Source: a virus
IMG/VR virus record: IMGVR_UViG_3300029263_001128
Span: 1 to 54,934 of that record
Length of the DNA stretch: 54,934 nucleotides
Reading direction: 5' to 3' (one strand)
The notes below the pieces were generated by a model. The model did not search any database and was not told where the DNA came from. It was given only the letters and a program-made list of their open reading frames with translations. A program made the translations under genes and the position numbers. Positions 1-54,934 of the stretch are shown in pieces; position 1 is the stretch's first letter; each line of letters opens with the position of its first letter.

Positions 1-46
1 ACTAACAGCAGCCCGTTACGTTACATGCAAGAAAGGAGAGAGCACA

Positions 47-268
47 ATGGTTAACCTTCCCGCAATCGAAGCACTCGCGTCTGCGATTGGCTACCTTGCA
101 GCCCGCAACAACGTCCGTGCCCTTGCTTCTCTACAGGAGGCTCTGTGCGCACTTGGCCTGGAGTGGCTGGCGGTCGAGGACAACGTGGTCAAGGTAGCGC
201 GTGGGGTCAGAACCACACCAGCGCCGTCGGATCTTCGATGGTGGCCACGAACGTCCGAGAACTCGTAA
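47..268 (+). CDS. Small hypothetical protein, GC-rich gene
   Basis: A 73-residue protein I do not recognise. The start is supported by an AAGGAG ribosome-binding site 8-9 bases before ATG. The N-terminal 45 residues are Ala/Leu-rich and predicted helical; the tail is Arg/Trp/Pro-containing and looks disordered. The DNA is distinctly GC-rich compared with the 359 gene next to it, so recent acquisition is possible. The bases just upstream (2-26) resemble a damaged copy of the promoter at 1247-1275 (they share CAGCAGCCCG and TTACAT). The position at the window edge hides any further upstream context. Confidence 0.6.
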   Translation: MVNLPAIEALASAIGYLAARNNVRALASLQEALCALGLEWLAVEDNVVKVARGVRTTPAPSDLRWWPRTSENS

Positions 269-277
269 AAAGATAAA

Positions 278-316
278 CTCTATCCCCTTGACAAGAAGAA
301 GAGGATAGAGTACATT
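278..316 (+). promoter_or_regulatory. Sigma-70-type promoter with inverted-repeat operator
   Basis: TTGACA at 288-293, a 17-base spacer and TACATT at 311-316 form a near-consensus promoter for the 359 gene. A perfect 8-base inverted repeat, CTCTATCC (278-285) and GGATAGAG (303-310), brackets the -35 box and spacer. The same GATAGAG/GGATAG words recur at 340-358 before the start codon. This geometry suits a repressor operator, although an mRNA hairpin from an upstream transcript is also possible. Confidence 0.65.
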
Positions 317-358
317 ACCAGTAAGAAGAGAGATAAACATAGATAGAGGATAGATAGC

Positions 359-583
359 ATGAGAAGAGAAGCTATATTAACAGAAGTAGTTATATGGATG
401 TTCCAAGTAGCTATGCACGTAGGGATGATTGGATTGTTTGGATGGTTGTCCTATAAGGTAGGGATAGCCCACGAACTCTTCCAGCCTGATAACTGGTCTA
501 CTTATGGCTTGTGTGTCTTTGCTGGCGTTGTGGCGGCTAATGTCGTCGGTTCTATGATGGGAGGAGCGCCTAATATCGCTTGA
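359..583 (+). CDS. Small two-helix membrane protein
   Basis: A 74-residue hydrophobic protein with two likely transmembrane segments, about residues 8-33 and 48-67, joined by a short polar loop containing Asp/Asn/Trp. It probably sits in the host inner membrane. The size would allow a holin-like or superinfection-exclusion role, but no family signature is visible. It has its own promoter (288-316) and AGAGGATAG as a weak ribosome-binding site. Base composition is lower in GC than the flanking 47 and 1056 genes. Confidence 0.6.
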   Translation: MRREAILTEVVIWMFQVAMHVGMIGLFGWLSYKVGIAHELFQPDNWSTYGLCVFAGVVAANVVGSMMGGAPNIA

Positions 584-588
584 TTTAC

Positions 589-616
589 TTGACAGCCCTC
601 TGACTGATCGTAGTGT
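589..616 (+). promoter_or_regulatory. Possible sigma-70-type promoter (weak -10)
   Basis: TTGACA at 589-594 is followed after 16 bases by TAGTGT (611-616). The -35 box is perfect but the -10 box is poor. It lies directly behind the stop of the 359 gene and before two better promoters. Confidence 0.3.
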
Positions 617-636
617 CACAGGCGTGTCAAAATTCT

Positions 637-665
637 TTGACAACTCTATAAAGTTTGGTTATTAG
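637..665 (+). promoter_or_regulatory. Candidate sigma-70-type promoter
   Basis: TTGACA at 637-642, a 17-base spacer and TATTAG at 660-665. No convincing start codon with a ribosome-binding site follows before 826, so this may make a leader or small RNA across 672-825, or it may simply add to the downstream promoter at 778. In the 584-825 stretch I see no other gene. Confidence 0.45.
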
Positions 666-777
666 CCTTTCAGGGCGTGTTCCGCTGGCGTGTGGTTGGG
701 AAGTGCGGTGGTATTTGGCCCCTTCTCAGCCACATTGTCAAGGACAGGAATCGTCCGCATTATCGATCAGCAGGGCA

Positions 778-806
778 TTGACAACAACGGCCAAAAATGC
801 TATATT
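778..806 (+). promoter_or_regulatory. Strong sigma-70-type promoter
   Basis: TTGACA (778-783), 17-base spacer, then TATATT (801-806) preceded by TGC, which makes an extended -10. A consensus AAGGAGAT ribosome-binding site and ATG (826) follow within 20 bases. Confidence 0.75.
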
Positions 807-825
807 TGATGAGAAGGAGATAAAG

Positions 826-930
826 ATGAACACCCCGGCAACACTGAATGATCGCTATCAGCTTTATGTGGAAGCGATGATCTCTATGGGCCTACCATAC
901 GAGTGCTTCGATACTTGGCTGAATAGGTGA
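826..930 (+). CDS. 34-residue hypothetical protein
   Basis: A very short gene, MNTPATLNDRYQLYVEAM at the start, accepted because it combines a near-perfect promoter (778-806), an AAGGAGAT ribosome-binding site 5 bases from ATG, and an 8-base-pair hairpin just after the stop. The frame is open upstream to 655, but that extension would run through the promoter and has no ribosome-binding site. The function is unknown. A soluble helical peptide of this size in an early-type region might act on a host protein, which is inference only. Confidence 0.6.
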   Translation: MNTPATLNDRYQLYVEAMISMGLPYECFDTWLNR

Positions 931-936
931 TTTTGA

Positions 937-959
937 GAATGCCCACCACCAGGGCATTC
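937..959 (+). terminator. Terminator-like hairpin
   Basis: Perfect 8-base-pair stem GAATGCCC / GGGCATTC with a 7-base loop, directly after the 826-930 gene and before the next promoter. It lacks a clear U-tract, so it may act in mRNA stability or as a weak terminator. Nothing else is seen in 931-1000. Confidence 0.5.
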
Positions 960-1000
960 AATAGCCCATCGCCCTATACGAGAGATAAAAACAAAATAGC

Positions 1001-1040
1001 TTGACAAGCGCCCACTTTCAGGTTACATTACTTGTGTAAT
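1001..1040 (+). promoter_or_regulatory. Sigma-70-type promoter with palindromic operator, copy 1
   Basis: TTGACA (1001-1006), 17-base spacer, TACATT (1024-1029). Overlapping the -10 box and transcription start is an inverted repeat ATTAC-TTGT-GTAAT (1027-1040). The 31-base stretch from GGTTACATT through CAGACAGGAG is repeated exactly before the next paralogous gene, so promoter, operator and ribosome-binding site moved as one unit. Confidence 0.7.
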
Positions 1041-1055
1041 CAGACAGGAGTCAGC

Positions 1056-1250
1056 ATGAACATCTTCGACGCCATCCACACTGCCCACGCCCTCTTCCTG
1101 AGCGAGGTCACCGTCGAGGTACAGCGCCCCTCCGACGCAGCCATCACGGCTGCCCGGCAGAAGCTCGACGGCGAGACCCTCGCACAGTGGTCGCCCAAGA
1201 TGAAGAAGTCCATCACCGCCGCCCGCAAGATGATTGCCGATCACGCTTGA
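1056..1250 (+). CDS. Small hypothetical protein, paralogue of the 1303 gene
   Basis: A 64-residue protein of unknown role. ATG at 1056 is chosen because it follows CAGGAG by 5 bases; the in-frame TTG at 1032 lies inside the operator-like palindrome. It shares with the next gene RPSDA-x-I-x-x-AR near the middle and AARKMIADH at the C terminus, so the two are tandem duplicates. The DNA is GC-rich. The -35 box of the next promoter overlaps its TGA stop. A DNA-binding or host-takeover role is possible but not shown. Confidence 0.65.
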   Translation: MNIFDAIHTAHALFLSEVTVEVQRPSDAAITAARQKLDGETLAQWSPKMKKSITAARKMIADHA

Positions 1251-1286
1251 CAGCAGCCCGGTAACGGGTTACATTACTTGTGTAAT
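1247..1286 (+). promoter_or_regulatory. Sigma-70-type promoter with palindromic operator, copy 2
   Basis: TTGACA (1247-1252) begins inside the last sense codon and TGA stop of the preceding gene; a 17-base spacer and TACATT (1270-1275) follow. The same ATTAC-TTGT-GTAAT palindrome as copy 1 spans 1273-1286, then the same CAGGAG ribosome-binding site. Confidence 0.7.
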
Positions 1287-1302
1287 CAGACAGGAGCACG
1301 CC

Positions 1303-1494
1303 ATGACCCTCATCTTCGCCATTGAAATTGCCGTTGACCTCTACCTGAGTGTCGACGACCCACAAGGGCGCCCCTCGGACGCGGACATCGAGAAGGCACG
1401 CCGGACGCTCGACGCATCGCAGCGGTTGGCGACCACTGCTTCATGGCAGAAGTCCGCAGCGGCAGCACGCAAGATGATTGCCGATCATAGTTAA
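1303..1494 (+). CDS. Small hypothetical protein, paralogue of the 1056 gene
   Basis: A 63-residue protein; ATG 1303 lies behind CAGGAG. Residues after about 24 (RPSDADIEKAR, a Trp-Gln-Lys stretch, AARKMIADH) match the neighbouring paralogue, while the N-terminal 20 residues have diverged. The shared C-terminal helix suggests a common binding partner. It is GC-rich like its twin and is driven by the second copy of the same promoter. The function is unknown. Confidence 0.65.
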   Translation: MTLIFAIEIAVDLYLSVDDPQGRPSDADIEKARRTLDASQRLATTASWQKSAAAARKMIADHS

Positions 1495-1795
1495 CAGAAC
1501 CGTTTAGTTTGCGCAAGGGGGGGACCCCCTCCCCCCTCCCCGGAGGGTAAGTCCCTATAGCCCAGGGGCGCGCAAAATGCGGCGCAGATACGCTCACACC
1601 CGCGCCGCCAAAATCCGAGATTATGCCCCCTAGCTTACCCGGCATTTCGCGGTAAAAAGTTCCAGACACAAACACCCTACCTCAAAAAACCCCCGGTAAA
1701 AAAAATGCCAGACATAAAATCTTCCCAAATCCAAACCCGAGAACAAAGCGCAAACTATTTACACCTACTAACCGTCGAGACACAAGGAGAACAAG
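1495..1795. other. Non-coding spacer with hairpins and repeats
   Basis: About 300 bases without a supportable gene. It holds a seven-G run followed by three C-tracts (1517-1541), a perfect 7-base-pair stem GCGGCGC/GCGCCGC with a 16-base loop (1579-1608), a near-direct repeat pair of CGGTAAAAA-n-CCAGACA-n-AAA (1650-1672 and 1694-1719), and a CTATTTA element (1755-1761) 34 bases before the next ATG. The composition changes here from GC-rich to AT-rich, marking a module boundary. Confidence 0.5.
1755..1761 (+). promoter_or_regulatory. CTATTTA candidate phage promoter element
   Basis: The heptamer CTATTTA found before many genes in this window. Here it lies 34 bases before ATG 1796, in an intergenic region with no sigma-70-type promoter. 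A possible recognition element for the phage sigma factor encoded at 48709 (inference). Confidence 0.35.
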
Positions 1796-2191
1796 ATGGA
1801 AATAACGAAAAAAAGATTAAAAGCAATCATAATGGAAGAAATCAAGAACATGCACGAAGCAGGTGCCTCTAGAACAGTAGGTGGTGAAGCAGGTCTACAG
1901 CAATTTTATGCGGACAACGACCTAGATCCAAATAAAGACAGAGCTTTTATGAAGGCAATGCAGAAAGTTGGCAGTAAGCGCCCTAAGCGCATAAGACCAT
2001 TTGAGGAGGAACTCTATGACATCTATAATTTCCTAATAACAAAAGGTCTATATGATGAGAAGATGTACCCCGATGGTTCCCGTAGTAGAATGCCGGAGCC
2101 CGGAACAGGTGATCCCGAAGTTGCTCGTGCAGAACTCGTTAAAACTCCCGCTGACCCAAAGGCGATAGACTACGTTCTTGAACGATTGTGA
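1796..2191 (+). CDS. Tagged hypothetical protein, MKITK-class N-terminal peptide
   Basis: 131 residues starting MEITKKRLKAIIMEEI, closely like the start of the 7221 protein (MKITKARLKQIIKEEL). Ile12-Met13-Glu14 fits the [LI]-x-E rule of T4-type prohead protease sites, at the same position as in the MKLLLENWR proteins. The body, rich in Asp/Pro/Lys with a DPNKDRAFMKAM stretch near residue 42, is not recognised. The ribosome-binding site is AAGGAG. I infer a head-targeted or head-core protein; a plain cytoplasmic protein with an amphipathic N-terminal helix is the alternative. Confidence 0.6.
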   Translation: MEITKKRLKAIIMEEIKNMHEAGASRTVGGEAGLQQFYADNDLDPNKDRAFMKAMQKVGSKRPKRIRPFEEELYDIYNFLITKGLYDEKMYPDGSRSRMPEPGTGDPEVARAELVKTPADPKAIDYVLERL

Positions 2192-2212
2192 GATAGAAGG
2201 TTCACACACCAC

Positions 2213-2431
2213 ATGTCGAGAACACAAGAATCCCCAGCTTCAGTAGAGGTTGGGGATTTGGTCGTCTTAAAGCACGATTATTTCCGGCAAGTAGGCTATG
2301 GGATAGTGTTACATCCCAGCATCATACCCCAGAAGTGCGTGGTATTCTGGTTGAGGCTGTCTATAAGCCAGACAGAGTTCTACAATGATTTAGAAATACC
2401 ACCTTGCGGTCCTCCCGCGCGTGCGTTATAA
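2213..2431 (+). CDS. Small SH3-like (VGDLV) protein
   Basis: 72 residues with the pattern VEVGDLVVLK, then GYGIVLH, VVFWLRL and NDLEIPP, which reads as the successive beta-strands of a small SH3/KOW-like barrel. Similar proteins occur at 7862, 9249, 12652, 13388 and 18240, so this is a dispersed paralogous family. Such barrels commonly bind nucleic acid or protein, but no partner can be named. The C terminus overlaps the promoter at 2404-2432. Confidence 0.55.
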   Translation: MSRTQESPASVEVGDLVVLKHDYFRQVGYGIVLHPSIIPQKCVVFWLRLSISQTEFYNDLEIPPCGPPARAL

Positions 2432-2432
2432 T
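2404..2432 (+). promoter_or_regulatory. Sigma-70-type promoter with perfect -10
   Basis: TTGCGG (2404-2409), 17-base spacer, TATAAT (2427-2432), overlapping the TAA stop of the preceding gene. It drives the lipoprotein-like gene at 2468. Confidence 0.6.
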
Positions 2433-2467
2433 AGTAGTATAAGCCAGATAATTTCTTTGGAGGCACT

Positions 2468-2791
2468 GTGACGTGGAAAACTTTTTTAATTGCATTCTCG
2501 GTAGGCTGTGGCGGCGACATTGCCTATTATGATAGTGGAGAGCCGCTGTATCCTATCGAAGAGTGGACGTGTTCTCATAATGAGTCCCGTTATTCCGCCT
2601 ATGTGGAGGCGTCTACTATTGATTTGGAAGAGTGGACGGCAATAGACTTCTTTATTCACGACCATGATAGCAGCTATAGCTTGCCAATGAAGAAGCACGA
2701 AGATGGCTACTGGCGAACCTCTGGGAACATCTATGAGCTTGACTGCAATTCTGACAATTTGGGCACCTTTTGGGTCTACTACGAATTGTGA
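2468..2791 (+). CDS. Small secreted protein, possible lipoprotein
   Basis: 107 residues starting at GTG, with GGAGG 5-7 bases upstream. The N terminus (MTWKTFLIAFSVGCGGD) has a short hydrophobic run ending in Ser-Val-Gly-Cys, an acceptable though not classical lipobox, so Cys14 may be lipidated after signal cleavage. The mature part is acidic, aromatic-rich and contains two further Cys, suggesting an extracytoplasmic beta-rich domain. It may alter the infected cell surface; no family is recognised. Confidence 0.55.
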   Translation: MTWKTFLIAFSVGCGGDIAYYDSGEPLYPIEEWTCSHNESRYSAYVEASTIDLEEWTAIDFFIHDHDSSYSLPMKKHEDGYWRTSGNIYELDCNSDNLGTFWVYYEL

Positions 2792-2941
2792 TTTCTAGTG
2801 TGTTTGAGAGTGCGCCTGTAGTGGCGGTTTTGACGATGCGGAGGTGGAAACTTTTAGCGCAAGAAAAAGTTGCGGCAAAATAGGTGGTAAAAGAAGATAA
2901 ATTTTTTGCGTGCTTTGATTATGAGCATAGGGGTTTACGGA

Positions 2942-2948
2942 CTATTTA
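2942..2948 (+). promoter_or_regulatory. CTATTTA element in the 2792-3002 spacer
   Basis: The heptamer lies 54 bases before ATG 3003. The spacer also holds a CTCCC/GGGAG inverted repeat around 2957-2980 enclosing TGTTATGTG, an extended -10-like word without a good -35. No gene is seen in this 211-base spacer. Confidence 0.3.
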
Positions 2949-3002
2949 AGTGTGCGCTCCCGTTGTTATGTGCTTGGGAGTCTATAAAGGAACTCTTATA
3001 AC

Positions 3003-3764
3003 ATGTTTAAACTAAAATCTATCTTATTTGCTCTCGTTTTTGCTTTTAGTAGCGTCGCTCGTGCTGAGGATGTCATCACTGAAGCCGTTTCAAATCAAAA
3101 TGTTGCTCTCATTGTCTCCGATGCGAGTATGTCTATGACGGAACGCAAGGTTCGCACTGCTGCGGTTCGCGTTTTCGCAAAGGGCGGTGGGCACGGATCT
3201 GGTTCTTACATCAAACATAAAGACTTCCACTTCATCTTGACAGCACAGCATGTCGCTGACGGCCCTGTTTATTCTGATTATGTCGTAAAGAAGGGCGAAG
3301 AGTCAAAGAAAGCAATCCTCGTTTGGTCTGACAAAACAACTGATATCGCCGTTCTTATGTTATTGACTCCATTTGAGACTATCACACCGATGTCTTTCAA
3401 GATAACTTCCGACATTCCAGAAGTGGGAACAGAGATTTCTTACTCTGGTTACCCCTCAAGCCACCAGTTGATGTCTATTCGTGGCAGAGTCGCTGGTTAT
3501 GAGCAGAAAAATGGTGCCGGAACTCAGATAATGCTACACACCTACGGGTGGTTTGGCTGTTCTGGTTCTGTAATCTACAATAAAAAAGAAGAAATCATTG
3601 GAGTTTTGTGGGGAGTTGATGTAGAATACTACCCTGGGATGGCTGTTGTTGAAGAGATGGTTTGGGTTATCCCGGTCCAGAAGTTAAAGATGGACGAAGT
3701 CGTAGAAAATACCTGTAAAACTAAGGGCACAAAGCAAGACCTATCTCGCTTTTGTAGAAGATAA
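3003..3764 (+). CDS. Secreted trypsin-like serine protease
   Basis: 253 residues. A Sec signal peptide (Lys-rich start, hydrophobic core to about residue 17, Ala-Arg-Ala before Glu22) directs export. The chymotrypsin-fold triad is visible: His83 in LTAQHVAD, Asp114 in KTTDIAVL, Ser187 in FGCSGSV, each in family spacing. The oxyanion context is GCSGS rather than GDSGG, typical of divergent bacterial or viral members. It probably works in the periplasm or outside the cell, for example on host surface proteins or receptors. It ends one base before the tagged gene block, so it may be co-transcribed with the putative injected proteins. Confidence 0.8.
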   Translation: MFKLKSILFALVFAFSSVARAEDVITEAVSNQNVALIVSDASMSMTERKVRTAAVRVFAKGGGHGSGSYIKHKDFHFILTAQHVADGPVYSDYVVKKGEESKKAILVWSDKTTDIAVLMLLTPFETITPMSFKITSDIPEVGTEISYSGYPSSHQLMSIRGRVAGYEQKNGAGTQIMLHTYGWFGCSGSVIYNKKEEIIGVLWGVDVEYYPGMAVVEEMVWVIPVQKLKMDEVVENTCKTKGTKQDLSRFCRR

Positions 3765-3765
3765 A

Positions 3766-4455
3766 TTGAAATTATTACTTGAAAATTGGAGAAAGTTTAT
3801 TAACGAAGCCGACGATTCTAACTTCACGGTCTCAATGGACCCTCAAGACTTTTTGACCCTAACCTATCAGGACGATGCTGACATCGAAGGCAGATCCGAC
3901 TACATTATTGGAATGCCGGGCGGTTTTGATAAGGCGAAAGCCGGTAAACTATCTCTCGTTATCAAGAAGTGTTACGGCGACGATGTAGATAAGGTAATTT
4001 CCCACGCCGGGCGCGCACGATCTATGGCTGCTATGAAGTCGAGCATCGAGCAAGTGCCCGTAATCTTGACTTTTGTTAATTGTGAAGAGCAGCCTGTTCG
4101 TGGAATGAGCAGCTTAAGCTTTACTACAGGCCGGATAGAGGGGCAATTTGATAATTCTTCTGTCTCGGTGGACAAAATAGGCCAACACGAATCCCAAGGC
4201 ATCCTTGATCTTGACACAAAGACAGAAATGTCAGTAGGAGAATTGCTAAAAGTCCTACGAATTGCTTCTTTGGAGAAATCCAGAAGCAACTACAGAATGG
4301 CTGACCTTGTTTTGGACCTAAACAAAGAATATAATTTTATGTTCTCGGGCGGACCTGAACAGGTGAAGGTTATAGTGAGAAACGGACTTCGTTTTCCGGG
4401 GTTTGAGTCAGATCCTCCCGAAGATTCCAATGTAAAAGTCTTAAATAAAGAATAA
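3766..4455 (+). CDS. Tagged putative virion-packaged protein 1 (function unknown)
   Basis: 229 residues beginning at TTG: the frame from 3766 reads (M)KLLLENWRKFINEA, matching the next five genes, so this start is chosen despite the rare codon. Ile12-Asn13-Glu14 is a prohead-protease-like site. The body has no recognised domain; it is mixed alpha/beta, with a beta-rich middle (residues 95-140) and a C-terminal VIVRNGLRFPGF stretch resembling the VLRNGLRPSP stretch of the ADP-ribosyltransferase-like protein at 6714, a possible distant link. The start follows the previous stop by one base. Confidence 0.7.
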   Translation: MKLLLENWRKFINEADDSNFTVSMDPQDFLTLTYQDDADIEGRSDYIIGMPGGFDKAKAGKLSLVIKKCYGDDVDKVISHAGRARSMAAMKSSIEQVPVILTFVNCEEQPVRGMSSLSFTTGRIEGQFDNSSVSVDKIGQHESQGILDLDTKTEMSVGELLKVLRIASLEKSRSNYRMADLVLDLNKEYNFMFSGGPEQVKVIVRNGLRFPGFESDPPEDSNVKVLNKE

Positions 4456-4457
4456 TA

Positions 4458-5099
4458 ATGAAACTCCTACTTGAAAATTGGCGTGCCTATCTGGATGAAG
4501 AGCAGATAAACGAAAAAATGATGCTGAAACCCGGTCCACAGGGCTGGGATCTCTACGCACAGATAGTTGGCGATGCCTATTTAGCTGCTCCCAGGTTTGA
4601 ACAGAGGGCAGTTCCGCATTTTCAAGCTATGATACCCTTTCTGGAAAAAATGTTTAAGAGGATCTCAAGCAGAGTAGACATAGAATTCGTTGATTACCAC
4701 CCCTACAACACAGCAGCAGAGCTAAGGGATTCGGTAAAGAGCACTGGAAAGATGAAAATAGCAACAATTGATGCTGAAAACGATGTATTTGATGAGATCA
4801 CAAACGCAAAATTCAGAGCGGTCCACGATTATATGTCTCACATTCAGGCAATTGGTTCAAGAGGGACTGAATTTGATTTGAGAGGGGAGCTTGCCTCCTA
4901 TAATGCTCACCTCAAAACAATGCCACAGGAGTCTATTCCTGCCTTATTTACCGAGATTGTCGGACAGACTTGTGCCTATCACGCTGGTGGTGGCACTTTC
5001 GCAGAACAGAAGATCTGTCTATTAGATGGCTTCGATTACACCAACCTTGGTGTTGTCGAGGGTTACGACATAGTTAATAAGGAATTGGTAAAGAAATGA
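4458..5099 (+). CDS. Tagged putative virion-packaged protein 2, possible metal-binding enzyme
   Basis: 213 residues: N-terminal MKLLLENWRAYLDEE (Leu12-Asp13-Glu14), then a helical domain. Residues about 115-150 contain FRAVHDYMSHIQ, then RGELASYNAH, a His-Asp...His and Glu...His arrangement suggestive of a metal site, followed by ALFTEIVGQTCAYH. I have the impression that this arrangement recurs in marine phage proteins of unknown role, but cannot verify it here. It overlaps the next gene by four bases (ATGA), indicating translational coupling within the tagged operon. Confidence 0.7.
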   Translation: MKLLLENWRAYLDEEQINEKMMLKPGPQGWDLYAQIVGDAYLAAPRFEQRAVPHFQAMIPFLEKMFKRISSRVDIEFVDYHPYNTAAELRDSVKSTGKMKIATIDAENDVFDEITNAKFRAVHDYMSHIQAIGSRGTEFDLRGELASYNAHLKTMPQESIPALFTEIVGQTCAYHAGGGTFAEQKICLLDGFDYTNLGVVEGYDIVNKELVKK

Positions 5100-5611
5100 A
5101 ACTACTACTTGAAAATTGGCGAAATTTCTTGACTGAAGGAGATGTCTTGCGTATAGGGGCGTCCAATAGAAATATAGAAAATCAAAAAAGTCCAGAACTC
5201 TATGGCAACTGCGGAATGCTTGCTGTAGCTCTTTTAGAAGAAGGTATTAAACGCAACAAACAAGTGCAGGTCGTTTTCCTTCATAGCGCCGAAGATCCCC
5301 TTGAAGACGAAGACTATGACTTATATCATGTTGCCATGTATTATAATGGAAAATATTATGACGATCGTGGAGAAACTACAGAAAAAGAAATGTCTAGCCT
5401 AGTCCCCCTCGGATTAACAACTCCACAAAACGAGGAACCCCGCCAAGGGAGAGACTATAATCTAGATTCTTATATAGTTGATGATATGCAAGGTCTTGAC
5501 TATATTTATAAAATAGTTGAGTCCCTTACAGGCTGGTCAAAAACTTGTGATGAATATAGGCAGAGGTCCATAAAATTTTGGGATGGAATAGACAATGAAA
5601 CTACTACTTGA
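5096..5611 (+). CDS. Tagged putative virion-packaged papain-like protease
   Basis: 171 residues: tag MKLLLENWRNFLTEG (Leu12-Thr13-Glu14), then a compact domain with YGNCGMLAVALLEEG (Cys39 at the start of a helix), DLYHVAMYYNGKYYDDRGE (His, then Asp). The order Cys-helix, His on a beta-strand, Asp on the next is that of papain-like or transglutaminase-like folds. The predicted role is cleavage or modification of a host protein after injection (inference). The last residues (NETTT) are encoded by the first bases of the next gene's tag read in another frame. Confidence 0.6.
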   Translation: MKLLLENWRNFLTEGDVLRIGASNRNIENQKSPELYGNCGMLAVALLEEGIKRNKQVQVVFLHSAEDPLEDEDYDLYHVAMYYNGKYYDDRGETTEKEMSSLVPLGLTTPQNEEPRQGRDYNLDSYIVDDMQGLDYIYKIVESLTGWSKTCDEYRQRSIKFWDGIDNETTT

Positions 5612-6248
5612 AAATTGGCGAAAGTTCTTGACTGAAAATGAGGCAGCTTACTTCCCTTGGTTAGAGGAATTAGAAAACAAGGGCGGAAAAGCCCTTATGA
5701 GTCCCGATTTTCAACAAGCAGGTTCGGGAGCATTCCGTGTTGTCTTCAAACCAAAAGGAGATGAGGAGCACGTCATCAAGCTATCGAAAGATCCTCGCAA
5801 CAATTGGATGAATAAGATAGAGTCTGAAACGGCCAACTCTTACCCTGATTTGTTCCCCAAGACATTTGCTCACGCTGATGACTGGGAATGGATTGTCCAA
5901 GAAGCTGTCGAGGTGTTGAGCCGAAAAAACGAACAACAAATGCGTGTTATGTTACAGAAGACTTTTCCAAACATTTATGTTGTCTTCAAGGGCGCAACTA
6001 TAAAAGATTATGAACTTTTTCTCTTATGGAGCGATATCGTAGATGCCGCCAAAGGCCCTTACGCAACAAAAGACCAAAAGATTTTTGATTTTGGAATAAA
6101 AAATGAAAAAGCCTTTATTCAACTTGCTTCAGCTATCTCTAGATTCAAAATAGACAGCGAAGATCTGGGTTATGGCAACATAGGGATAAATGAACAAGGA
6201 CAATTAAGGATCTTAGATGCCTCTGTGCTCTTTAGACCAAAGGAATAA
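5595..6248 (+). CDS. Tagged putative virion-packaged protein kinase
   Basis: 217 residues: tag MKLLLENWRKFLTEN, then a small kinase-like domain. Visible elements are a glycine loop AGSGAFRVVF (residues 42-51), the ATP lysine in VIKLSKD (Lys62), a hinge-like WIVQEAVEV, a catalytic-loop-like DLGYGNIGI (Asp190, Asn195) and ILDAS (Asp208) in place of DFG. The His of HRD is missing. T4 and T7 phages also use early protein modification, so phosphorylation of host targets right after injection is plausible. The first 42 bases differ from the 5096 gene at a single position, although the bodies are unrelated. Confidence 0.75.
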   Translation: MKLLLENWRKFLTENEAAYFPWLEELENKGGKALMSPDFQQAGSGAFRVVFKPKGDEEHVIKLSKDPRNNWMNKIESETANSYPDLFPKTFAHADDWEWIVQEAVEVLSRKNEQQMRVMLQKTFPNIYVVFKGATIKDYELFLLWSDIVDAAKGPYATKDQKIFDFGIKNEKAFIQLASAISRFKIDSEDLGYGNIGINEQGQLRILDASVLFRPKE

Positions 6249-6250
6249 TT

Positions 6251-6730
6251 ATGAAAATATTACTTGAAAACTGGCGGCGATTTATAAATGAGGATGTGCG
6301 AGTCACATTTAAAAAAGCAATTGATCTGGTCTGCCCTCCGGCAACGCAGGACTTGAAGCTTAACACAAAGAACCGTGATTCCGCAATTCATACTGAATAT
6401 ATCCAGTATGGCCCTTTAAATGTAGATAAGCCCGGTGACTACTGGGAGGAAATAGCAGATTATTGGGACTCAACCGAAGAAGCAGCCGAAGCTTCTAACT
6501 GTGGAGTTTGCACTGCTTTTGACATCTCTCCTCGGATGCTGGAATGTATGCCCGGAGAGACATCCGATGACGACGGGCTTCTCGGCTATTGCTGGATGCA
6601 CCACTTCAAGTGCCACTCTGCGCGAGCTTGTAGGACTTGGGCAAAAGGTGGCCCGATAGAAGAAGATTCAGTTTCTGCTGATTGGCAGGAGCGCTCAAAT
6701 ATTGGAGATAAAGATGAAACTCCTACTTGA
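6251..6730 (+). CDS. Tagged putative virion-packaged Cys/His-rich protein
   Basis: 159 residues: tag MKILLENWRRFINED, then an acidic domain. Residues 83-135 hold CGVC, a single Cys, and GYCWMHHFKCHSARAC with WAKGGPI after it, which looks like a zinc or metal site built from Cys and His. The closely packed motif suggests a conserved module, but I cannot name its activity. The C terminus (DKDETPT) is read out of frame from the tag of the following gene, a 17-base overlap. Confidence 0.65.
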   Translation: MKILLENWRRFINEDVRVTFKKAIDLVCPPATQDLKLNTKNRDSAIHTEYIQYGPLNVDKPGDYWEEIADYWDSTEEAAEASNCGVCTAFDISPRMLECMPGETSDDDGLLGYCWMHHFKCHSARACRTWAKGGPIEEDSVSADWQERSNIGDKDETPT

Positions 6731-7154
6731 AAACTGGAATAGGTTTTTGGCTGAAGCTGTAGAACTCCCTTCTGAATGTGAAGGTGAGGAAGGATATTAT
6801 CACTCTCTTCCCTCGTCTTTGATCAAGTCCGTACTAAGAAACGGACTCCGACCCAGCCCATCAGGGAGCGATTCAAAGTTCGGATTGGGTGAATGGTCTG
6901 CTGGCAAGTCTTTTATCTCGATGGGATATAGTAATGCAGTAAAGTGGCAAGTTCAGATAGAAGAGGCAACAGGTGAGCCTGCTGGCATTGTTCAGATAGA
7001 ACTGCCAGATGATTTTATAAATGCTCTGAAGCTTGACACACAGGCCGTAGATGACGGAGATCATTGTGCTTTCTATGTAGAAGAGGTAATTCCATCAAAG
7101 TTTATCACCCTGCTTGATTATGGCCCATCTGATTACTTTGAAGACGATGAATGA
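6714..7154 (+). CDS. Tagged putative virion-packaged ADP-ribosyltransferase-like protein
   Basis: 146 residues from ATG 6714 (GGAG 7 bases upstream). Tag MKLLLENWNRFLAEA, then GYYHSLPSSLIKSVLRNGLRPSPSG, SAGKSFISMGYSNAVKWQ and YVEEVIPSKFITLLDY. This succession (Tyr-His, a helix ending in Gly-Leu-x-Pro, a beta-strand with Ser/Ile, a late Glu before Ile-Pro) resembles the small RNA 2'-phosphotransferase/ADP-ribosyltransferase fold. T4 packages the ADP-ribosyltransferase Alt in its head, a direct functional parallel. Catalytic competence is unproven. Confidence 0.6.
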   Translation: MKLLLENWNRFLAEAVELPSECEGEEGYYHSLPSSLIKSVLRNGLRPSPSGSDSKFGLGEWSAGKSFISMGYSNAVKWQVQIEEATGEPAGIVQIELPDDFINALKLDTQAVDDGDHCAFYVEEVIPSKFITLLDYGPSDYFEDDE

Positions 7155-7183
7155 AGCTCCTAATTGAAAGTTGGCGCAACTAA
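7151..7183 (+). pseudogene. Orphan N-terminal tag (10 codons)
   Basis: ATG at 7151 overlaps the preceding stop as ATGA and reads MKLLIESWRN followed directly by TAA. It is the same tag as in the six genes before it but has no cargo, and it stops just before the [LI]-x-E site. It is best explained as the remnant of a deleted member or as a landing place where cargo can be exchanged. It may still be translated by coupling. Too short for standard gene callers. Confidence 0.6.
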
Positions 7184-7192
7184 ATAAACCCA

Positions 7193-7199
7193 CTATTTA
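7193..7199 (+). promoter_or_regulatory. CTATTTA candidate phage promoter element
   Basis: Heptamer 21 bases before ATG 7221 in a 37-base intergenic gap that separates the tagged operon from the next gene; an AGAGGAAG ribosome-binding site lies between them. Confidence 0.45.
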
Positions 7200-7220
7200 A
7201 TTATAAAGAGGAAGACTAAT

Positions 7221-7646
7221 ATGAAGATTACCAAAGCAAGACTAAAACAGATCATCAAGGAAGAACTTGAGAATGTAGTGGAGGACCGCCAACCAAAATA
7301 TAAAATCAAGGCTTCTGATGTTAGCAAGGCACGTAAGATCCTTAATTATGCTGGTCACGGCTATGCCCTTGACGATGAGGGTAATCTACAAGCAGACGAT
7401 AAGTCCGTTAAGCTGCTTATCCCGAGCGGGATCGGTGTTCGGAGTGTGGAGGAAAAATTAAATGAAGAACTCACCCGTCAAGACAAAACCGATGTAAAGA
7501 AGATGGTCAAGGACGAACTTGAGAAGCTGCTTAAGAAAAAGGATACCAAGGATCAGATGGGTGAGATTGCAAAGAGAATTCTAAAGAAGCTTTACAAGGA
7601 TCTTTCATTAGAGCATCCATACATTATTGACCGCATCAAGATTTGA
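7221..7646 (+). CDS. Helical protein with MKITK-class N-terminal peptide
   Basis: 141 residues, highly charged (Lys/Glu) and predicted largely helical. It starts MKITKARLKQIIKEEL; Ile12-Lys13-Glu14 is a potential prohead-protease site and the peptide parallels the 1796 protein. Three more DVKKMVKDELEKLL-like amphipathic helices follow, so it may be a scaffold or core protein of the head rather than an enzyme. It has its own CTATTTA element, unlike the coupled genes before it. Function not established. Confidence 0.6.
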   Translation: MKITKARLKQIIKEELENVVEDRQPKYKIKASDVSKARKILNYAGHGYALDDEGNLQADDKSVKLLIPSGIGVRSVEEKLNEELTRQDKTDVKKMVKDELEKLLKKKDTKDQMGEIAKRILKKLYKDLSLEHPYIIDRIKI

Positions 7647-7655
7647 GGTTATTTT

Positions 7656-7865
7656 ATGACAATCCCCATCCCTGATCTGTGGTCAGAAAAGTTCTCGCAA
7701 GCGAAACAAGGAGACTGGATTTATTATCAAAACTACGCTAGCAAAATCACAGGATTAGTTGTGGAGGTTGACCAAAAGACCGACTTTATGAAAGTTCATT
7801 GCTTTGAGACAATGAATCTTCGATGGTTCACCAGAAAAAACATTGGTCAGTATTTGGTTTTATGA
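7656..7865 (+). CDS. Small hypothetical protein, SH3-like
   Basis: 69 residues: KQGDWIYYQN, ITGLVVEVDQ, FMKVHCFETMNLRWFTRKNI. Alternating short strands and the QGDW start resemble the VGDLV barrel family seen at 7862 and elsewhere. GAGG precedes ATG. It overlaps the next start by four bases (ATGA). Confidence 0.55.
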   Translation: MTIPIPDLWSEKFSQAKQGDWIYYQNYASKITGLVVEVDQKTDFMKVHCFETMNLRWFTRKNIGQYLVL

Positions 7866-8053
7866 ATGTCGGCGACCTAGTTAGGCTCAAATACAAGTAT
7901 CCAATTTGGTTATTTTCTTTTGGGATCTCGGAAGGAGACATAGGACTGATAACTGAAATTTGTAGTGAAAGAGTTGCGAAAGTCTACTGGATTAAAATCC
8001 GAAGAGTAGCAGAAATAAACCTTGAGCTTATCAAGCCTGCTGAACAGGAGTAG
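7862..8053 (+). CDS. Small SH3-like (VGDLV) protein
   Basis: 63 residues from ATG 7862, chosen because MNVGDLVRLK begins the domain exactly and the start overlaps the upstream stop as ATGA. Strands follow as GDIGLITEI, AKVYWIKI and INLELIKP, a compact five-strand barrel pattern ending soon after. A close relative in pattern to 2213 and 9249. Such proteins may bind RNA or ribosome-associated factors, but this is not shown. Confidence 0.6.
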   Translation: MNVGDLVRLKYKYPIWLFSFGISEGDIGLITEICSERVAKVYWIKIRRVAEINLELIKPAEQE

Positions 8054-8055
8054 AG

Positions 8056-8334
8056 ATGATAAATAAAACAATTATTGGTTTGCTTTTTAACAGCACGCTA
8101 CAATTAAATTTTGTTCCGAACACTAACGAAGTTGAGGTAACTCAAACAGAGACAACCATTTCCTCTGGCAAGATTGTTTATTTGCTAGGCAATGTATGCA
8201 ATTTAAAGCCGTCTTATGAGTTTGACATAGAAAAAACAAGCGAATTTGCTGATGCGTGTGAGAAGCTTGATGAAAACTGGTTTCTTATCAGCAATGTAGA
8301 GGCTAGTTATAAGTATGAGAGTGCCCCCTTATAA
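8056..8334 (+). CDS. Hypothetical protein
   Basis: 92 residues, not recognised. An AGGAG ribosome-binding site precedes ATG. The N-terminal 20 residues are moderately hydrophobic (IIGLLFNSTLQLNFV) and the rest is mixed with several short beta-strands; no cysteine pattern of a metal site. It lies in a run of co-oriented small genes (7656-9485) with overlapping ends, so it is probably part of one transcript. Confidence 0.5.
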   Translation: MINKTIIGLLFNSTLQLNFVPNTNEVEVTQTETTISSGKIVYLLGNVCNLKPSYEFDIEKTSEFADACEKLDENWFLISNVEASYKYESAPL

Positions 8335-8575
8335 GCGCAGCGATTTACATGCTGGCCTCTTGATTAAAGATTTAGATTCTGGTGACCTTGGGTTGCTTGT
8401 CTCTAGATTTGATTTGATGAAAAATTGGGATTTTGACGAGCCCATCTGGGTCTGGGATATGTTTTGGTCCGGGCCGACCACCGACAATGAAAACAGAAAT
8501 GTTCCGTTTATTGAACAAGCGATTATTGGTTTGCTCAACGGGGGCGTCTGGTCCATAGTAGAAAATGATGCTTGA
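8315..8575 (+). CDS. Small protein related to the SH3-like family
   Basis: 86 residues with DLHAGLLIKDLDSGDLGLLVSRF and PIWVWDMFWSG, a strand-turn-strand pattern recalling the VGDLV proteins but diverged. It overlaps the previous gene by 20 bases and the next by 11. The Trp-rich centre is similar in style to the 8565 protein, so the pair may be ancient duplicates. Confidence 0.5.
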   Translation: MRVPPYKRSDLHAGLLIKDLDSGDLGLLVSRFDLMKNWDFDEPIWVWDMFWSGPTTDNENRNVPFIEQAIIGLLNGGVWSIVENDA

Positions 8576-8846
8576 TGAGTTGCGAGAGAAGGTAGAACAC
8601 GTTACATTAGGAGTAGGTGATCTGATAATAGATGTTCGCACGGGGTCTAAAGGTTTTCTCTCCGAGAGGGAGAGGCGCATAGACATTACCCACGACGATA
8701 TCTACATCTGGAAGATTTCTTGGTTTCACCATTCAAAAAAGTTTAGTCAGTTTAATGCTCTTCCATTTATGGAAGAAGAGGGGCTAAAAATGTCTATTCT
8801 AATTGGAACAATAATAATTCATAAAGCAGGAGTCGATAGTGAGTAA
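8565..8846 (+). CDS. Small protein related to the SH3-like family
   Basis: 93 residues; ATG 8565 or the adjacent ATG 8568 could serve. LGVGDLIIDVRTGSKGFLSERE followed by IYIWKISWF shows the GDL strand and a Trp-containing strand as in the 8315 protein. The C terminus (MSILIGTIIIHKAG) is hydrophobic. The next gene begins inside it at GTG 8839. Confidence 0.5.
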   Translation: MMLDELREKVEHVTLGVGDLIIDVRTGSKGFLSERERRIDITHDDIYIWKISWFHHSKKFSQFNALPFMEEEGLKMSILIGTIIIHKAGVDSE

Positions 8847-9273
8847 CTGGAACGTCTATAAGATTTTCAAGAGCGGTAAAAGGGCCAAGAGCCCATTTGA
8901 AACATTTGAAGCATCAGATAAAGAGCACTTCTTCTCTGAAATTCTACCAACATTAGGAGAGAAGCTACAGAAATCAGACTGGCTTGTCATCTCTGTTGAA
9001 GAGCCGCAAGAACGCCCAGAGGGTGGCACAATGTCTGAAGATGATATGGTTGCCAAAAAGCGCAATCGTTATCTAACAAAAATTGCTATCGAATTATTTC
9101 CAGACATTGCTGGTAAGGGTGTCTCCACCTGTCTTATGATGAACGAACAAACAGATTGGAAATGGGCTTGGTGTATAGCCGAAGGGGGAACCCATAGATT
9201 CCTCGGTCTCTTGTCTAACAAGTTTGAGACGAGAAAGGAGGTTATTGCGTGGATCGACACGGCTGGCATCTAG
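8839..9273 (+). CDS. Hypothetical protein
   Basis: 144 residues from GTG, with AGGAG upstream. No family is recognised. The N-terminal part is Lys/Phe-rich with an amphipathic helix (KEHFFSEILPTLGEKLQ); the centre, LTKIAIELFPDIAGKGVSTCLMMNE, and a Trp-rich strand WKWAWCIAE suggest a small alpha/beta domain. The 3' end overlaps the next gene by 25 bases. Confidence 0.5.
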   Translation: MSNWNVYKIFKSGKRAKSPFETFEASDKEHFFSEILPTLGEKLQKSDWLVISVEEPQERPEGGTMSEDDMVAKKRNRYLTKIAIELFPDIAGKGVSTCLMMNEQTDWKWAWCIAEGGTHRFLGLLSNKFETRKEVIAWIDTAGI

Positions 9274-9485
9274 CACACAGGATTGGAGATCTCATCAGGG
9301 TTGTTGAGAAAACAACCATAAACACTCTTAATGGGAATGCCGAAGTTGGTGACCTCGGTGTCGTAATTAATTGCCCGAAGGAATCATCTGGAATTTTATT
9401 TGTAGAGGTTTACCTAATGAAATCGAGCAATATACGATGGTTCTCTCCTATCGAAATAGACACAATCTCAAACATAGGTGAGTAG
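9249..9485 (+). CDS. Small SH3-like protein
   Basis: 78 residues from GTG 9249, supported by AAAGGAGG 7 bases upstream. HRIGDLIRVV, EVGDLGVVINC, LFVEVYLMKSSNIRWFSPIEI shows two GDL strands and a C-terminal strand with RWFS as in the 7656 protein. It belongs to the same dispersed small-barrel family. It is the last gene of the 7656-9485 run. Confidence 0.55.
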   Translation: MDRHGWHLAHRIGDLIRVVEKTTINTLNGNAEVGDLGVVINCPKESSGILFVEVYLMKSSNIRWFSPIEIDTISNIGE

Positions 9486-9487
9486 CT

Positions 9488-9505
9488 CTCTATTTATTAA
9501 TAGAG
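9488..9505 (+). promoter_or_regulatory. CTATTTA element within a short hairpin
   Basis: CTATTTA at 9490-9496 lies 19 bases before ATG 9516 and sits inside a perfect 7-base-pair AT-rich hairpin (CTCTATT/AATAGAG with a 4-base loop). The stem lacks the GC content and U-tail of an intrinsic terminator, so a promoter or operator role is more likely. Confidence 0.4.
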
Positions 9506-9515
9506 GGTTCTCGCA

Positions 9516-9683
9516 ATGAAGCAGACCAATAGTTTTGTCGATTCCATGTCTCTGACATGTGTTTTGATAAACATTGGTCTGTTCTTGTTTGCGTGCTGGT
9601 CCGGCTATTTACAAATACAACTATTAACACTATTTAATGTTGCCTGCTTTTCGTTGTATTTTTTAATTCTAGGTAGAAAATAA
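9516..9683 (+). CDS. 55-residue two-helix membrane protein
   Basis: MKQTNSFVDSMSLTCVLINI starts a hydrophobic protein with two probable membrane helices (about 12-32 and 36-52) and a short Arg-Lys C terminus. It fits exactly between the promoter-like element and the next gene, overlapping its ATG as TAATG. Ribosome-binding support is modest (GAGGG). It could be holin-like or an exclusion factor; no family is recognised. Confidence 0.55.
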   Translation: MKQTNSFVDSMSLTCVLINIGLFLFACWSGYLQIQLLTLFNVACFSLYFLILGRK

Positions 9684-10900
9684 TGTATCAAAAATTTTGG
9701 AATCAATTTTTAATAGAACAAGAAGAACTTGTTGGAACCACTGTTGACTTTCCTCCAGCTAACTCAAAAAGAATTGGTAGAAAATGGGGTGCAGGTGATA
9801 AGCCTGCTCGCGTGCCGCCCCCGGCACGTTCCCACCCATCCCCCTTTACCACAGGGATTGGGGCTTATTTAATTAGCAAAGGCTATGATTTAGATACAAA
9901 GCTTGGTGGCGGCGTTGATGGCATTGTCTACCGAGCAATAAATAAAAAGACCGGTAAGAACGTGGCTGTAAAAGTTGTTCTCAGAACAACACAGGGAGAT
10001 ATGAAAAGAGAAGCTGCTAACTACAAATTCATTTTAGATAACAGAGAATCACTTGGACAATATGCAAAATATTTCCCCGTGGTTTATTCTTCGGAAATAG
10101 ACCAGATACCTGCAAACAAAGAGACAATGGAAGGAAGAAAAGTAGAAGCTGCCATTATTATTATGGAACAACTTGAACTTCTGCCAGACGATGTTGCAAG
10201 AAGTCTTTTTGCAACAAATGTCAATTATAAGAAAGACAAGCAAGCAAGAACCCAGAGAGACAAGAGGCTTTTTAAAAGCTATAAACTCGTTGGAAACCTG
10301 ATCAACATGGCTATTAGCTTAACTGATCCCGCATACACAAGTCCATTCATCTCTTATGAGGCGCAAGAAAAAATAGAAAAATCAATAATAACAACAATGT
10401 TTGGTAAGAAGCGTTACGCCCCGGTGCGACCGGCGGGTGTCTCGCCTTTAGGGGTCCAAGGGTTGACTGATGAGGCTAAGGAACTTATGAACTTATTCGT
10501 AAATGTGACGTATACGTCAATACTAAGAGATCCTACGAGTAAAGCAGATATGGATATTGTTATGGATTACAAAGATATTATCAAGCGTGATTTAGCAAAC
10601 GCTTTTATTAAAGCGTATTCTCGACCCATTGTCTCTGGGGGTGTCCCTGACGCCCTCAGAGTAGGCTCAAGCTTAAAGGGTTTTGACCAATACTATTCTT
10701 CTGAAGATGCGGTAGGTGACCATTTCCCAGAGTCAGTTGGGATCAGAAAGGCAATGCAAGCACTCTCAGGCGAAGGTTTAAAGCCATTTGATGTTCACAA
10801 CGGAAATGTTATGATGAGACCCAAGACAAATGAGATTGTTATTGTTGACCTTGGGAGGTTCAAGGGGCTTGAAACCAACGAAAGTCTCAGAAATGTATGA
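9683..10900 (+). CDS. Tagged large protein kinase-like protein
   Basis: 405 residues. A variant tag, MYQKFWNQFLIEQ, has Leu10-Ile11-Glu12 as a possible prohead-protease site. After a Pro-rich linker (21-55) comes a kinase-like domain: glycine loop LGGGVDGIVY (74-83), ATP lysine in VAVKVV (Lys97), hinge IIIMEQLE, catalytic loop KPFDVHNGNVM (Asp370, Asn375) and IVDLG (Asp389) for DFG. A long insertion between the lobes (180-340) is unusual. The second tagged kinase after 5595; it may be packaged and phosphorylate host proteins early (inference). The C terminus overlaps the nuclease gene by 8 bases. Confidence 0.75.
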   Translation: MYQKFWNQFLIEQEELVGTTVDFPPANSKRIGRKWGAGDKPARVPPPARSHPSPFTTGIGAYLISKGYDLDTKLGGGVDGIVYRAINKKTGKNVAVKVVLRTTQGDMKREAANYKFILDNRESLGQYAKYFPVVYSSEIDQIPANKETMEGRKVEAAIIIMEQLELLPDDVARSLFATNVNYKKDKQARTQRDKRLFKSYKLVGNLINMAISLTDPAYTSPFISYEAQEKIEKSIITTMFGKKRYAPVRPAGVSPLGVQGLTDEAKELMNLFVNVTYTSILRDPTSKADMDIVMDYKDIIKRDLANAFIKAYSRPIVSGGVPDALRVGSSLKGFDQYYSSEDAVGDHFPESVGIRKAMQALSGEGLKPFDVHNGNVMMRPKTNEIVIVDLGRFKGLETNESLRNV

Positions 10901-11228
10901 ATATGATGCCATTTGTTCTCGCGTAGTGGATGGAGACACCATCGATGCTCGTGTTGATCTGGGATTCCGTGTCTGGATAGAGTGTAGAGTGCGTTTGCTG
11001 GGCATAGACGCCCCTGAGACGCGCACAAAAGACTTGGAGGAAAAGAAGGCTGGCTTTAAAACTAAGGCGTTCCTAGAGGCACTTATGGATGATTGTGGGC
11101 ATAACTTCAAACTTCAGTCTCACGGCGTTGGAAAGTTTGGAAGATGCCTCGGTGTCATCTACATCGACGGCGAAAACATAAATGAAAGACTAATTGCCGA
11201 AGGTCTTGCCGATAATTACGCAAAGTAG
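10893..11228 (+). CDS. Staphylococcal-nuclease-like (thermonuclease) protein
   Basis: 111 residues from ATG 10893 (frame open further upstream, but that part lies in the kinase gene). VVDGDTIDARVDLG carries the two calcium-binding Asp, VRLLGIDAPET gives the catalytic Arg and Glu, and FGRCLGVIYIDGENINERLIAEGLA gives the second Arg and the family tail. It would hydrolyse DNA or RNA to 3'-phosphonucleotides with Ca2+. No signal peptide, so it acts in the cytoplasm, perhaps in host DNA breakdown. Shorter than the secreted S. aureus enzyme (149 mature residues), but all motifs are present. Confidence 0.85.
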   Translation: MYEYDAICSRVVDGDTIDARVDLGFRVWIECRVRLLGIDAPETRTKDLEEKKAGFKTKAFLEALMDDCGHNFKLQSHGVGKFGRCLGVIYIDGENINERLIAEGLADNYAK

Positions 11229-11248
11229 TGGCCTAGAAGGCGTTTTCG

Positions 11249-11257
11249 TGTTATGTT
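11249..11257 (+). promoter_or_regulatory. Extended -10 promoter candidate
   Basis: TGTTATGTT gives TGn plus TATGTT, 17 bases before ATG 11275; a recognisable -35 is absent (TGGCCT at the expected place). Same TG-n-TATGTT word as in the promoter at 25743. Confidence 0.35.
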
Positions 11258-11274
11258 ACCGGTAGGAGTTAGTA

Positions 11275-12270
11275 ATGGGCGGCAATGTTTTCACTGGTGA
11301 GGCTGTTGAGTCAATCCCTATGGAGTTTATCCAGCCGACACTGGCGGCTTACTACCAAGAACTATCGGCTTTGTTCCCCCAGCACTCCAATTTCTTTAAA
11401 ACCTTCACCACTTTGGGGTCTGTCGGTAAGAAAAGCAAGTCTGGCGACATTGATCTGGCTGTAGACGTAAAGAAATTGTTCCCGCAAGGCCGGATAACCA
11501 CCGAAGATCTACAAAGTTGGAACCTAAATCCCGCGTTGTGGCGTGAAACCTATGAAAAAATGCTAAAGCGGGCACGAACTGCTACACCACACGAGGTTTC
11601 ACTGCGTGCGTTCCTCTATGAACTATCAAAATACATTGGTGAGCGCTCTAATTTGATCAAAAGTGACCTTAAAAAGGTGCGTCCAGGCCAAATGTTCACG
11701 CTTTTCCCCCAAATTACCGATTTTGGTCAGCAAATGGAGGTCTCCGTCCAGATTGATTGGATGTTGGGAGACCCAGAATGGCTAAAATTCTCTTATTTTT
11801 CCCCAATGCCCTCCAAAAGACAGCCTATGTTGAAGGGATTACACAGAACCCAGTTGATTTTGGCGATGTTTGGGGCAAAAGGCTATGCGTTTAGGCATGT
11901 GGGCGGTGTATTTCACAAGACCACAGGCAAAAAGGTCGCCCATAGCCCTTCAGAAGCCTCTGAACTGCTCCAAAAACTCTATGAGACACCTGTTACCACT
12001 CAAAAATTAGAATGCTTCAGCACCATCTACAGCTTTCTAACGTCCAGTTGTTCCAATGATGACCAAAATGGCGCCTTTGACTCTTATTTGTGCATCCTAG
12101 ACTACACAAATGGCAACAAAGAAGTTGATCCAAGCAGCGGAGAATGGCGTCGGTGTGGCTATATCCCTCAAGAACTAGAGGAATATTGGATCCTAAACAA
12201 AGAAAGACTTGGTTTGAAGGGCAGGTACCTCTGTAAGACCGCGAATCACAGGCTCCGTGCGTCGTTATAA
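11275..12270 (+). CDS. Nucleotidyltransferase-fold protein
   Basis: 331 residues. LGSVGKKSKSGDIDLAVD (about 47-64) is the GS-x10-DxD signature of the DNA-polymerase-beta nucleotidyltransferase superfamily, and VQIDWMLG (about 160) supplies the third carboxylate. The remainder is helical with a His/Arg-rich stretch. Members add nucleotides to RNA, proteins or small molecules; the substrate cannot be read here. A tRNA-maintenance or toxin-like role is possible. Clear AGGAG ribosome-binding site. It stands alone between two promoter-like elements. Confidence 0.7.
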   Translation: MGGNVFTGEAVESIPMEFIQPTLAAYYQELSALFPQHSNFFKTFTTLGSVGKKSKSGDIDLAVDVKKLFPQGRITTEDLQSWNLNPALWRETYEKMLKRARTATPHEVSLRAFLYELSKYIGERSNLIKSDLKKVRPGQMFTLFPQITDFGQQMEVSVQIDWMLGDPEWLKFSYFSPMPSKRQPMLKGLHRTQLILAMFGAKGYAFRHVGGVFHKTTGKKVAHSPSEASELLQKLYETPVTTQKLECFSTIYSFLTSSCSNDDQNGAFDSYLCILDYTNGNKEVDPSSGEWRRCGYIPQELEEYWILNKERLGLKGRYLCKTANHRLRASL

Positions 12271-12281
12271 GTCTCTTGAGC

Positions 12282-12288
12282 CTATTTA
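12282..12288 (+). promoter_or_regulatory. CTATTTA candidate phage promoter element
   Basis: Heptamer 21 bases before ATG 12310, in a 39-base gap with an AGGAGG ribosome-binding site. No sigma-70-type boxes accompany it. Confidence 0.45.
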
Positions 12289-12309
12289 TTGGGCACAGGA
12301 GGGCTGACA

Positions 12310-12621
12310 ATGCCTGAACAAAATTATAATCAACTAGTGTTGGCCCAGTTACAGGCTCTCTCACAAGCAATGGAGGCACTCCGAGGCGATCTACAGTTTG
12401 TGAGACAAGAGATCACAGAGCTAAAAGCTAAAGAAGACCGAGTTGTGGAACTAAAAGAGTGGAAACAGAGAATTGACGAGGTTGTTTCCCCTCCACAACT
12501 AGAAAAATTGGTCAAAGAGGTAGAGGAATTAAACAAGTATAAGACAAAAGCGGTCACTATCTTCACTGTTGTTCAGTTTGCAATGGCCCTAATTCTTTTT
12601 GTAATGAATTTCATGCCTTGA
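12310..12621 (+). CDS. Coiled-coil protein with C-terminal membrane anchor
   Basis: 103 residues from ATG 12310, which follows AGGAGG. Residues 10-75 are heptad-like and charged (coiled coil), and 80-101 form one hydrophobic helix (VTIFTVVQFAMALILFVM). The architecture resembles XhlA/haemolysin-type phage lysis accessory proteins, which is a shape match and not a motif match. It may tether an endolysin or another partner to the inner membrane. Confidence 0.5.
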   Translation: MPEQNYNQLVLAQLQALSQAMEALRGDLQFVRQEITELKAKEDRVVELKEWKQRIDEVVSPPQLEKLVKEVEELNKYKTKAVTIFTVVQFAMALILFVMNFMP

Positions 12622-12645
12622 CAGATGTTAAAATAATGTTATTTT
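12618..12645 (+). promoter_or_regulatory. Sigma-70-type promoter, probable leaderless transcript
   Basis: TTGACA (12618-12623) overlaps the TGA stop of the previous gene; after 16 bases comes TATTTT (12640-12645), preceded by TGT. The ATG of the next gene is only 6 bases beyond the -10 box, so transcription would start at or next to the start codon. Confidence 0.5.
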
Positions 12646-12651
12646 AATGTT

Positions 12652-12909
12652 ATGAAAAGATTGACACCAACATTAGGCGACTTTGTCGCCCAAAGACACC
12701 CAAAAGAAAGCTTTTATCTTAAAAAAGGCATAGTTGTTGCTTCAAAAGAGAATTCTTTTATAATACAATGGCTATCATACAACAAAGATTTCTTTATGGA
12801 ATTTGATGGAACGGCTTTTGAAGAGCTTAACTCGCGCTATTTACTAACGAAGATGTCTTATAATAGAAGCTATAATATAGACATCACAATCTTAAGCAAA
12901 GCAGGCTAA
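12652..12909 (+). CDS. Small SH3-like protein
   Basis: 85 residues: TPTLGDFVAQ, LKKGIVVASK, SFIIQWLSY, then an extended tail with LNSRYLLTK. The LGDFV-GIVV-IIQW strand order follows the VGDLV small-barrel pattern. There is no ribosome-binding site; the promoter -10 ends 6 bases before ATG, so translation is probably leaderless. The next gene begins one base after the stop. Confidence 0.55.
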   Translation: MKRLTPTLGDFVAQRHPKESFYLKKGIVVASKENSFIIQWLSYNKDFFMEFDGTAFEELNSRYLLTKMSYNRSYNIDITILSKAG

Positions 12910-12910
12910 A

Positions 12911-13198
12911 ATGTCGTGGGATGAGCTTGATGTAGACAGAGTAGAGCAAATAATCCGCCAAATAAGCGGAAAAAACATTGATCAAACAAAGAAATTGGTC
13001 AATCCATCTGTTATCAAGGGCTCTGGAGTCCTTTTTTTGTGGGCTCCAAGCAAAAAAGCGCTCGTAAAGGTCAATCGAGGCATCCGAATCTATGTTGTAA
13101 GCTATGAAATGGACGAAAAGGACAGAATTCTTGTTTATGACGGCTATAATTTGCTTGCAATCCACCCAGATGATATAGAAGAGATAGGATTTAACTAA
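12911..13198 (+). CDS. Hypothetical protein, possible SH3-like C-terminal part
   Basis: 95 residues. An N-terminal helix (VDRVEQIIRQISGKN) precedes beta-strands VIKGSGVLFLWAP, ALVKVNRGIRIYVVSYEM and RILVYDGYNLLAIHPDDIEEIGF. The last part (strand, then DDIEEI) recalls the ends of the VGDLV proteins. No enzyme motif is visible. It is packed tightly between neighbours of the same operon. Confidence 0.5.
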   Translation: MSWDELDVDRVEQIIRQISGKNIDQTKKLVNPSVIKGSGVLFLWAPSKKALVKVNRGIRIYVVSYEMDEKDRILVYDGYNLLAIHPDDIEEIGFN

Positions 13199-13199
13199 A

Positions 13200-13352
13200 A
13201 TGTTGTTCACATTTGACAAATTTTGGAAATTTTTGGTTACTTTGGTCATTTCTTGGCTATTTTATGCTCTTTTCGGCTTTGAAATCACGATAGTGACGCT
13301 CGTTGCCATCATTTTGGGCAATTTTTGGTCAAATTCGCAACATTTATTGTAA
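13200..13352 (+). CDS. 50-residue two-helix membrane protein
   Basis: MLFTFDKFWKFLVTLVISWL begins a very hydrophobic protein with two membrane segments (about 9-26 and 29-44) and a polar C-terminal NFWSNSQHLL. ATG overlaps the preceding region by a one-base gap. A ribosome-binding site is poor, so the call rests on the clean open frame, hydrophobic periodicity and fit between genes. Size and topology resemble the 9516 and 359 proteins. Confidence 0.45.
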   Translation: MLFTFDKFWKFLVTLVISWLFYALFGFEITIVTLVAIILGNFWSNSQHLL

Positions 13353-13387
13353 AAAACAACTTTTTTGGCGCTACTTACCCCTGAAGA

Positions 13388-13648
13388 ATGGAAAAAACGA
13401 ACAATTTTGGGGAATTAGCGGCTGAAAACATCAAAATAGGTGATATAGTCGCTTGGTCTAAGTGGAATTCTGGTGATCTTGAATGGCAACAGCACCTTGG
13501 GGTGGTCATAGAGGTCAAAAACACCATCTTATCTAACAGAATGGTGTGCATTTCAGTGGTTTTGCCTATGAAAGAGCCCAGAATACCCTTAGAATTGTTC
13601 ACTTTTTCCCTAAAACTGGTGTCTTCAGCAGAAGAAAAGAGGGTTTAA
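13388..13648 (+). CDS. Small SH3-like protein
   Basis: 86 residues: IKIGDIVAWSK, HLGVVIEVKN, MVCISVVLPM, then a C-terminal helix/strand LFTFSLKLVS. The IGDIV plus GVVIEV strand pair is the same as in the 2213 and 7862 proteins. The ribosome-binding site is weak (CTGAAG). The next gene starts at GTG directly after its stop. Confidence 0.55.
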   Translation: MEKTNNFGELAAENIKIGDIVAWSKWNSGDLEWQQHLGVVIEVKNTILSNRMVCISVVLPMKEPRIPLELFTFSLKLVSSAEEKRV

Positions 13649-13981
13649 GTGGTTATTGTTGACCATATAGCAATCAAAGTAAGCGATCTACAGGAGGCCA
13701 AACACTGGTATTTGGAGCATTTAAAGGCAGAAATCACCTTTCAAGACTCTAAATTTATAAGACTGAAGGTAGCCAACACCAACATTGCTCTTATAGACGA
13801 GAAATTCTATCCATATGCCCACATTGCCATTCTTGTGGAACACAAGCACGAATTGCCTATAGGTGGAGAGGTTTTTGAGCATCGGGATGGAACAATAGGG
13901 GTTTTTGTCAAAGACCCATTTGGGAACTATTTAGAATACATCTGGTATTCTCCAGAGCATAGCAAAGTGTTCCTTGAATGA
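13649..13981 (+). CDS. VOC (glyoxalase/dioxygenase-fold) protein
   Basis: 110 residues from GTG (GAGG upstream). VDHIAIKVSDLQEAKHWYLEHLKAE opens the first beta-alpha-beta-beta-beta unit and AHIAILVE with VKDPFGNYLEYIWY closes the second, the classic vicinal-oxygen-chelate fold with His7, His50-region and Glu metal ligands. The activity could be a lyase, isomerase or antibiotic-type binding protein; the substrate is unknown. It overlaps the next start as ATGA. Confidence 0.75.
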   Translation: MVIVDHIAIKVSDLQEAKHWYLEHLKAEITFQDSKFIRLKVANTNIALIDEKFYPYAHIAILVEHKHELPIGGEVFEHRDGTIGVFVKDPFGNYLEYIWYSPEHSKVFLE

Positions 13982-15366
13982 AAGACACCTTACAGCCACT
14001 AGTCAAGCAGTTCATGCCTTTTGCCCAAGAGCGAATGGGTTTTGATAAGCCGCCAAGGCTTTTCTTGCGTAATGATCCAAAGAACGCACAGAACCCTCTT
14101 GGCAAGACTGCCTACTATGATCCAGAACAAATGTCGGTTACTCTCTACATTGATGGTAGACACCCAAAAGACATCATGCGATCGTTATCGCATGAGCTTA
14201 TTCACCACACACAAAATTGCAATGGGCAGTTTGACCACGTTGGAGAAATGGGTGAAGACTATGCCCAGAACGATGAACACTTACGTGAAATGGAACGTCA
14301 AGCCTACGAAGAAGGAAGTTTATGTTTCCGAGATTGGGAAGACTCTATAAAAGGCACTATTTACAATGAATCTTTGCAAAAAGGAGCAAAAAACAAAATG
14401 TCATTAAAAAATTGGAAAGACAACGAGTTAAACACTCTGTTAACTGAGAAATGGGGGTTTAGTTTTAATCTCCTTACTGAGGCTAAACAACCCACAGGGG
14501 TCCCACGCGACCGCGAATTCGACAAGAACCCTGAAGAAGAAGACCCTGATTTTGAACGCCAGAAGAAGCGTGAAGCTCCTCCTGAAGCAAAAAAAGATGA
14601 TCGCGACGGTTATTATGATGGTGGCAAAGGTGAGTACGTTGGTGGTGATTTCTTTAAAAAGAAGCCCTACCTTGGTGAGGATGCTTTCGCACCAAACCAC
14701 TATTGTGTCCACCACGGTGGAGTAGATCGCAATGGTTCAGTCGAATTAGCAGAAGCAGTCCAGCATAACTACAACAATGAGCTTGGTCGCGTTACTCACT
14801 ATGATATGAAGTTTGCCGACGGCACCATAATGGAGAATGTCGCATTTGAAGACATCCAGGTCACCAATGCCTCTTTAGAAGAGATGCACGGAAGTCACAC
14901 CGCCAAGATAGATGAAGAGGTAGAAGAAGGCGTGCTGAAAGTAGGCCGAAGTCAGCCCAATTATAAACAAAGCACACCAGGAGCAAAGGAAGCTGCTGCT
15001 GCGGAAGAATGGGAGAGACGTGAGCGGGACTACTACATGAACCACCAGTTCACCAGAGGTCGGGTGAAAACATTCGAAGAGCAGGCTGCGTCTCTGAGAG
15101 AAGACGAATTAGAGGAGCGCAGAGGTCGCGGTCGCGATCGTGAGGGCATGGAGCCCGACAGCCGCAGACGCCCGATGGGCGAGGGCGAAGATAAGAAACC
15201 TGACGAAGATGGCGAAAAGCCAGATTTCCTCGATCTTAATAACAACGGCGACAAAAAAGAGCCAATGAAAGATGCTGCTGCTGACAAGAAAGGTAAGATG
15301 GACGAAGCCAAGATTCGTAACCTCATTCGTAAGCTAGTCAAAGAAGCCGCTAAGAGAGGTCGCTGA
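13978..15366 (+). CDS. Zinc metallopeptidase fused to a charged head-type region
   Basis: 462 residues. The N-terminal domain carries IMRSLSHELIHHTQ (His72-Glu73-x-x-His76) and EMERQAYEEG (Glu106 as third ligand), a gluzincin-like zinc peptidase. From about 140 the protein changes: MSLKNWKDNELNTLLTEKWG with [LI]-x-E sites, then a Lys/Glu/Arg-rich disordered region, a DLNNNGDKKEPM loop like a calcium-binding dockerin/EF-hand loop near 425, and a helical end (KIRNLIRKLVKEAAKRGR). The second half may also be made separately from ATG 14398. A role in head maturation or injection is inferred. Confidence 0.7.
   Translation: MKDTLQPLVKQFMPFAQERMGFDKPPRLFLRNDPKNAQNPLGKTAYYDPEQMSVTLYIDGRHPKDIMRSLSHELIHHTQNCNGQFDHVGEMGEDYAQNDEHLREMERQAYEEGSLCFRDWEDSIKGTIYNESLQKGAKNKMSLKNWKDNELNTLLTEKWGFSFNLLTEAKQPTGVPRDREFDKNPEEEDPDFERQKKREAPPEAKKDDRDGYYDGGKGEYVGGDFFKKKPYLGEDAFAPNHYCVHHGGVDRNGSVELAEAVQHNYNNELGRVTHYDMKFADGTIMENVAFEDIQVTNASLEEMHGSHTAKIDEEVEEGVLKVGRSQPNYKQSTPGAKEAAAAEEWERRERDYYMNHQFTRGRVKTFEEQAASLREDELEERRGRGRDREGMEPDSRRRPMGEGEDKKPDEDGEKPDFLDLNNNGDKKEPMKDAAADKKGKMDEAKIRNLIRKLVKEAAKRGR
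14357..14363 (+). promoter_or_regulatory. Internal CTATTTA element
   Basis: Heptamer inside the metallopeptidase gene, 34 bases before the internal ATG 14398, the same distance as between 1755-1761 and ATG 1796. It could drive a separate transcript of the 3' half. Confidence 0.35.
14398..15366 (+). CDS. Probable nested in-frame product of the metallopeptidase gene
   Basis: ATG 14398 follows AAAAAGGAG with an 11-base A-rich spacer, a strong internal initiation site. The product (322 residues) begins MSLKNWKDNELNTLLTEKWG, a tag-like peptide with Leu15-Thr16-Glu17, followed by a second LLTEA. It lacks the zinc site. T4-type phages use such peptides to direct proteins into the prohead, so this form may be a core protein while the full form is a peptidase. 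Whether both exist is untested. Confidence 0.45.
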   Translation: MSLKNWKDNELNTLLTEKWGFSFNLLTEAKQPTGVPRDREFDKNPEEEDPDFERQKKREAPPEAKKDDRDGYYDGGKGEYVGGDFFKKKPYLGEDAFAPNHYCVHHGGVDRNGSVELAEAVQHNYNNELGRVTHYDMKFADGTIMENVAFEDIQVTNASLEEMHGSHTAKIDEEVEEGVLKVGRSQPNYKQSTPGAKEAAAAEEWERRERDYYMNHQFTRGRVKTFEEQAASLREDELEERRGRGRDREGMEPDSRRRPMGEGEDKKPDEDGEKPDFLDLNNNGDKKEPMKDAAADKKGKMDEAKIRNLIRKLVKEAAKRGR

Positions 15367-15367
15367 A

Positions 15368-15607
15368 ATGTCTAAATGGAACGATTGGATCGGTGGGGTT
15401 GAAATAGAAGAAGATCTAGAAACTCTTATTGAAGAAGTTCGTTCCGAAGTCAAGAGCATCAAGGCGAGAAACATTGTAGAGCAAGACAGACTTGACTCTA
15501 TCACAAAAATTCTTTTTGATGTAAAACTTCAAGCGAAAGAACTTGAACAGAAAAATAGAGTTCTCAGCAATAAGGTCTTGATTTTAGAGGAAGATTTCGA
15601 CCTTTAG
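15368..15607 (+). CDS. Small coiled-coil protein
   Basis: 79 residues, acidic and helical. From residue 14 to the end there is a continuous heptad pattern (Leu/Ile/Val spaced 3-4) through LITEEV-like and LSNKVLILEEDF stretches, so it probably dimerises or assembles. It starts two bases after the preceding gene. No enzyme features. It could be a scaffold or a chaperone for the adjoining head-type proteins. Confidence 0.5.
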   Translation: MSKWNDWIGGVEIEEDLETLIEEVRSEVKSIKARNIVEQDRLDSITKILFDVKLQAKELEQKNRVLSNKVLILEEDFDL

Positions 15608-15609
15608 AT

Positions 15610-15638
15610 TTGACAAACGGGCATTTGTGTGCTATGCT
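15610..15638 (+). promoter_or_regulatory. Sigma-70-type promoter
   Basis: TTGACA (15610-15615), 17-base spacer ending TGC, TATGCT (15633-15638): a strong extended -10 promoter. A GGAGGG ribosome-binding site and ATG 15660 follow. Confidence 0.7.
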
Positions 15639-15659
15639 ATCCCATCGGAGGGACTATAA

Positions 15660-16415
15660 ATGTCGGAATTGTATGACCAGATAGAAGAGTTGATGGTTGA
15701 ACTTGAGGATGACCACATCGCAGATATTGCTATTGTGCCGGGAGCGTTTAAGCCCCCACACTTAGGGCATTTGAGTATGGTTAAGGAATACAGCGGCAAA
15801 GCCAGACAGGTGGTCGTTCTTGTTTCTTCTCCTCTCAAAGCAAATCGTAAGGTTGGCGACAAAACAATTACAGCAGAAAACGCTAAAGCTATTTGGGAGA
15901 TGCTGCTTGAAGACCAGGGGCTCTCTAATGTAGTTGTTGAGATTTCACCCAAACCTTCGCCTATTGGTGCTACATATGACCATATTGGTGAAGATGGCCC
16001 ACTGCGAGAAGGCTCTAGCATTATCCTTGGTTCTAGTTCTAAAGGGAATGATTCTCGTCGTTGGTCTGGTGCTTCTAAATATGTGAAGCCAGGAGTAACC
16101 TTGATTCCCCCAGAAGAGACCTCGGTTATGCCACTTAATATGTCCAATGGCAGTCCATTCAGCGCTACTGACGCCCGCGAAAAGCTTTTAAGGGGAGAAG
16201 ACGCAGATGAGTTTTTTGGACCCGGCAAGACAGCACAGGTTCGCTCTATCTTAGAACTTGATGGGCCTTTGGAAGAAATGTCTGGTGTCGGTGCCGTCGC
16301 TGGAAATGGTGCCCCAATGGGGACCAAAAAGAGAAACAATAATAATGAGTACAATGAACCAGAGTTGTACAAAGAAGTTTTAAAACTATTTAGTAAGAAA
16401 GGTGTCATAAAATGA
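15660..16415 (+). CDS. NMN-adenylyltransferase-like nucleotidyltransferase
   Basis: 251 residues. VPGAFKPPHLGHLSMV (about 27-42) is the (T/H)xGH nucleotidyltransferase motif, and FSATDAREKLL (about 168) corresponds to the ISSTxxR ATP-binding motif of NadR/NadM-type enzymes. It would join ATP with NMN or a related phosphate, pointing to NAD supply or salvage during infection. The C-terminal 45 residues are an extra Asn/Gly-rich tail with LEEMSGVG and a short helix. The coding end holds the CTATTTA element for the next gene, whose ATG overlaps its stop. Confidence 0.7.
   Translation: MSELYDQIEELMVELEDDHIADIAIVPGAFKPPHLGHLSMVKEYSGKARQVVVLVSSPLKANRKVGDKTITAENAKAIWEMLLEDQGLSNVVVEISPKPSPIGATYDHIGEDGPLREGSSIILGSSSKGNDSRRWSGASKYVKPGVTLIPPEETSVMPLNMSNGSPFSATDAREKLLRGEDADEFFGPGKTAQVRSILELDGPLEEMSGVGAVAGNGAPMGTKKRNNNNEYNEPELYKEVLKLFSKKGVIK
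16386..16392 (+). promoter_or_regulatory. CTATTTA candidate phage promoter element
   Basis: Heptamer within the 3' end of the preceding gene, 19 bases before ATG 16412. Confidence 0.4.
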
Positions 16416-17170
16416 AAAGTCCAGAAGGTTTGCTCAGAGAGAATGTAAGAGATTTGATCTCTCTTGTCAAGAAGAAAAATAAGAACAATTTATCTGAGGA
16501 GCTACAACTACGTCAGATCATTAGAGAGTTCGTAAAGTTTGAACTTAAAGAGGGTTCTACCCCTGACAATGATCCGGCACCGCACAAATCTACTGGAATC
16601 AATGTTCTGGAAGATCTTCTAAAAAAGATTATTCCAGTTATTGAAGATGACTATAAATTGCTTACAACATCTGAAGAACAAAGAGACTCTTATCGCTCTC
16701 ACATCGTCCAAGCTACTACTAACACCTTGACACCTGTTGAACTCAATAACGATGCTGGTAGCGAAGAACAAGAACTAGAAGAAGAAGTGGATGTTCAAAT
16801 TGGTGATGATAGTGAAGATGAGATGTTTATTGACATTAATCCTGAAGATAAAGAGAAAGAAGTAGAAGAAGATCCAAGAGATTCATTTGGCATCCAAGGT
16901 AAAGATACCACAGGACGCAACATGGCGTACACAACTTTTAAAAAAGTAGAATCTTCAATCATTGATGCTTACGACCTACTCAGCAATGCCGAAGATCAAG
17001 AAATTTTCTTTGACTACTTGATTGCCAACCTAAAGTTATATTTTGATAAGTTTGAGTCCGAAATTCAGCCAGAGGTTGAGGAACCCACAAACCAAGCTTA
17101 TGACACTGCGAAAGAAGACCCTATTGGTGGGGAAGAAGGAACTGAGAGCACAATAGATCTAGAAATGTAG
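16412..17170 (+). CDS. Acidic hypothetical protein, possible head core protein
   Basis: 252 residues with a basic helical N terminus (LLRENVRDLISLVKKKNK, then LRQIIREFVKFELKEG) and a long Glu/Asp-rich middle (about 110-165). Several [LI]-x-E sites (LSE, LKE) fall in the first 50 residues. Charge distribution and position after the metallopeptidase/coiled-coil genes suit a prohead core or scaffold protein, but there is no sequence proof. It is followed by a promoter at 17171. Confidence 0.5.
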   Translation: MKSPEGLLRENVRDLISLVKKKNKNNLSEELQLRQIIREFVKFELKEGSTPDNDPAPHKSTGINVLEDLLKKIIPVIEDDYKLLTTSEEQRDSYRSHIVQATTNTLTPVELNNDAGSEEQELEEEVDVQIGDDSEDEMFIDINPEDKEKEVEEDPRDSFGIQGKDTTGRNMAYTTFKKVESSIIDAYDLLSNAEDQEIFFDYLIANLKLYFDKFESEIQPEVEEPTNQAYDTAKEDPIGGEEGTESTIDLEM

Positions 17171-17198
17171 TTGACAGATTGAGATCTTGTGTTAAATT
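17171..17198 (+). promoter_or_regulatory. Sigma-70-type promoter, probable leaderless transcript
   Basis: TTGACA (17171-17176), 16-base spacer ending TGT, TAAATT (17193-17198). ATG 17205 is 6 bases beyond the -10 box and no ribosome-binding site can fit, the same arrangement as at 12618-12652. Confidence 0.55.
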
Positions 17199-17204
17199 AC
17201 ATCT

Positions 17205-17555
17205 ATGAAGAAGAATAGAAGATCAAAGTATAGATACAAGAGTATAATTAATAAATTATTAAATAATAATATCATAAATGAGAGTAACCTTACTTTCATT
17301 GATAGTATGTCTTTAGAAGATTTGATTGCTGTTAAATTAGAACTCTCAGCAAAACACATAAACAATAAGCTTTATGCTTTCAATCTCTTATCTAATACCA
17401 ATAGACTAGTTAAAGAAGCAATCATAAAGTTTGCTATCAGTGCTACTAACTCTAAAATGGATGCTGCTAGGTTTCTTGGAACTGACTATGAAACTCTACA
17501 CTCACTAGTTAGAGAATACAACTTACAGGAGTTCTTTGATGAAATTAATAATTGA
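17205..17555 (+). CDS. Fis-like helix-turn-helix regulator
   Basis: 116 residues, basic N terminus. The C-terminal 45 residues (AIIKFAISATNSKMDAARFLGTDYETLHSLVREY) follow the Fis/NtrC helix-turn-helix pattern: helix, Thr-Asn-x-Ser turn, AARFLG, then a recognition helix with Leu. It should bind DNA and may control phage genes. Its own promoter gives a leaderless-type mRNA. The stop lies 17 bases inside the next gene, giving coupling to the tagged ADP-ribosyltransferase-like protein. Confidence 0.6.
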   Translation: MKKNRRSKYRYKSIINKLLNNNIINESNLTFIDSMSLEDLIAVKLELSAKHINNKLYAFNLLSNTNRLVKEAIIKFAISATNSKMDAARFLGTDYETLHSLVREYNLQEFFDEINN

Positions 17556-18231
17556 AAACTTCAGAAAGTTCTTAGTAGAACAAAACTTTATTTCTGAGAT
17601 TCCGTTAGAACAAGATGAAGAAGGTAACGTCATCCTCTATCACGTATCCAGAGTAGATGACATAGAAGAGTTAGACCCTGACATCGCAGCAAGAAACCTT
17701 CAGAACTACACCACAGCAGAGTATAGAACCTGGGATAGACCCAGAGTTTTCTTTTTTACTCGTCTCGGACAAGAAGATATTGGCATTGGTCAGATACAGG
17801 GTATACCTTACCGTGTTAGACTAAAACCAGATCAACTCTACCCGATTATGGAAGACCCGGCAGGACTATCTTCCAAGCAAGAACAACAAAACTGGATGAC
17901 AGAGAACATTCCAGAGTTTGCTGAAAAGACACAAGAAGCACAGAAGTGTTCTAACTTTGAACGCTATGGCCAATACCATATTTGTTCTAAGACCCCAGAT
18001 TCAGATGGGTTATATTTTACTGATGAGAGGTTTGCAGGAAAAATGTTTCTTGTAAACAATCCTAAGTTTCATCACCTTAAACCAAACACATACGAAATGG
18101 TTGCACAACTATCAGAAGAGCGTTATAATAGTATAGGGTTCATTTATCCACAGAGTGGCGAAAAAGACAAACAGATCGTTGCTTTGTGGCGTAAGGTTCC
18201 AACAGAGAAACTAGATAAAGATTTTTATTAG
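17539..18231 (+). CDS. Tagged ADP-ribosyltransferase-like protein
   Basis: 230 residues from ATG 17539 (AGGAG 7 bases upstream; TTG 17536 is less likely). Tag MKLIIENFRKFLVEQ has Leu12-Val13-Glu14. Then VILYHVSRVDDIEELDPD, YTTAEYRTWDRPRVFFFT and a late Glu-rich region. Tyr-His followed by a beta-strand with Arg-Pro-Arg-Val-Phe-Phe is the style of phage ADP-ribosyltransferase-like proteins, comparable to the start of the Tpt1/ART fold. It is the only MKLLLENWR-type member outside the 3766-7183 block. Predicted to be packaged and injected (inference). Confidence 0.55.
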   Translation: MKLIIENFRKFLVEQNFISEIPLEQDEEGNVILYHVSRVDDIEELDPDIAARNLQNYTTAEYRTWDRPRVFFFTRLGQEDIGIGQIQGIPYRVRLKPDQLYPIMEDPAGLSSKQEQQNWMTENIPEFAEKTQEAQKCSNFERYGQYHICSKTPDSDGLYFTDERFAGKMFLVNNPKFHHLKPNTYEMVAQLSEERYNSIGFIYPQSGEKDKQIVALWRKVPTEKLDKDFY

Positions 18232-18239
18232 GATTTATA

Positions 18240-18488
18240 ATGATTGGTAAAAGTGTCTGGACAAAGTCAGGAAATCACAACCTACGCATTGGTAAGGTGA
18301 CAGAAGAGAAGACTGAAGATAACTGGTCTTTTGTTAAAGTAGCTTGGGTTAACGATGAGGCTTTTCAGCAAGACCGACAGCGTGTGATAGAATTAAGAGG
18401 ATACGACAAGTATTCTGATTGGTATAGGATAGATAAAATTTCGTTTTTTGATAAAGACGATCTAATTAATACAATCAACAAGTTATAA
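18240..18488 (+). CDS. Small SH3-like protein
   Basis: 82 residues: MIGKSVWTKSGNHNLRIGKV, SFVKVAWVND, then RIDKISFFDKDDL. The strand order and terminal I-x-F-x-DL pattern resemble the small VGDLV barrels at 2213 and 7862. The stop codon overlaps a TATAAATA octamer (18484-18491), identical to the T4 late promoter core. Confidence 0.5.
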   Translation: MIGKSVWTKSGNHNLRIGKVTEEKTEDNWSFVKVAWVNDEAFQQDRQRVIELRGYDKYSDWYRIDKISFFDKDDLINTINKL

Positions 18489-18628
18489 ATAAAAATGTTC
18501 TGCTCCGACGACTCGGCGGGGAGCTATGGTGCCAGCGTCCATATCTATCATGACCTGACGGATAAATAAATCCGAAAATAAAAATGTAGGTTAGCTGTGG
18601 TGAGCAAGAGATCCACACCGAGTCATAA
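18489..18628 (+). other. Non-coding stretch with hairpins before tRNA-Ser
   Basis: No gene seen. It contains TATAAATA (18484-18491), a GCTCC/GGAGC stem-loop (18502-18524), a perfect CGGAT-AAATAA-ATCCG hairpin near 18559-18574, a TGTGG/CCACA stem (18596-18617), and a repeated AATAAAAATGT word. It may encode a small structured RNA or just be the tRNA leader. Confidence 0.4.
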
Positions 18629-18716
18629 AGTGAGGTGTCCGAGTGGTTTAAGGAGCCGGTCTAGAAAACCGGTGTAGGGCAACCCCCTACCGTGGGTTCG
18701 AATCCCACCCTCACTG
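18629..18716 (+). tRNA. tRNA-Ser(AGA)
   Basis: 88-base class II tRNA: 7-base-pair acceptor stem (A1-U72 then GTGAGG/CCTCAC), D-arm CCGAGTGG, anticodon stem CCGGT/ACCGG with loop CTAGAAA (anticodon AGA), a long variable arm and T-arm GTGGG-TTCGAAT-CCCAC. The discriminator is G, as expected for serine. The 3' CCA is not fully encoded (GCCC). It is very close to bacterial tRNA-Ser in the first 18 bases. A34 would need conversion to inosine to read widely. Confidence 0.9.
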
Positions 18717-18737
18717 CCCCCTCTTATTTCAACCAAA

Positions 18738-18830
18738 ATGAAGAAAATCTTAACTCTATTGACTATTTACTCTGATTCGTGTCCAATTTGTGGATGCGAC
18801 CCGTGTGATTGTTATGACCAAGATTGTTAG
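18738..18830 (+). CDS. 30-residue cysteine-rich peptide
   Basis: ATG 18738 reads MKKILTLLTIYSDSCPICGC then DPCDCYDQDC: six cysteines as CxxCxCxxCxC-x4-C in the last 16 residues, a knuckle that could hold a metal or be disulphide-linked. The first ten residues are hydrophobic. The stop lies 17 bases inside the lipoprotein gene, suggesting coupled translation. Ribosome-binding support is weak (no GGAG), so the gene rests on its unusual composition and position. Confidence 0.45.
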   Translation: MKKILTLLTIYSDSCPICGCDPCDCYDQDC

Positions 18831-19731
18831 TTTACTATTTTTGTTTTTGTTCTCTTGCGGTAGCGAGTTTATTGTTACACCAGCAGATGTGATAGAAATA
18901 GAAGTAGAGCCGATAGACACAGCGCCACAAACCGAAGTCATCATAGACTATTATGTGCAGCCATCCAAGCCTGAGAGCTTGGATGTTCTGGTTGTCTTAG
19001 ACACATCTTGCTCAATGTTTCACGATTACGAAAAGGTCGCTTCTGGGATGGATATCTTGAGAGACGATATCGAGACTCTGACTTATGATTACCAGATGGC
19101 TATAATAAACAGTTCTCTTTCTGGTGAAATTTATTTTGTAGGACCTTACGACACTGAGACCAGTTCAATAGATTTCTTACTAGGCACCTCTCTGCTTTCA
19201 AATGACGATTTTGAAGAGGGCTTTAGAAGCCATTATCAGTTTGCCTCAGTTAGCGAAGAAGGGCTTTTGTTTTTAAGGACGGGCGTCCCGAAGCTATACA
19301 TCTATATATCTGATGAAGATGAGCAGAGTCCGATTCCAGTAAACATTTTTAAAGAATGGCTGGATGAATATCACGATTCGGTAGATTACGATGTCTTGAC
19401 GATCGCAATGGTTGAAAATAGTCCTTACTGCTCGACAGGCGCGATGAACATCGGGCACAAATTTGATCAACTTTCCCAATACTTCAATAAGAGAGCGATT
19501 GATTTTTGTGGGGATTGGCAATTGGCTTTGGCCGATAGCAGCTTCTTGATGTCTCAAATAACTCATCTACAACTATCGAAGCGCCCAATAGAGGATTCTA
19601 TTGTTGTCTATCAAGATGGCACAAAAGAAGACAACTGGTACTATTTAGACTCTACTAACACTGTATATCTTGAATTCGAAATCCAAGAAGGTGCAGCTAT
19701 TAAGATTGGTTACGATTCTCTGGTGGAATAA
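18814..19731 (+). CDS. vWA-domain lipoprotein
   Basis: 305 residues from ATG 18814; MTKIVSLLFLFLFSCGSE is a short lipoprotein signal with Leu-Phe-Ser-Cys as lipobox, so Cys15 is probably lipidated. Residues about 55-75 (LDVLVVLDTSCSMFHDY) contain the DxSxS metal-ion-dependent adhesion site of von Willebrand A domains. It would sit in the host envelope and bind a protein ligand, perhaps masking receptors. Upstream in-frame starts (18790) lack a signal-like start. Confidence 0.7.
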   Translation: MTKIVSLLFLFLFSCGSEFIVTPADVIEIEVEPIDTAPQTEVIIDYYVQPSKPESLDVLVVLDTSCSMFHDYEKVASGMDILRDDIETLTYDYQMAIINSSLSGEIYFVGPYDTETSSIDFLLGTSLLSNDDFEEGFRSHYQFASVSEEGLLFLRTGVPKLYIYISDEDEQSPIPVNIFKEWLDEYHDSVDYDVLTIAMVENSPYCSTGAMNIGHKFDQLSQYFNKRAIDFCGDWQLALADSSFLMSQITHLQLSKRPIEDSIVVYQDGTKEDNWYYLDSTNTVYLEFEIQEGAAIKIGYDSLVE

Positions 19732-19733
19732 AA

Positions 19734-20372
19734 ATGATTACAGCTATGGGCGATGTTATGCGAGAGGCATACAAGCGCAATTGGATTACTACTCGCGATG
19801 GAAACTGTGCTGTCAGAATCAAAGACTCTGACACAATATATATGACACCTTCAGGAGTTAGGAAGACTTTAATTTGTCCAGAAATGATTTGTAAAGTGGT
19901 GCTTGGAGAGAAAACAACTTTTCACAACAAAATGAATCTAAATGTTACTGGTGAATGGGAGATGCACTACCTTATTTTAAAAGATTCGCCTACAACGCTA
20001 GCAACAGTTCACCTTCACCCGCCTAATATCGTTGCTGCGATGTATGCTGGCTGGGATCTACCAGAGATGATAAAGCCATTCCCAGAGGTCTACCGTTACA
20101 CTTTGGTGGGGCCTAATGTTGCTGCTTGGAATGCCTTGTCAAATGAGTTAGCGGTGCATACATCTACCAACCTTGGTATTAAAAGAGGGGTAAGAGAATT
20201 TGACATTGTTGGTCAAAAGAATCACGGAGTAGTTGCTGTTGGGAAGAATCCTTGGGAAGCGTTTGAGCACATAGAAAGAGTTGAACACATTTGTCAAGTT
20301 GTGTTAGCATCAGGTGTAAAACCCCCCGAGAAAACAAATGCAAAACTTAAAAAATTCAATCTGCCTTTTTGA
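19734..20372 (+). CDS. Class II aldolase/adducin family protein
   Basis: 212 residues. GNCAVRI and TPSGVRK bind phosphate, EWEMHYLIL supplies the catalytic Glu region, and TVHLHPP gives two zinc His, with NHGVVAVGKNPWEAF holding the third His. Family members are fuculose-1-phosphate aldolase, ribulose-5-phosphate 4-epimerase and related enzymes. It stands before phosphomannomutase and a nucleotidyltransferase, so a sugar-supply step is likely, perhaps for deoxysugars; the exact substrate is open. Confidence 0.75.
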   Translation: MITAMGDVMREAYKRNWITTRDGNCAVRIKDSDTIYMTPSGVRKTLICPEMICKVVLGEKTTFHNKMNLNVTGEWEMHYLILKDSPTTLATVHLHPPNIVAAMYAGWDLPEMIKPFPEVYRYTLVGPNVAAWNALSNELAVHTSTNLGIKRGVREFDIVGQKNHGVVAVGKNPWEAFEHIERVEHICQVVLASGVKPPEKTNAKLKKFNLPF

Positions 20373-21165
20373 TGTAGATGGGACCCTGACAGAGTCGCGC
20401 CGCAGAATAGATAAGGAAATGCTAGATGCCCTCCGAGAACTCTCTTTTAACACAGAGATTGGCCTCCTTACAGGCTCTGGTCTTGACTACATAAAAGAGC
20501 AACTATGGCCTTTGCTCGCCGATCAGGAATTGAGTCTTAATTGCCATGTCTTGCCGTGTAATGGAACCGAATATTATATTCCGAATCCAGAGGCCCCAGG
20601 CCATTTTATAGAGATTCACAAAAACTCTATGTGGCATAAGCTTGGGTTCGAGAAGTTTCAGGCTGTGATGAAGGCAGTTATAGTCTTACAAGCAAGGTTG
20701 GCGGAAAGAGATTATGACATCCCCTTCACGGGACACCACTTCCAGAACAGAGGAACAATGCTAAATTGGTCTCCAATCGGAAGAAACGCAAACCACGGAG
20801 AACGTCAACAATTTGAGGCGATGGATAAAATTCATGGCATAAGAAGAGAATTCTTATTTATGTTCCAGAAGATGCTAAATAACGCTGACATAGATGATGT
20901 CACAATAAAATTTGGTGGTGACACGTCTTTTGATATCTATCCGAAAGGGTGGGATAAGACTTATGCGCTCAAACACTTCCCAGAAGATCAGTGGGATTGC
21001 TTCTTTGTGGGTGACAGATGCACCCCCACGGGAAATGATTATGAGATTTTTGAATTTTTAAATGCTCAGGAAAGGGCATTTGAAACTTCTGGCCCAGAAG
21101 AGACAATTGAGATTATAGACATCCATTTACACAAATTGATAGGAGAGTTAGATGACGGTTCATAG
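20338..21165 (+). CDS. Eukaryotic-type phosphomannomutase (HAD family)
   Basis: 275 residues. CLFDVDGTLT holds the HAD nucleophile Asp, RGTMLNWSPIGRNA and GGDTSFDIYPKGWDKTYAL match the substrate-binding signatures of PMM1/PMM2, and FFVGDRCTPTGNDYEIF is the terminal metal motif. It converts mannose-6-phosphate to mannose-1-phosphate, the entry to GDP-mannose used by the downstream GMD. Length is close to the family norm of about 250. The start overlaps the aldolase gene by 35 bases. Confidence 0.85.
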   Translation: MQNLKNSICLFDVDGTLTESRRRIDKEMLDALRELSFNTEIGLLTGSGLDYIKEQLWPLLADQELSLNCHVLPCNGTEYYIPNPEAPGHFIEIHKNSMWHKLGFEKFQAVMKAVIVLQARLAERDYDIPFTGHHFQNRGTMLNWSPIGRNANHGERQQFEAMDKIHGIRREFLFMFQKMLNNADIDDVTIKFGGDTSFDIYPKGWDKTYALKHFPEDQWDCFFVGDRCTPTGNDYEIFEFLNAQERAFETSGPEETIEIIDIHLHKLIGELDDGS

Positions 21166-21634
21166 CGACATGTTTGATGAGAAACAAAAAGTCACAGTCA
21201 TGGTTTCTGGTGGCTTCGATCCTGTTCACGCGGGACACATAAGAATGATTTTAGAGGCATCTAAAACGGGTGATGTAATTGTAATTGCTAACTCTGATCA
21301 ATGGCTCTTTAGAAAAAAAGGTTTTGTTTTTATGGACTTCGAGCAAAGATCGGAGATCTTAAACGCTGTTAAAGGGGTTATAATCGTAGATTCAGTTGAT
21401 GACTCTGACGGCACTGTGTGCGACGCTATTCGGCGTCATAAACCGACTTACTTCGCAAATGGAGGTGACAGGGGTCGCACGAACACCCCAGAACAGCAGG
21501 TTTGTGAAGAATTGGGTGTGAAGATGCTTTGGTCTGTTGGGGGAGATGAAAAGAGAGATTCATCGTCAGAGTTAGTCAAGAGAGCAAAAAATAAAACGCC
21601 GGTTAGAGCGGAAACAAAACATTCGGGAAGATGA
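21152..21634 (+). CDS. Cytidylyltransferase-family nucleotidyltransferase
   Basis: 160 residues: VSGGFDPVHAGHIRMILEA is the HxGH nucleotidyltransferase motif and FANGGDRGRTNTPEQQ follows as in glycerol-3-phosphate cytidylyltransferase/RfaE-type enzymes. It joins NTP and a phosphorylated sugar or polyol. With phosphomannomutase just upstream it may activate a sugar for the glycan pathway. The typical ISSSxIVxR-type signature is replaced by DSSSELVKR. Confidence 0.75.
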   Translation: MTVHSDMFDEKQKVTVMVSGGFDPVHAGHIRMILEASKTGDVIVIANSDQWLFRKKGFVFMDFEQRSEILNAVKGVIIVDSVDDSDGTVCDAIRRHKPTYFANGGDRGRTNTPEQQVCEELGVKMLWSVGGDEKRDSSSELVKRAKNKTPVRAETKHSGR

Positions 21635-21635
21635 C

Positions 21636-21664
21636 TTGACGTGAATGTTCCGCCTAGTTATAAT
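21636..21664 (+). promoter_or_regulatory. Sigma-70-type promoter with perfect -10
   Basis: TTGACG (21636-21641), 17-base spacer, TATAAT (21659-21664). GGAGG and ATG 21682 follow. It begins a new unit that may include the HNH nuclease and the two tRNAs. Confidence 0.7.
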
Positions 21665-21681
21665 AAACAGGAGGACATCGA

Positions 21682-22185
21682 ATGCAAAACCAGAACGTAA
21701 TGGCTTTAAAACTGGATGCCTCTTATCGACCGCTAGCTGTCATTGAGGCAATTGATGCCTTGGTGATGTGCATAGTCGGAAAAGCGAAAGCGATAGAAGA
21801 GCACGATGTAACAATAAATTCAGTCTCTAGTTCTTTCAAGCTACCAGCAGTAATTGTAGTTAACACGATTGTAAAATATGTTTTCTCTGGGTTTAGCGCT
21901 AGTAGAAAGAACATTTGCGCACGAGACGAAAACACTTGTCAATATTGTGCCGTAAAATTTCAGATTGCTGAACTGACTATAGATCATGTCTTTCCTAAAT
22001 CTCGTGGTGGCAAGAATGAGTGGGACAATTTGGTCGCCTCTTGTAGAAAATGTAACCAGAGAAAGGGCAATAGAACACCCGAAGAAGCAGAGATGGAACT
22101 ACTTAAAGAGCCAGTAAAACCAAAGAATATTTCTTTCAGGTTTAAAAGGCATTCTGAAGAAGTTTGGGAAAACTATCTTTGGTAA
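21682..22185 (+). CDS. HNH endonuclease
   Basis: 167 residues. CQYCAVKF, LTIDHVFPKSRGGKNEWDNLVASCRKCNQRKGNRTP is a standard HNH domain with two CxxC zinc pairs and the His-Asn-His core (DHV ... WDNLV ... NQRKG). The N-terminal 75 residues resemble the small extra domain of stand-alone phage/bacterial HNH proteins (LKLDASYRPLAVIEAIDALV). It may be a free-standing homing nuclease or act in packaging or host DNA cutting. It has its own strong promoter. Confidence 0.85.
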   Translation: MQNQNVMALKLDASYRPLAVIEAIDALVMCIVGKAKAIEEHDVTINSVSSSFKLPAVIVVNTIVKYVFSGFSASRKNICARDENTCQYCAVKFQIAELTIDHVFPKSRGGKNEWDNLVASCRKCNQRKGNRTPEEAEMELLKEPVKPKNISFRFKRHSEEVWENYLW

Positions 22186-22251
22186 CCGCTGCATCGTCGG
22201 TAATAACGATGGGTGGCTGCCGAACCACACGCAGGCAGAGGTTTTCGGTTA
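22183..22251 (+). ncRNA. Structured RNA element (three-way junction candidate)
   Basis: Starting at the HNH stop codon, TAACCG (22183-22188) pairs with CGGTTA (22246-22251) enclosing two hairpins: CATCGT/ACGATG (22192-22211) and CTGCC/GGCAG (22217-22238). An alternative GTGG/CCAC hairpin competes with the second. A 14-base palindrome TTATTCTAGAATAA lies just after (22255-22268). It may be a 3' processing or termination signal, or a small RNA, ahead of the tRNAs. Confidence 0.4.
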
Positions 22252-22279
22252 TCCTTATTCTAGAATAAAAACCGACCAC

Positions 22280-22355
22280 GCCGGTATAGCTCAGTTGGTA
22301 GAGCTTCTGTTTTGTAAACAGGGGGCCGGGAGTTCGAATCTCTCTGCCGGCACCA
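22280..22355 (+). tRNA. tRNA-Thr(TGT)
   Basis: 76 bases including encoded CCA. Acceptor GCCGGTA/TGCCGGC, D-arm GCTC-AGTTGGTA-GAGC, anticodon stem TCTGT/ACAGG with loop TTTGTAA (anticodon TGT), T-arm GGGAG-TTCGAAT-CTCTC, discriminator A. All stems pair with one or two G-U. Confidence 0.95.
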
Positions 22356-22366
22356 TTTAAAATAAC

Positions 22367-22442
22367 GGGGAATTAGCTCAGTTGGGAGAGCACCAGAATG
22401 GCATTCTGGGGGTCAGGGGTTCGAGCCCCCTATTCTCCACCA
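22367..22442 (+). tRNA. tRNA-Ala(GGC)
   Basis: 76 bases including encoded CCA. Acceptor GGGGAAT/ATTCTCC, D-arm GCTC-AGTTGGGA-GAGC, anticodon stem CCAGA/TCTGG with loop ATGGCAT (anticodon GGC), T-arm GGGGG-TTCGAGC-CCCCT region. The acceptor lacks the G3-U70 pair in the usual form; it shows G3-U70 as GGG opposite TCC, which fits alanine identity. Confidence 0.95.
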
Positions 22443-22460
22443 TTTTCATTTGGAGTTACT

Positions 22461-23024
22461 TTGAGAAATAAAACAAGAAAACAACGCTACAATGAAAAAA
22501 TGAAAAATGCTGATAGTTTTCCAATAAGCATCACGACAATCAATTTTCATTGTGATGAAAACCTAGGCTACATTATTCGTTCTGCCGCCTGCTTCGGCGC
22601 AGAATGCGTCAATGTAATAGGGTGCATTCCAGATAGAAGAGAATTGAGGAAATTATCTGGCTCTCTTTTGGATTATGTTGAGTTGAGGCAATTCAAAAAC
22701 CCTGAAGACTTTTTGAAGGATTGCCGAGAACAAGGAATAAAACTAGTCTCAGCAGAGTTAACTAGCACCGCTGACAATCTTGAAGATTATGATTTTGACC
22801 TCAATAGACGAACTAGTGTTATTGTTGGCAACGAAACCACTGGAGTCCCGCAACAATTGATTGTCAATAGCGATCCGGTTTACATTGAGATGCCCGGTGT
22901 TGGTTATTGCTTAAACACAGCGCAAGCAGCCAACATTATGCTTTATGAAGCAGTGAAACAATTCAAGAAGCAAAAAATCTTTTATGATTCGTTTAACAGA
23001 CATAGGGAAACAATGATAGCCTGA
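22461..23024 (+). CDS. SpoU/TrmH-family RNA 2'-O-methyltransferase
   Basis: 187 residues from TTG 22461, chosen because GGAG lies 5 bases upstream; the frame is open back into the tRNA but that cannot be coding. The three SPOUT motifs are present: ENLGYIIRSAACFGAE, SVIVGNETTGVP, and IEMPGVGYCLNTAQAANIMLYE. It methylates ribose in tRNA or rRNA using S-adenosylmethionine as a knotted dimer. Its position directly behind two phage tRNAs suggests a tRNA substrate. A strong hairpin follows the stop. Confidence 0.85.
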   Translation: MRNKTRKQRYNEKMKNADSFPISITTINFHCDENLGYIIRSAACFGAECVNVIGCIPDRRELRKLSGSLLDYVELRQFKNPEDFLKDCREQGIKLVSAELTSTADNLEDYDFDLNRRTSVIVGNETTGVPQQLIVNSDPVYIEMPGVGYCLNTAQAANIMLYEAVKQFKKQKIFYDSFNRHRETMIA

Positions 23025-23026
23025 TA

Positions 23027-23049
23027 AAGCCCGCCAATTAGGCGGGCTT
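23027..23049 (+). terminator. Strong terminator-like hairpin
   Basis: Perfect 9-base-pair stem AAGCCCGCC/GGCGGGCTT with a 5-base loop, beginning three bases after the methyltransferase stop. The tail is ACTATTTA, not a U-run, and overlaps the next promoter element. Confidence 0.65.
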
Positions 23050-23050
23050 A

Positions 23051-23057
23051 CTATTTA
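23051..23057 (+). promoter_or_regulatory. CTATTTA candidate phage promoter element
   Basis: Heptamer directly behind the terminator-like hairpin and 20 bases before ATG 23078, in a gap of 53 bases with AGGAG. The clearest example of this element, because transcription from upstream is probably stopped here. Confidence 0.5.
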
Positions 23058-23077
23058 AAGTAGTCACAGGAGTTTTG

Positions 23078-24406
23078 ATGGCTAAGAAAAACTACATTCT
23101 TGACACGAGCGTCTATCTCACAGATGCCGACGCACTCTACAAGTTTGATAATCACGACATTTATGTCCCTCTTAAAGTGCTAGAGGAAATTGATAAGCAC
23201 AAGAAGCGCCAAGATTCAGTAGGAATCAACGCACGCAGAATTATTCGCACCCTTGATGAATTGAGAACCAAGGGTAATTTACAGAAAGGTGTGAGACTAG
23301 ATAAGGGCAAAGGGGTTTTAAAGGTAATCTCCTATGAAGTGTTGAAGAATGTAATCTTCCCTTCTGATCTCGATCTGAATATCCCAGATCATATGATTAT
23401 AGCAACTGCTATGGCTGTCCGCGAAGAATCAACGAGGAAGACTTGCGTTGTCTCCCGCGACATCAACATGCGCGTCATCTGTGATTCTGTCGGCCTGCCT
23501 GCCGAGGACTACACGACAGAAAAGGTCGTGACTTCCTCTGATGAACTTTACTCTGGCTTAGTCACCCATCTTGTAGAGGACCAAGTGGTAGATCAGTTCT
23601 ATGCTGGCGAAGACATTTACATTAAAGAAGACGAGACTAAAGAGGAGTGGCACCCAAATCAATATGTCTTATTAGTGTCCAATGCTAACGAGAAGAAGAC
23701 GAGCATAGCCCGCTTCTATAACCACTTCCAGCCCTTAAAAAAAATTATCCATTCAACGATACCCGATTGGAAAATTTCTTCAAGAAACAAGGAGCAGGCG
23801 TTCGGAATTGACCTTCTTATGGATCCTGCCGTAAAAGTAGTCTCACTTGTCGGTCGTGCCGGCTCTGGCAAGACCCTATGTGCTATTGCAGCAGGGCTAC
23901 AGCAGACGATTGGGTTAAGAGAGAATCACTACGATCGAATGATTGTCTCCCGCCCAGTTCAACCATTAGGCAAAGACATTGGTTTCTTACCCGGAACTAT
24001 GGAAGAGAAAATGCTCCCTTGGTTGATGCCCATTCAAGATAACCTCCAATTTTTGGTCGGAGGGGACAAGAAAACCTTACAAATGTATATGGAAAAGGGC
24101 AAGATTGAAATAGAGGCATTGACCTACATTCGTGGTCGCTCAATAGCAAATGCTTTTATCATTATTGACGAAGCACAGAACCTGACCGCACACGAAATTA
24201 AAACAATTATGACTCGCGTAGGCGAAGGAACTAAGATCGTGCTCACGGGCGACATCGAGCAGATTGATAATGTCTATGTGAACGAGACCTCTAATGGTCT
24301 TGCTCATTGTGTTGAGAAATTTAAGTTCTATCCGCTTGCTGGCCACGTAACCTTTACAAGAGGTGAGCGTTCTGAGGTAGCCACATTAGCTTCTAAGGTG
24401 TTGTAG
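23078..24406 (+). CDS. phoH: PhoH-family ATPase with N-terminal PIN domain
   Basis: 442 residues from ATG 23078 (AGGAG upstream). Residues 1-150 are a PIN-type RNase domain (NYILDTSVYL with Asp8, later Glu and VVSRDINMR Asp). The C-terminal half is a PhoH ATPase: Walker A GRAGSGKT (about 257-264), Walker B AFIIIDEAQN (about 355-365) and LTGDIEQID. PIN-PhoH fusions (PhoH2/YlaK type) are RNA helicase/RNases; phoH genes are common in marine phages. The gene starts after a terminator and ends one base before the hydroxylase gene. Confidence 0.9.
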   Translation: MAKKNYILDTSVYLTDADALYKFDNHDIYVPLKVLEEIDKHKKRQDSVGINARRIIRTLDELRTKGNLQKGVRLDKGKGVLKVISYEVLKNVIFPSDLDLNIPDHMIIATAMAVREESTRKTCVVSRDINMRVICDSVGLPAEDYTTEKVVTSSDELYSGLVTHLVEDQVVDQFYAGEDIYIKEDETKEEWHPNQYVLLVSNANEKKTSIARFYNHFQPLKKIIHSTIPDWKISSRNKEQAFGIDLLMDPAVKVVSLVGRAGSGKTLCAIAAGLQQTIGLRENHYDRMIVSRPVQPLGKDIGFLPGTMEEKMLPWLMPIQDNLQFLVGGDKKTLQMYMEKGKIEIEALTYIRGRSIANAFIIIDEAQNLTAHEIKTIMTRVGEGTKIVLTGDIEQIDNVYVNETSNGLAHCVEKFKFYPLAGHVTFTRGERSEVATLASKVL

Positions 24407-24847
24407 ATGATAGAGATTGCTTTCGGATTGTTTCTTGGGAACTTGATAGAATGGATTGTTCACAAATTCTTTTTACATGATCTCGGCAAGAAGAAAGCAT
24501 CTCTTTTCTCATTTCATTGGGGCGTCCATCATAGATCAGCAAGAAAAAACAATTTCTTGGATGACAGGGTTTCAGCAAGAGAAATAATTGGAGTGCTGTT
24601 CTTGTGCCTACTATCATCTCCAGCACTATTTATTTCTCCCTTGTTTTACACAGGTATGTTCATCCATGCTATGATTTATCTAGTGGTTCACAACTACGCA
24701 CACAAGAACCCCGATTGGTGCTACAAATACCTTAGATGGCATTATGACCATCACATGGGTAAGGACCAAGACAAGAACTGGTGTGTAGTTCACCCACTAT
24801 CTGACTATCTATTAGGAACACGGAGAAAGTATGAATACAGAAAATGA
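24407..24847 (+). CDS. Fatty-acid-hydroxylase/sterol-desaturase superfamily membrane protein
   Basis: 146 residues with His boxes EWIVHKFFLH, FHWGVHHRS, HNYAHKNP and LRWHYDHHM, together with NWCVVHPLSDYLLGT, the di-iron set of this superfamily. Two or three hydrophobic segments lie between them. It would hydroxylate or desaturate a lipid in the host membrane using O2. Phage-borne members are unusual; the role could be lipid modification of the glycan carrier or membrane (inference). Confidence 0.75.
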   Translation: MIEIAFGLFLGNLIEWIVHKFFLHDLGKKKASLFSFHWGVHHRSARKNNFLDDRVSAREIIGVLFLCLLSSPALFISPLFYTGMFIHAMIYLVVHNYAHKNPDWCYKYLRWHYDHHMGKDQDKNWCVVHPLSDYLLGTRRKYEYRK

Positions 24848-25109
24848 ATTAGCGGGAGTGATTGTTGCTGCCGAGAACCCGTTAAAAGAAATGCTCGTCA
24901 ATTATGTCGGCAATAAGTTTGCGACTGATAAAGACGATGGCGAATTTGAAGTCACAGTTAGAATGATTGTCGATGCTCTCGGCCACGAGTTCCCAGAGTT
25001 CGTTATGGTTATGGCAGAAGAGAATTGGGTTAGAGGCTACCAACAAGGATTAGACGATGCTACTAGATTACATTCAGAAACGCCAGCAGATGCTCCAAGA
25101 GAAGTCTGA
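24831..25109 (+). CDS. Hypothetical protein
   Basis: 92 residues, acidic and helical: ENPLKEMLVNYVGNKF, EVTVRMIVDALGHEFPEFVMVMAEENWVRGYQQGLDD. The EEFPEF-AEENW-RGY pattern looks like a tightly conserved small phage protein, but its activity is unknown to me. It overlaps the hydroxylase gene by 17 bases and the next gene by 53, so translation is linked. Confidence 0.55.
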   Translation: MNTENELAGVIVAAENPLKEMLVNYVGNKFATDKDDGEFEVTVRMIVDALGHEFPEFVMVMAEENWVRGYQQGLDDATRLHSETPADAPREV

Positions 25110-25746
25110 TTTTTACACCCCCGCAGGTGTTCAGGTCTATTCCAAAGATCCCCTAATCAATGATAAAGTTGATATGGATTCGGTAGTGTCAAGGTTTGAA
25201 TCCCTACTTCCAGACCACATAAGGGACGAAGTAGAGATGATTATAGTCGGACATTTTGATGAGTTTGAAGATAGGGGCATAAATGCTTTTTATAAAGACG
25301 GAACTCTGCATGTCTCAAACGCTCAAAACGACAATGAAGACCTTCTGGATGATCTTGTTCACGAAACTGCCCACTCTCTTGAGATGGTTCACGGGCACAT
25401 TATCTATGGAGACGCGAAGCTAAGAAATGAGTTTTTAAGAAAAAGAGAACATCTTTATAACATCTTGTGGAAGATGGGTTTCAAAGCACCCCACGAAATG
25501 TTTATGGACGTTGAATACGATCAAGAATTTGATGAGTTTCTACATCAAGACATTGGTTACGACAAACTTGGAGAGGTTTTAAGAGGTGTTTTCGTCACAC
25601 CTTATGCTGCGACAAGTCTTAGAGAATATTTTGCTACCGCATTCACGGAGTTCTATATCCACCCAGATAGCCACGGCTACCTGAAAAAGGTCTCACCAGA
25701 AGTCTACAACAAACTTGTTGTGCTTCACACGATGAATGAGGCTTGA
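25057..25746 (+). CDS. Putative zinc metallopeptidase
   Basis: 229 residues. LLDDLVHETAHSLEM contains His102-Glu103-x-x-His106, and SLREYFATAFTEFY near residue 195 offers the downstream Glu, as in gluzincin peptidases. The first 16 residues (MLLDYIQKRQQMLQEK) contain a Leu-Gln-Glu that loosely resembles the tagged proteins. It could be a head-processing or host-cleaving peptidase; the substrate is unknown. The start at 25057 lies inside the previous gene. The sigma-70-type promoter at 25743 overlaps its stop. Confidence 0.65.
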   Translation: MLLDYIQKRQQMLQEKSDFYTPAGVQVYSKDPLINDKVDMDSVVSRFESLLPDHIRDEVEMIIVGHFDEFEDRGINAFYKDGTLHVSNAQNDNEDLLDDLVHETAHSLEMVHGHIIYGDAKLRNEFLRKREHLYNILWKMGFKAPHEMFMDVEYDQEFDEFLHQDIGYDKLGEVLRGVFVTPYAATSLREYFATAFTEFYIHPDSHGYLKKVSPEVYNKLVVLHTMNEA

Positions 25747-25771
25747 CAGATAGTCTTGGTGGTGTTATGTT
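25743..25771 (+). promoter_or_regulatory. Sigma-70-type promoter
   Basis: TTGACA (25743-25748) overlaps the TGA stop of the peptidase gene; 17-base spacer ending TGT; TATGTT (25766-25771), an extended -10. TAGGAGAT and ATG 25791 follow. It probably starts the transcript entering the glycan cluster. Confidence 0.75.
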
Positions 25772-25790
25772 AGAGGCATAGGAGATTACT

Positions 25791-26549
25791 ATGCCTCACA
25801 TTTCGTTCTCGGCATTGAAGGACTGGAACTACTGCGCTTGGTATCACAAGCTCACGCGGATTGACAAGATCGGTGGCTTTAAAGGCAATGCCTTCACTGC
25901 CTTCGGTAATGCAATCCACGAAGTTTGCGAGAAAAAGCTTTTGAAAGAAGAGGTTGATGAAGATGAGTTGTTTATCGAACGCTTTGAGCATTTTCTTTCT
26001 GAACTTCCTGAAGAACAGGACAGCAAACTCGTTGAGGAAATGCGCTCACAAGGCAAAGCTATCCTCCCTGAGATTGAAGATGCACTTAATGACTATTTTG
26101 GAGACTATGAAGTCTTGGGCTCTGAGATCCCTCTGGAGGAGCCCATCGAGGGAGAAGACGAAATTATCTTCAAGGGCTACATCGACGGAGTGGTAGCTAC
26201 TCCCGATGGCAAGGTCCATATCTTTGACTGGAAATCTTGTTCTTGGGGCTGGGATGCCAAGCGTCGTAGCGCTCCTATGACGACTTACCAGCTTACTCTT
26301 TACAAGCGATTCTTCGCGCAAAAGATGGATGTTGATCCAAAGAACATTGAGACGCACTTCGCTCTACTCAAGAGAACCTCTAAGAAGAATAGAGTTGAAT
26401 TCTTCAGAGTAACCTCTGGCCCAAGAAAGACTGAGAATGCTTCAAAGCTTTTGAAAAAAGCACTATACAACATCAAGAATAAAAGATACATTAAGAACAG
26501 GATGTCTTGTAGGTCTTGTGCTTTTAACAAGACGGAGCATTGCCAATAG
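25791..26549 (+). CDS. Cas4/RecB-like PD-(D/E)XK nuclease
   Basis: 252 residues. SFSALKDWNYCAWYHKL carries the first Cys, GNAIHEVCEKKL the conserved His, FKGYIDGVVA and VHIFDWKSCSWG the catalytic Asp and Asp-x-Lys, TYQLTLYKRFF the helix, and CRSCAFNKTEHC the final cysteines. The four-Cys arrangement implies an iron-sulphur cluster as in Cas4/AddB nucleases. It is probably a phage recombination exonuclease. No CRISPR genes or arrays are near, so a defence role is unlikely. Confidence 0.8.
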   Translation: MPHISFSALKDWNYCAWYHKLTRIDKIGGFKGNAFTAFGNAIHEVCEKKLLKEEVDEDELFIERFEHFLSELPEEQDSKLVEEMRSQGKAILPEIEDALNDYFGDYEVLGSEIPLEEPIEGEDEIIFKGYIDGVVATPDGKVHIFDWKSCSWGWDAKRRSAPMTTYQLTLYKRFFAQKMDVDPKNIETHFALLKRTSKKNRVEFFRVTSGPRKTENASKLLKKALYNIKNKRYIKNRMSCRSCAFNKTEHCQ

Positions 26550-26557
26550 GGGAATAA

Positions 26558-27547
26558 ATGCTAGCAGAATATGTTTGGGTTGATGGTTCAACCCCCTATC
26601 GATTACTAAGAAGTAAAACGAGAGTTTTTGATAAAAGGCCAGAAGAATTTCCATTATGGAACTTTGATGGTTCCTCTACAGATCAGGCCGAAGGAGACAG
26701 TTCTGACTGTGTTCTCCGGCCCGTTTTTGTTTGTGAAGATCCGCTCCGTGTTGACGGAGTGCTTGTTATGTGTGAAGTTTTAACTTCGGAGCTTGTCCCG
26801 CATCCAACCAACACTAGGGTTTTTGCTCAACAAGTCGAAGAGAACTATCTCGAACAAGAAGCATTATTTGGTTTAGAGCAAGAATACACAATCTTCAAGA
26901 ACGGCAGACCCCTTGGATTCCCAAAAGGAGGCTTCCCAGAGCCACAAGGCAAATATTACTGCTCAGTGGGTCAAGGCCGCACTTTCGGTCGTGAGATAGT
27001 GGAAGAACACCTACAGCTTTGCTTGATGGCTGGGCTGACTATCAGCGGTGTTAATGCAGAGGTTATGCCGGGTCAGTGGGAGTTTCAGATTGGACCCCTT
27101 GGGACAGTAGCGTCAGGCGACCAATTAAATGTCGCTCGATATCTATTAGAGCGCGTAAGCGAAAGCCACGGCGTAGAGATAAATTATGAAGCCAAGCCAA
27201 TGCCAGGAGACTGGAATGGTGCTGGCTGTCACGCCAATTTCTCTACTATCGACATGAGAAGATCTTTCAAAGCTTGTGAAGATGCTTGTCGTGCCCTGGG
27301 GGAAAATGTAGAAGAGCACATAGCCAACTACGGACACGACATCGAGTCGCGATTGACCGGAGAGCACGAGACCTGCTCTTATAAAGAGTTTCGCTGGGGT
27401 GTTTCAGACAGAACCGCCTCTATCCGCATCCCGTGGGGTGTTGCAAAGGCAGGTATGGGCTACATTGAAGACCGTCGCCCAAATGCTGATTGTGACCCCT
27501 ACCTCGTGTGCGGACTTATTTTAAAAACAGTTATGGAGAACAGATGA
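26558..27547 (+). CDS. Glutamine synthetase, type II (eukaryotic-like)
   Basis: 329 residues. LWNFDGSSTDQAEGDSSD, FGLEQEYT, GDWNGAGCHANFST and DRTASIRIP with YIEDRRPNADCDPY match the beta-grasp, metal and ATP motifs of GSII, complete to the C-terminal end. It makes glutamine from glutamate, ammonia and ATP in the cytoplasm. Slightly shorter than the 350-370 typical. It begins the sugar cluster that ends with glutamine-using GlmS and includes a ColD-like enzyme that uses glutamate. Phage-borne GSII is unusual. The stop overlaps the next start (ATGA). Confidence 0.9.
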   Translation: MLAEYVWVDGSTPYRLLRSKTRVFDKRPEEFPLWNFDGSSTDQAEGDSSDCVLRPVFVCEDPLRVDGVLVMCEVLTSELVPHPTNTRVFAQQVEENYLEQEALFGLEQEYTIFKNGRPLGFPKGGFPEPQGKYYCSVGQGRTFGREIVEEHLQLCLMAGLTISGVNAEVMPGQWEFQIGPLGTVASGDQLNVARYLLERVSESHGVEINYEAKPMPGDWNGAGCHANFSTIDMRRSFKACEDACRALGENVEEHIANYGHDIESRLTGEHETCSYKEFRWGVSDRTASIRIPWGVAKAGMGYIEDRRPNADCDPYLVCGLILKTVMENR

Positions 27548-28824
27548 CAAAGAAAAAGATTTTGGTCTTATCGGATCACCCCCTATCCCCATCAGGGGTA
27601 GGAACACAAACAAAATATATGATTGAGGCTCTACTCAAGACCGGACGCTATCAGTTCGTTTGTCTTGGCGGGGCGATGAAACACGAGAACTACAGTCCTC
27701 AGAAAGTGGATCCTTGGGGTGACGACTGGCGAATTTTTCCCGTTGATGGGTATGGAAACCACGAGATTATCCGCTCTATTTTACAGAAAGAGCGTCCTGA
27801 CGCTATCTGGTTCATGACTGACCCGCGTTTTTATGGATGGTTGTGGGAGATTGAGAACGAAGTCCGCGCCAACATCCCAATGGTTTATTACCATGTCTGG
27901 GACAATTTTCCTGCTCCACATTACAATGCTAATTTCTATAGTTCCACTGATGTTGTGGCCTGCATCTCTAAAGTCACCTATCAGATTGTCAAAGAAGTAG
28001 CACCAGATGTTGAGTCTTGTTACCTTCCACACGCTGTAAACGAGACTTTCTTCCATCCTTCTAAGACAGACGAAGAAAAGAAAAATGAACAATTGATGCG
28101 TCAGCGCATTTACGATTCTTCCACAATCAAGAACAATAATAAAATGATCTTCTTCTGGAATAATCGCAATGCCCGCCGCAAACAAAGTGGCACACTTATC
28201 TGGTGGTTCAAGGAGTGGCTAGATAAGGTTGGACACGACAAGGCGACCCTCTTAATGCACACAGATCCACGAGACCCTCATGGACAGGATCTCCCCCACT
28301 TGATTGGTCACCTTGGACTTGAGAACGGTCAAGTGTTGCTTTCTACGAGAAAAGTTGCCCCCGATGAGTTAGCTAACCTCTACAGGATGTCCGACTACAC
28401 AATCAATATTTCAGATGCTGAAGGTTTTGGACTAGCAACGCTTGAGTCACTCTCTTGCGGGACTCCGATAATCGTCAACATGACCGGAGGGCTTCAAGAA
28501 CAGGTAACAGATGGCAAGAATTTCTTTGGCTTTGCCATAGAACCTGTGTCAAAGACAGTAATTGGTTCGCTACAGGTGCCCTACATCTATGAAGACAGGA
28601 TCTCGCAAAGAGACTTTGAGAAGGCCATGACCAAGGCATTGAAAAACCCTGCGAAGAAGTATAAGCAAATGTCTTCACAAGGCCGTAGACATGTGCTAAA
28701 ATCTTATAACTTTGAGACTTTTGAAAAGTCCTGGGTTGACCTAATGGACAAGACCATAGAAGAGCATGGTTCTTGGGAAACAAGAACCGGCTACAAACGA
28801 TGGCACCTAATGGAGGTAGCATGA
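27544..28824 (+). CDS. GT4-type glycosyltransferase 1
   Basis: 426 residues from ATG 27544. It shows a GT-B fold: LVLSDHPLSPSGVGTQTKYMIEALL at the N-terminal glycine loop, a central LLMHTDPRD strand, and NISDAEGFGLATLESLSCGTPIIV (the E-x7-E nucleotide-sugar site) in the C-terminal domain. It transfers a sugar from a nucleotide donor, keeping the anomeric configuration. It is coupled to the glutamine synthetase gene upstream and to a second GT4 gene downstream by ATGA overlaps. Confidence 0.85.
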   Translation: MTKKKILVLSDHPLSPSGVGTQTKYMIEALLKTGRYQFVCLGGAMKHENYSPQKVDPWGDDWRIFPVDGYGNHEIIRSILQKERPDAIWFMTDPRFYGWLWEIENEVRANIPMVYYHVWDNFPAPHYNANFYSSTDVVACISKVTYQIVKEVAPDVESCYLPHAVNETFFHPSKTDEEKKNEQLMRQRIYDSSTIKNNNKMIFFWNNRNARRKQSGTLIWWFKEWLDKVGHDKATLLMHTDPRDPHGQDLPHLIGHLGLENGQVLLSTRKVAPDELANLYRMSDYTINISDAEGFGLATLESLSCGTPIIVNMTGGLQEQVTDGKNFFGFAIEPVSKTVIGSLQVPYIYEDRISQRDFEKAMTKALKNPAKKYKQMSSQGRRHVLKSYNFETFEKSWVDLMDKTIEEHGSWETRTGYKRWHLMEVA

Positions 28825-30056
28825 GAAAAAAAGTTATTCTTAAGGGTCCACTTTTGACCCGTTCTGGCTATGGAGAACAGGCTCGCTTTGCTCTTCGTTC
28901 TCTTCGCTCCCGCGAAGATCTGTTTGATATTTTTATCCAGCCTTTATCTTGGGGGCAAACCTCTTGGTCTTGCGATATGGATGAGGAGCGACTTTGGATT
29001 GATCAAACAATTGAGAAGACTATTGGCCACATTCAACAAGGAGGTCAGTTTGACATTTCATTGCAGGTCACAATTCCTAACGAGTTCCAGCCTATGGCAC
29101 CCGTTAATGTAGGCTACACAGCCGGCATTGAGACGACAAAAGTCGCACACCAGTGGATTCAAAAAGCTAATGAGATGGACAAGATCATTGTTGTTTCTTC
29201 ACATTCCAAGCAGGTGTTTGAGAACACAGAATATGAAGCTACAAATAAAGAAACTGGAGAGCAAGTCACTTTAAGAACGCAATCTCCAGTAGAGTTTGTG
29301 AACTATCCAGTAAAAAGCCATGAGACACTCCCAGAGTTGGAATTGGGACTTACAACATCGTTTAATTTCTTGGCTGTAGCACAGTTCGGCCCAAGAAAGA
29401 ATTTACAAAACACCATTAAATGGTTTATCGAAGAATTCAGAGAAGACGATGTCGGTCTTATTTTAAAATCAAACATGGCAAAGAATTGTTTGATGGACAG
29501 GAAGAGACTTCACTCAGAGCTTACAAATTTTATAAGAAAACAGGGAGAGAGACAGTGTAAAGTATACCTCCTACATGGCGACATGACTGACGCAGAAATG
29601 CACGCGCTCTATAATGATAATCAAGTCCACGCATTTGTCTCTCTCCCTCACGGAGAAGGTTTTGGCCTTCCGCTATTTGAAGCTGCATATTCTGGACTCC
29701 CTGTGGTCACTGTAGGCTGGTCTGGGCAGCTAGATTTTCTTGTAGACACCGAAGGTCAAGAACAATTTTACAACGTCGCCTTCGACCTCCAGCCAGTCCA
29801 GAAAGAGGTTGTTTGGGATGGGGTTATCACCCCAGACTCAATGTGGGCGTATGCTCGCGAGACTTCTGCTAAAGAGCAGATGCGTCTTTGCTATGATCAC
29901 GAGGTCGCCGGAACCACAAGGTGGGATAACTCTGGAATTATAGAGCGCTTCTCTCAAGAGAAGATGTATAAGCAGTTTATAGAAGCTTTTTACGAAGAAG
30001 AAAAGTTTGAAGTTTCAGAATGGTTAGCCGAGCTAGGAGAAATTGAAACACAATGA
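28821..30056 (+). CDS. GT4-type glycosyltransferase 2
   Basis: 411 residues from ATG 28821 (ATGA overlap; the frame upstream is unlikely). GPLLTRSGYGEQARFALRSL begins the first Rossmann-like domain and FVSLPHGEGFGLPLFEAAYSGLPVVTV is the E-x7-E donor site. FLAVAQFGPRKNLQNTIKWF marks the inter-domain strand. It is similar to its upstream neighbour in length and motif but clearly diverged. Probably adds the next sugar of the same chain. Confidence 0.85.
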   Translation: MRKKVILKGPLLTRSGYGEQARFALRSLRSREDLFDIFIQPLSWGQTSWSCDMDEERLWIDQTIEKTIGHIQQGGQFDISLQVTIPNEFQPMAPVNVGYTAGIETTKVAHQWIQKANEMDKIIVVSSHSKQVFENTEYEATNKETGEQVTLRTQSPVEFVNYPVKSHETLPELELGLTTSFNFLAVAQFGPRKNLQNTIKWFIEEFREDDVGLILKSNMAKNCLMDRKRLHSELTNFIRKQGERQCKVYLLHGDMTDAEMHALYNDNQVHAFVSLPHGEGFGLPLFEAAYSGLPVVTVGWSGQLDFLVDTEGQEQFYNVAFDLQPVQKEVVWDGVITPDSMWAYARETSAKEQMRLCYDHEVAGTTRWDNSGIIERFSQEKMYKQFIEAFYEEEKFEVSEWLAELGEIETQ

Positions 30057-30886
30057 AGATCTTCTTTGTCGCTGACTTTTTCTTAAGAGACATCTTGGGC
30101 GGTGGTGAACTAAACAATCACGAACTGGTAAGGTTGCTTAAGACAAAAGGGTTTACGTCAAAAGAAGTTCAGAGCCATCTTGTTAACAAAGAGTGGATTA
30201 AAGAAAGAGACAACTTTGTTATTAGCAACTTTATCAATTTATCCGAATTGTGTAAAAATCAACTACTAAACAAAAAATACATAATCTATGAACACGATCA
30301 CAAGTATGTAAAAAATAGAAATCCATGCTTATATCCAGACTTTAAAGCACCAAAAGAAGAACTTATTAATTTAAACTTTTATAAAAATGCAAAAGCAGTC
30401 CTCTGTCAGTCTAGTTTGCATTTGGACATTATTCACAAAAACACTGGGTTAGATAATTTAGTCAATTTAGGCGGAAATCTATGGAGCACGGACTCGTTAG
30501 AGCACATGAGAAAGCTATGTGCACCGCCAAAAGAAGATAAATATTGCATTCTTGACTCCCACATACCACATAAAAATAAAGATGATGCAATAAGATATTG
30601 TAAAATTAAAAATTATAATTATTCTCTTGTGTCTGATTCGAATTACTACAATTTCTTAAAAAAAATGAGTTCAAATAGCGGGTTTGTTTTTTTTCCTAAA
30701 ACACCTGAAACTCTATCTAGGATTACTGTAGAAGCAAGAATGATGAATATGAAAACCATCACAAATAAAAATGTTGGCGCAATAAGCGAGCCTTGGTTTT
30801 CACTAAAAGGCGAAGAGCTAATAGACAGAATGTTTCTCAAAAGACAAGAAATAGCAGACAAGATAATAAGGATTTTAAATGAATAA
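30053..30886 (+). CDS. Divergent, shortened GT-B glycosyltransferase
   Basis: 277 residues, shorter than GT4 enzymes (about 350-420). IFFVADFFLRDILGGGELNNHELVRLL is the N-terminal glycine-rich motif, YIIYEHDHKYVKNRNP a conserved-looking mid segment, and VFFPKTPETLSRITVEARMMNMKTITN resembles the donor site with Glu-Ala replaced around E-x7-E. From about 30050 onwards the DNA is more AT-rich than the preceding glycosyltransferases. Donor and acceptor unknown. Confidence 0.7.
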   Translation: MKIFFVADFFLRDILGGGELNNHELVRLLKTKGFTSKEVQSHLVNKEWIKERDNFVISNFINLSELCKNQLLNKKYIIYEHDHKYVKNRNPCLYPDFKAPKEELINLNFYKNAKAVLCQSSLHLDIIHKNTGLDNLVNLGGNLWSTDSLEHMRKLCAPPKEDKYCILDSHIPHKNKDDAIRYCKIKNYNYSLVSDSNYYNFLKKMSSNSGFVFFPKTPETLSRITVEARMMNMKTITNKNVGAISEPWFSLKGEELIDRMFLKRQEIADKIIRILNE

Positions 30887-31628
30887 CCGATTTGTAATAA
30901 TTACTCCGTTTTATAATGTAGAGGAGTGGATTAGTCTTTGTGTAAAAAGCGTAAAAAAACAAAATTATGATAATTACGTCCATTATCTTATAGATGATTT
31001 ATCAACTGACAACACAACAGATAAAATAGAAGCACTTTCAAAAGACACAGACAAGATCTTTCTAGTAAAAAACACAGAAAAGAAATATGCTTTGAAGAAC
31101 ATTCATGACACGCTACAGTCCATTGACATAGCTGACAATGACATTGTCGTAATTTTAGATGGAGACGACTGGCTTGCGAGCAGTGATGTCTTGGAAAGGA
31201 TAAACAAAGAGTATCAAGAAACAAATTGCATAATGACCTATGGCTCTTATGTTGAATATCCCTCTTTGGAGAGAGGCAAGTTTGCCAAGAAAATTCCTAA
31301 TCAAATAATAGAACAGAGATCTTATAGAAGGCATCAGTGGATGTCATCTCATTTAAGGACATTTCGTCACAAGTTATGGAAGAGAATAGATAGAAAAGAT
31401 TTTATAAACGAAGAGACAGGCAATTTTGTAAAAGCAGCATGGGATTTGGCTTTTGTTTTCCCGATGTTGGAGATGGCTGGCCACAGGGCTCACTACATTA
31501 AGGACATCTTATACATGTACAACCGTAGCAATCCTCTCAATGAAGATAAGGTTGACCACCCTCTACAATTATCTGAAGAGGCGCAAGTCAGAAGAAGACA
31601 TCCTTACCAGTTAATAGAGGAAATATAA
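30879..31628 (+). CDS. GT2-family glycosyltransferase
   Basis: 249 residues. FVIITPFYNVEEWISLCVKSVKKQ, HYLIDDLSTDNTTDKIE and DNDIVVILDGDDWLAS (the DxD metal site) are diagnostic of GT-A family 2, with inversion of the anomeric carbon. The C-terminal HLRTFRHKLWKRI and AWDLAFVFPMLEMAG complete the domain. No membrane helices, so it is cytoplasmic. It overlaps both neighbours by one to eight bases. Confidence 0.9.
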   Translation: MNNRFVIITPFYNVEEWISLCVKSVKKQNYDNYVHYLIDDLSTDNTTDKIEALSKDTDKIFLVKNTEKKYALKNIHDTLQSIDIADNDIVVILDGDDWLASSDVLERINKEYQETNCIMTYGSYVEYPSLERGKFAKKIPNQIIEQRSYRRHQWMSSHLRTFRHKLWKRIDRKDFINEETGNFVKAAWDLAFVFPMLEMAGHRAHYIKDILYMYNRSNPLNEDKVDHPLQLSEEAQVRRRHPYQLIEEI

Positions 31629-33259
31629 TGAGAATCCTTGGACTAATGTCAAGCCATGATTGCTCTTTTGCAATTTTAGACAAAGGAATCCCAGTGTTCC
31701 ACGCGGAATTAGAAAGATACGTTAGAAAAAAAGAACCAGAGGGCGATCCCTTTGCTTTTTTTCAAGATGTGTGTGGACAAGATGCCTGGAAACAAATTGA
31801 TGCGATAACTGCTTGTCATGGTTTTGTGGAGCATATGAGGAGCAATTTTCCAGATGGTTTCGAAAAACTTATGGAAATTGTAAAGAATAATAACATTCCG
31901 TTTTACAGCGTAGGACATCACCAGAGCCATGCCGCAAACGCTTTTTATTCTAGCAACTTTAAAGAAGCACTGGTGGTGACTCTTGATGGCGGCGGCCTGG
32001 ATCTAGCGTCAGATAACTCTTCTATTATTCCCACCTCTTTTACTGTGTGGGATGGGGAAGATAAAAAGCTAAGGAATGTTTCAATAACTCACAGCGAATT
32101 ATTAAACATTGGTTTTGCTTGGCAAAGGGTCACAAGACTTGTTTTTGGCCTTTCTGCTGGCTACCCAAAGGGCAACCAAGCAGGAACAGTCATGGCAATG
32201 GCTTGCATGGGAGACGCAGACAAATATTTGGATTATTTTGAAAAATTTAATTTTACCAATAGTTCTTTTCACGTTGATAGTCCTGAAAGTGAAAAGTATT
32301 TTGATTTTGTAAAGATGCGAGAAATAGCCTCCAGATCCGAGCAAGATGCCTTTGATGTTGCGGCTGCTCTTCAGAAAGCAACTGAAAATAAAGTAAAGCA
32401 AATCTTTGATGTCCTTGTGAAACAAACAGATAGAAAACTTCTTTGTCTCTCTGGAGGCGTTTTTTTGAATTCTGTAATGACAGGTAAATTATACGAATGG
32501 TATAAAGACAAATTTGAAGAAATTTATGTGTGTCCTGTCTCATACGACGCTGGGATTTCTATAGGGTCCGCACAATTTGTGTGGCACCACGTAATGAAAA
32601 AACCCAGAATTGAATGGAAAAACAATGCAACTCCTTTTCTAGGAGAAACTTATGAAACAACAGCTATAGAAAAAGCTCTTGCATCTATGATCTATATTGA
32701 TGGCAAAGATTTAAAAGTCACCAACGCTGGCATAGACGAAATAATAGACTTACTAGATGGCCAAAACATCATCTCTGTATTTTCAGGACCGTCCGAGTCG
32801 GGACGCCGTGCTTTAGGAAACAGAAGTATTATCGCCGATCCTAGGCGCCTTGAAATGAAAGACACAATTAATGAAAAGGTGAAACATCGTCAATGGTATC
32901 GTCCGTTTGCTCCTTCAATTTTAAGAGAAAAGGTTTCTGAATGGTTTGAGATAGACATAGATAGTCCTTACATGTCTTACGTTATTGATTTTAAAGAAGA
33001 AATGAGAAATAAGGTGCCTGCCGTTGTTCACATCGATGGCACTGCTAGATTACAAACAGTCACAAAAGAAGATAATGGCTGGTATTATGAGTTAATAAAA
33101 AAATGGGATCAAAAGACGGGAGTGCCAATCATCTTAAACACTAGCTTCAATGATCGTGAACCAATTGTCGAAACTCCTGAACATGCTATCTCTTGTTTTG
33201 TCGGCACAAACATAGACTATTTATATTTTGTTGATGCAAAGATTCTAGTCTCTAAATAG
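31628..33259 (+). CDS. NodU/TobZ-family carbamoyltransferase
   Basis: 543 residues. ILGLMSSHDCSFAILDKG, VGHHQSHAANAFYSSNF, VVTLDGGGLD, LSGGVFLNSVMTGKL and PSESGRRALGNRSIIADPR are the motifs of the Kae1-like domain plus the C-terminal carbamoyl-transfer domain. It places a carbamoyl group, from carbamoyl phosphate via carbamoyl-AMP, on a sugar hydroxyl. The length is normal. It probably decorates the glycan made by the surrounding genes. Confidence 0.9.
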   Translation: MRILGLMSSHDCSFAILDKGIPVFHAELERYVRKKEPEGDPFAFFQDVCGQDAWKQIDAITACHGFVEHMRSNFPDGFEKLMEIVKNNNIPFYSVGHHQSHAANAFYSSNFKEALVVTLDGGGLDLASDNSSIIPTSFTVWDGEDKKLRNVSITHSELLNIGFAWQRVTRLVFGLSAGYPKGNQAGTVMAMACMGDADKYLDYFEKFNFTNSSFHVDSPESEKYFDFVKMREIASRSEQDAFDVAAALQKATENKVKQIFDVLVKQTDRKLLCLSGGVFLNSVMTGKLYEWYKDKFEEIYVCPVSYDAGISIGSAQFVWHHVMKKPRIEWKNNATPFLGETYETTAIEKALASMIYIDGKDLKVTNAGIDEIIDLLDGQNIISVFSGPSESGRRALGNRSIIADPRRLEMKDTINEKVKHRQWYRPFAPSILREKVSEWFEIDIDSPYMSYVIDFKEEMRNKVPAVVHIDGTARLQTVTKEDNGWYYELIKKWDQKTGVPIILNTSFNDREPIVETPEHAISCFVGTNIDYLYFVDAKILVSK

Positions 33260-33269
33260 GAAAATAGTA

Positions 33270-34055
33270 ATGCTATCTTGTGAAATGGTCGGAAGGCTCG
33301 GCAATCAAATGTTTATTGCAGCAGCAGCCCACTCCTTGGCCTTAGATAACGATGATCAGGTAATTTACCCGAATTCAATAGGCGGCATTTGCCCCACGCC
33401 AGATGAAACAATAGTCCATCGAAAAACCATATTCAGAAATTTACATTATACCAATGATCTATCTTTTTTAAAGTTTGTGTATTCGGAAAGCCCAAGCATG
33501 GAATTTAAAGAGATCGACTATAGAGAGAATCTTTTTATCAAAGGCTACTTCCAATCAGAAAATTATTTTAAGCACAACAGGGAACACATAATAAAACTTT
33601 TCTCACCTCAAAGAGAAATAGAAGAGTTTATAAACAAAAAACACAGTAGCCTCATTGATAGTAGCGAACATGTGTCAGTTCATGTTAGGCGGGGTGACTA
33701 TCTAAAATTAAGTGATTATCATAATGTCTTGGGAAAAGGATATTATCAAAAAGCTATGAAAGAATATGATGGAGCAAAATTTGTTTTTTTTAGTGATGAT
33801 ATCGATTGGTGTCGAGAGACATTCAAAGGCCGCAATTCTGTATTTATTGAAAAGCAGCCTGATGTAATGGATCTTTTTTTAATGTCAAAAATTACTCATA
33901 ACATAATAGCAAATTCTTCTTTTTCTTGGTGGGGAGCTTGGCTAAATAAAACTGAAAAGCAGACGGTTGTCTGTCCTAGTGAATGGTTCGGCCCCAAGAA
34001 CAGTCACTTGATTACAAAAGATTTAACACCTTCATCATGGAATGCTATAGTGTAA
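33270..34055 (+). CDS. Alpha-1,2-fucosyltransferase (GT11)
   Basis: 261 residues. MVGRLGNQMFIAAAAHSLAL at the N terminus, SVHVRRGDYLKLSDYHNVLG (the HxRRGDY donor-binding motif), FFSDDIDWCRE and IIANSSFSWWGAWLN are the ordered motifs of GT11. It would transfer L-fucose (or a related 6-deoxyhexose such as colitose) from the GDP-sugar. With the GT10 gene directly next, the cluster has two fucosyltransferases of different linkage. A CTATTTA heptamer lies 46 bases before its start. Confidence 0.9.
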   Translation: MLSCEMVGRLGNQMFIAAAAHSLALDNDDQVIYPNSIGGICPTPDETIVHRKTIFRNLHYTNDLSFLKFVYSESPSMEFKEIDYRENLFIKGYFQSENYFKHNREHIIKLFSPQREIEEFINKKHSSLIDSSEHVSVHVRRGDYLKLSDYHNVLGKGYYQKAMKEYDGAKFVFFSDDIDWCRETFKGRNSVFIEKQPDVMDLFLMSKITHNIIANSSFSWWGAWLNKTEKQTVVCPSEWFGPKNSHLITKDLTPSSWNAIV

Positions 34056-34074
34056 TTATCAAATAGGAATTTTT

Positions 34075-35001
34075 ATGAAAATTGAAGAGTTTATAGACAA
34101 CATTAAAAGAGACGACGAGGGGCATGTTGTTCTGAATCTAATAGATAACACCATCCTCCACACTAGCTACTTAGCGTCTGCTCTCCGTTGCAGTGCACCA
34201 AACCATGAAAGAGATCCCGATAACGTCCGCTATGTGAACGGGATGAGAGACTGGGACGGAATAACAGTCTTCACAGACAAAACGTTCCATTTGGCACCAC
34301 AAGTTACCAGCCCTATCAAGATTGCTTGGGTAGTGGAGCCCTATGACCTGCTGCCACAAATTTATGAGTTAGTTGTTAAATTTGAAGATGAGTTTGATTT
34401 TATCTTTACTTACGAAAAGACTCTTCTGGACAGAAATCCAAATAAGTATAAATTTCTTCCTTGCGACACATCAGGTATAGAAATAGAGAGCCACAAACTA
34501 CATCAAAAAACAAAGCTTGTATCTATGATCTATTCTGAAAAAACTTGGTTATTTGGCCATAGGCTGCGACATATAATAGCAAAAACATTAATACCTGAAA
34601 TGGGTTATGATAAGATTGATTTTTTTGGAAGAGGCACCACTACGCCAATTGAGTTAAAATCAGAAGGCACGAATCCCTACATGTTCCAGATAGCTATGGA
34701 GAATGCAAGAAGAGAAAATTACTTTGCTGATAAAATCTATGACTGTTTCGTAGCTGGAACAGTTCCCATTTATTGGGGTGCCCCTAACGTCGGAGATTTT
34801 TTTGATATGAGAGGGATTCTTTCGTTCGAGCACCCAGCAGAATTGAAAGAGATTCTTTTATCTCTTAACCAAGAGAAATATGAATCAATGTATGACGGCG
34901 TAAAAGAAAACTTTGAAAGAGTAAAGCACTATCTTCGTCCAGATGACCTTTTATACGACAGCATTATTGATCAACTAAGACTCAGAGGAGAATCTGCATG
35001 A
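34075..35001 (+). CDS. Alpha-1,3/4-fucosyltransferase-like (GT10)
   Basis: 308 residues. IAWVVEPYDLLPQIY and FIFTYEKTLLDRNPNKYKFLP lead to MFQIAMENARRENYFADKIYD, CFVAGTVPIYWGAPNV, which parallels the GT10 core FxxxxENS...YxTEKLxxxxxxGxVPVxxG. It would use GDP-fucose or a GDP-fucose-like donor as an inverting enzyme. No membrane anchor, as for bacterial GT10. It overlaps the next gene by four bases. Confidence 0.8.
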   Translation: MKIEEFIDNIKRDDEGHVVLNLIDNTILHTSYLASALRCSAPNHERDPDNVRYVNGMRDWDGITVFTDKTFHLAPQVTSPIKIAWVVEPYDLLPQIYELVVKFEDEFDFIFTYEKTLLDRNPNKYKFLPCDTSGIEIESHKLHQKTKLVSMIYSEKTWLFGHRLRHIIAKTLIPEMGYDKIDFFGRGTTTPIELKSEGTNPYMFQIAMENARRENYFADKIYDCFVAGTVPIYWGAPNVGDFFDMRGILSFEHPAELKEILLSLNQEKYESMYDGVKENFERVKHYLRPDDLLYDSIIDQLRLRGESA

Positions 35002-35687
35002 AAGACTATGATCCACTCAGAGAATACGCTTTAGAAAAATTAAAATCAGACGGTTTGATTGAAGATGCGTGGGGTGCAGTTGATCTATTTGAGAGAACAG
35101 TGGCGGAATACACAGGAAGCAAATATGCTGTTTCGGTGGACAATTGCACAGATGCAATTTTTCTTTGTCTGAAATATCTAAGGTGCGACCAGGAATCAGC
35201 AACTATTACGATACCGGAAAGAACTTATTGTTCAATTCCAATGACCATCAACAATGCCGGGTGTAATTACAAGTTTAAAGATTTTGAGTGGTCTGGAACC
35301 TACCAGCTTACTCCTTATCCAATTTATGATTCGGCCTTGAGACTAACTAAGGGGATGTATGTAAAAGACACCTTTCAGTGCCTATCTTTTCATAGGAGAA
35401 AGATTCTGAAACTAACCAAGGGCGGAATGATTCTCACTGATAATCTCGAAGCGGCTGAGTGGTTTAAGGCCGCTCGCTGCAAAGGCAGGCACCCTCACAG
35501 AAAAACCTTCTATAAAGATGAAAAGTTTGATACAATGGGGTGGAACATGTATTTACATCCAGAAGACGCTGCAAAAGCATATTTAATTTTAGAACAATTA
35601 CCAATCAACAACGAAGATGGAGGCGGAAGCAAATCTTATGACAATCTTACAAAACATAAAATTTTTCTTGAAAAAGAGACTCGCTAG
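34998..35687 (+). CDS. Compact DegT/DnrJ-like aminotransferase-fold protein
   Basis: 229 residues against 370-400 in typical DegT enzymes. TGSKYAVSVDNCTDAIFLCLKYL is the N-terminal PLP phosphate region, and LSFHRRKILKLTKGGMILTD has a lysine where PLP binds. Part of the large domain and the C-terminal domain are missing or reduced. It may be a minimal sugar aminotransferase or an inactive relative. No frameshift is visible; the ends overlap both neighbours. Confidence 0.65.
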   Translation: MKDYDPLREYALEKLKSDGLIEDAWGAVDLFERTVAEYTGSKYAVSVDNCTDAIFLCLKYLRCDQESATITIPERTYCSIPMTINNAGCNYKFKDFEWSGTYQLTPYPIYDSALRLTKGMYVKDTFQCLSFHRRKILKLTKGGMILTDNLEAAEWFKAARCKGRHPHRKTFYKDEKFDTMGWNMYLHPEDAAKAYLILEQLPINNEDGGGSKSYDNLTKHKIFLEKETR

Positions 35688-37749
35688 AAGCAGAAAAGTC
35701 AAAAAAATAAAGTCTTTCTTAAAAGACAAGTTAAACCTGAGAAACAATGTTTACTTATTTGAAATAAACGATGTCCTCGCTAATCAAGCCAAGCTCCCTT
35801 ACAGTGTTGGGCTGATTTGGTCCTATTGCTCTGCAAGACTCCCAATCAGCGACAACTACCAGCTAGCAGAAGTGATCTGGTGGAGACAGCCAACAGAAGA
35901 AATTCTAAGCAAGATGAAAGATCCATCTGTTGTAGGTTTCAGTTGTTTCGTTTGGAATTGGAATAACAATGTTGAAATAGCAAAAAAAATTAAAGAGCGC
36001 TGGCCAAATTGTTTGATAGTCTTTGGAGGCTGGCAGGTCCCTATGTCTGATAGAATACAAGGATTTTTTGAAAAGTATCCGTTTGTCGATATCGCAGTTC
36101 ATGGAGAGGGCGAAATCACTTTCGCTGAAATACTTGAAGAAAATCTAAAAGACTCACCCGTTTGGGAAAGTGTCAAAGGATGTTCGGTTCCTTATCGTAT
36201 GGTGACGGATAAGAGTTCTAAAAATAGAATCATCAAAGATGGCCTGAAAGTAGAGAAAGAATTTGAAAACCCTTCTTATCATGATTTAACAACCTACACG
36301 GCTTTACCGCGACCAAGAATTGAAGACATCTCTATAATGCCAAGTCCTTACTTGGATGGTTTATTCGATAAACTTATTATTAACTGCGAGCACAACCTAG
36401 AGGCTACCTTTGAGACAACCCGAGGTTGCCCCTACTCCTGCACATATTGTGAAATAGGGACAAAGTATTACCAGAAAATCAAAACTCATAAATTAGATAA
36501 GATATACGCTGAAATTGATTGGATGGCCGACAACGAAGTGGTTTTTGTTTACAACGCAGATTCAAATTTTGGGATGATAAAGAACCACATAGACATAACA
36601 AAATATTTGGTTCACAATAAAAAGACTAAAGGATACCCGCAGAAGCATAGGTGCGACTGGTCTAAGAATCAAGCGGACAAGGTCATAGAACTAGCTAAGA
36701 TATTCTATGAAGCTGAGATGGACAAAGGCATTACAATCGCGGTCCAATCTATGAACCCCAAGGTGCTGAAAGCAGTAAAAAGAAAAAATGTTGATGATGG
36801 AAAGTTAGAGGAATTTATCGCTATGTACGAAGGGACTGGCTTACCCTCCTATGTAGAATTAATCCTGGGCTTGCCAGAGGAGACACGAGAATCTTTTATT
36901 GATGGAATATGTGAGGTCATAGAGTTGGGACAGCACAATTACATTGGAATTTACCCACTGACTGCTCTCCCAAACACCCCTTTCGGAGACCCAGAGTACA
37001 TAGAAAAATATAACTTAGAAATTGTAGAGACTTTCCCAGCTTTCAGTCATGTTGATATTAGTGAAATAAATGATTTTGAGAGAGAACACATGGTAGTGTC
37101 TTCCACAACAATGACCAAAGAGGGCTATAAGGATTGCACTGTTTATCGCTGGATGTTTATGTTTGGACACTATCTCGGAACTGTTCAGTTTGTTTCTAGA
37201 TTCCTAAATAATGCATATGAAATTGGATTTAGAGATTTCTACATGAACTTGATGTCCTACATGGAAGAAAAGCAAGGAGAAGGGTTTATAGGACAACAGT
37301 ATTCAAAGACAGAGAAAGCGCTTTCTGGAGTTCTAATAGCTGAGTCCCCTTGGGGAAGGGTTGTTCCTGAAATTAGAGAGAATTTTGCTTGGGATTTCGA
37401 AGAAGCCACGGTGCTTGAGATCATGAGGAACAAAGAAATTTTCTACGCAGAAATCAAAGACTTTGTTCTTTCTAACTATCAAATCTCAGAAGATGTCTTG
37501 GACGAGGCTTTAAAGTACCAGCAGGCAGCAATCTTGAATCCAGACTTAAACTACCCTATAATCGAAGAATTCAAATACAACATACATGATGTTATTCATA
37601 ACAAAGGCCACTTGGCCCATGTGGAGCAAAACTTGCAGTTTGAAGCAAAAAACTATAATGGAGACTTTTATGAATATGGTAAAGAGACGTTGTGGTGGGG
37701 TAGAAGAGTGGCAGCTTATAAAAACAAGGTAACTATTATAGATGGATAG
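35617..37749 (+). CDS. B12-binding-like radical SAM protein
   Basis: 710 residues (ATG 35638 is an alternative start). Residues 90-185 (VVGFSCFVWNWNNNVEIAKK, IVFGGWQVP, DIAVHGEGEITFAEIL) look like the cobalamin-binding-type N-terminal domain, although DxHxxG is absent. TTRGCPYSCTYCEIG carries the Cys-x3-Cys-x2-Cys iron-sulphur motif. VELILGLPEETRESF is typical of the TIM barrel. The long C-terminal part is unassigned. It may methylate or otherwise modify a sugar; the reaction is unknown. Confidence 0.8.
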   Translation: MEAEANLMTILQNIKFFLKKRLARSRKVKKIKSFLKDKLNLRNNVYLFEINDVLANQAKLPYSVGLIWSYCSARLPISDNYQLAEVIWWRQPTEEILSKMKDPSVVGFSCFVWNWNNNVEIAKKIKERWPNCLIVFGGWQVPMSDRIQGFFEKYPFVDIAVHGEGEITFAEILEENLKDSPVWESVKGCSVPYRMVTDKSSKNRIIKDGLKVEKEFENPSYHDLTTYTALPRPRIEDISIMPSPYLDGLFDKLIINCEHNLEATFETTRGCPYSCTYCEIGTKYYQKIKTHKLDKIYAEIDWMADNEVVFVYNADSNFGMIKNHIDITKYLVHNKKTKGYPQKHRCDWSKNQADKVIELAKIFYEAEMDKGITIAVQSMNPKVLKAVKRKNVDDGKLEEFIAMYEGTGLPSYVELILGLPEETRESFIDGICEVIELGQHNYIGIYPLTALPNTPFGDPEYIEKYNLEIVETFPAFSHVDISEINDFEREHMVVSSTTMTKEGYKDCTVYRWMFMFGHYLGTVQFVSRFLNNAYEIGFRDFYMNLMSYMEEKQGEGFIGQQYSKTEKALSGVLIAESPWGRVVPEIRENFAWDFEEATVLEIMRNKEIFYAEIKDFVLSNYQISEDVLDEALKYQQAAILNPDLNYPIIEEFKYNIHDVIHNKGHLAHVEQNLQFEAKNYNGDFYEYGKETLWWGRRVAAYKNKVTIIDG

Positions 37750-38170
37750 CAAATGGGAATGGGAAACCGCACATTTGACCCCTGGTGCAGGAATAATCTT
37801 ATTGCGTAAATTTAGCAATGACTGGATGGTTCTAGGACTATGGAAGAGCGGCGGCTATGATATAACCAAAGGTCATGTTGAAGACGGCGATGGTTATTTG
37901 GAGACGGCAATCCGAGAGGCTTTTGAGGAAGCAAATATAGATAAGATAGATTTTTGCTATGGGCACAAATACTACACCGCCGATTATTTAAGAATTTTCT
38001 TGGCTACCACCGAACAAGATGTTATAATAAAAGAGAACATAGATGGTTTCAAAGAGCATGATAACTACTCCTGGCTTACTTTAGAGGAAATGGAAAAACA
38101 AACCTATGATTATCTAAAGCCTGCCATAAGATGGGCAAAAAAGGAACTTCTTAATGGAAATAAAATTTAG
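37742..38170 (+). CDS. Nudix hydrolase
   Basis: 142 residues. TKGHVEDGDGYLETAIREAFEEANI is the Nudix box, close to GX5EX7REUXEEXGU but with Asp in place of the first Glu and Asn-Ile at the end. The REAFEE core is intact, so activity is likely. It would hydrolyse a nucleoside diphosphate linked to another group, perhaps a nucleotide sugar. It overlaps the radical SAM gene by 8 bases and the next by 17. Confidence 0.85.
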   Translation: MDSKWEWETAHLTPGAGIILLRKFSNDWMVLGLWKSGGYDITKGHVEDGDGYLETAIREAFEEANIDKIDFCYGHKYYTADYLRIFLATTEQDVIIKENIDGFKEHDNYSWLTLEEMEKQTYDYLKPAIRWAKKELLNGNKI

Positions 38171-39023
38171 CGACTTAATAAATAGACACAACGGTAATCC
38201 CGCTGTTATAACTTTATATGGTCCGTCATTGAACATCCACAAGGACAGGATTATCGAGCTACATAACAGGCAAGATATCTTAAGATTTTCTGTAAACAAT
38301 TGGTATGACTATTTTGACACCCAGCCAGATTATTGGATTCTGTCAAACTCTGAGCCTCGGTTTCTTATGAAAAATCTCATTCCATTTATAAAAGACAGAC
38401 AATTACCAGTGTTCTATTCAGATGACGGAGACTTTACGCCAAAAGAATTGATAAGAAATTCTCTGCAATCAGAATGGATGGCTTATGATCAGAGGCACTG
38501 GGAGGGCAAGGAGTGCAAACAAATTTTAAAAGAATTCAAGCAACATCATGATTCTAACAAAAACTTTAATTTCACCAAATTTGGTGAAAATGAAATTATG
38601 TGGCACCCACCTAGATGTTTTTCTATGTCGGGACACTCCCTAGATGGCCTGTGTTGTAAGCAAAATCTTCCTGCACGAATTCCTATTCAAGAACAATTAC
38701 AATCGCTCTGTGGTGTTGACAGACACTATAGCACAGGAGACACAGTTGCAGTTCATGCCATAGCTTTTGCGATAATCATGGGTTGCAATCCTATTTACGT
38801 TTCTGGATTAGATCTGGACTATTCCAGTGGCTATGCAAATCAAGATCAGGCAGACTGGGAACAAAAGGCCCAAGGTCCAAATGCTTGGGCTCCGGTGCGC
38901 AAAAATTTAGAAAACGATTTGAACATTTTAAACGAAAGTGCTGTTAAAAAAGGCATAGAAATTCTTAACTTGAATCCCAAACCATGGTATGATTCTTTTA
39001 AGCTGTCTGAATTTAATCTGTAG
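38154..39023 (+). CDS. Sialyltransferase-like (GT42/DUF115-type) protein
   Basis: 289 residues. AVITLYGPSLNIHKDRI at the start, then RFSVNNWYDYF, and STGDTVAVHAIAFAIIMGCNPIYVSGLDLDYSSGY with a C-terminal NILNESAVKKGIEILNLNP follow the order seen in GT42 sialyltransferases (N-terminal GPSL, later TSG...A...LGYKxIYLxGxD). The next two genes are CMP-sugar synthetase- and NeuB-like, which supports use of a CMP-nonulosonate donor. Similarity is structural in pattern; identity is not proven. Confidence 0.55.
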   Translation: MEIKFSDLINRHNGNPAVITLYGPSLNIHKDRIIELHNRQDILRFSVNNWYDYFDTQPDYWILSNSEPRFLMKNLIPFIKDRQLPVFYSDDGDFTPKELIRNSLQSEWMAYDQRHWEGKECKQILKEFKQHHDSNKNFNFTKFGENEIMWHPPRCFSMSGHSLDGLCCKQNLPARIPIQEQLQSLCGVDRHYSTGDTVAVHAIAFAIIMGCNPIYVSGLDLDYSSGYANQDQADWEQKAQGPNAWAPVRKNLENDLNILNESAVKKGIEILNLNPKPWYDSFKLSEFNL

Positions 39024-39038
39024 CTCGGAAAACCATTC

Positions 39039-39737
39039 ATGAATGTTGATTTGCCGAAAGGCTGTATTGTAATTTTGGCTCGTGGCGGTAGTAAAGGGAT
39101 AGCCAACAAGAACATGATAGATGTTTTGGGCAATCCCTTAATTTATTACGTTCTGAGTGAGTCTCTGAAGCTTAACAAATTAGACGTTTTCGTGTCGTCA
39201 GATAGCAAAAAGATTTTGAATTTTTCAAAGTCCCTTGGTGCCAAGACAATTCTGAGACCGGAGGCTATATCAGGAGATTTATCACCCGACATTGAAGGCT
39301 TCAGGCATTTTTTCCAAAAGTTTGAGAACTATGATTACGCCATTCATCTTAGAGCGACTTTCCCTCTAATCACAGACAAAATAATTGATGATGCGAACTC
39401 GATATTTTTAGAAAACTATTCTGAATTCGATTCTCTCAGATCCATGATTCCGTCTAAGCAGAATCCATACAAAATGTGGCATGTTGATAGCGACTGTGCC
39501 GAAACAGTTATTGAAGGTAACACACTTCACAGTATGCCTAGACAGGTGATAGAAAAAACTTATATACAAAACGCCTGTATTGACATTACAAAAAGAAAAA
39601 GTGTGTTACAATTGAACAGCATGACAGGCAACAGATGTCGTCCATATCTGATGGATGGCTCCTATAACATAGACATAGACAACAAACAAGATTTGCAGGA
39701 GGCAATAGATGCTATACGTTTTCGAAATGGCGAATAA
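39039..39737 (+). CDS. neuA: CMP-nonulosonate (acylneuraminate) cytidylyltransferase
   Basis: 232 residues. ILARGGSKGIANKNMIDVLGNPLI is the CTP-binding N terminus, VFVSSDSKKILNFSKSLGA and IHLRATFPLI (usually RPTxPL, here Arg-Ala-Thr) follow, with NIDIDNKQDL near the end holding the metal Asp. It makes a CMP-sugar from CTP and a sialic-acid-like keto acid. The start has a weak ribosome-binding site. It overlaps the NeuB-like gene by 29 bases. Symbol given by family. Confidence 0.85.
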   Translation: MNVDLPKGCIVILARGGSKGIANKNMIDVLGNPLIYYVLSESLKLNKLDVFVSSDSKKILNFSKSLGAKTILRPEAISGDLSPDIEGFRHFFQKFENYDYAIHLRATFPLITDKIIDDANSIFLENYSEFDSLRSMIPSKQNPYKMWHVDSDCAETVIEGNTLHSMPRQVIEKTYIQNACIDITKRKSVLQLNSMTGNRCRPYLMDGSYNIDIDNKQDLQEAIDAIRFRNGE

Positions 39738-41163
39738 TCACCAAGGTAGCTTGGAACACGCTTTAAGGATCATAGATGAATTCTCTCTTCTCGCCAAAAA
39801 GAATAAAATCAGTGCAGCGATAAAATTTCAATTTAGGCAACTGGACACATTCATTCATGATCATTATAAAAATTCTGATTTAAAATATGTGAAGAGGTTC
39901 AATAGCACCAAGATGTCACAAGAAGATTTTAGAAAGATGGCTGAGTATGCAAAAAGCAAATCACTTTTGACTATGGCAACACCTTTTGATAACGAATCTT
40001 TGCCTTGGATCAATCAGCTTGATATAGACATAGTAAAAATCGCTAGTTGCTCTTGCGATGATTGGCCTTTGCTGAATGAGGTGAGTAAAATAAACAGAAG
40101 AGTTATAATTTCTACTGCTGGCATAGAGTTCACAACTCTTGACAGAGTTTATAATTTGTTCAAGAATAATGGTCGCGATTTCTCTTTTATGCATTGTATT
40201 GGCGAATACCCGACACCTTTAGAAAATTCAAATCTAAAAAGAATTAAGACAATGCAGCAGAGGTATAAAGACATAAACATTGGCATCTCTACTCATGAAA
40301 GCCCAACTCAAAAATCAATTGTTCCTTACGCGGTTGCTATGGGGTGTAAGATAATTGAAAAACATGTCGGCGTTGAGACCGAAGAGATATCGTTAAATGC
40401 CTACTCTTGTACTGCAAAAGACATGCAAAAAGTAATTGATGAAGTTTCTTTTGTCCAAACAGCCACAGAAGGAGAATCAAGCACAGAGAAAGCTTCTTTA
40501 AGAAATCTCAAAAGAGGGATTTATCTAATAAATGATCTAGATGAAGATCAAATTATAAAAGAAGAACATCTTTATTATGCAATGCCCTTACAAGATGGAC
40601 AGGCTTCAACGGCTGAGATTAGGCAGGTAGTTGGCAGTAGAGCCCGATCAAGAATGACAAAGGATTCAATTGTTGAATTGTCGGGATGCTTTACAAATAG
40701 AGAGCTTGAGATAATGAATTCCATAAAAACTCAGACGTTTGCTGCCTTATCAAATTCCAAGATTGCTGTAGATAGGGACGAGGAAATTGAAATTTCTGCG
40801 CACTACGGGCTGGAGAGTTTCTCCAACACTGGTTGTGTTATCATCAATAAGATCAATAGAGCATATTGTAAGAAGCTAATAATTATGCAACCAAAGCAGG
40901 CTCACCCCATGCACCACCATGTGAAGAAAGAAGAGACATTTGAACTACTAAGTGGCGATTGTTCGATAAACTTAAACAATAAAATTGTAAAACTTAAGCT
41001 TGGCACGCCAGTTTTGATCCCGCGTGGTGTAGACCACTCATTCAGTTCCGAAAATGGCTGCGTGATTGAAGAAGTTTCTACAACACATTTCAAAGGAGAT
41101 TCAGTGTATGAAGATCCTGAGATTTTCAAGCTAAAGTTATCAGAAAGAAAGTTCTTTATTTGA
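39709..41163 (+). CDS. neuB: NeuB-like nonulosonate synthase with SAF and cupin domains
   Basis: 484 residues. The TIM-barrel part (FEMANNHQGS, IKFQFRQLDTF, DIVKIASCS, IIEKHVGV) condenses phosphoenolpyruvate with an N-acylhexosamine. Residues 285-335 (RGIYLINDLDEDQIIKEEHL) resemble the SAF/antifreeze domain. A C-terminal cupin follows (about 365-484: AHPMHHHVKKEETFELLSG, with four His and Glu, LIPRGVDHSFS). The fused cupin is extra compared with NeuB of about 345 residues and may epimerise or bind the sugar substrate. Symbol by family. Confidence 0.85.
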   Translation: MLYVFEMANNHQGSLEHALRIIDEFSLLAKKNKISAAIKFQFRQLDTFIHDHYKNSDLKYVKRFNSTKMSQEDFRKMAEYAKSKSLLTMATPFDNESLPWINQLDIDIVKIASCSCDDWPLLNEVSKINRRVIISTAGIEFTTLDRVYNLFKNNGRDFSFMHCIGEYPTPLENSNLKRIKTMQQRYKDINIGISTHESPTQKSIVPYAVAMGCKIIEKHVGVETEEISLNAYSCTAKDMQKVIDEVSFVQTATEGESSTEKASLRNLKRGIYLINDLDEDQIIKEEHLYYAMPLQDGQASTAEIRQVVGSRARSRMTKDSIVELSGCFTNRELEIMNSIKTQTFAALSNSKIAVDRDEEIEISAHYGLESFSNTGCVIINKINRAYCKKLIIMQPKQAHPMHHHVKKEETFELLSGDCSINLNNKIVKLKLGTPVLIPRGVDHSFSSENGCVIEEVSTTHFKGDSVYEDPEIFKLKLSERKFFI

Positions 41164-41167
41164 CACC

Positions 41168-41491
41168 ATGAAAGAAATAAAAACTTACATCGTTGACATC
41201 GATGGCACGATTTGTTCCCTTACGGAAGGGGATTATGCCACTGCTGTGCCAAAAGTTAAAAGAATTGACAAAATAAACAGATTATACGATTTGGGTCATA
41301 AAATAATCTATTGGACTGCAAGAGGAACTGTGACAGGTTTAGATTGGACAGAAATAACTTATAAACAAATGTCTGATTGGGGTGTAAAATACACAGAGTT
41401 GAAGCTCGGTAAACCACATTATGACTTTTTTATTTGTGACAAAGCGTTCAACTCAGAGAATTATTTTAATATAGAGGTAAATAATGATTAA
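41168..41491 (+). CDS. Small HAD-family phosphatase
   Basis: 107 residues. TYIVDIDGTICSL has the nucleophilic Asp and acid/base Asp, IIYWTARGT is motif II (Thr), and KLGKPHYDFFICDKAFNS supplies Lys and the metal Asp. It resembles short capsule-biosynthesis HAD proteins that act on sugar phosphates. Sited directly after NeuB, it could dephosphorylate a nonulosonate phosphate. Stop and next start overlap by 8 bases. Confidence 0.8.
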   Translation: MKEIKTYIVDIDGTICSLTEGDYATAVPKVKRIDKINRLYDLGHKIIYWTARGTVTGLDWTEITYKQMSDWGVKYTELKLGKPHYDFFICDKAFNSENYFNIEVNND

Positions 41492-42641
41492 ACTAGCAGA
41501 TAACATAATTGTAAAGCAAGATGTTGATGTTTTAACTAAGTGGCTCTCAGAGACAGATCATTACACCAAAGGACAAAAGACCATAGAATTTGAGAACCAA
41601 TGGTCTGAGTGGCAGGGATGCCAGTATTCTATTTTTGTAAATTCTGGTTCTTCTGCCAATTTGTTGGTGGTAGCAGGGCTTCTGTATTCTAACCGTTTGA
41701 AAAACAATAAGATTATCGTCCCTGCTGTCAGTTGGGTTACAACTGTTTCTCCGGCGATTATGTTAGGACTGGAACCGGTTTTGTGTGATGCAGACGAGAC
41801 AAATTTGGGTTTATCCGTTGAAGATTTTGAAGCTCTCTGTATAGAACACAATCCTGCTGCGGTAATGATGGTTCATGTTTTAGGCCACCCGAATCACATG
41901 ACCGAGATTATAAAAATTTGTGATAAATACAAAGTAATTTTGATAGAGGACACATGTGAAGCTCACGGAAGCACCTATGACGGAACTAAGTTGGGAAACT
42001 TTGGCATTGCTAGCACTTTTTCCTATTTCTATGGTCACCAAATGGCGACGGTTGAAGGAGGCATGGTTTGCACTAGCGATTATGAACTTTATAATGTGAT
42101 GCTGTCAATTCGCTCCCACGGATGGCTTAGAGACAATGACGAAGATTTTGCAAAAAGATGTTTAGACAAATATGAGATGCATGATGATTTCAACAAACAG
42201 TATTTCTTTGTCTACCCTGGCTTAAACATCAGGAACACAGACATAAATGCTGTAATAGGTCTTAGTCAAATTAAAAGAATCGATGATTATATAGCAAACA
42301 GAGATAGCAACTATAACTCTTACTGTTCACATTTAGACGGAAAAGTTTGGACTCAAAAAAGCGATAATGGAATTGTCTCATCTCTAGCTTTTGGCATAAT
42401 TGACAAAAATAAGAAAATAATAACCGATGAGTTGACTAAAAATGGAATTGAGTGCCGCCCACTAATTTGTGGATCTATTCAGGAACACCCATTTTGGCAC
42501 GAGAGATACCCGTCAAGAAACCTGCCTGTGGCTAAGAGGGTTCATGAATTTGGCTTTTACATCCCATGTCATCAAGATTTAAAACCAGAGCAAATAGAAT
42601 TTATTTCTAAAATAATTCTAGAAAATAGTATTGGAATTTAA
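41484..42641 (+). CDS. ColD-like sugar 3-dehydratase (PLP enzyme with His replacing Lys)
   Basis: 385 residues of the DegT/aspartate-aminotransferase fold. FVNSGSSANLLVVAGL and IEDTCEAHGSTYDGTKLGNFG bind PLP. The place of the PLP lysine, in SYFYGHQMATVEGGMV, holds His. This exchange marks 3-dehydratases such as ColD and E1, which use PLP or PMP to remove the 3-OH instead of aminating. Together with GMD (44257) and the Fcl-like gene (43358) it suggests GDP-colitose synthesis: GMD product, 3-deoxygenation, then reduction. Glutamate would supply the amine. Known ColD also has this His. Confidence 0.75.
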   Translation: MIKLADNIIVKQDVDVLTKWLSETDHYTKGQKTIEFENQWSEWQGCQYSIFVNSGSSANLLVVAGLLYSNRLKNNKIIVPAVSWVTTVSPAIMLGLEPVLCDADETNLGLSVEDFEALCIEHNPAAVMMVHVLGHPNHMTEIIKICDKYKVILIEDTCEAHGSTYDGTKLGNFGIASTFSYFYGHQMATVEGGMVCTSDYELYNVMLSIRSHGWLRDNDEDFAKRCLDKYEMHDDFNKQYFFVYPGLNIRNTDINAVIGLSQIKRIDDYIANRDSNYNSYCSHLDGKVWTQKSDNGIVSSLAFGIIDKNKKIITDELTKNGIECRPLICGSIQEHPFWHERYPSRNLPVAKRVHEFGFYIPCHQDLKPEQIEFISKIILENSIGI

Positions 42642-42645
42642 AGAC

Positions 42646-43365
42646 ATGATAGATTTTGATGAAAAAATTATTGTGTTTGATAGTCTCTCCTACAATTTTA
42701 GACCTTTTATAGAAGATGTCTTCGATTGCGATGATCTGGAAAATATTCATAAAATCCACACCCATCTTTTGCCAGACTCCGAAACGCTATCAAAACCTTG
42801 GCCTCAAAACGAAAACACATCAAATTTTCATTCTATCTTTTACGAAAAATTGAATGAACCTTGGGAAGAGATAGTTGATTTATATGAAAGATTTATTGAC
42901 AATTGTGTTTCTGACTTAATAGAAGAAGACTTTTTGTATCAAAAGTTCCCAACCTTCAGAGTGCACCTACCAAACATGAAAGCTGTTACCAAGTGGCACT
43001 ACGACGCCGATAGAGATCATAGGCACCCACTCGGAGAGATAAACTTTATTTTACCGATCACCAAGATGTATAAGACAAATACAGTTTGGTGCGAAACCGC
43101 CCCGAATCGTCATGATTATTGCCCCATCGAGGCAAATAGTGACCAGTTTATAAAGTTTAACGGTAATAGACGCCACCATGGTAATAAAGAAAATAAAACA
43201 AATCAGACAAGATTCAGCCTTGATTTCAGAATTCTTCCGATCAAACACACACCAGCAAGGGGCTTATTCCCAGAAATATTTGGTTCTTCCGCTATAAAAA
43301 ATAAAAAATGGGAAGCCGGCGGCTATTACAACATGTTTAGAAAAAAAGGATTAGATAATGTATGA
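42646..43365 (+). CDS. StrG-like 2-oxoglutarate/Fe(II) oxygenase family protein
   Basis: 239 residues from ATG 42646 (TTG 42631 is possible). FRVHLPNMKAVTKWHYDADR has the His-x-Asp metal pair, HPLGEINFILPIT and NTVWCETAPNRHDYCPIEAN follow, and FNGNRRHHGNKENKTNQTRFSLDFRI holds the distal His and the Arg that binds 2-oxoglutarate. The overall order recalls StrG of streptomycin clusters. It would hydroxylate or oxidise a sugar. It overlaps the next gene by 8 bases. Confidence 0.7.
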   Translation: MIDFDEKIIVFDSLSYNFRPFIEDVFDCDDLENIHKIHTHLLPDSETLSKPWPQNENTSNFHSIFYEKLNEPWEEIVDLYERFIDNCVSDLIEEDFLYQKFPTFRVHLPNMKAVTKWHYDADRDHRHPLGEINFILPITKMYKTNTVWCETAPNRHDYCPIEANSDQFIKFNGNRRHHGNKENKTNQTRFSLDFRILPIKHTPARGLFPEIFGSSAIKNKKWEAGGYYNMFRKKGLDNV

Positions 43366-44260
43366 AAAAGTTTGTGTAACAGGTGGTTCCGGTTTTGTTG
43401 GCAAAAATCTTAAAATTCAAAAACCTTCTTGGGTTTTTCTTTCCTCAATAGATTGTGATTTGACAGATTATCAGCAAGTAGTAGATTTCTTTCTCAAAGA
43501 AAGACCAGATGCAATTGTTCATTTGGCGGGAAGAGTGGGAGGCATCAAGGAAAATAAAGATAACCAAGCCGACTTTTATTATAAGAATTGTGCAATAAAT
43601 ACTAATGTTCTTCAAGCAGCACATCATTGCGGAATCAACAGGGTACTTTCATCGCTTAGCACTTGCGCTTTTCCTAACAAAGTTGAACATTATCCATTCT
43701 CAGAGGAAGATTTCTATTCAGGCCCACCGGCGCCGACAAACTTTTCTTATGGCATGACGAAGAGGATGCTGCAAGTAGGCTCGGTTGCTTACCGTGAACA
43801 ACATAACAGAAACTTCTCTACTTTTTGTCCATCTAACATTTATGGCCCTCATGACCACTTTGGTGAACAATCTTCACACTTTGTAGCCTCTTTGATAAAT
43901 AAGATGTACAATGCCAAGAATGGTGATACAATAGAATTATGGGGAACTGGAGCACCCCTTCGTCAACAACTATTTGTGCCTGATTTATGCCGTCTAATAC
44001 CAAGACTTTTAGATGAGCACAATAGCGCTCTGCCGCTGATTGTGGCCCCCAATGAGAACCTCTCGATCAAAGAGATGGCTCAGGCGCTAAGGGGGGAAGT
44101 TGTTAAAGAGGTTGATTTCACATTTAATGGAAAATTAGATGGTCAGTTTAGAAAAGATGGAAGCAATACATCTTTAAAAAACATTATTCCTGATGTAAAC
44201 TTTACAAAGTTTGCTGACGGCGTTAAAGAAACTTATCAATGGTTTGAGGAGAACAAATGA
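43358..44260 (+). CDS. GDP-L-fucose synthase-like epimerase/reductase
   Basis: 300 residues. [14 protein letters not shown] binds [41 protein letters not shown] (Tyr-x3-Lys) and [11 protein letters not shown] are the Fcl motifs, with [13 protein letters not shown] near the end. Fcl epimerises and reduces GDP-4-keto-6-deoxymannose to GDP-fucose; its relative ColC does the same on the 3-deoxy product to give GDP-colitose. Both substrates could be present here, so it may be either. It lies directly before GMD. Confidence 0.8.
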
Positions 44261-45228
44261 AGACAGCTTTTATAACTGGAATAACTGGCCAAGACGGCTC
44301 TTACTTAGCAGACCTGCTCCTATCTAAGGGATATAAGGTCGTCGGGCTCAAGAGAAGAACCTCTATAATCTCAACTGATCGAGTTGATCATCTATTCAAA
44401 AACATAAATTTTAGTTTAGAATACGGAAATTTGAATGATTCTGGTTGTTTACATAGACTGCTGATAAAACACAAGCCGGATGAAATCTATAACCTTGCAG
44501 CACAGTCTCATGTTAGAGTTTCTTTTGAGACACCTGAAGAGACAACTGATTTTGTTGCCATGGGCACGTTAAGGCTCTTGGAGGCCATGAGAAACTCATG
44601 CCCAGAGGCAAGATTTTATCAGGCATCATCATCAGAGATGTTTGGAGACAATCCAGAAAATCCACAAAATGAAGAAACTCGCTTAATGCCCGCATCCCCA
44701 TATGCTTGTGCTAAAGTTTATTCTCACAATATTTGTAGGAACTACAGAGAGTCATATAAGCTTCATATTTCAAGTGGAATCTTGTTTAATCACGAGTCTC
44801 CGCGACGAGGTGAAACATTTGTCACTCGTAAAATTACAATAGCGGCAGCACGAATAAAGCTCGGACTCCAAGATAAATTATTTCTTGGCAATCTTGAGGC
44901 CAAGAGAGATTGGGGGTTCGCAGGCGACTATGTCGAGGCCATGTGGCTCATGTTACAACAAGACACCCCAGATGATTATGTTGTAGCAACCGGGGAAACC
45001 CACACAGTGCGTGAATTTTTACAAGAAGTCTTTGACTATGCAAATTTGAATGTTGAAGATTATGTCGAGATAGATGAAAGGCTGTATCGGCCTCATGAGG
45101 TCCCTCTTTTATTGGGAGACCCTTCTAAGGCGAAACAAGAAATAGGCTGGACTCCAAAGATCAAATTCAAAGAGCTAGCCAAAATGATGTATGAAGAAGA
45201 TTATAAAAACCAAAAGGGAAAAAAATGA
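44257..45228 (+). CDS. gmd: GDP-mannose 4,6-dehydratase
   Basis: 323 residues. [18 protein letters not shown] is the NADP-binding GxxGxxG form typical of [38 protein letters not shown] and [11 protein letters not shown] (Tyr-x3-Lys), and [19 protein letters not shown] confirm it. It makes GDP-4-keto-6-deoxymannose, the shared precursor for fucose and colitose. Slightly shorter than the 345-375 norm but all motifs are intact. ATGA-type overlaps with both neighbours show one operon. Confidence 0.95.
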
Positions 45229-46097
45229 GAAAAGTTCTAGTAACTGGTGGTTGCGGATTTATCGGAAGTCACTTGGTTGAACTTTTATTGTCAAAAGGGG
45301 ACATCCAAGTCTTCGTCATTGATAATATGGATTCTGGAAGAATCGAGAATATTTTAAATAATGGAAAAGTAGAATATTTGTTTAAAGATGTCAGGCGTCT
45401 TCTTGAAGATAACAAACTAATAGAGAAACTGAATGGCGTAGAAACAATTTTTCACTTAGGCGCTCGCGCCAGAATACAGCCAAGTTTCGATGAACCAAGC
45501 GAGACGATAGACATAAATGCTCGCGGAACTTCTGTCGTTTGTGAACTGGCGCGCGTTTTAAGAGCCAAGGTGGTTTACGCCGGCTCAAGTTCATTTTATG
45601 GAGGAGTTTACCTAAACCCCTATAGTTTCACTAAATGGCAGGGCGAAGAGATTTGTAAAATGTACTCTGAAATTTATGGACTAAGCACCACCATAGCTAG
45701 ATTCTTTAATGTCTATGGCCCACGACACCCAGAATCTGGCCCTTACGGCACCGTGGTGGGTGTTTTTGAAAGGCAATATAAAAACAAAAACCCCCTAACC
45801 ATCACCGGGAATGGGGAACAAAGAAGAGATTTTACACACGTTTTAGACATTGTCTCTGGTCTGTACGCAATGTCTTTGGAAGAACACCACGGGGAAGTTT
45901 ATAACTTAGGAACAGGGATAAACCACTCAATTAACGAACTAGCGAAGCTTTACAACACTGAAATCGATTATTTGCCAGCACGACGCGGTGAGGCTTGGAC
46001 TACTTTAGCTGAGATTTCTAAGTCTTGTAAAGAGCTTAATTGGTTTCCAAAGCAAAAGCTTGAAGACTATGTTGAAGAATGGCTGGCTTGCCAATAA
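45225..46097 (+). CDS. UDP-hexose 4-epimerase-like NAD-dependent epimerase
   Basis: 290 residues. [59 protein letters not shown] (Tyr-x3-Lys) and [11 protein letters not shown] are the extended SDR epimerase motifs. It probably interconverts UDP-Glc/Gal or UDP-GlcNAc/GalNAc, though a dehydratase cannot be excluded. With GlmS next, UDP-GlcNAc-derived sugars are likely. Length is a little below the 310-340 norm. Confidence 0.8.
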
Positions 46098-46115
46098 CTT
46101 AAAGGGTTGAAAAGA

Positions 46116-47936
46116 ATGTGTGGAATCTTCGGCTCAGTAGCCGATAAAGTAGAATACAAATCAATCAAGCGGGGTCTCAAGAATCTTGCTTATCGTGGTT
46201 ACGATTCCGCAGGTATTGCTGTTGCAACGACCCAAGGCGTCATAAACGAAAGAGTGGAAGGTCACCCCAAGTTCCTACCAGACCTTGATACATTTGGCAC
46301 AGTTGCAATCGGTCATAACCGCTGGGCGACCCACTCTCCCCCAACGAAAGAAAATTCACACCCCTACACATCAAACGACAACAAAATCAGTCTTGTTCAC
46401 AATGGAATCATTGAGAACTATGTCGAAATAAGAGCCTTTCTAGAACAGAAAGGTTTTACTTTTTATTCCCAGACAGACACTGAGGTGTTGCCTAACTTAA
46501 TTCAACACTATCTTTCTTTGGGCAAAGATCTACAGACAGCTATGCGTCACACTGCAAAGCTTGTTGAAGGTGCGTTTGGCGTAATCTTCATTCACGCGGA
46601 CCACCCAAATCAGATGAATTTGATGAAGCTTGGCTCTCCAATGTATGTTGGACGTGCCGACGACGCCGTCTATGTCTGCTCTGATTCCTATTCATTCCCA
46701 GAAGAGGTCAAAACCTTTTCTTCTATTGACGATAGTAAGATCCTAATTATCCGCAAGGACTCTGTAGATGTTCAAGACCTAAACGGCACCAAGTTAACCC
46801 TCATTTTTGAAGAAAAGGATGTCTCTGCTGACACCTATTGTCTTGGTAAACACAAACACTACATGCAGAAAGAGATTCACGAACAGTTTCAGTATGTAGT
46901 TTCGGCTCTAGCAGGGCGAATCAGGGACACAGAAATAAAGTTAGGTGGACTCCAAGACTGTATTGAAGACTTCGCTAGTAGTAGACAAGTGGTGTTCACA
47001 GGGTGTGGCTCAGCGCACAACGCAGCCCTTGTTGGCTCTCTTGCTATGGAGGAAGTTGGTCGATTGCTGTGTCGTCAAATGTCTGCTGGAGAACTAAAGT
47101 ACACAGATTTACTAATAGATGACAAGACTTGGCTTGTAACAGTGTCGCAATCAGGCGAAACAGCAGATGTGATTGGCTGCATTAAAAACATCAAAGCCAA
47201 AGGCGCCAAAGTCCTTGGTGTTGTAAACACTCCCAACTCAACTATCTACCAGATGACTGATTGTGGGATTCACATCCGGGCAGGCAAAGAAGTCTCTGTT
47301 GCCTCCACTAAAGCGGTCACAAACCAAATTCTAGCTCAACTACTTCTCGCCTACAAAATAGGTCTTGAAAACGGTTGCTCCTACAAAGACTACAAGAACT
47401 TTCTTTTGGAAGTCCAAAAGCTTCCTTATTTTATTAATAAGGTGATAGCACAAGAAGAAAAAATCAAGGGCATCTGCGGCACCTACAAGGACTCCAAGAC
47501 AGCATTTGTAGTGGGTCGCAATGTCTTAGAACACATCGCCAGAGAGATTGCGCTAAAAATCAAAGAAATTTCCTACATTCACGCCGAAGGTTATTCTGGC
47601 TCTGAACTCAAGCACGGTCCCCTGGCTCTCATAGACGACCAGATTCTCAACATCTGCCTCCTTGATAAGAACTTCTATCCAAAAAAGACTATTAGCAACA
47701 TTGAGGAGATTCGCGCGAGAGGAGGAAAAGTTATTCTTGTAACAAACTACACAAAACAAGAGATAGGTAATAAGATATACGATAGGCTGATTAGCGTGGA
47801 GACAGGGGAGAACAAATTTATTACTGCTATGGTGTTCAATGTTGTAGGACAACTTATGTCTTATTATTTCGCACTACATAACAATAGAAATGTTGACCTT
47901 CCAAGAAACCTAGCAAAAAGCGTAACCGTCGAATAA
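46116..47936 (+). CDS. glmS: Glutamine-fructose-6-phosphate aminotransferase
   Basis: 606 residues from ATG 46116, which puts Cys directly after Met (MCGIFG) as the glutaminase nucleophile needs; TTG 46107 would bury it. YRGYDSAGIAV and GHNRWATHSPPT belong to the glutaminase domain; VFTGCGSAHNAALVG and TVSQSGETADVIG are the two SIS sugar-phosphate motifs, and the end LAKSVTVE is standard. It makes glucosamine-6-phosphate from glutamine and fructose-6-phosphate, the start of UDP-GlcNAc. The glutamine synthetase at the other end of the cluster could feed it. I see no glmS ribozyme upstream. Confidence 0.95.
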   Translation: MCGIFGSVADKVEYKSIKRGLKNLAYRGYDSAGIAVATTQGVINERVEGHPKFLPDLDTFGTVAIGHNRWATHSPPTKENSHPYTSNDNKISLVHNGIIENYVEIRAFLEQKGFTFYSQTDTEVLPNLIQHYLSLGKDLQTAMRHTAKLVEGAFGVIFIHADHPNQMNLMKLGSPMYVGRADDAVYVCSDSYSFPEEVKTFSSIDDSKILIIRKDSVDVQDLNGTKLTLIFEEKDVSADTYCLGKHKHYMQKEIHEQFQYVVSALAGRIRDTEIKLGGLQDCIEDFASSRQVVFTGCGSAHNAALVGSLAMEEVGRLLCRQMSAGELKYTDLLIDDKTWLVTVSQSGETADVIGCIKNIKAKGAKVLGVVNTPNSTIYQMTDCGIHIRAGKEVSVASTKAVTNQILAQLLLAYKIGLENGCSYKDYKNFLLEVQKLPYFINKVIAQEEKIKGICGTYKDSKTAFVVGRNVLEHIAREIALKIKEISYIHAEGYSGSELKHGPLALIDDQILNICLLDKNFYPKKTISNIEEIRARGGKVILVTNYTKQEIGNKIYDRLISVETGENKFITAMVFNVVGQLMSYYFALHNNRNVDLPRNLAKSVTVE

Positions 47937-47946
47937 GGAGACGAAA

Positions 47947-48165
47947 ATGAGCAATGGAACTTTCAAATTATCAAATCAGGCACTCGGTGCCGTGATGATG
48001 GCTCTTCAAGAGTCATTGCTAAATCAATTGGACATCGTTCCAATTCTAAAGGGTTTTAAACTACAAGAGACGACAGACGGACTGGTTGTAACAAACCCTC
48101 CAACTGTGAGGGTCACAAACGACCAAGAAGTCACTGAACAAGAATTAACGAAAATGGTAGAATAG
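47947..48165 (+). CDS. Hypothetical protein
   Basis: 72 residues, not recognised. An AAGGAG site precedes ATG. The N-terminal helix (FKLSNQALGAVMMALQESLLNQLD) is followed by short strands and an acidic C terminus (EVTEQELTKMVE). It marks the change from glycan genes to the virion and regulation block and ends five bases before the zinc-ribbon gene. Confidence 0.5.
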   Translation: MSNGTFKLSNQALGAVMMALQESLLNQLDIVPILKGFKLQETTDGLVVTNPPTVRVTNDQEVTEQELTKMVE

Positions 48166-48169
48166 TTTA

Positions 48170-48424
48170 GTGCCACGTTACCGCTACAAATGTGAGGGCT
48201 GCGAAAAAGAATTCGTAGCCCTCCATTCGTTCTCGGATGTTAGAGAGTCTTGCGACCTCTGTGGACACGAGGATGTTAAAAAATTGTTAGGCAAACCGAT
48301 AGTCCTGAATAAGAAAGTAAACGATTCTACGACCACTGGCGCCCTTACAAACGAATACATTGAAGCCAATAGAGAACTACTAAAAGATATGAAGGAGGAA
48401 GCAAGTAATGGACTTTATGAATAG
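48170..48424 (+). CDS. FmdB-like zinc-ribbon protein
   Basis: 84 residues from GTG. RYKCEGCEKEF and CDLCGHEDVKKLL form a two-pair Cys zinc ribbon (CxxC...CxxC) of the FmdB/regulatory-protein type. The remaining part is acidic and helical. It may bind nucleic acid or a sigma/RNA polymerase component. It sits just before the phage sigma-factor gene, but no function is shown. Confidence 0.75.
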   Translation: MPRYRYKCEGCEKEFVALHSFSDVRESCDLCGHEDVKKLLGKPIVLNKKVNDSTTTGALTNEYIEANRELLKDMKEEASNGLYE

Positions 48425-48743
48425 GTTGGAAGTGATCCTTTCTTTGATTCTGTTTATTTCTCTTGGAATCAATGTTCTATTGTTTTTGTATTCTCGCAAT
48501 GTCACTTCAAGACTTGCCAGGATCGCAGACGAGATAGGAGACCTCAGAGAAGAGGCTACTTCATTCGCGACACACGCTCGTTCTGTTTACGAGCTTGATA
48601 TGTTTTATGGAGATCAGACGCTACAATCCCTTATGGATCACGCAGTAGCCTTCCGAGACTACATGGGAGAATTTGACTACGTCTACTTATTAGACCAACA
48701 GGAACAAAATGACGAAGAAGACCAGAGCGAAGAAGAAGCCTAA
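48408..48743 (+). CDS. Single-pass membrane protein
   Basis: 111 residues. MDFMNRLEVILSLILFISLG then INVLLFLYS forms one N-terminal membrane helix, followed by a charged coiled-coil-like region (LARIADEIGDLREEATSFATHARS) and an acidic tail (EEDQSEEEA). AAGGAGG precedes ATG by 9 bases. It overlaps the sigma-factor gene by 35 bases. A role in lysis, membrane anchoring or superinfection control is open. Confidence 0.6.
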   Translation: MDFMNRLEVILSLILFISLGINVLLFLYSRNVTSRLARIADEIGDLREEATSFATHARSVYELDMFYGDQTLQSLMDHAVAFRDYMGEFDYVYLLDQQEQNDEEDQSEEEA

Positions 48744-49404
48744 TCACTACTTCACGAAAGATCACGAGAACGCAATAATAGAATATCGTTCTACTGAGTG
48801 TTCAAGAAAAAAGACTGAAATTTATGTGACAATGCTTCAACCGGCTTTTAGCGAGATGGTTGATAAGATTGTGTTTACTTATAAATTTACAACTCTTCCA
48901 AACATCGACTCTCTCAGGGACGAATGTAAAGTTTGGCTTATGACCATCTTAGATAAATTCCGCCCAGAAAAGGGCCATAAAGCCTTTTCTTATTATTCAG
49001 TTATAACAAAGAATTGGTTCATCCACAAGGTTAAGAAGCAACAAAGGAAAAACCAACGAGAGATCGTTTTTGATAAAGTTCCGAAAGCCTACGAAGAGCG
49101 TTATTTATCAACAGATGAATCTTGGCTCACTGATAAACTACAAGAGGAGTTCTGGGCTTCGTTCTATGAATCGATGAAAGAGTGGGACACAGCAGAATTG
49201 AAGGGCAACGACGAGCGCGTCTACAAAGCGATTATGGTTCTATTTGAGAGCAAAGACGACATAGAAATTTTTAACAAGAAGGCTATTTATCTTTACCTTA
49301 GAGAGATTACAGGTCTCAATACAAAACAGGTAGTGAATTCTTTAAACAAGTTCCGAGTAATGTATCGTGGATTTAAACAAGAATGGGAGAATGGCCAGAT
49401 ATGA
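48709..49404 (+). CDS. T4 gp55-like late sigma factor
   Basis: 231 residues. YFTKDHENAIIEY, PAFSEMVDKIVFTYKFTTLPNIDSLRDECKVWLMTILDKF, EKGHKAFSYYSVITKNWFIHKVKKQQR follow the order of gp55 proteins of T4-like phages (region 2-type helices). gp55 binds host RNA polymerase core and, with a sliding clamp, recognises late promoters. It probably serves the CTATTTA-type elements listed here, which is inference. The basic N terminus could bind DNA. The stop overlaps the next ATG. Confidence 0.8.
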   Translation: MTKKTRAKKKPNHYFTKDHENAIIEYRSTECSRKKTEIYVTMLQPAFSEMVDKIVFTYKFTTLPNIDSLRDECKVWLMTILDKFRPEKGHKAFSYYSVITKNWFIHKVKKQQRKNQREIVFDKVPKAYEERYLSTDESWLTDKLQEEFWASFYESMKEWDTAELKGNDERVYKAIMVLFESKDDIEIFNKKAIYLYLREITGLNTKQVVNSLNKFRVMYRGFKQEWENGQI

Positions 49405-49688
49405 ATGACGAGTTCGACGATTTGATGGACGAGGCAATAGAAAACATTCGCACTGACCGCAAGGCTGCGAAAGAATTCTTAAATGAGCTTGCTAATCAGA
49501 TCGCCCAAAATGCAGAGAATAACCGAGCACTCTCTCCTGTTGCTGCCAAACACATTGAAACTATGCAGCGCTCAAACGAGCAGTTGGTGAAGGTTCTCAC
49601 CCTCAAACAAAAGGAGAGAACCAAGGGAGATAGTTTGTCTGAAGAAGACAAATCCAACCTCTTTGATATGATTCAGGGAGAAGCATAG
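49401..49688 (+). CDS. Small acidic helical protein
   Basis: 95 residues from ATG 49401, which overlaps the previous stop as ATGA. The protein is predicted all-helical (DLMDEAIENIRTDRKAAKEF, IETMQRSNEQLVKVLTLKQK). No catalytic motif. A comparable small helical protein near sigma and structural genes could be a chaperone or a terminase-small-type DNA-binding protein, but the evidence is insufficient to choose. Confidence 0.5.
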   Translation: MNDEFDDLMDEAIENIRTDRKAAKEFLNELANQIAQNAENNRALSPVAAKHIETMQRSNEQLVKVLTLKQKERTKGDSLSEEDKSNLFDMIQGEA

Positions 49689-50887
49689 TGGCCAAGAAGA
49701 CTTATCTTGACTTCTCACTCTTTGATGAAGTCGGCGATGCGATGGATCTCTTCGGGAATCTTATTCGCAACTCTTTTGAGTATGATTCGTTCGCTGGGAA
49801 AGATGAATTCCCCGCAATCGTATTGACACCACCAGTTCCGATGGATGTAAACCAGATTGATGCATTTTTGCCGAAAAGTGACGATGAGGAATCAGAGGAT
49901 AAAATTCCCAAGTTCACGTTTAAAGCAAGAATAGTTGGACCCAACTCGCCCCATCAGTTTTTACCCGATCCTTGTGATCAAAAGGTCTTGAAGGATTTAA
50001 GGCAACAACAAAAAGCTCAAGACATCCTTGACATGCACACGACCGTTATAGCGATAAGTGCAACAGAAAAACCAAGCCTTGGAGACGTTGTTACAATAAA
50101 GCTTGAAGGTGGCTCCTTTTCTTACAACTTGCAAACAGCTACGTTCGTTAGACTTGTTTCTTCCGAAGACGAGACTATAAAGAACCTTTTGGGATCACAA
50201 AAAAACGAGTGTAAAATTGGGCTAAGTAATCTTTTTGCTACTGGCTTTATCGGCCAATCAGTGGGTCCAGATTCAAGTAAAGTAAGGACTTCTTTTCCAA
50301 ATATTTGTAATTATGTTATTGATTATACCGACACTGCTGTCTCTGCGGGGATTCCCAAAGAAATAATGGCAGCATTTGTCGCTGTAGAAAGTAATGGGAA
50401 TAATTTAGCTGTTCGTTTTGAACCGCATCTATTTAATGGGAGTCAGGTAGAAACAAGAGGAGATGCAAACAGGACTATGCCATATACTCCAAATGGTTCT
50501 GGTTTTTCATCAGTGGCTTCCGAAACAAACAAGGCGGCATTTGAAGCAGCTTTCAGACTAAACAAGAAGAGAGCAATTGAAGCAACCTCGTTTGGATCCG
50601 TGCAAGTTTTAGGATCACATTTGCTGAGTTTATATAAAGGTGACCCAGATGAAGCCAAGGATGCCTTTTTTAATCAAAATTCGTCAGACTCAGCAATTTC
50701 TAAAAAGCTTGTGATTAGTTGGTTTAAAGAAAACAGCAAAGCAGTTATGGCTGCCAACAAGGGTGACTTTGCAGAATTAGCAAGGCTTTACAACGGAACC
50801 AGTTACGCTGAGAACGCTTATGATGTAAACATCAAGAATGCTTCCGACAAGGCTAAAAAATGTAATTCAGGAGCCACCAGTGCCTAA
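49688..50887 (+). CDS. Virion protein with C-terminal N-acetylmuramidase-like domain
   Basis: 399 residues from GTG. Residues 1-190 look like a beta-rich structural part with LGDVVTIKLEGGSFSY. The C-terminal half has AAFVAVESNGN (catalytic Glu), AVRFEPHLFNG, ATSFGSVQVLGSHLL, FAELARLYNGTSYAENAYDVNI, the pattern of DUF3380-type N-acetylmuramidases. It likely cuts peptidoglycan during DNA injection, like T4 gp5 in the baseplate. It overlaps the next gene by 8 bases. Confidence 0.7.
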   Translation: MAKKTYLDFSLFDEVGDAMDLFGNLIRNSFEYDSFAGKDEFPAIVLTPPVPMDVNQIDAFLPKSDDEESEDKIPKFTFKARIVGPNSPHQFLPDPCDQKVLKDLRQQQKAQDILDMHTTVIAISATEKPSLGDVVTIKLEGGSFSYNLQTATFVRLVSSEDETIKNLLGSQKNECKIGLSNLFATGFIGQSVGPDSSKVRTSFPNICNYVIDYTDTAVSAGIPKEIMAAFVAVESNGNNLAVRFEPHLFNGSQVETRGDANRTMPYTPNGSGFSSVASETNKAAFEAAFRLNKKRAIEATSFGSVQVLGSHLLSLYKGDPDEAKDAFFNQNSSDSAISKKLVISWFKENSKAVMAANKGDFAELARLYNGTSYAENAYDVNIKNASDKAKKCNSGATSA

Positions 50888-51905
50888 ATCAAAAAAAATA
50901 AAAATCTTTAATGATGAAAAGTTTAATAAAAACAAGAAAGACATCTTTAAGAGAGCACAGGAACTAAATGAATCCGTCTTAGGATTAGATGGCTCAAACC
51001 CCACAGCACAGCCTCTAAATAAAAGTGGTGTGTTTGGTGGCGACACTTATGAGCCAAAGGTAAAATACAACTTCTCTCCAGGTGATAAGGTAATCAATAA
51101 CGGCAATGCCTACATCACATTCGGCAAAGACCGCCCTTCTGGCAAAGCGTCAGGCTTTGGCGGACAAGGCGCAACAGGCGCGAATGCAATCGACATAGTA
51201 GTGGGTCGCCTCTCATCTGCTCCCAAGCCAGATGGGGCAATAGCAGATAACAGCTTTTCAGCAGACGCCGCGAGGGTCTACATAAGCCAACTTACCAACA
51301 TTGACTTCAACTTTGGCATCGATCCGGGCAAGTCTGGCTATATGGAGGGGCGCTCTGCGATCGGAATAAAAGCTGACGGCGTTCGTGTTATTGGTCGAGA
51401 GGGTGTCAAGATTGTCACAGGTCGCTCAAACAACGCCACAGGCTTCGCAATGAAAGGCGAGACTAACTCTCTCGGTGGAAAGATTTCACAACCTGCTCCG
51501 CTTATTGAATTAATAGCAGGAAACAACACAGAGCCGACTTTTGAAATTGGTGGTTTATTCAATGGCGGTACAAGAATAGACAAGATTCAGGGCGTCGCCA
51601 TGGGGCAGAACACCACCGAGGCATTAAGAGGATTATCAGACTTGATGACAGACATGTTGAGCTTGGTGAAGATAAAATCTAATGCTCAATTTGGATTCAA
51701 CACAGCATTAAGTTTAATAGCTTCGTTGCCTGCGCCTTTGGCTGGACCTGCTTGCGCTGCCGCATACGCTGTCTATAATGGCTCACACCTAAAGAGCAAC
51801 TACAACATGTACCAATTATTCATCGATAAAGCTATTTGGGATGTGAATTACCTACAGCCTTATGGCAAGCGCTACATCGAAAGCAGAAACGTCAAGACAA
51901 CCTAA
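50880..51905 (+). CDS. Baseplate or spike-type structural protein
   Basis: 341 residues from GTG 50880 (AGGAG 6 bases upstream). The middle (ANAIDIVVGRLSSAP, DAARVYISQLTNIDFNFG, RSAIGIKADGVRVIGREGVKIVTGRSN) has short repeated strands like the beta-prism of gp5/VgrG-type spikes, which is a pattern match only. The C-terminal part is helical with a hydrophobic Ala-rich stretch. Position after the muramidase gene supports a baseplate hub role. Confidence 0.6.
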   Translation: MPKSKKIKIFNDEKFNKNKKDIFKRAQELNESVLGLDGSNPTAQPLNKSGVFGGDTYEPKVKYNFSPGDKVINNGNAYITFGKDRPSGKASGFGGQGATGANAIDIVVGRLSSAPKPDGAIADNSFSADAARVYISQLTNIDFNFGIDPGKSGYMEGRSAIGIKADGVRVIGREGVKIVTGRSNNATGFAMKGETNSLGGKISQPAPLIELIAGNNTEPTFEIGGLFNGGTRIDKIQGVAMGQNTTEALRGLSDLMTDMLSLVKIKSNAQFGFNTALSLIASLPAPLAGPACAAAYAVYNGSHLKSNYNMYQLFIDKAIWDVNYLQPYGKRYIESRNVKTT

Positions 51906-51925
51906 TTATTGGGATAGGAAAACTA

Positions 51926-54900
51926 ATGGCTCAATCAAAATTTTTAAAGCACCAAGACAAAAATGGTGACTTGCTTATAGACAAGTGCGAGGTAGAACTA
52001 CCGGGAACCGAAGAAAAGGTCTGTCTTGATTGTGTACCTAATCCAAACGCTGTTCTAACTGATTGGAAAGGCTTGGACATAGACACTCCGCGATTAAACG
52101 AGCGGACTTGTAACTATGAAGTAGCTGTCACAACAAGATTCTTAACTACTGGTGGGCAGGATGCTTTAAGCCCAGAGGACGCGGGCACCGCTTTAGACGA
52201 AAAGTTTGAAGATTACAGAGATGAGGCCATCAACTCTCTGCTGGATAACTACAGTAAAGATGACGGAATTTTATCATTTACCAAAATGAGAGAGGCGATT
52301 GTTTATAAAGATTGGGATCTAGAGGCAAGACCGCTTTCAAGACTTAAGCTTCTTTATTCTGTCCCCTTTGATGTCTTAGAGAGCATAGAAGAGGCAGACG
52401 AAGACAATGAAGATGATGTAGAAAACGGCCCCATAAGCGTCTCCTTCTTGGCTTCAGAGCTTGTTCAGATGAACATAAGAGTAAGAAAGGGTTTAAACCT
52501 CTACTCTCGTTACGCCAAAGTTTCGCAAGTGCTTGACGATGAAACTCTAGTCTATGTTGATGACAACAGACCATTTGACCCAGGAGTCTATGGTGATCTT
52601 GGGTTCTCAAGAACTTCTCTTATGTCGCGTGTTGCTATAGAATTGGACCAGTTCTTGGTTGCTCGTGGTTACAACCTCCCCAGCGTCGGTGCTGGAATAT
52701 TTAAAGATAGGGTGGTCAAGCTAAAATTTAATTTTACAACCGAGAGAAAATTAAAGAAACTTTCCATTTTTACCGCTGGATGTCGGGAGAAACCTATTGT
52801 CTTTAAAGGACGTAAGATCTCTGCTCTCAATAGAAAAGAGTCATTCAAAGATAAGACAGCGATGGGTTACCTTGCGAATCTACGCAACATGGACACAGGC
52901 TTAACAGCTAGACAGCCAGATCCTTTTGTAAAGTTTTTAAAAGATTACACATACCCACAAATCGATGTAATTAACTCCACGGTCTTGGTGAACACCCAAG
53001 CTCAGCAAACTGCTACTTCCTGTGTGGGTGATGCGCTTGCCAATGAGGGCAAGCAGATAGGTCAGGACATTCTTGATGAAGTTTTGAACATTGCTGATGT
53101 TCTGGCTTACCAATTTCACAAGAACATTTGTAAGAGATCAGAAGAAGAGCGCAGAAAAGAAGCCGTCGCAATGGGCGAGAGCTTTGACCCAGATCTGCCC
53201 ATTGACAATTATTTGCCTGTTGGCAAAAACAATCCGCTTGCTATTATGGCGAAAAATCAAGCCTTCAGACAGCTTGAGACAAATGATAATGTTTTTGTAA
53301 GAATGTGCGGAGAGATGCTGCAAGGTAAAGAACTAGATCTCTCAATCGATGTTCGTAGCTTGTATAATGGTGTTTTCGATCCGATGAAGATTTGCGGACT
53401 TCTTGATTTCTTGCTTGAAGCACTTCAGTGTCTATTCAAGGGGCTTACGCTTGAACAGGCGCTAGCAAGAGCAATTCAGGCAGCGCTCAAAGCGATGTCG
53501 GTAGAAAACTTTGGTGTTCTATTCATTGGTCTTCCTCCCGAAAAGCAAGCAGAATTGGATGCACTTGTGAAACAGAAACTGGAATCAGGTAATCTCTTTG
53601 GAGAGCAAACCAATGCAGAGCTACTTTCAGATGCTACAGCACCATCCTCAACTCGCCCCGGCGCAGCAGGTTCCGGCGCTCCTTTGTTTGGAGAGATAAA
53701 TATAATCAAACCTTGGGAAGACCAAGGCTACATTGATCGCGAAAGAGAAAGAATGGTCCCAGGTCCTTACGAGGGAAGCACTCCGTCAAGCAGATCTGTT
53801 CAGCCACCCGGCGGCTCTGTAATTCGCAGGTCGCTTGGTAAGGACTACGACAACCCAGCAGCCTTAGCAGGACCCCAGACTCCCATAGCAGATGCCATTG
53901 CTTCCGTTCAAACAGAAGCTAAGCAAAAGCTGAGTCCAGATCAGATAATGGAGGCTTATTTACTAGCTATTGTCGAAACCTACACTGACAACTTGCTTGG
54001 TCTGGTCGATCTCCTTAACAAATTCCCTGGTGCAGAGATAATTTCTAAGGTGATAGCCCTATTCGACTGTCCCCGCCCACCGTTATTTACACCAAGCGTA
54101 ATGGATTTCTTAAAGGACATTGAGCTTCCTTTTTGTAGAAATATGAATGACATAACGCTCCCTATGATAAATAATCCTTTTGCTGTTCTGAATCTTGACG
54201 TTCTGAAGCTTCTGGCAGACGCTGCTAAGATAGCAATTCAACAGGCGATTGTGTCAGTCCTACTCAAGCTCATAATAAAAGTTTGTGAAATTATTGGCAG
54301 CGCAATTTGTAAAGCCATTGAAACAGCAGGCTCAATTGTCGCAGGACTACCAGAAATTCTTACAGGCAGAAACACTGTCAAAGACATTTTGCGGGAGTCC
54401 ATCTGCGGTCCTACAGCCGATGAAGGAGCATTAGACGACACCATTGTAGATATGTATTCTCTTCTCGGCGGCGCCGGCGCTGAGATGGCTAACAGAGAAC
54501 GAGTTCTGGCGCTCAACGAGGCAATCGCCTCATCAGTCACAAGAAGAGAGTTAATAGAGGCGTCTATGGGAGATCCGTCTGAATCCTTCTTGACTCTTGT
54601 AGATAGTCTAGTGGAATTTGAATTCCCCGAATTCCGTGGCGCATTCGCAAACAGAAGTGACATCGGTAATTTCTTTAGAAACTTCGGCAACCTGCTCCCA
54701 GCAGAGTTCCGAGATCAATCAGAACAATTTTTGGATTCTTTGGACGAAGACGATCAAATGCCAGCAAATCCAAGCCTTTGCGCCTCACCAGAGCAGATAG
54801 AAGAATTCTGCTCTTTGAGGTCTCAGATTCTTGATGGAAGAGCATCACCAGAACAAATAGCCCAACTATGCCGACCCGGTGAGGAGTTCGGTGACATTGC

Positions 54901-54934
54901 AGGCATTATCCAAAATGGAATTCCAAACACATTA
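51926..54934 (+). CDS. Large structural protein (3' end outside window)
   Basis: At least 1003 residues from ATG 51926 (preceded by ATAGGAAAA); the frame is open to the last base. The first 30 residues (FLKHQDKNGDLLIDKCEVEL) are followed by a soluble domain; near 500-620 there is a Pro/Gly-rich linker with APSSTRPGAAGSGAP, then several hydrophobic and helical stretches (about 770-810). No enzyme motif is seen. By position (after baseplate genes) and length it is probably a baseplate wedge, tape-like or tail protein. Confidence 0.7.
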   Translation, partial: MAQSKFLKHQDKNGDLLIDKCEVELPGTEEKVCLDCVPNPNAVLTDWKGLDIDTPRLNERTCNYEVAVTTRFLTTGGQDALSPEDAGTALDEKFEDYRDEAINSLLDNYSKDDGILSFTKMREAIVYKDWDLEARPLSRLKLLYSVPFDVLESIEEADEDNEDDVENGPISVSFLASELVQMNIRVRKGLNLYSRYAKVSQVLDDETLVYVDDNRPFDPGVYGDLGFSRTSLMSRVAIELDQFLVARGYNLPSVGAGIFKDRVVKLKFNFTTERKLKKLSIFTAGCREKPIVFKGRKISALNRKESFKDKTAMGYLANLRNMDTGLTARQPDPFVKFLKDYTYPQIDVINSTVLVNTQAQQTATSCVGDALANEGKQIGQDILDEVLNIADVLAYQFHKNICKRSEEERRKEAVAMGESFDPDLPIDNYLPVGKNNPLAIMAKNQAFRQLETNDNVFVRMCGEMLQGKELDLSIDVRSLYNGVFDPMKICGLLDFLLEALQCLFKGLTLEQALARAIQAALKAMSVENFGVLFIGLPPEKQAELDALVKQKLESGNLFGEQTNAELLSDATAPSSTRPGAAGSGAPLFGEINIIKPWEDQGYIDRERERMVPGPYEGSTPSSRSVQPPGGSVIRRSLGKDYDNPAALAGPQTPIADAIASVQTEAKQKLSPDQIMEAYLLAIVETYTDNLLGLVDLLNKFPGAEIISKVIALFDCPRPPLFTPSVMDFLKDIELPFCRNMNDITLPMINNPFAVLNLDVLKLLADAAKIAIQQAIVSVLLKLIIKVCEIIGSAICKAIETAGSIVAGLPEILTGRNTVKDILRESICGPTADEGALDDTIVDMYSLLGGAGAEMANRERVLALNEAIASSVTRRELIEASMGDPSESFLTLVDSLVEFEFPEFRGAFANRSDIGNFFRNFGNLLPAEFRDQSEQFLDSLDEDDQMPANPSLCASPEQIEEFCSLRSQILDGRASPEQIAQLCRPGEEFGDIAGIIQNGIPNTL

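What the first reader, a model, noticed from the sequence alone, without database searches (positions are those of the whole stretch)
3766..7183. Array of unrelated proteins sharing a processed-looking N-terminal tag: candidate injected effectors
Six consecutive full genes start with MKLLLENWR-x-(F/Y)-(L/I)-x-E and then diverge completely (kinase-like, ADP-ribosyltransferase-like, papain-like, Cys/His-rich, two unknown). The [LI]-x-E motif at residues 12-14 matches the known T4 gp21 prohead protease rule, and T4 internal proteins IPI-III and Alt carry a comparable removable capsid-targeting peptide (MKTYQEFIAEA type). I infer a modular system that loads enzymes into the head for injection with the DNA. 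The tag itself looks unlike T4's.
Basis: partly seen in the sequence, partly recalled or inferred. Interest (0 to 1): 0.92.

Follow-up and report, generated by a model that had tools for sequence, protein, structure and literature searches.

The report
Phage head-loading tag on many enzymes
A large T4-like phage and its relatives put the same short, probably removable N-terminal label on many unrelated proteins, very likely to load them into the virus head for delivery into the host cell with the DNA; it looks like T4's small internal-protein trick on a much larger scale.

Summary
Observation confirmed. Six consecutive genes (3766-7154) start with MK[LI]LLENW and a [FY][LI]xE end, then diverge completely; two more genes (9683, 17539) carry variants and a tag-only remnant lies at 7151-7183. 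In about 120 other viral loci the tag sits on 112 unrelated cargo families, and conservation collapses right after Glu14. It matches the residues mapped by mutation in T4's capsid-targeting sequence (CTS) in exact spacing (W8, F/Y11, L/I12, E14 versus Y4, F7, I8, E10), so it is not 'unlike T4's'. Where the motif slips, [LI]-x-E usually reappears nearby. A tagged protein family recurs in the gene-67/68 slot beside the S77 prohead protease. A 191-kb relative shows whole tag+cargo cassettes gained and swapped at the tag boundary. A second tag (MKITKxxLKxIIKEEL) replaces the first on the same cargo. Best reading: a CTS-like, protease-removed head-loading tag with exchangeable cargo. Packaging, cleavage and injection are inferred. 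Protease co-occurrence alone proves little: random large phage contigs also carry S77. Cargo assignments (kinase-, papain-, ADP-ribosyltransferase-like) remain weak. New variant of a known kind.

The parts
3766..4455 (+). Tagged gene 1 (TTG start, tag 3766-3807), cargo of unknown function, 229 aa; ortholog with TTG start in G050
4458..5099 (+). Tagged gene 2 (tag 4458-4499), phrog_3170-like cargo of unknown function; homologues carry tag 1 variants or tag 2
5096..5611 (+). Tagged gene 3 (tag 5096-5137), cargo with invariant Cys39, His78, Asp89 (papain-like by motif only); whole cassette absent from the relative G050
5595..6248 (+). Tagged gene 4 (tag 5595-5636), kinase-like by sequence motif only (phrog_4301, unknown function)
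6251..6730 (+). Tagged gene 5 (tag 6251-6292), Cys-rich family annotated in phages as 'high potential iron-sulfur protein'
6714..7154 (+). Tagged gene 6 (tag 6714-6755), cargo without database match; homology to G050 ends at 6756, one base after the Glu14 codon
7151..7183 (+). Tag-only remnant MKLLIESWRN*, probably left by a cassette replacement; matches the tag of the G050 gene at this place
9683..10900 (+). Variant short tag MYQKFWNQFLIE on a weakly protein-kinase-like protein; conserved in G050
11275..12270 (+). Untagged protein MGGNVF...; its homologue in L004 reads MKLLLENWRKFLNE|GGNVF, so it starts where the mature form would
17539..18231 (+). Variant tag MKLIIENFRKFLVE on a protein of unknown function; conserved in G050
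1796..2191 (+). Gene with second tag type (MEITKKRLKAIIMEE)
7221..7646 (+). Gene with second tag type (MKITKARLKQIIKEE); its C-terminal part is also found in a tag-1 protein of L043

Best explanation
The 14-residue leader is a capsid-targeting sequence of the T4 kind. Its start (MKLLLEN) and the W-x-x-[FY] pair bind the prohead core; the S77 (gp21-like) prohead protease then cuts after [LI]-x-E at residue 14 or slightly later, freeing the mature protein inside the head; the unrelated cargo proteins leave with the DNA and act at once in the host. Tag and cargo move as cassettes, helped by the repeated tag DNA. Shown by sequence: shared tag on unrelated proteins, sharp conservation boundary, T4-like residue spacing, register-shifted [LI]-x-E, tag on prohead-slot proteins, cassette breakpoints at the tag, exchange with a second tag. 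Inferred: binding to the core, cleavage, packaging, ejection and cargo activity.
For: 112 unrelated cargo families with information 3.3 bits at E14, 0.58 at 15 and about 0.1 beyond. With only MKxxxENW fixed in the scan, F/Y11 in 90%, L/I/M/V12 in 91%, E14 in 80% of 200; 30 of 49 exceptions keep a shifted [LI]-x-E against 6-11 of 49 in control windows, p=1.7e-8. T4 IPII/IPIII begin MKTYQEFIAE, and the T4 CTS needs residues 4 and 7 for targeting, 8 and 10 for cleavage after L/I-X-E (PMC9026906). Capsid precursors of 13 tagged phages keep LL[RK]E at the end of the N-terminal extension. A tag-1 family recognised without its leader lies 343-1047 bp from S77 in eight loci, the T4 gene 67/68 slot, also in the close relative G050. 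Cassette gain and swap at the tag boundary. Tag swaps on one cargo. Untagged homologue starting at the predicted mature point.
Against: No virion, cleavage or injection data. S77 presence is not specific: 6 of 6 random contigs of 150 kb or more have it. Tag-1 genes are not over-represented next to S77 by plain counting. About 20% of leaders lack E14 and some lack any nearby [LI]-x-E. No S77 or capsid gene lies in the window, and no cultured phage with this exact tag was found (low sensitivity).
Confidence: 0.8

Rival explanations
1. The leader does send proteins to the prohead core and is cut there, but most cargos serve inside the head (core filling, assembly, maturation) and are not injected effectors.
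For: A tagged family sits in the gene 67/68 slot beside the protease, whose T4 products are core proteins; T4 IPIII has a role in head assembly (PMC9026906).
Against: 112 unrelated cargo families including Zeta-toxin/P-loop kinase, NUDIX, guanylate kinase and M23 peptidase domains, rapid cassette turnover between close relatives; T4 Ips and Alt are injected.
Confidence: 0.13
2. The leader is an interaction or localisation tag unrelated to the capsid, for instance to a replication compartment, the membrane or a host complex, and is not cleaved.
For: The leader is predicted as a short helix, and such helices can serve many kinds of targeting; some leaders lack E14.
Against: [LI]-x-E is kept even when its register shifts; exact spacing of the T4 CTS residues; tag on prohead-slot proteins; an untagged homologue begins at the predicted cut point.
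Confidence: 0.05
3. The shared stretch is mainly a DNA or translation element (recombination site or initiation leader) and the peptide is incidental.
For: The tag DNA is a repeat at which cassettes recombine.
Against: Codons vary synonymously at most degenerate positions while residues persist; upstream DNA shows only a purine/A bias; tags that differ in DNA and length keep the residue spacing.
Confidence: 0.02

Closest known systems
T4 internal proteins IPI-III with the capsid-targeting sequence, cut by gp21
   Same: Short N-terminal leader shared by otherwise unrelated proteins; the four mapped residues in the same spacing; [LI]-x-E end; T4-type gp23 and S77 protease in the relatives' genomes
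   Different: Leader four residues longer (MKLLLEN start); more than a hundred cargo families with enzyme domains; a second interchangeable leader; cassette arrays of six genes; cargo not homologous to T4 Ips in the searches run
T4 Alt, an injected ADP-ribosyltransferase
   Same: An enzyme carried in the head, cut by gp21 and ejected into the host
   Different: Alt's N terminus (MELITELFDED) is not this tag, and none of the window cargos matched Alt
T-even Ip repertoire (anti-restriction proteins)
   Same: Unrelated injected proteins sharing only a leader, ip genes recognised by leader detection (PMC12373910)
   Different: At least ten Ips reported there; here the leader marks over a hundred families whose targets are unknown
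SPN3US/phiKZ prohead-protease substrates and ejection proteins
   Same: S77-type protease cuts N-terminal propeptides after a short motif ending in Glu
   Different: A-x-E motif and often 111-254-residue propeptides (PMC10052503), not a shared 14-residue [LI]-x-E leader

Membership tests
T4-type capsid-targeted internal proteins | Short N-terminal leader shared by otherwise unrelated proteins | tested here: met
   112 unrelated families, conservation ends after residue 14
T4-type capsid-targeted internal proteins | CTS residues at the mapped positions (aromatics for targeting, L/I and E for cleavage) | tested here: met
   W8, F/Y11, L/I12, E14 have the spacing of Y4, F7, I8, E10
T4-type capsid-targeted internal proteins | Cognate S77/gp21-type protease and T4-type capsid protein in the genome | tested here: met
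   13 of 13 tagged records of 150 kb or more have S77, and gp23 in 13 of 14 plus 3 of 3; not specific, as random large contigs also have S77; not present in the window fragment
T4-type capsid-targeted internal proteins | Cleavage of the leader in the prohead | not testable with these tools
   Only the conserved [LI]-x-E motif and its register shifts are seen
T4-type capsid-targeted internal proteins | Presence in the virion and ejection into the host | not testable with these tools
   Needs virion proteomics
SPN3US/phiKZ-type ejection proteins | A-x-E cleavage motif | tested here: not met
   Motif is [LI]-x-E in tags and capsid precursors; A-x-E from PMC10052503
Papain-like enzyme (5096 cargo) | Cys-His-Asp triad and papain-like fold | tested here: inconclusive
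   Invariant C39, H78, D89; model pLDDT 64, no significant PDB match
ADP-ribosyltransferase (6714 cargo) | Sequence or fold similarity to known ADP-ribosyltransferases | tested here: inconclusive
   No match in Pfam, NCBIfam or PDB sequences; fold not predicted

The most novel reading that the evidence does not exclude
Large T4-like phages use at least two interchangeable head-loading codes (MKLLLENWRxFLxE and MKITKxxLKxIIKEELxxxLxE, perhaps sharing one core) to pack a cassette-exchanged pool of hundreds of protein families into virions, making the phage head a general protein-delivery vehicle.
Probability: 0.55. Interest if true: 0.92.

Novelty: new variant of a known kind. Interest (0 to 1): 0.78.

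Why it matters
T4's internal proteins are the textbook case of injected phage proteins, but few are known. A leader that can be read from sequence would turn uncultured phage genomes into a catalogue of predicted virion-delivered proteins, plausibly aimed at host defence and metabolism in the first minutes of infection, and makes the idea directly testable by virion proteomics.

Tried and rejected
Protease co-occurrence as proof: 13/13 tagged records of 150 kb or more carry S77, but so do 6/6 random ones (two of them weak matches), so it only fails to refute. Adjacency of tag 1 to S77 by plain counting: no enrichment over its genome-wide frequency; only the homologous slot family is informative. 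Tag in cultured phages: short-query tblastn found nothing credible (low sensitivity). Prokaryote genomes: two hits. T4 late promoter TATAAATA near the array: chance level. Structure of the 5096 and 4458 cargos: mean pLDDT 64 and 76, no significant PDB match. PADLOC and NCBIfam: only weak kinase-type matches for 9683, plus one chance-like NCBIfam match for 5595. My first tag-2 profile used a wrong regular expression and was redone. Text searches for the tag sequences found no relevant paper.

Full report
1. Observation. The repeat is also found at DNA level as a seven-copy family; copy seven is a tag-only ORF at 7151-7183. Variant tags occur at 9683 and 17539. Two flanking genes (1796, 7221) carry a different leader of the MKITKxxLKxIIKEE type. 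The window is a T4-like fragment (baseplate-lysozyme-type protein at 49688, PhoH at 23075) without the head cluster.

2. Is it a real tag? 196 unique tagged proteins form 112 families by single-linkage BLAST at E<1e-4, 80 of them singletons. With one protein per family the information is 5.4 bits at W8, 3.7 at F/Y11, 2.5 at L/I12 and 3.3 at E14, then 0.58 at residue 15 and about 0.1 afterwards. That scan fixed several of these positions, so I repeated it with only MKxxxENW fixed: residue 11 is F/Y in 90%, residue 12 L/I/M/V in 91%, residue 14 E in 80% of 200 proteins. In the 49 exceptions the motif is usually shifted (LLTE, LIKE, ILTE, VLNE and so on): [LI]-x-E lies within residues 10-20 in 30 of 49, against 6-11 of 49 in equal windows downstream (p=1.7e-8). 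The tripeptide is thus kept even when its register moves, as expected of a protease site. Synonymous codons vary freely, which argues for selection on the peptide.

3. Relation to T4. In the T4 record IPII and IPIII begin MKTYQEFIAE and IPI MKTFKEF. A review of the T4 work states that gp21 cuts after L/I-X-E, that the CTS needs residues 4 and 7 for targeting and 8 and 10 for processing, and that Asp at position 10 blocks processing but not packaging (PMC9026906). Aligning W8, F/Y11, L/I12, E14 with Y4, F7, I8, E10 preserves every spacing. The tag is T4-like in exactly the mapped residues, with a longer start. Intermediate leaders exist (MKAFKEYLEE, MSFDKWREFLAE, MKYSWKGFLGE), and the same nucleotidyltransferase-like cargo carries three leader forms in different genomes.

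4. Head context. All 13 tagged records of 150 kb or more have an S77 protease, but so do 6 of 6 random contigs of that size, so this is only a failure to refute. More telling: in 13 tagged phages the major capsid precursor has a conserved LL[RK]E at the end of its N-terminal extension, fitting [LI]-x-E (the cut there is inferred). A protein family found by homology without its leader carries tag 1 and lies 343-1047 bp from S77 in eight loci, where T4 has the prohead-core genes 67 and 68. In the relative G050 the genes before the protease (149754) include this protein (148114), a tag-2 protein (148906) and a tag-2-like protein (149272). Caveat: by plain counting, tag-1 genes are not more common beside S77 than elsewhere.

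5. Cassettes. G050 (191 kb) is 75-89% identical to the window over long, mostly collinear stretches. The window's 5096 unit (tag plus cargo, 499 bp) is missing there, with the junction inside the tag repeat. At 6714 homology runs through the tag and stops at 6756, one base after the Glu14 codon; the cargo differs, homology resumes at 7193, and the tag-only remnant matches the G050 tag. In the 4458 family L399 has tag 1 (WRKFLIQE then KLYNLVRYP) and its relative L400 tag 2 (LQKVLMTE then GIQNLVRYP); in the 5096 family L384 has tag 2. The window's 11275 protein begins MGGNVF, whereas its L004 homologue reads MKLLLENWRKFLNE then GGNVF; no tag precedes the window gene.

6. Second tag. MKITKxxLKxIIKEEL heads 239 proteins in 200 families in 124 sources. 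69% have [LIM]-x-E ending at residues 18-26, mostly 21-22, against 6-13% in control windows. Its IIKEELxxVLxE part can be laid on tag 1's LLLENWRKFLNE; that alignment is my inference.

7. Cargo. Domains recognised among tagged proteins include Zeta toxin/P-loop kinases, guanylate kinase, NUDIX, DUF192, peptidase M23, LysM and a tRNA-ligase CPD-like domain; most cargos match nothing. In the window, 9683 is weakly kinase-like, 6251 belongs to a family annotated as high potential iron-sulfur protein, in one isolate next to capsid maturation protease genes, and 5096 has invariant Cys, His and Asp without a significant fold match. The ADP-ribosyltransferase label for 6714 has no support in the searches run. 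In both models the leader lies in a low-confidence segment outside the folded part.

8. Mechanism and verdict. Most likely the leader binds the prohead core, S77 removes it after [LI]-x-E, and the cargo leaves with the DNA. I hold the head-loading and removal part at about 0.85 and delivery of most cargos into the host at about 0.7, by analogy with T4 Ips and Alt. This is T4's CTS system in a much enlarged, cassette-based form with a second, interchangeable leader: a new variant of a known kind.

Noticed in passing
window 1796-2191 and 7221-7646; L233-L341: A second promiscuous N-terminal tag, MKITKxxLKxIIKEEL, heads 239 proteins of 200 families in viral contigs and replaces tag 1 on the same cargo.
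   Followed up: partly
L359-L371: Tagged phages have a long gp23 (about 570-690 aa) that matches the Pfam family in two pieces, unlike most T4-like contigs of the control set, so they may be one distinct T4-like clade.
   Followed up: no
window 999-1497: Tandem pair of small related ORFs with an 85% identical upstream block (GGTTACATTACTTGTGTAATCAGACAGGAG).
   Followed up: no
window 29860-46116: A block with glycosyltransferase-like and sugar-metabolism-like genes shows no DNA similarity to the relative G050, while both flanks align: a replaced surface-sugar-like cluster.
   Followed up: no
L357 11752-17423 (Actinomycetia phage DSL-LC01): A relative of the 6251 cargo lies directly before three genes annotated as capsid maturation protease and the major capsid protein.
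   Followed up: partly
L070, L216: Further tag-only mini-ORFs (MKLLLENWRGL*, MKLLLENWRGI*) like the one at 7151.
   Followed up: no

Follow-up and report, generated by a model that had tools for sequence, protein, structure and literature searches.

Genes of uncultured T4-like phages that share a 14-codon tag are, we conclude with considerable confidence, cassettes in which the tag, predicted to target the product to the capsid and to be cleaved off there, is joined to an unrelated cargo, and in which cargos turn over by exchange at the tags through a recombination pathway that we infer. The sequence studied, hereafter the window, is the whole of a 54,934-base virus record (IMG/VR IMGVR_UViG_3300029263_001128). 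In it, MKxLLENWRxFLxE forms the first 14 codons of six adjacent forward genes (3766–7154); besides this array there is an orphan tag copy at 7151 and a variant tag at 17539. The features, all on the forward strand (+), are as follows:

3766–3807 (+): tag 1, MKLLLENWRKFINE, with a TTG start; its cargo runs to 4455 and has no family match
4458–4499 (+): tag 2, MKLLLENWRAYLDE; its cargo, to 5099, is phrog_3170 (function not known)
5096–5137 (+): tag 3, MKLLLENWRNFLTE, left copy of a 41/42-nt direct repeat; ATGA overlap with the stop of 4458–5099
5138–5611 (+): cargo 3, a GNCG..YH..YYD protein with conserved Cys, His and Asp; its terminal NETTT is read from tag 4
5595–5636 (+): tag 4, MKLLLENWRKFLTE, right copy of the direct repeat, 42/42 nt against the single tag of a near relative; TGA 5609–5611 ends cargo 3
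5637–6248 (+): cargo 4, phrog_4301, with a putative kinase-like fold (Foldseek)
6251–6292 (+): tag 5, MKILLENWRRFINE; its cargo, of the CPPATQDLxLNTKNR family, runs to 6730, with its DETPT end inside tag 6
6714–6755 (+): tag 6, MKLLLENWNRFLAE, a swap point where homology to the relative stops exactly; TGA 6728–6730 ends cargo 5
6756–7154 (+): cargo 6, without family match
7151–7183 (+): orphan tag, MKLLIESWRN (10 codons, then a stop), without cargo; homology to the relative is back from 7193
7221–7265 (+): a second repeated leader, MKITKARLKQIIKEE, with a further copy at 1796
17539–17580 (+): diverged tag, MKLIIENFRKFLVE, in a gene that extends to 18231

A degenerate tag pattern matched five times in the window and in none of 100 dinucleotide-preserving shuffles. 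The preliminary description had reported that the first 42 bases of the 5096 and 5595 genes differ at one position although the bodies are unrelated, and this is correct: codons 1–14 are identical at 41/42 nt and the following 42 nt at only 10/42. All 11 comparable codons of these two tags are the same, against a mean of 3.9 for random codons, a score reached in none of 20,000 draws. The remaining 14 tag pairs in the window share 28–34 of 42 nt, so that near-identity is special to the 5096/5595 pair. Over all six tags, codons for the same residue are identical in 81 of 131 comparisons, compared with 50 ± 6 expected when codons are redrawn from window usage (0/2000 draws reached 81). The array region had no DNA-level match in cultured phages.

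The tag recurs widely in viral contigs. A pattern of residues 1–9 matched at least 169 tags in at least 120 stretches of IMG/VR, many contigs having several, and gave 57 single matches in bacterial and archaeal genomes (257 billion bases), just two of which had [LI]xE at residues 12–16 in a reading frame of 40 aa or more. A slightly looser pattern, applied to 28 records, matched in 23 of them, up to nine times per record and always on the same strand within a record; a reversed control pattern matched once. The 169 tags among the matches listed were reduced to 163 by dropping those below 40 aa and to 130 by dropping cargo duplicates, and loci added via the cargos of the window and of locus L059 brought the distinct tag contexts to at least 346. 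Among the matches listed, 322 closed tagged proteins fall into 156 families (blastp, E 1e-5), 112 of them singletons; the short N-terminal leader is thus common to 156 families of unrelated cargo. A Pfam scan of 150 proteins (148 of the 156 family representatives, eight being left out, and two window proteins) gave few matches: three to NUDIX, two each to protein kinase and GNAT, and single ones to M23 peptidase, zeta toxin, RNase_T, HAD, ParB and others.

The tagged genes of the window are tandem, co-oriented and of similar size, as might be expected of ancient tandem duplicates that diverged in their bodies and kept their 5' ends. We give this explanation next to no credence in view of the 156 cargo families with 112 singletons, the unrelated folds among them (NUDIX, protein kinase, GNAT, M23, RNase_T), the fall from 41/42 to 10/42 nt directly after the 5096 and 5595 tags, and the varying presence of cassettes among contigs with 95–99% identical flanks.

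Related genomes do not keep a fixed order of cargo. In the near relative L183, two blocks are 85% and 88% identical in nucleotide sequence to the window: window 2210–5137 aligns with L183 3754–6680, and window 5584–6756 with L183 6629–7800. The one L183 tag (6639–6680) aligns with the 5096 tag as well as with the 5595 tag, and the 5096 cargo is absent there; the second block ends on the last base of the 6714 tag, beyond which the cargos differ. In a second group of loci, the flanks F88–F87 and F6–F11 surround one tagged cassette (L029, L048), two (L081) or four (L059), and the cargos of this group recur in other orders elsewhere (L072, L213, L206, L218). Upstream of the first L081 tag, L048 and L081 agree at 99/100 nt; at the second L081 tag they agree at 42/42 nt in the tag and 100/100 after it. 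Cargo exchange, loss and gain occur at tags, with junctions at or inside the tag.

Some tags at such places have no cargo. Orphan tags of the form MKLLLENWRG[IL], followed by a stop, directly precede a gene that has no tag, and 29 nt there are identical across five loci; in L078 and L292 the sequence downstream of the orphan tag is common and that upstream is not. Altogether, cargo-less tags sit at junctions at window position 7151 and in L078, L292, L065, L199 and L230.

Phage mosaics frequently break at gene borders. The tag might accordingly be a capsid-targeting peptide under protein selection only, turnover arising by illegitimate recombination at gene borders and only tagged cargo surviving, since any working replacement has to restore a tag. 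The flanks of 181 loci, left after removal of near-duplicates from 212 that had been fetched through tags and cargos, bear on this; 300 nt of upstream flank were queried, and mechanical ORF starts served as controls. Among pairs with upstream identity of at least 85%, which are phylogenetically non-independent, the downstream sequence differed in 86/121 tag pairs and in 77/535 pairs at other ORF starts; at 95% or more, the corresponding values were 21/33 and 5/124. Controls also differed often at lower upstream identity (68–75%: 304/337 tags, 1619/2327 controls; 75–85%: 243/277 tags, 1242/2184 controls), so the contrast between tags and controls is clear only above 85%, and once the lower identities are included 58% of all control pairs differ downstream, as selection on the protein only would allow. 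Against that explanation, upstream identity reaches the base before the ATG (several pairs agree at 99/100), no foreign ribosome-binding region having come in, and cargo-less tags lie at junctions. The markers and silent sites within tags, described below, also argue against it, and we regard it as unlikely.

Markers within the tag place upstream-like sequence at its 5' end. Where two loci have the same upstream sequence and different cargo (40 pairs, 21 independent), per-codon identity is 0.81–1.0 at codons 1–8 and about 0.5 at codons 12–13; where they have the same cargo and different upstream sequence (73 pairs, 26 independent), identity is at least 0.73 at codons 11–14. For 19 recombinants with two or more informative sites, again drawn from phylogenetically non-independent pairs, an upstream-like 5' part with a cargo-like 3' part fits better in 12, the reverse in three, and four are tied. 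Crossover intervals from the best-fitting triples spread over tag nt 0–42, but these triples are biased by design and the orientation test on all triples was relied on instead. Their variable order and an empty tag close to one end make the arrays look like those of integrons, and a dedicated site-specific mover of cassettes, integron-like or a homing endonuclease, would be one way to generate them; as the conserved block is coding sequence and the crossover intervals cover nt 0–42 with no single fixed base, we consider such a mover highly improbable.

The silent sites of the tag are conserved beyond codon usage. Between homologues less than 80% identical, the codons for a shared residue are the same at a frequency of 0.59–0.81 in tag codons 2–9 and 0.44–0.49 in cargo, compared with 0.45–0.57 at the 5' codons and 0.42–0.49 in the body of ordinary genes. 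For cargos 20–40% identical, the counts are 1911/2347 in tag codons 2–9 versus 8382/18368 in cargo, and for ordinary genes in the same range, leaving out the over-merged family 0, they are 161/360 versus 1410/3391. Tag nucleotide identity is thus higher than protein conservation would lead one to expect. Together with the variable cargo order, this upholds the earlier proposal that the tags act as a homology anchor for swapping cargo; that homologous recombination is the process is our reading of the junction positions. Such recombination between tag copies, within one genome or between co-infecting phages, is the likely mechanism. Passages of one account describe recombination in T4 evolution between repeats of only 2–10 bp (PMC9391042). 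A tag repeat of 27–42 nt would therefore be ample for a T4-like phage, assuming the same pathway operates here.

Silent conservation is uneven, with CTT at codon 5 in 47/49, CGA at codon 9 in 63/130 and codon 12 near usage, so that, in addition to exchange, the nucleotide sequence may itself be under selection. Across the 130 tags, codons 3–5, 9 and 10 show a strong choice of CTC, CTA/TTA/ATA, CTT, CGA and AAG, respectively, relative to cargo usage. Neither codon usage nor the upstream stop is enough by itself to account for this codon choice in the tag. Position-specific silent conservation could also come from selection on the 5' end of the mRNA, and ordinary genes too show a small 5' codon-conservation effect.

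The 5' part of the tag also carries stops for the preceding gene. It had been claimed that the NETTT and DETPT tails arise from a TGA inside the next tag, and both ends were confirmed: the 5096 ORF ends at 5611 (TGA 5609–5611, tail NETTT) and the 6251 ORF at 6730 (TGA 6728–6730, tail DETPT), the TGA in each case being nt 15–17 of the next tag. Of 291 non-redundant tag contexts, 116 have the stop of the upstream ORF in the ATGA, 23 at the TGA of codons 5/6, 32 abutting the tag, 81 farther 5' and one elsewhere inside the tag; the other 38 showed no upstream ORF of 60 aa or longer. The overlap of stop and tag therefore recurs but is not a general rule. In every ATGAAR tag the ATGA supplies a frame +1 stop, and a frame +2 TGA at codons 5/6 is present in 191/291 contexts, of which the upstream gene uses 23. 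Because the first 17 nt comprise the start codon, the frame +1 TGA (ATGA) and often the frame +2 TGA (CTTGA), new cargo can be joined with the stop of the upstream gene kept, and a crossover 3' of nt 17 keeps both the upstream stop and the downstream start. The tail itself looks incidental, a by-product of the overlapping stop: among proteins homologous to that of 5096, those with a tag following in that frame finish in NETPT or NETPI, and the tail is absent in L213 and L231.

It is possible, if doubtful, that selection acts on the tag DNA itself as a site of exchange. The fixed nucleotide block (consensus ATGAAACTCCTACTTGAAAATTGGCGA), which combines a start codon with stops in both other frames, would then serve co-infecting phages as a common adaptor for trading payload cassettes, and cargo-less tags would be empty landing pads. 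The principal role of the tag is most likely at the protein level, in capsid targeting and processing, with its behaviour as a junction a consequence or a second role.

At that level, the tag reads as a capsid-targeting propeptide of the T4 internal-protein type, which would imply packaging and cleavage. The N-terminal tag helix would bring the protein into the prohead core, an S77 (gp21-type) prohead protease would cleave it at residue 14, just behind [LI]xE, and the cargo thus released would be packaged and injected with the DNA, as are the T4 internal proteins and Alt. The tag on many unrelated proteins is thus probably a ticket for loading into the head and injection into the host. Since the search pattern fixed residues 1–9 only, residues 10–14 were unconstrained. 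Residue 14 is Glu in 97 and residue 12 is Leu or Ile in 99 of the 130 cargo-nonredundant tags; [LI]xE occupies residues 12–14 in 87/130, against a background of 1.27% per position, and of the 43 others, 12 have it displaced by one or two positions. In 31/130 tags it is absent from residues 12–16, which counts against the cleavage reading.

A Peptidase_S77 (gp21) match was found in 9/34 records of one set and 18/22 of another. Among the records given, all 18 tag-bearing ones of at least 139 kb encode the protease, including the window's 191-kb near relative; within the 54.9-kb window fragment there was no S77 profile match. A gp23 match was present in 8/16 records, and in the MCP of four genomes read LL[RK]E precedes the conserved mature part. 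In the head cluster of genome G026 a tagged gene (MKLLLEHWNRYLQEE) sits two genes 5' of the protease, which is followed by a gene beginning ...ATWRTFLNEG. In the predicted model of the 5595 protein the tag is a short helix, and residues 1–18 (pLDDT <50) lie apart from the kinase-like fold.

A short helix apart from a folded cargo fits many signals, and with packaging deduced indirectly the tag might instead direct delivery or localization elsewhere than the prohead core, to a membrane, the baseplate or a phage compartment. We consider this decidedly unlikely, as [LI]xE shifts along with the end of the tag, the S77 protease co-occurs with it, one tagged gene lies within a head cluster, and T4 internal proteins have the same anatomy. 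In T4 gp23 the sequence at residue 65, the cut site, is SFLTE/A. According to passages of PMC9026906, T4 gp21 recognizes L/I-X-E, residues 1–10 of IPIII are enough for targeting, and processing depends on residues 8 and 10; an excerpt of PMC5694885 has T4 Alt cleaved at ITE-6 and LTE-619.

Few of the window's cargos can be named. The 5096 cargo was considered as a papain-like enzyme and set aside; Cys, His and Asp are conserved, but the model has a pLDDT of 65 and a PDB search was empty. The best Foldseek matches of the 5595 cargo are APH(2'')-type kinases (best E 1.6e-5), with query TM-scores of 0.32–0.42 among the best 50 matches listed, and we call it kinase-like, which is not proven. By protein, the 6251 cargo has distant relatives in cultured phages annotated 'high potential iron-sulfur protein', a name that we do not trust. 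Its family, CPxATQ[DN] (6251–6730), is very common in viral contigs, with at least 584 confirmed relatives; besides the tagged ones, many have other leaders or none, so this cargo need not always be tagged. MENFDLKKF(I)xE-like leaders precede the CPPATQD cargo in L264 and L267. Cargo 6 (6756–7154) looks ADP-ribosyltransferase-like by eye, has no family match and, in the fetched loci, no homologue except in the window's own locus (L001). Two candidate cargo types were rejected: ADP-ribosyltransferase, with just one weak sub-threshold match (PF18760, E 0.006, L226), and portal protein, for which 1/150 matched PF04860 and two rescans of 17 candidates did not locate the member.

Other leaders and neighbouring genes were also noted. 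The second leader, M[KE]ITKxxLKxII[KM]EE, occurs in 80 contexts at 41 loci, with differing bodies and also an [IV]xE end; the window copy at 7221 looks joined from parts found in two L183 genes (near 8434 and 8652). The nearest cultured relative by capsid protein, Flavobacterium phage immuto_3-5A (L320, L321, L319), has different repeated leaders, MENFDLKKFLVEN, MKKQILSEQFxRMQxLAGIITES and MKKSxLxxxIKEx. Directly 5' of the array, window 3003–3764 encodes a trypsin-like peptidase (Pfam Trypsin_2) with, by eye, a likely signal peptide, and is kept in L183. Window 28000–47900 is a run of sugar/glycosyl genes, glycosyltransferase-, epimerase- and amidotransferase-like by eye from their translations.

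The finding is a large variant of the T4 internal-protein/CTS system. In T4, the ipII and ipIII leaders are identical at 30/30 nt and the next stretch agrees at 10/30, so that, much as in the 5096/5595 pair, identical leader DNA is followed by unrelated sequence. Both systems have a short N-terminal leader with an [FY][LI]xE end on unrelated bodies, and a gp21-family protease in the same phages. Unlike the 10-residue T4 CTS, the tag has 14 residues, a different sequence and an extra ENWR part; by eye, agreement with MKTYQEFIAE, a very short peptide, extends to M-K and the [FY][LI]xE end only. T4 also differs from the tight overlapping arrays, the up to nine pattern matches per record and the 156 cargo families found here. 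In 1994, Repoila and colleagues (cited in PMC12373910 and PMC3012670) reportedly described T-even internal-protein polymorphism, in which related phages have different IP genes with a shared signal sequence. Passages of PMC12373910 likewise have T-even internal proteins varying between phages behind one signal sequence; here, many genomes together locate the junctions within the tag. The closest known system is T4 IPI, IPII, IPIII and Alt, with their gp21-cleaved CTS, to judge from passages of PMC9026906, PMC3012670 and PMC9958956. Polymorphic toxin and polyvalent protein systems, as portrayed in sections of PMC5512222, are alike in joining a constant delivery part to an exchangeable effector, with cassettes of alternative domains beside the main locus. 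They differ in that the constant part here is a 14-residue leader, predicted to be removable, and each cassette is a whole gene; in place of their full-length locus with downstream partial cassettes, tagged cassettes are complete, with their own start and tag. Among PubMed Central open-licence papers, looking for the tag peptide gave unrelated papers only, and looking for such tags or for exchange mediated by them listed none on this tag. As far as searched, four things are apparently new: the tag, the 156 families of its cargo, junctions located within it, and cargo-less tags.

If the reading is right, the tag would be a searchable label for proteins that are carried in phage heads and injected first, and the system a naturally replicated case of very short coding homologies steering phage gene exchange. 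IPI, IPII and IPIII of T4 each inhibit a different GmrSD restriction enzyme, according to part of PMC12373910, and by this precedent the 156 cargo families, for the most part unnamed, would be candidates for a role in counter-defence or host takeover.
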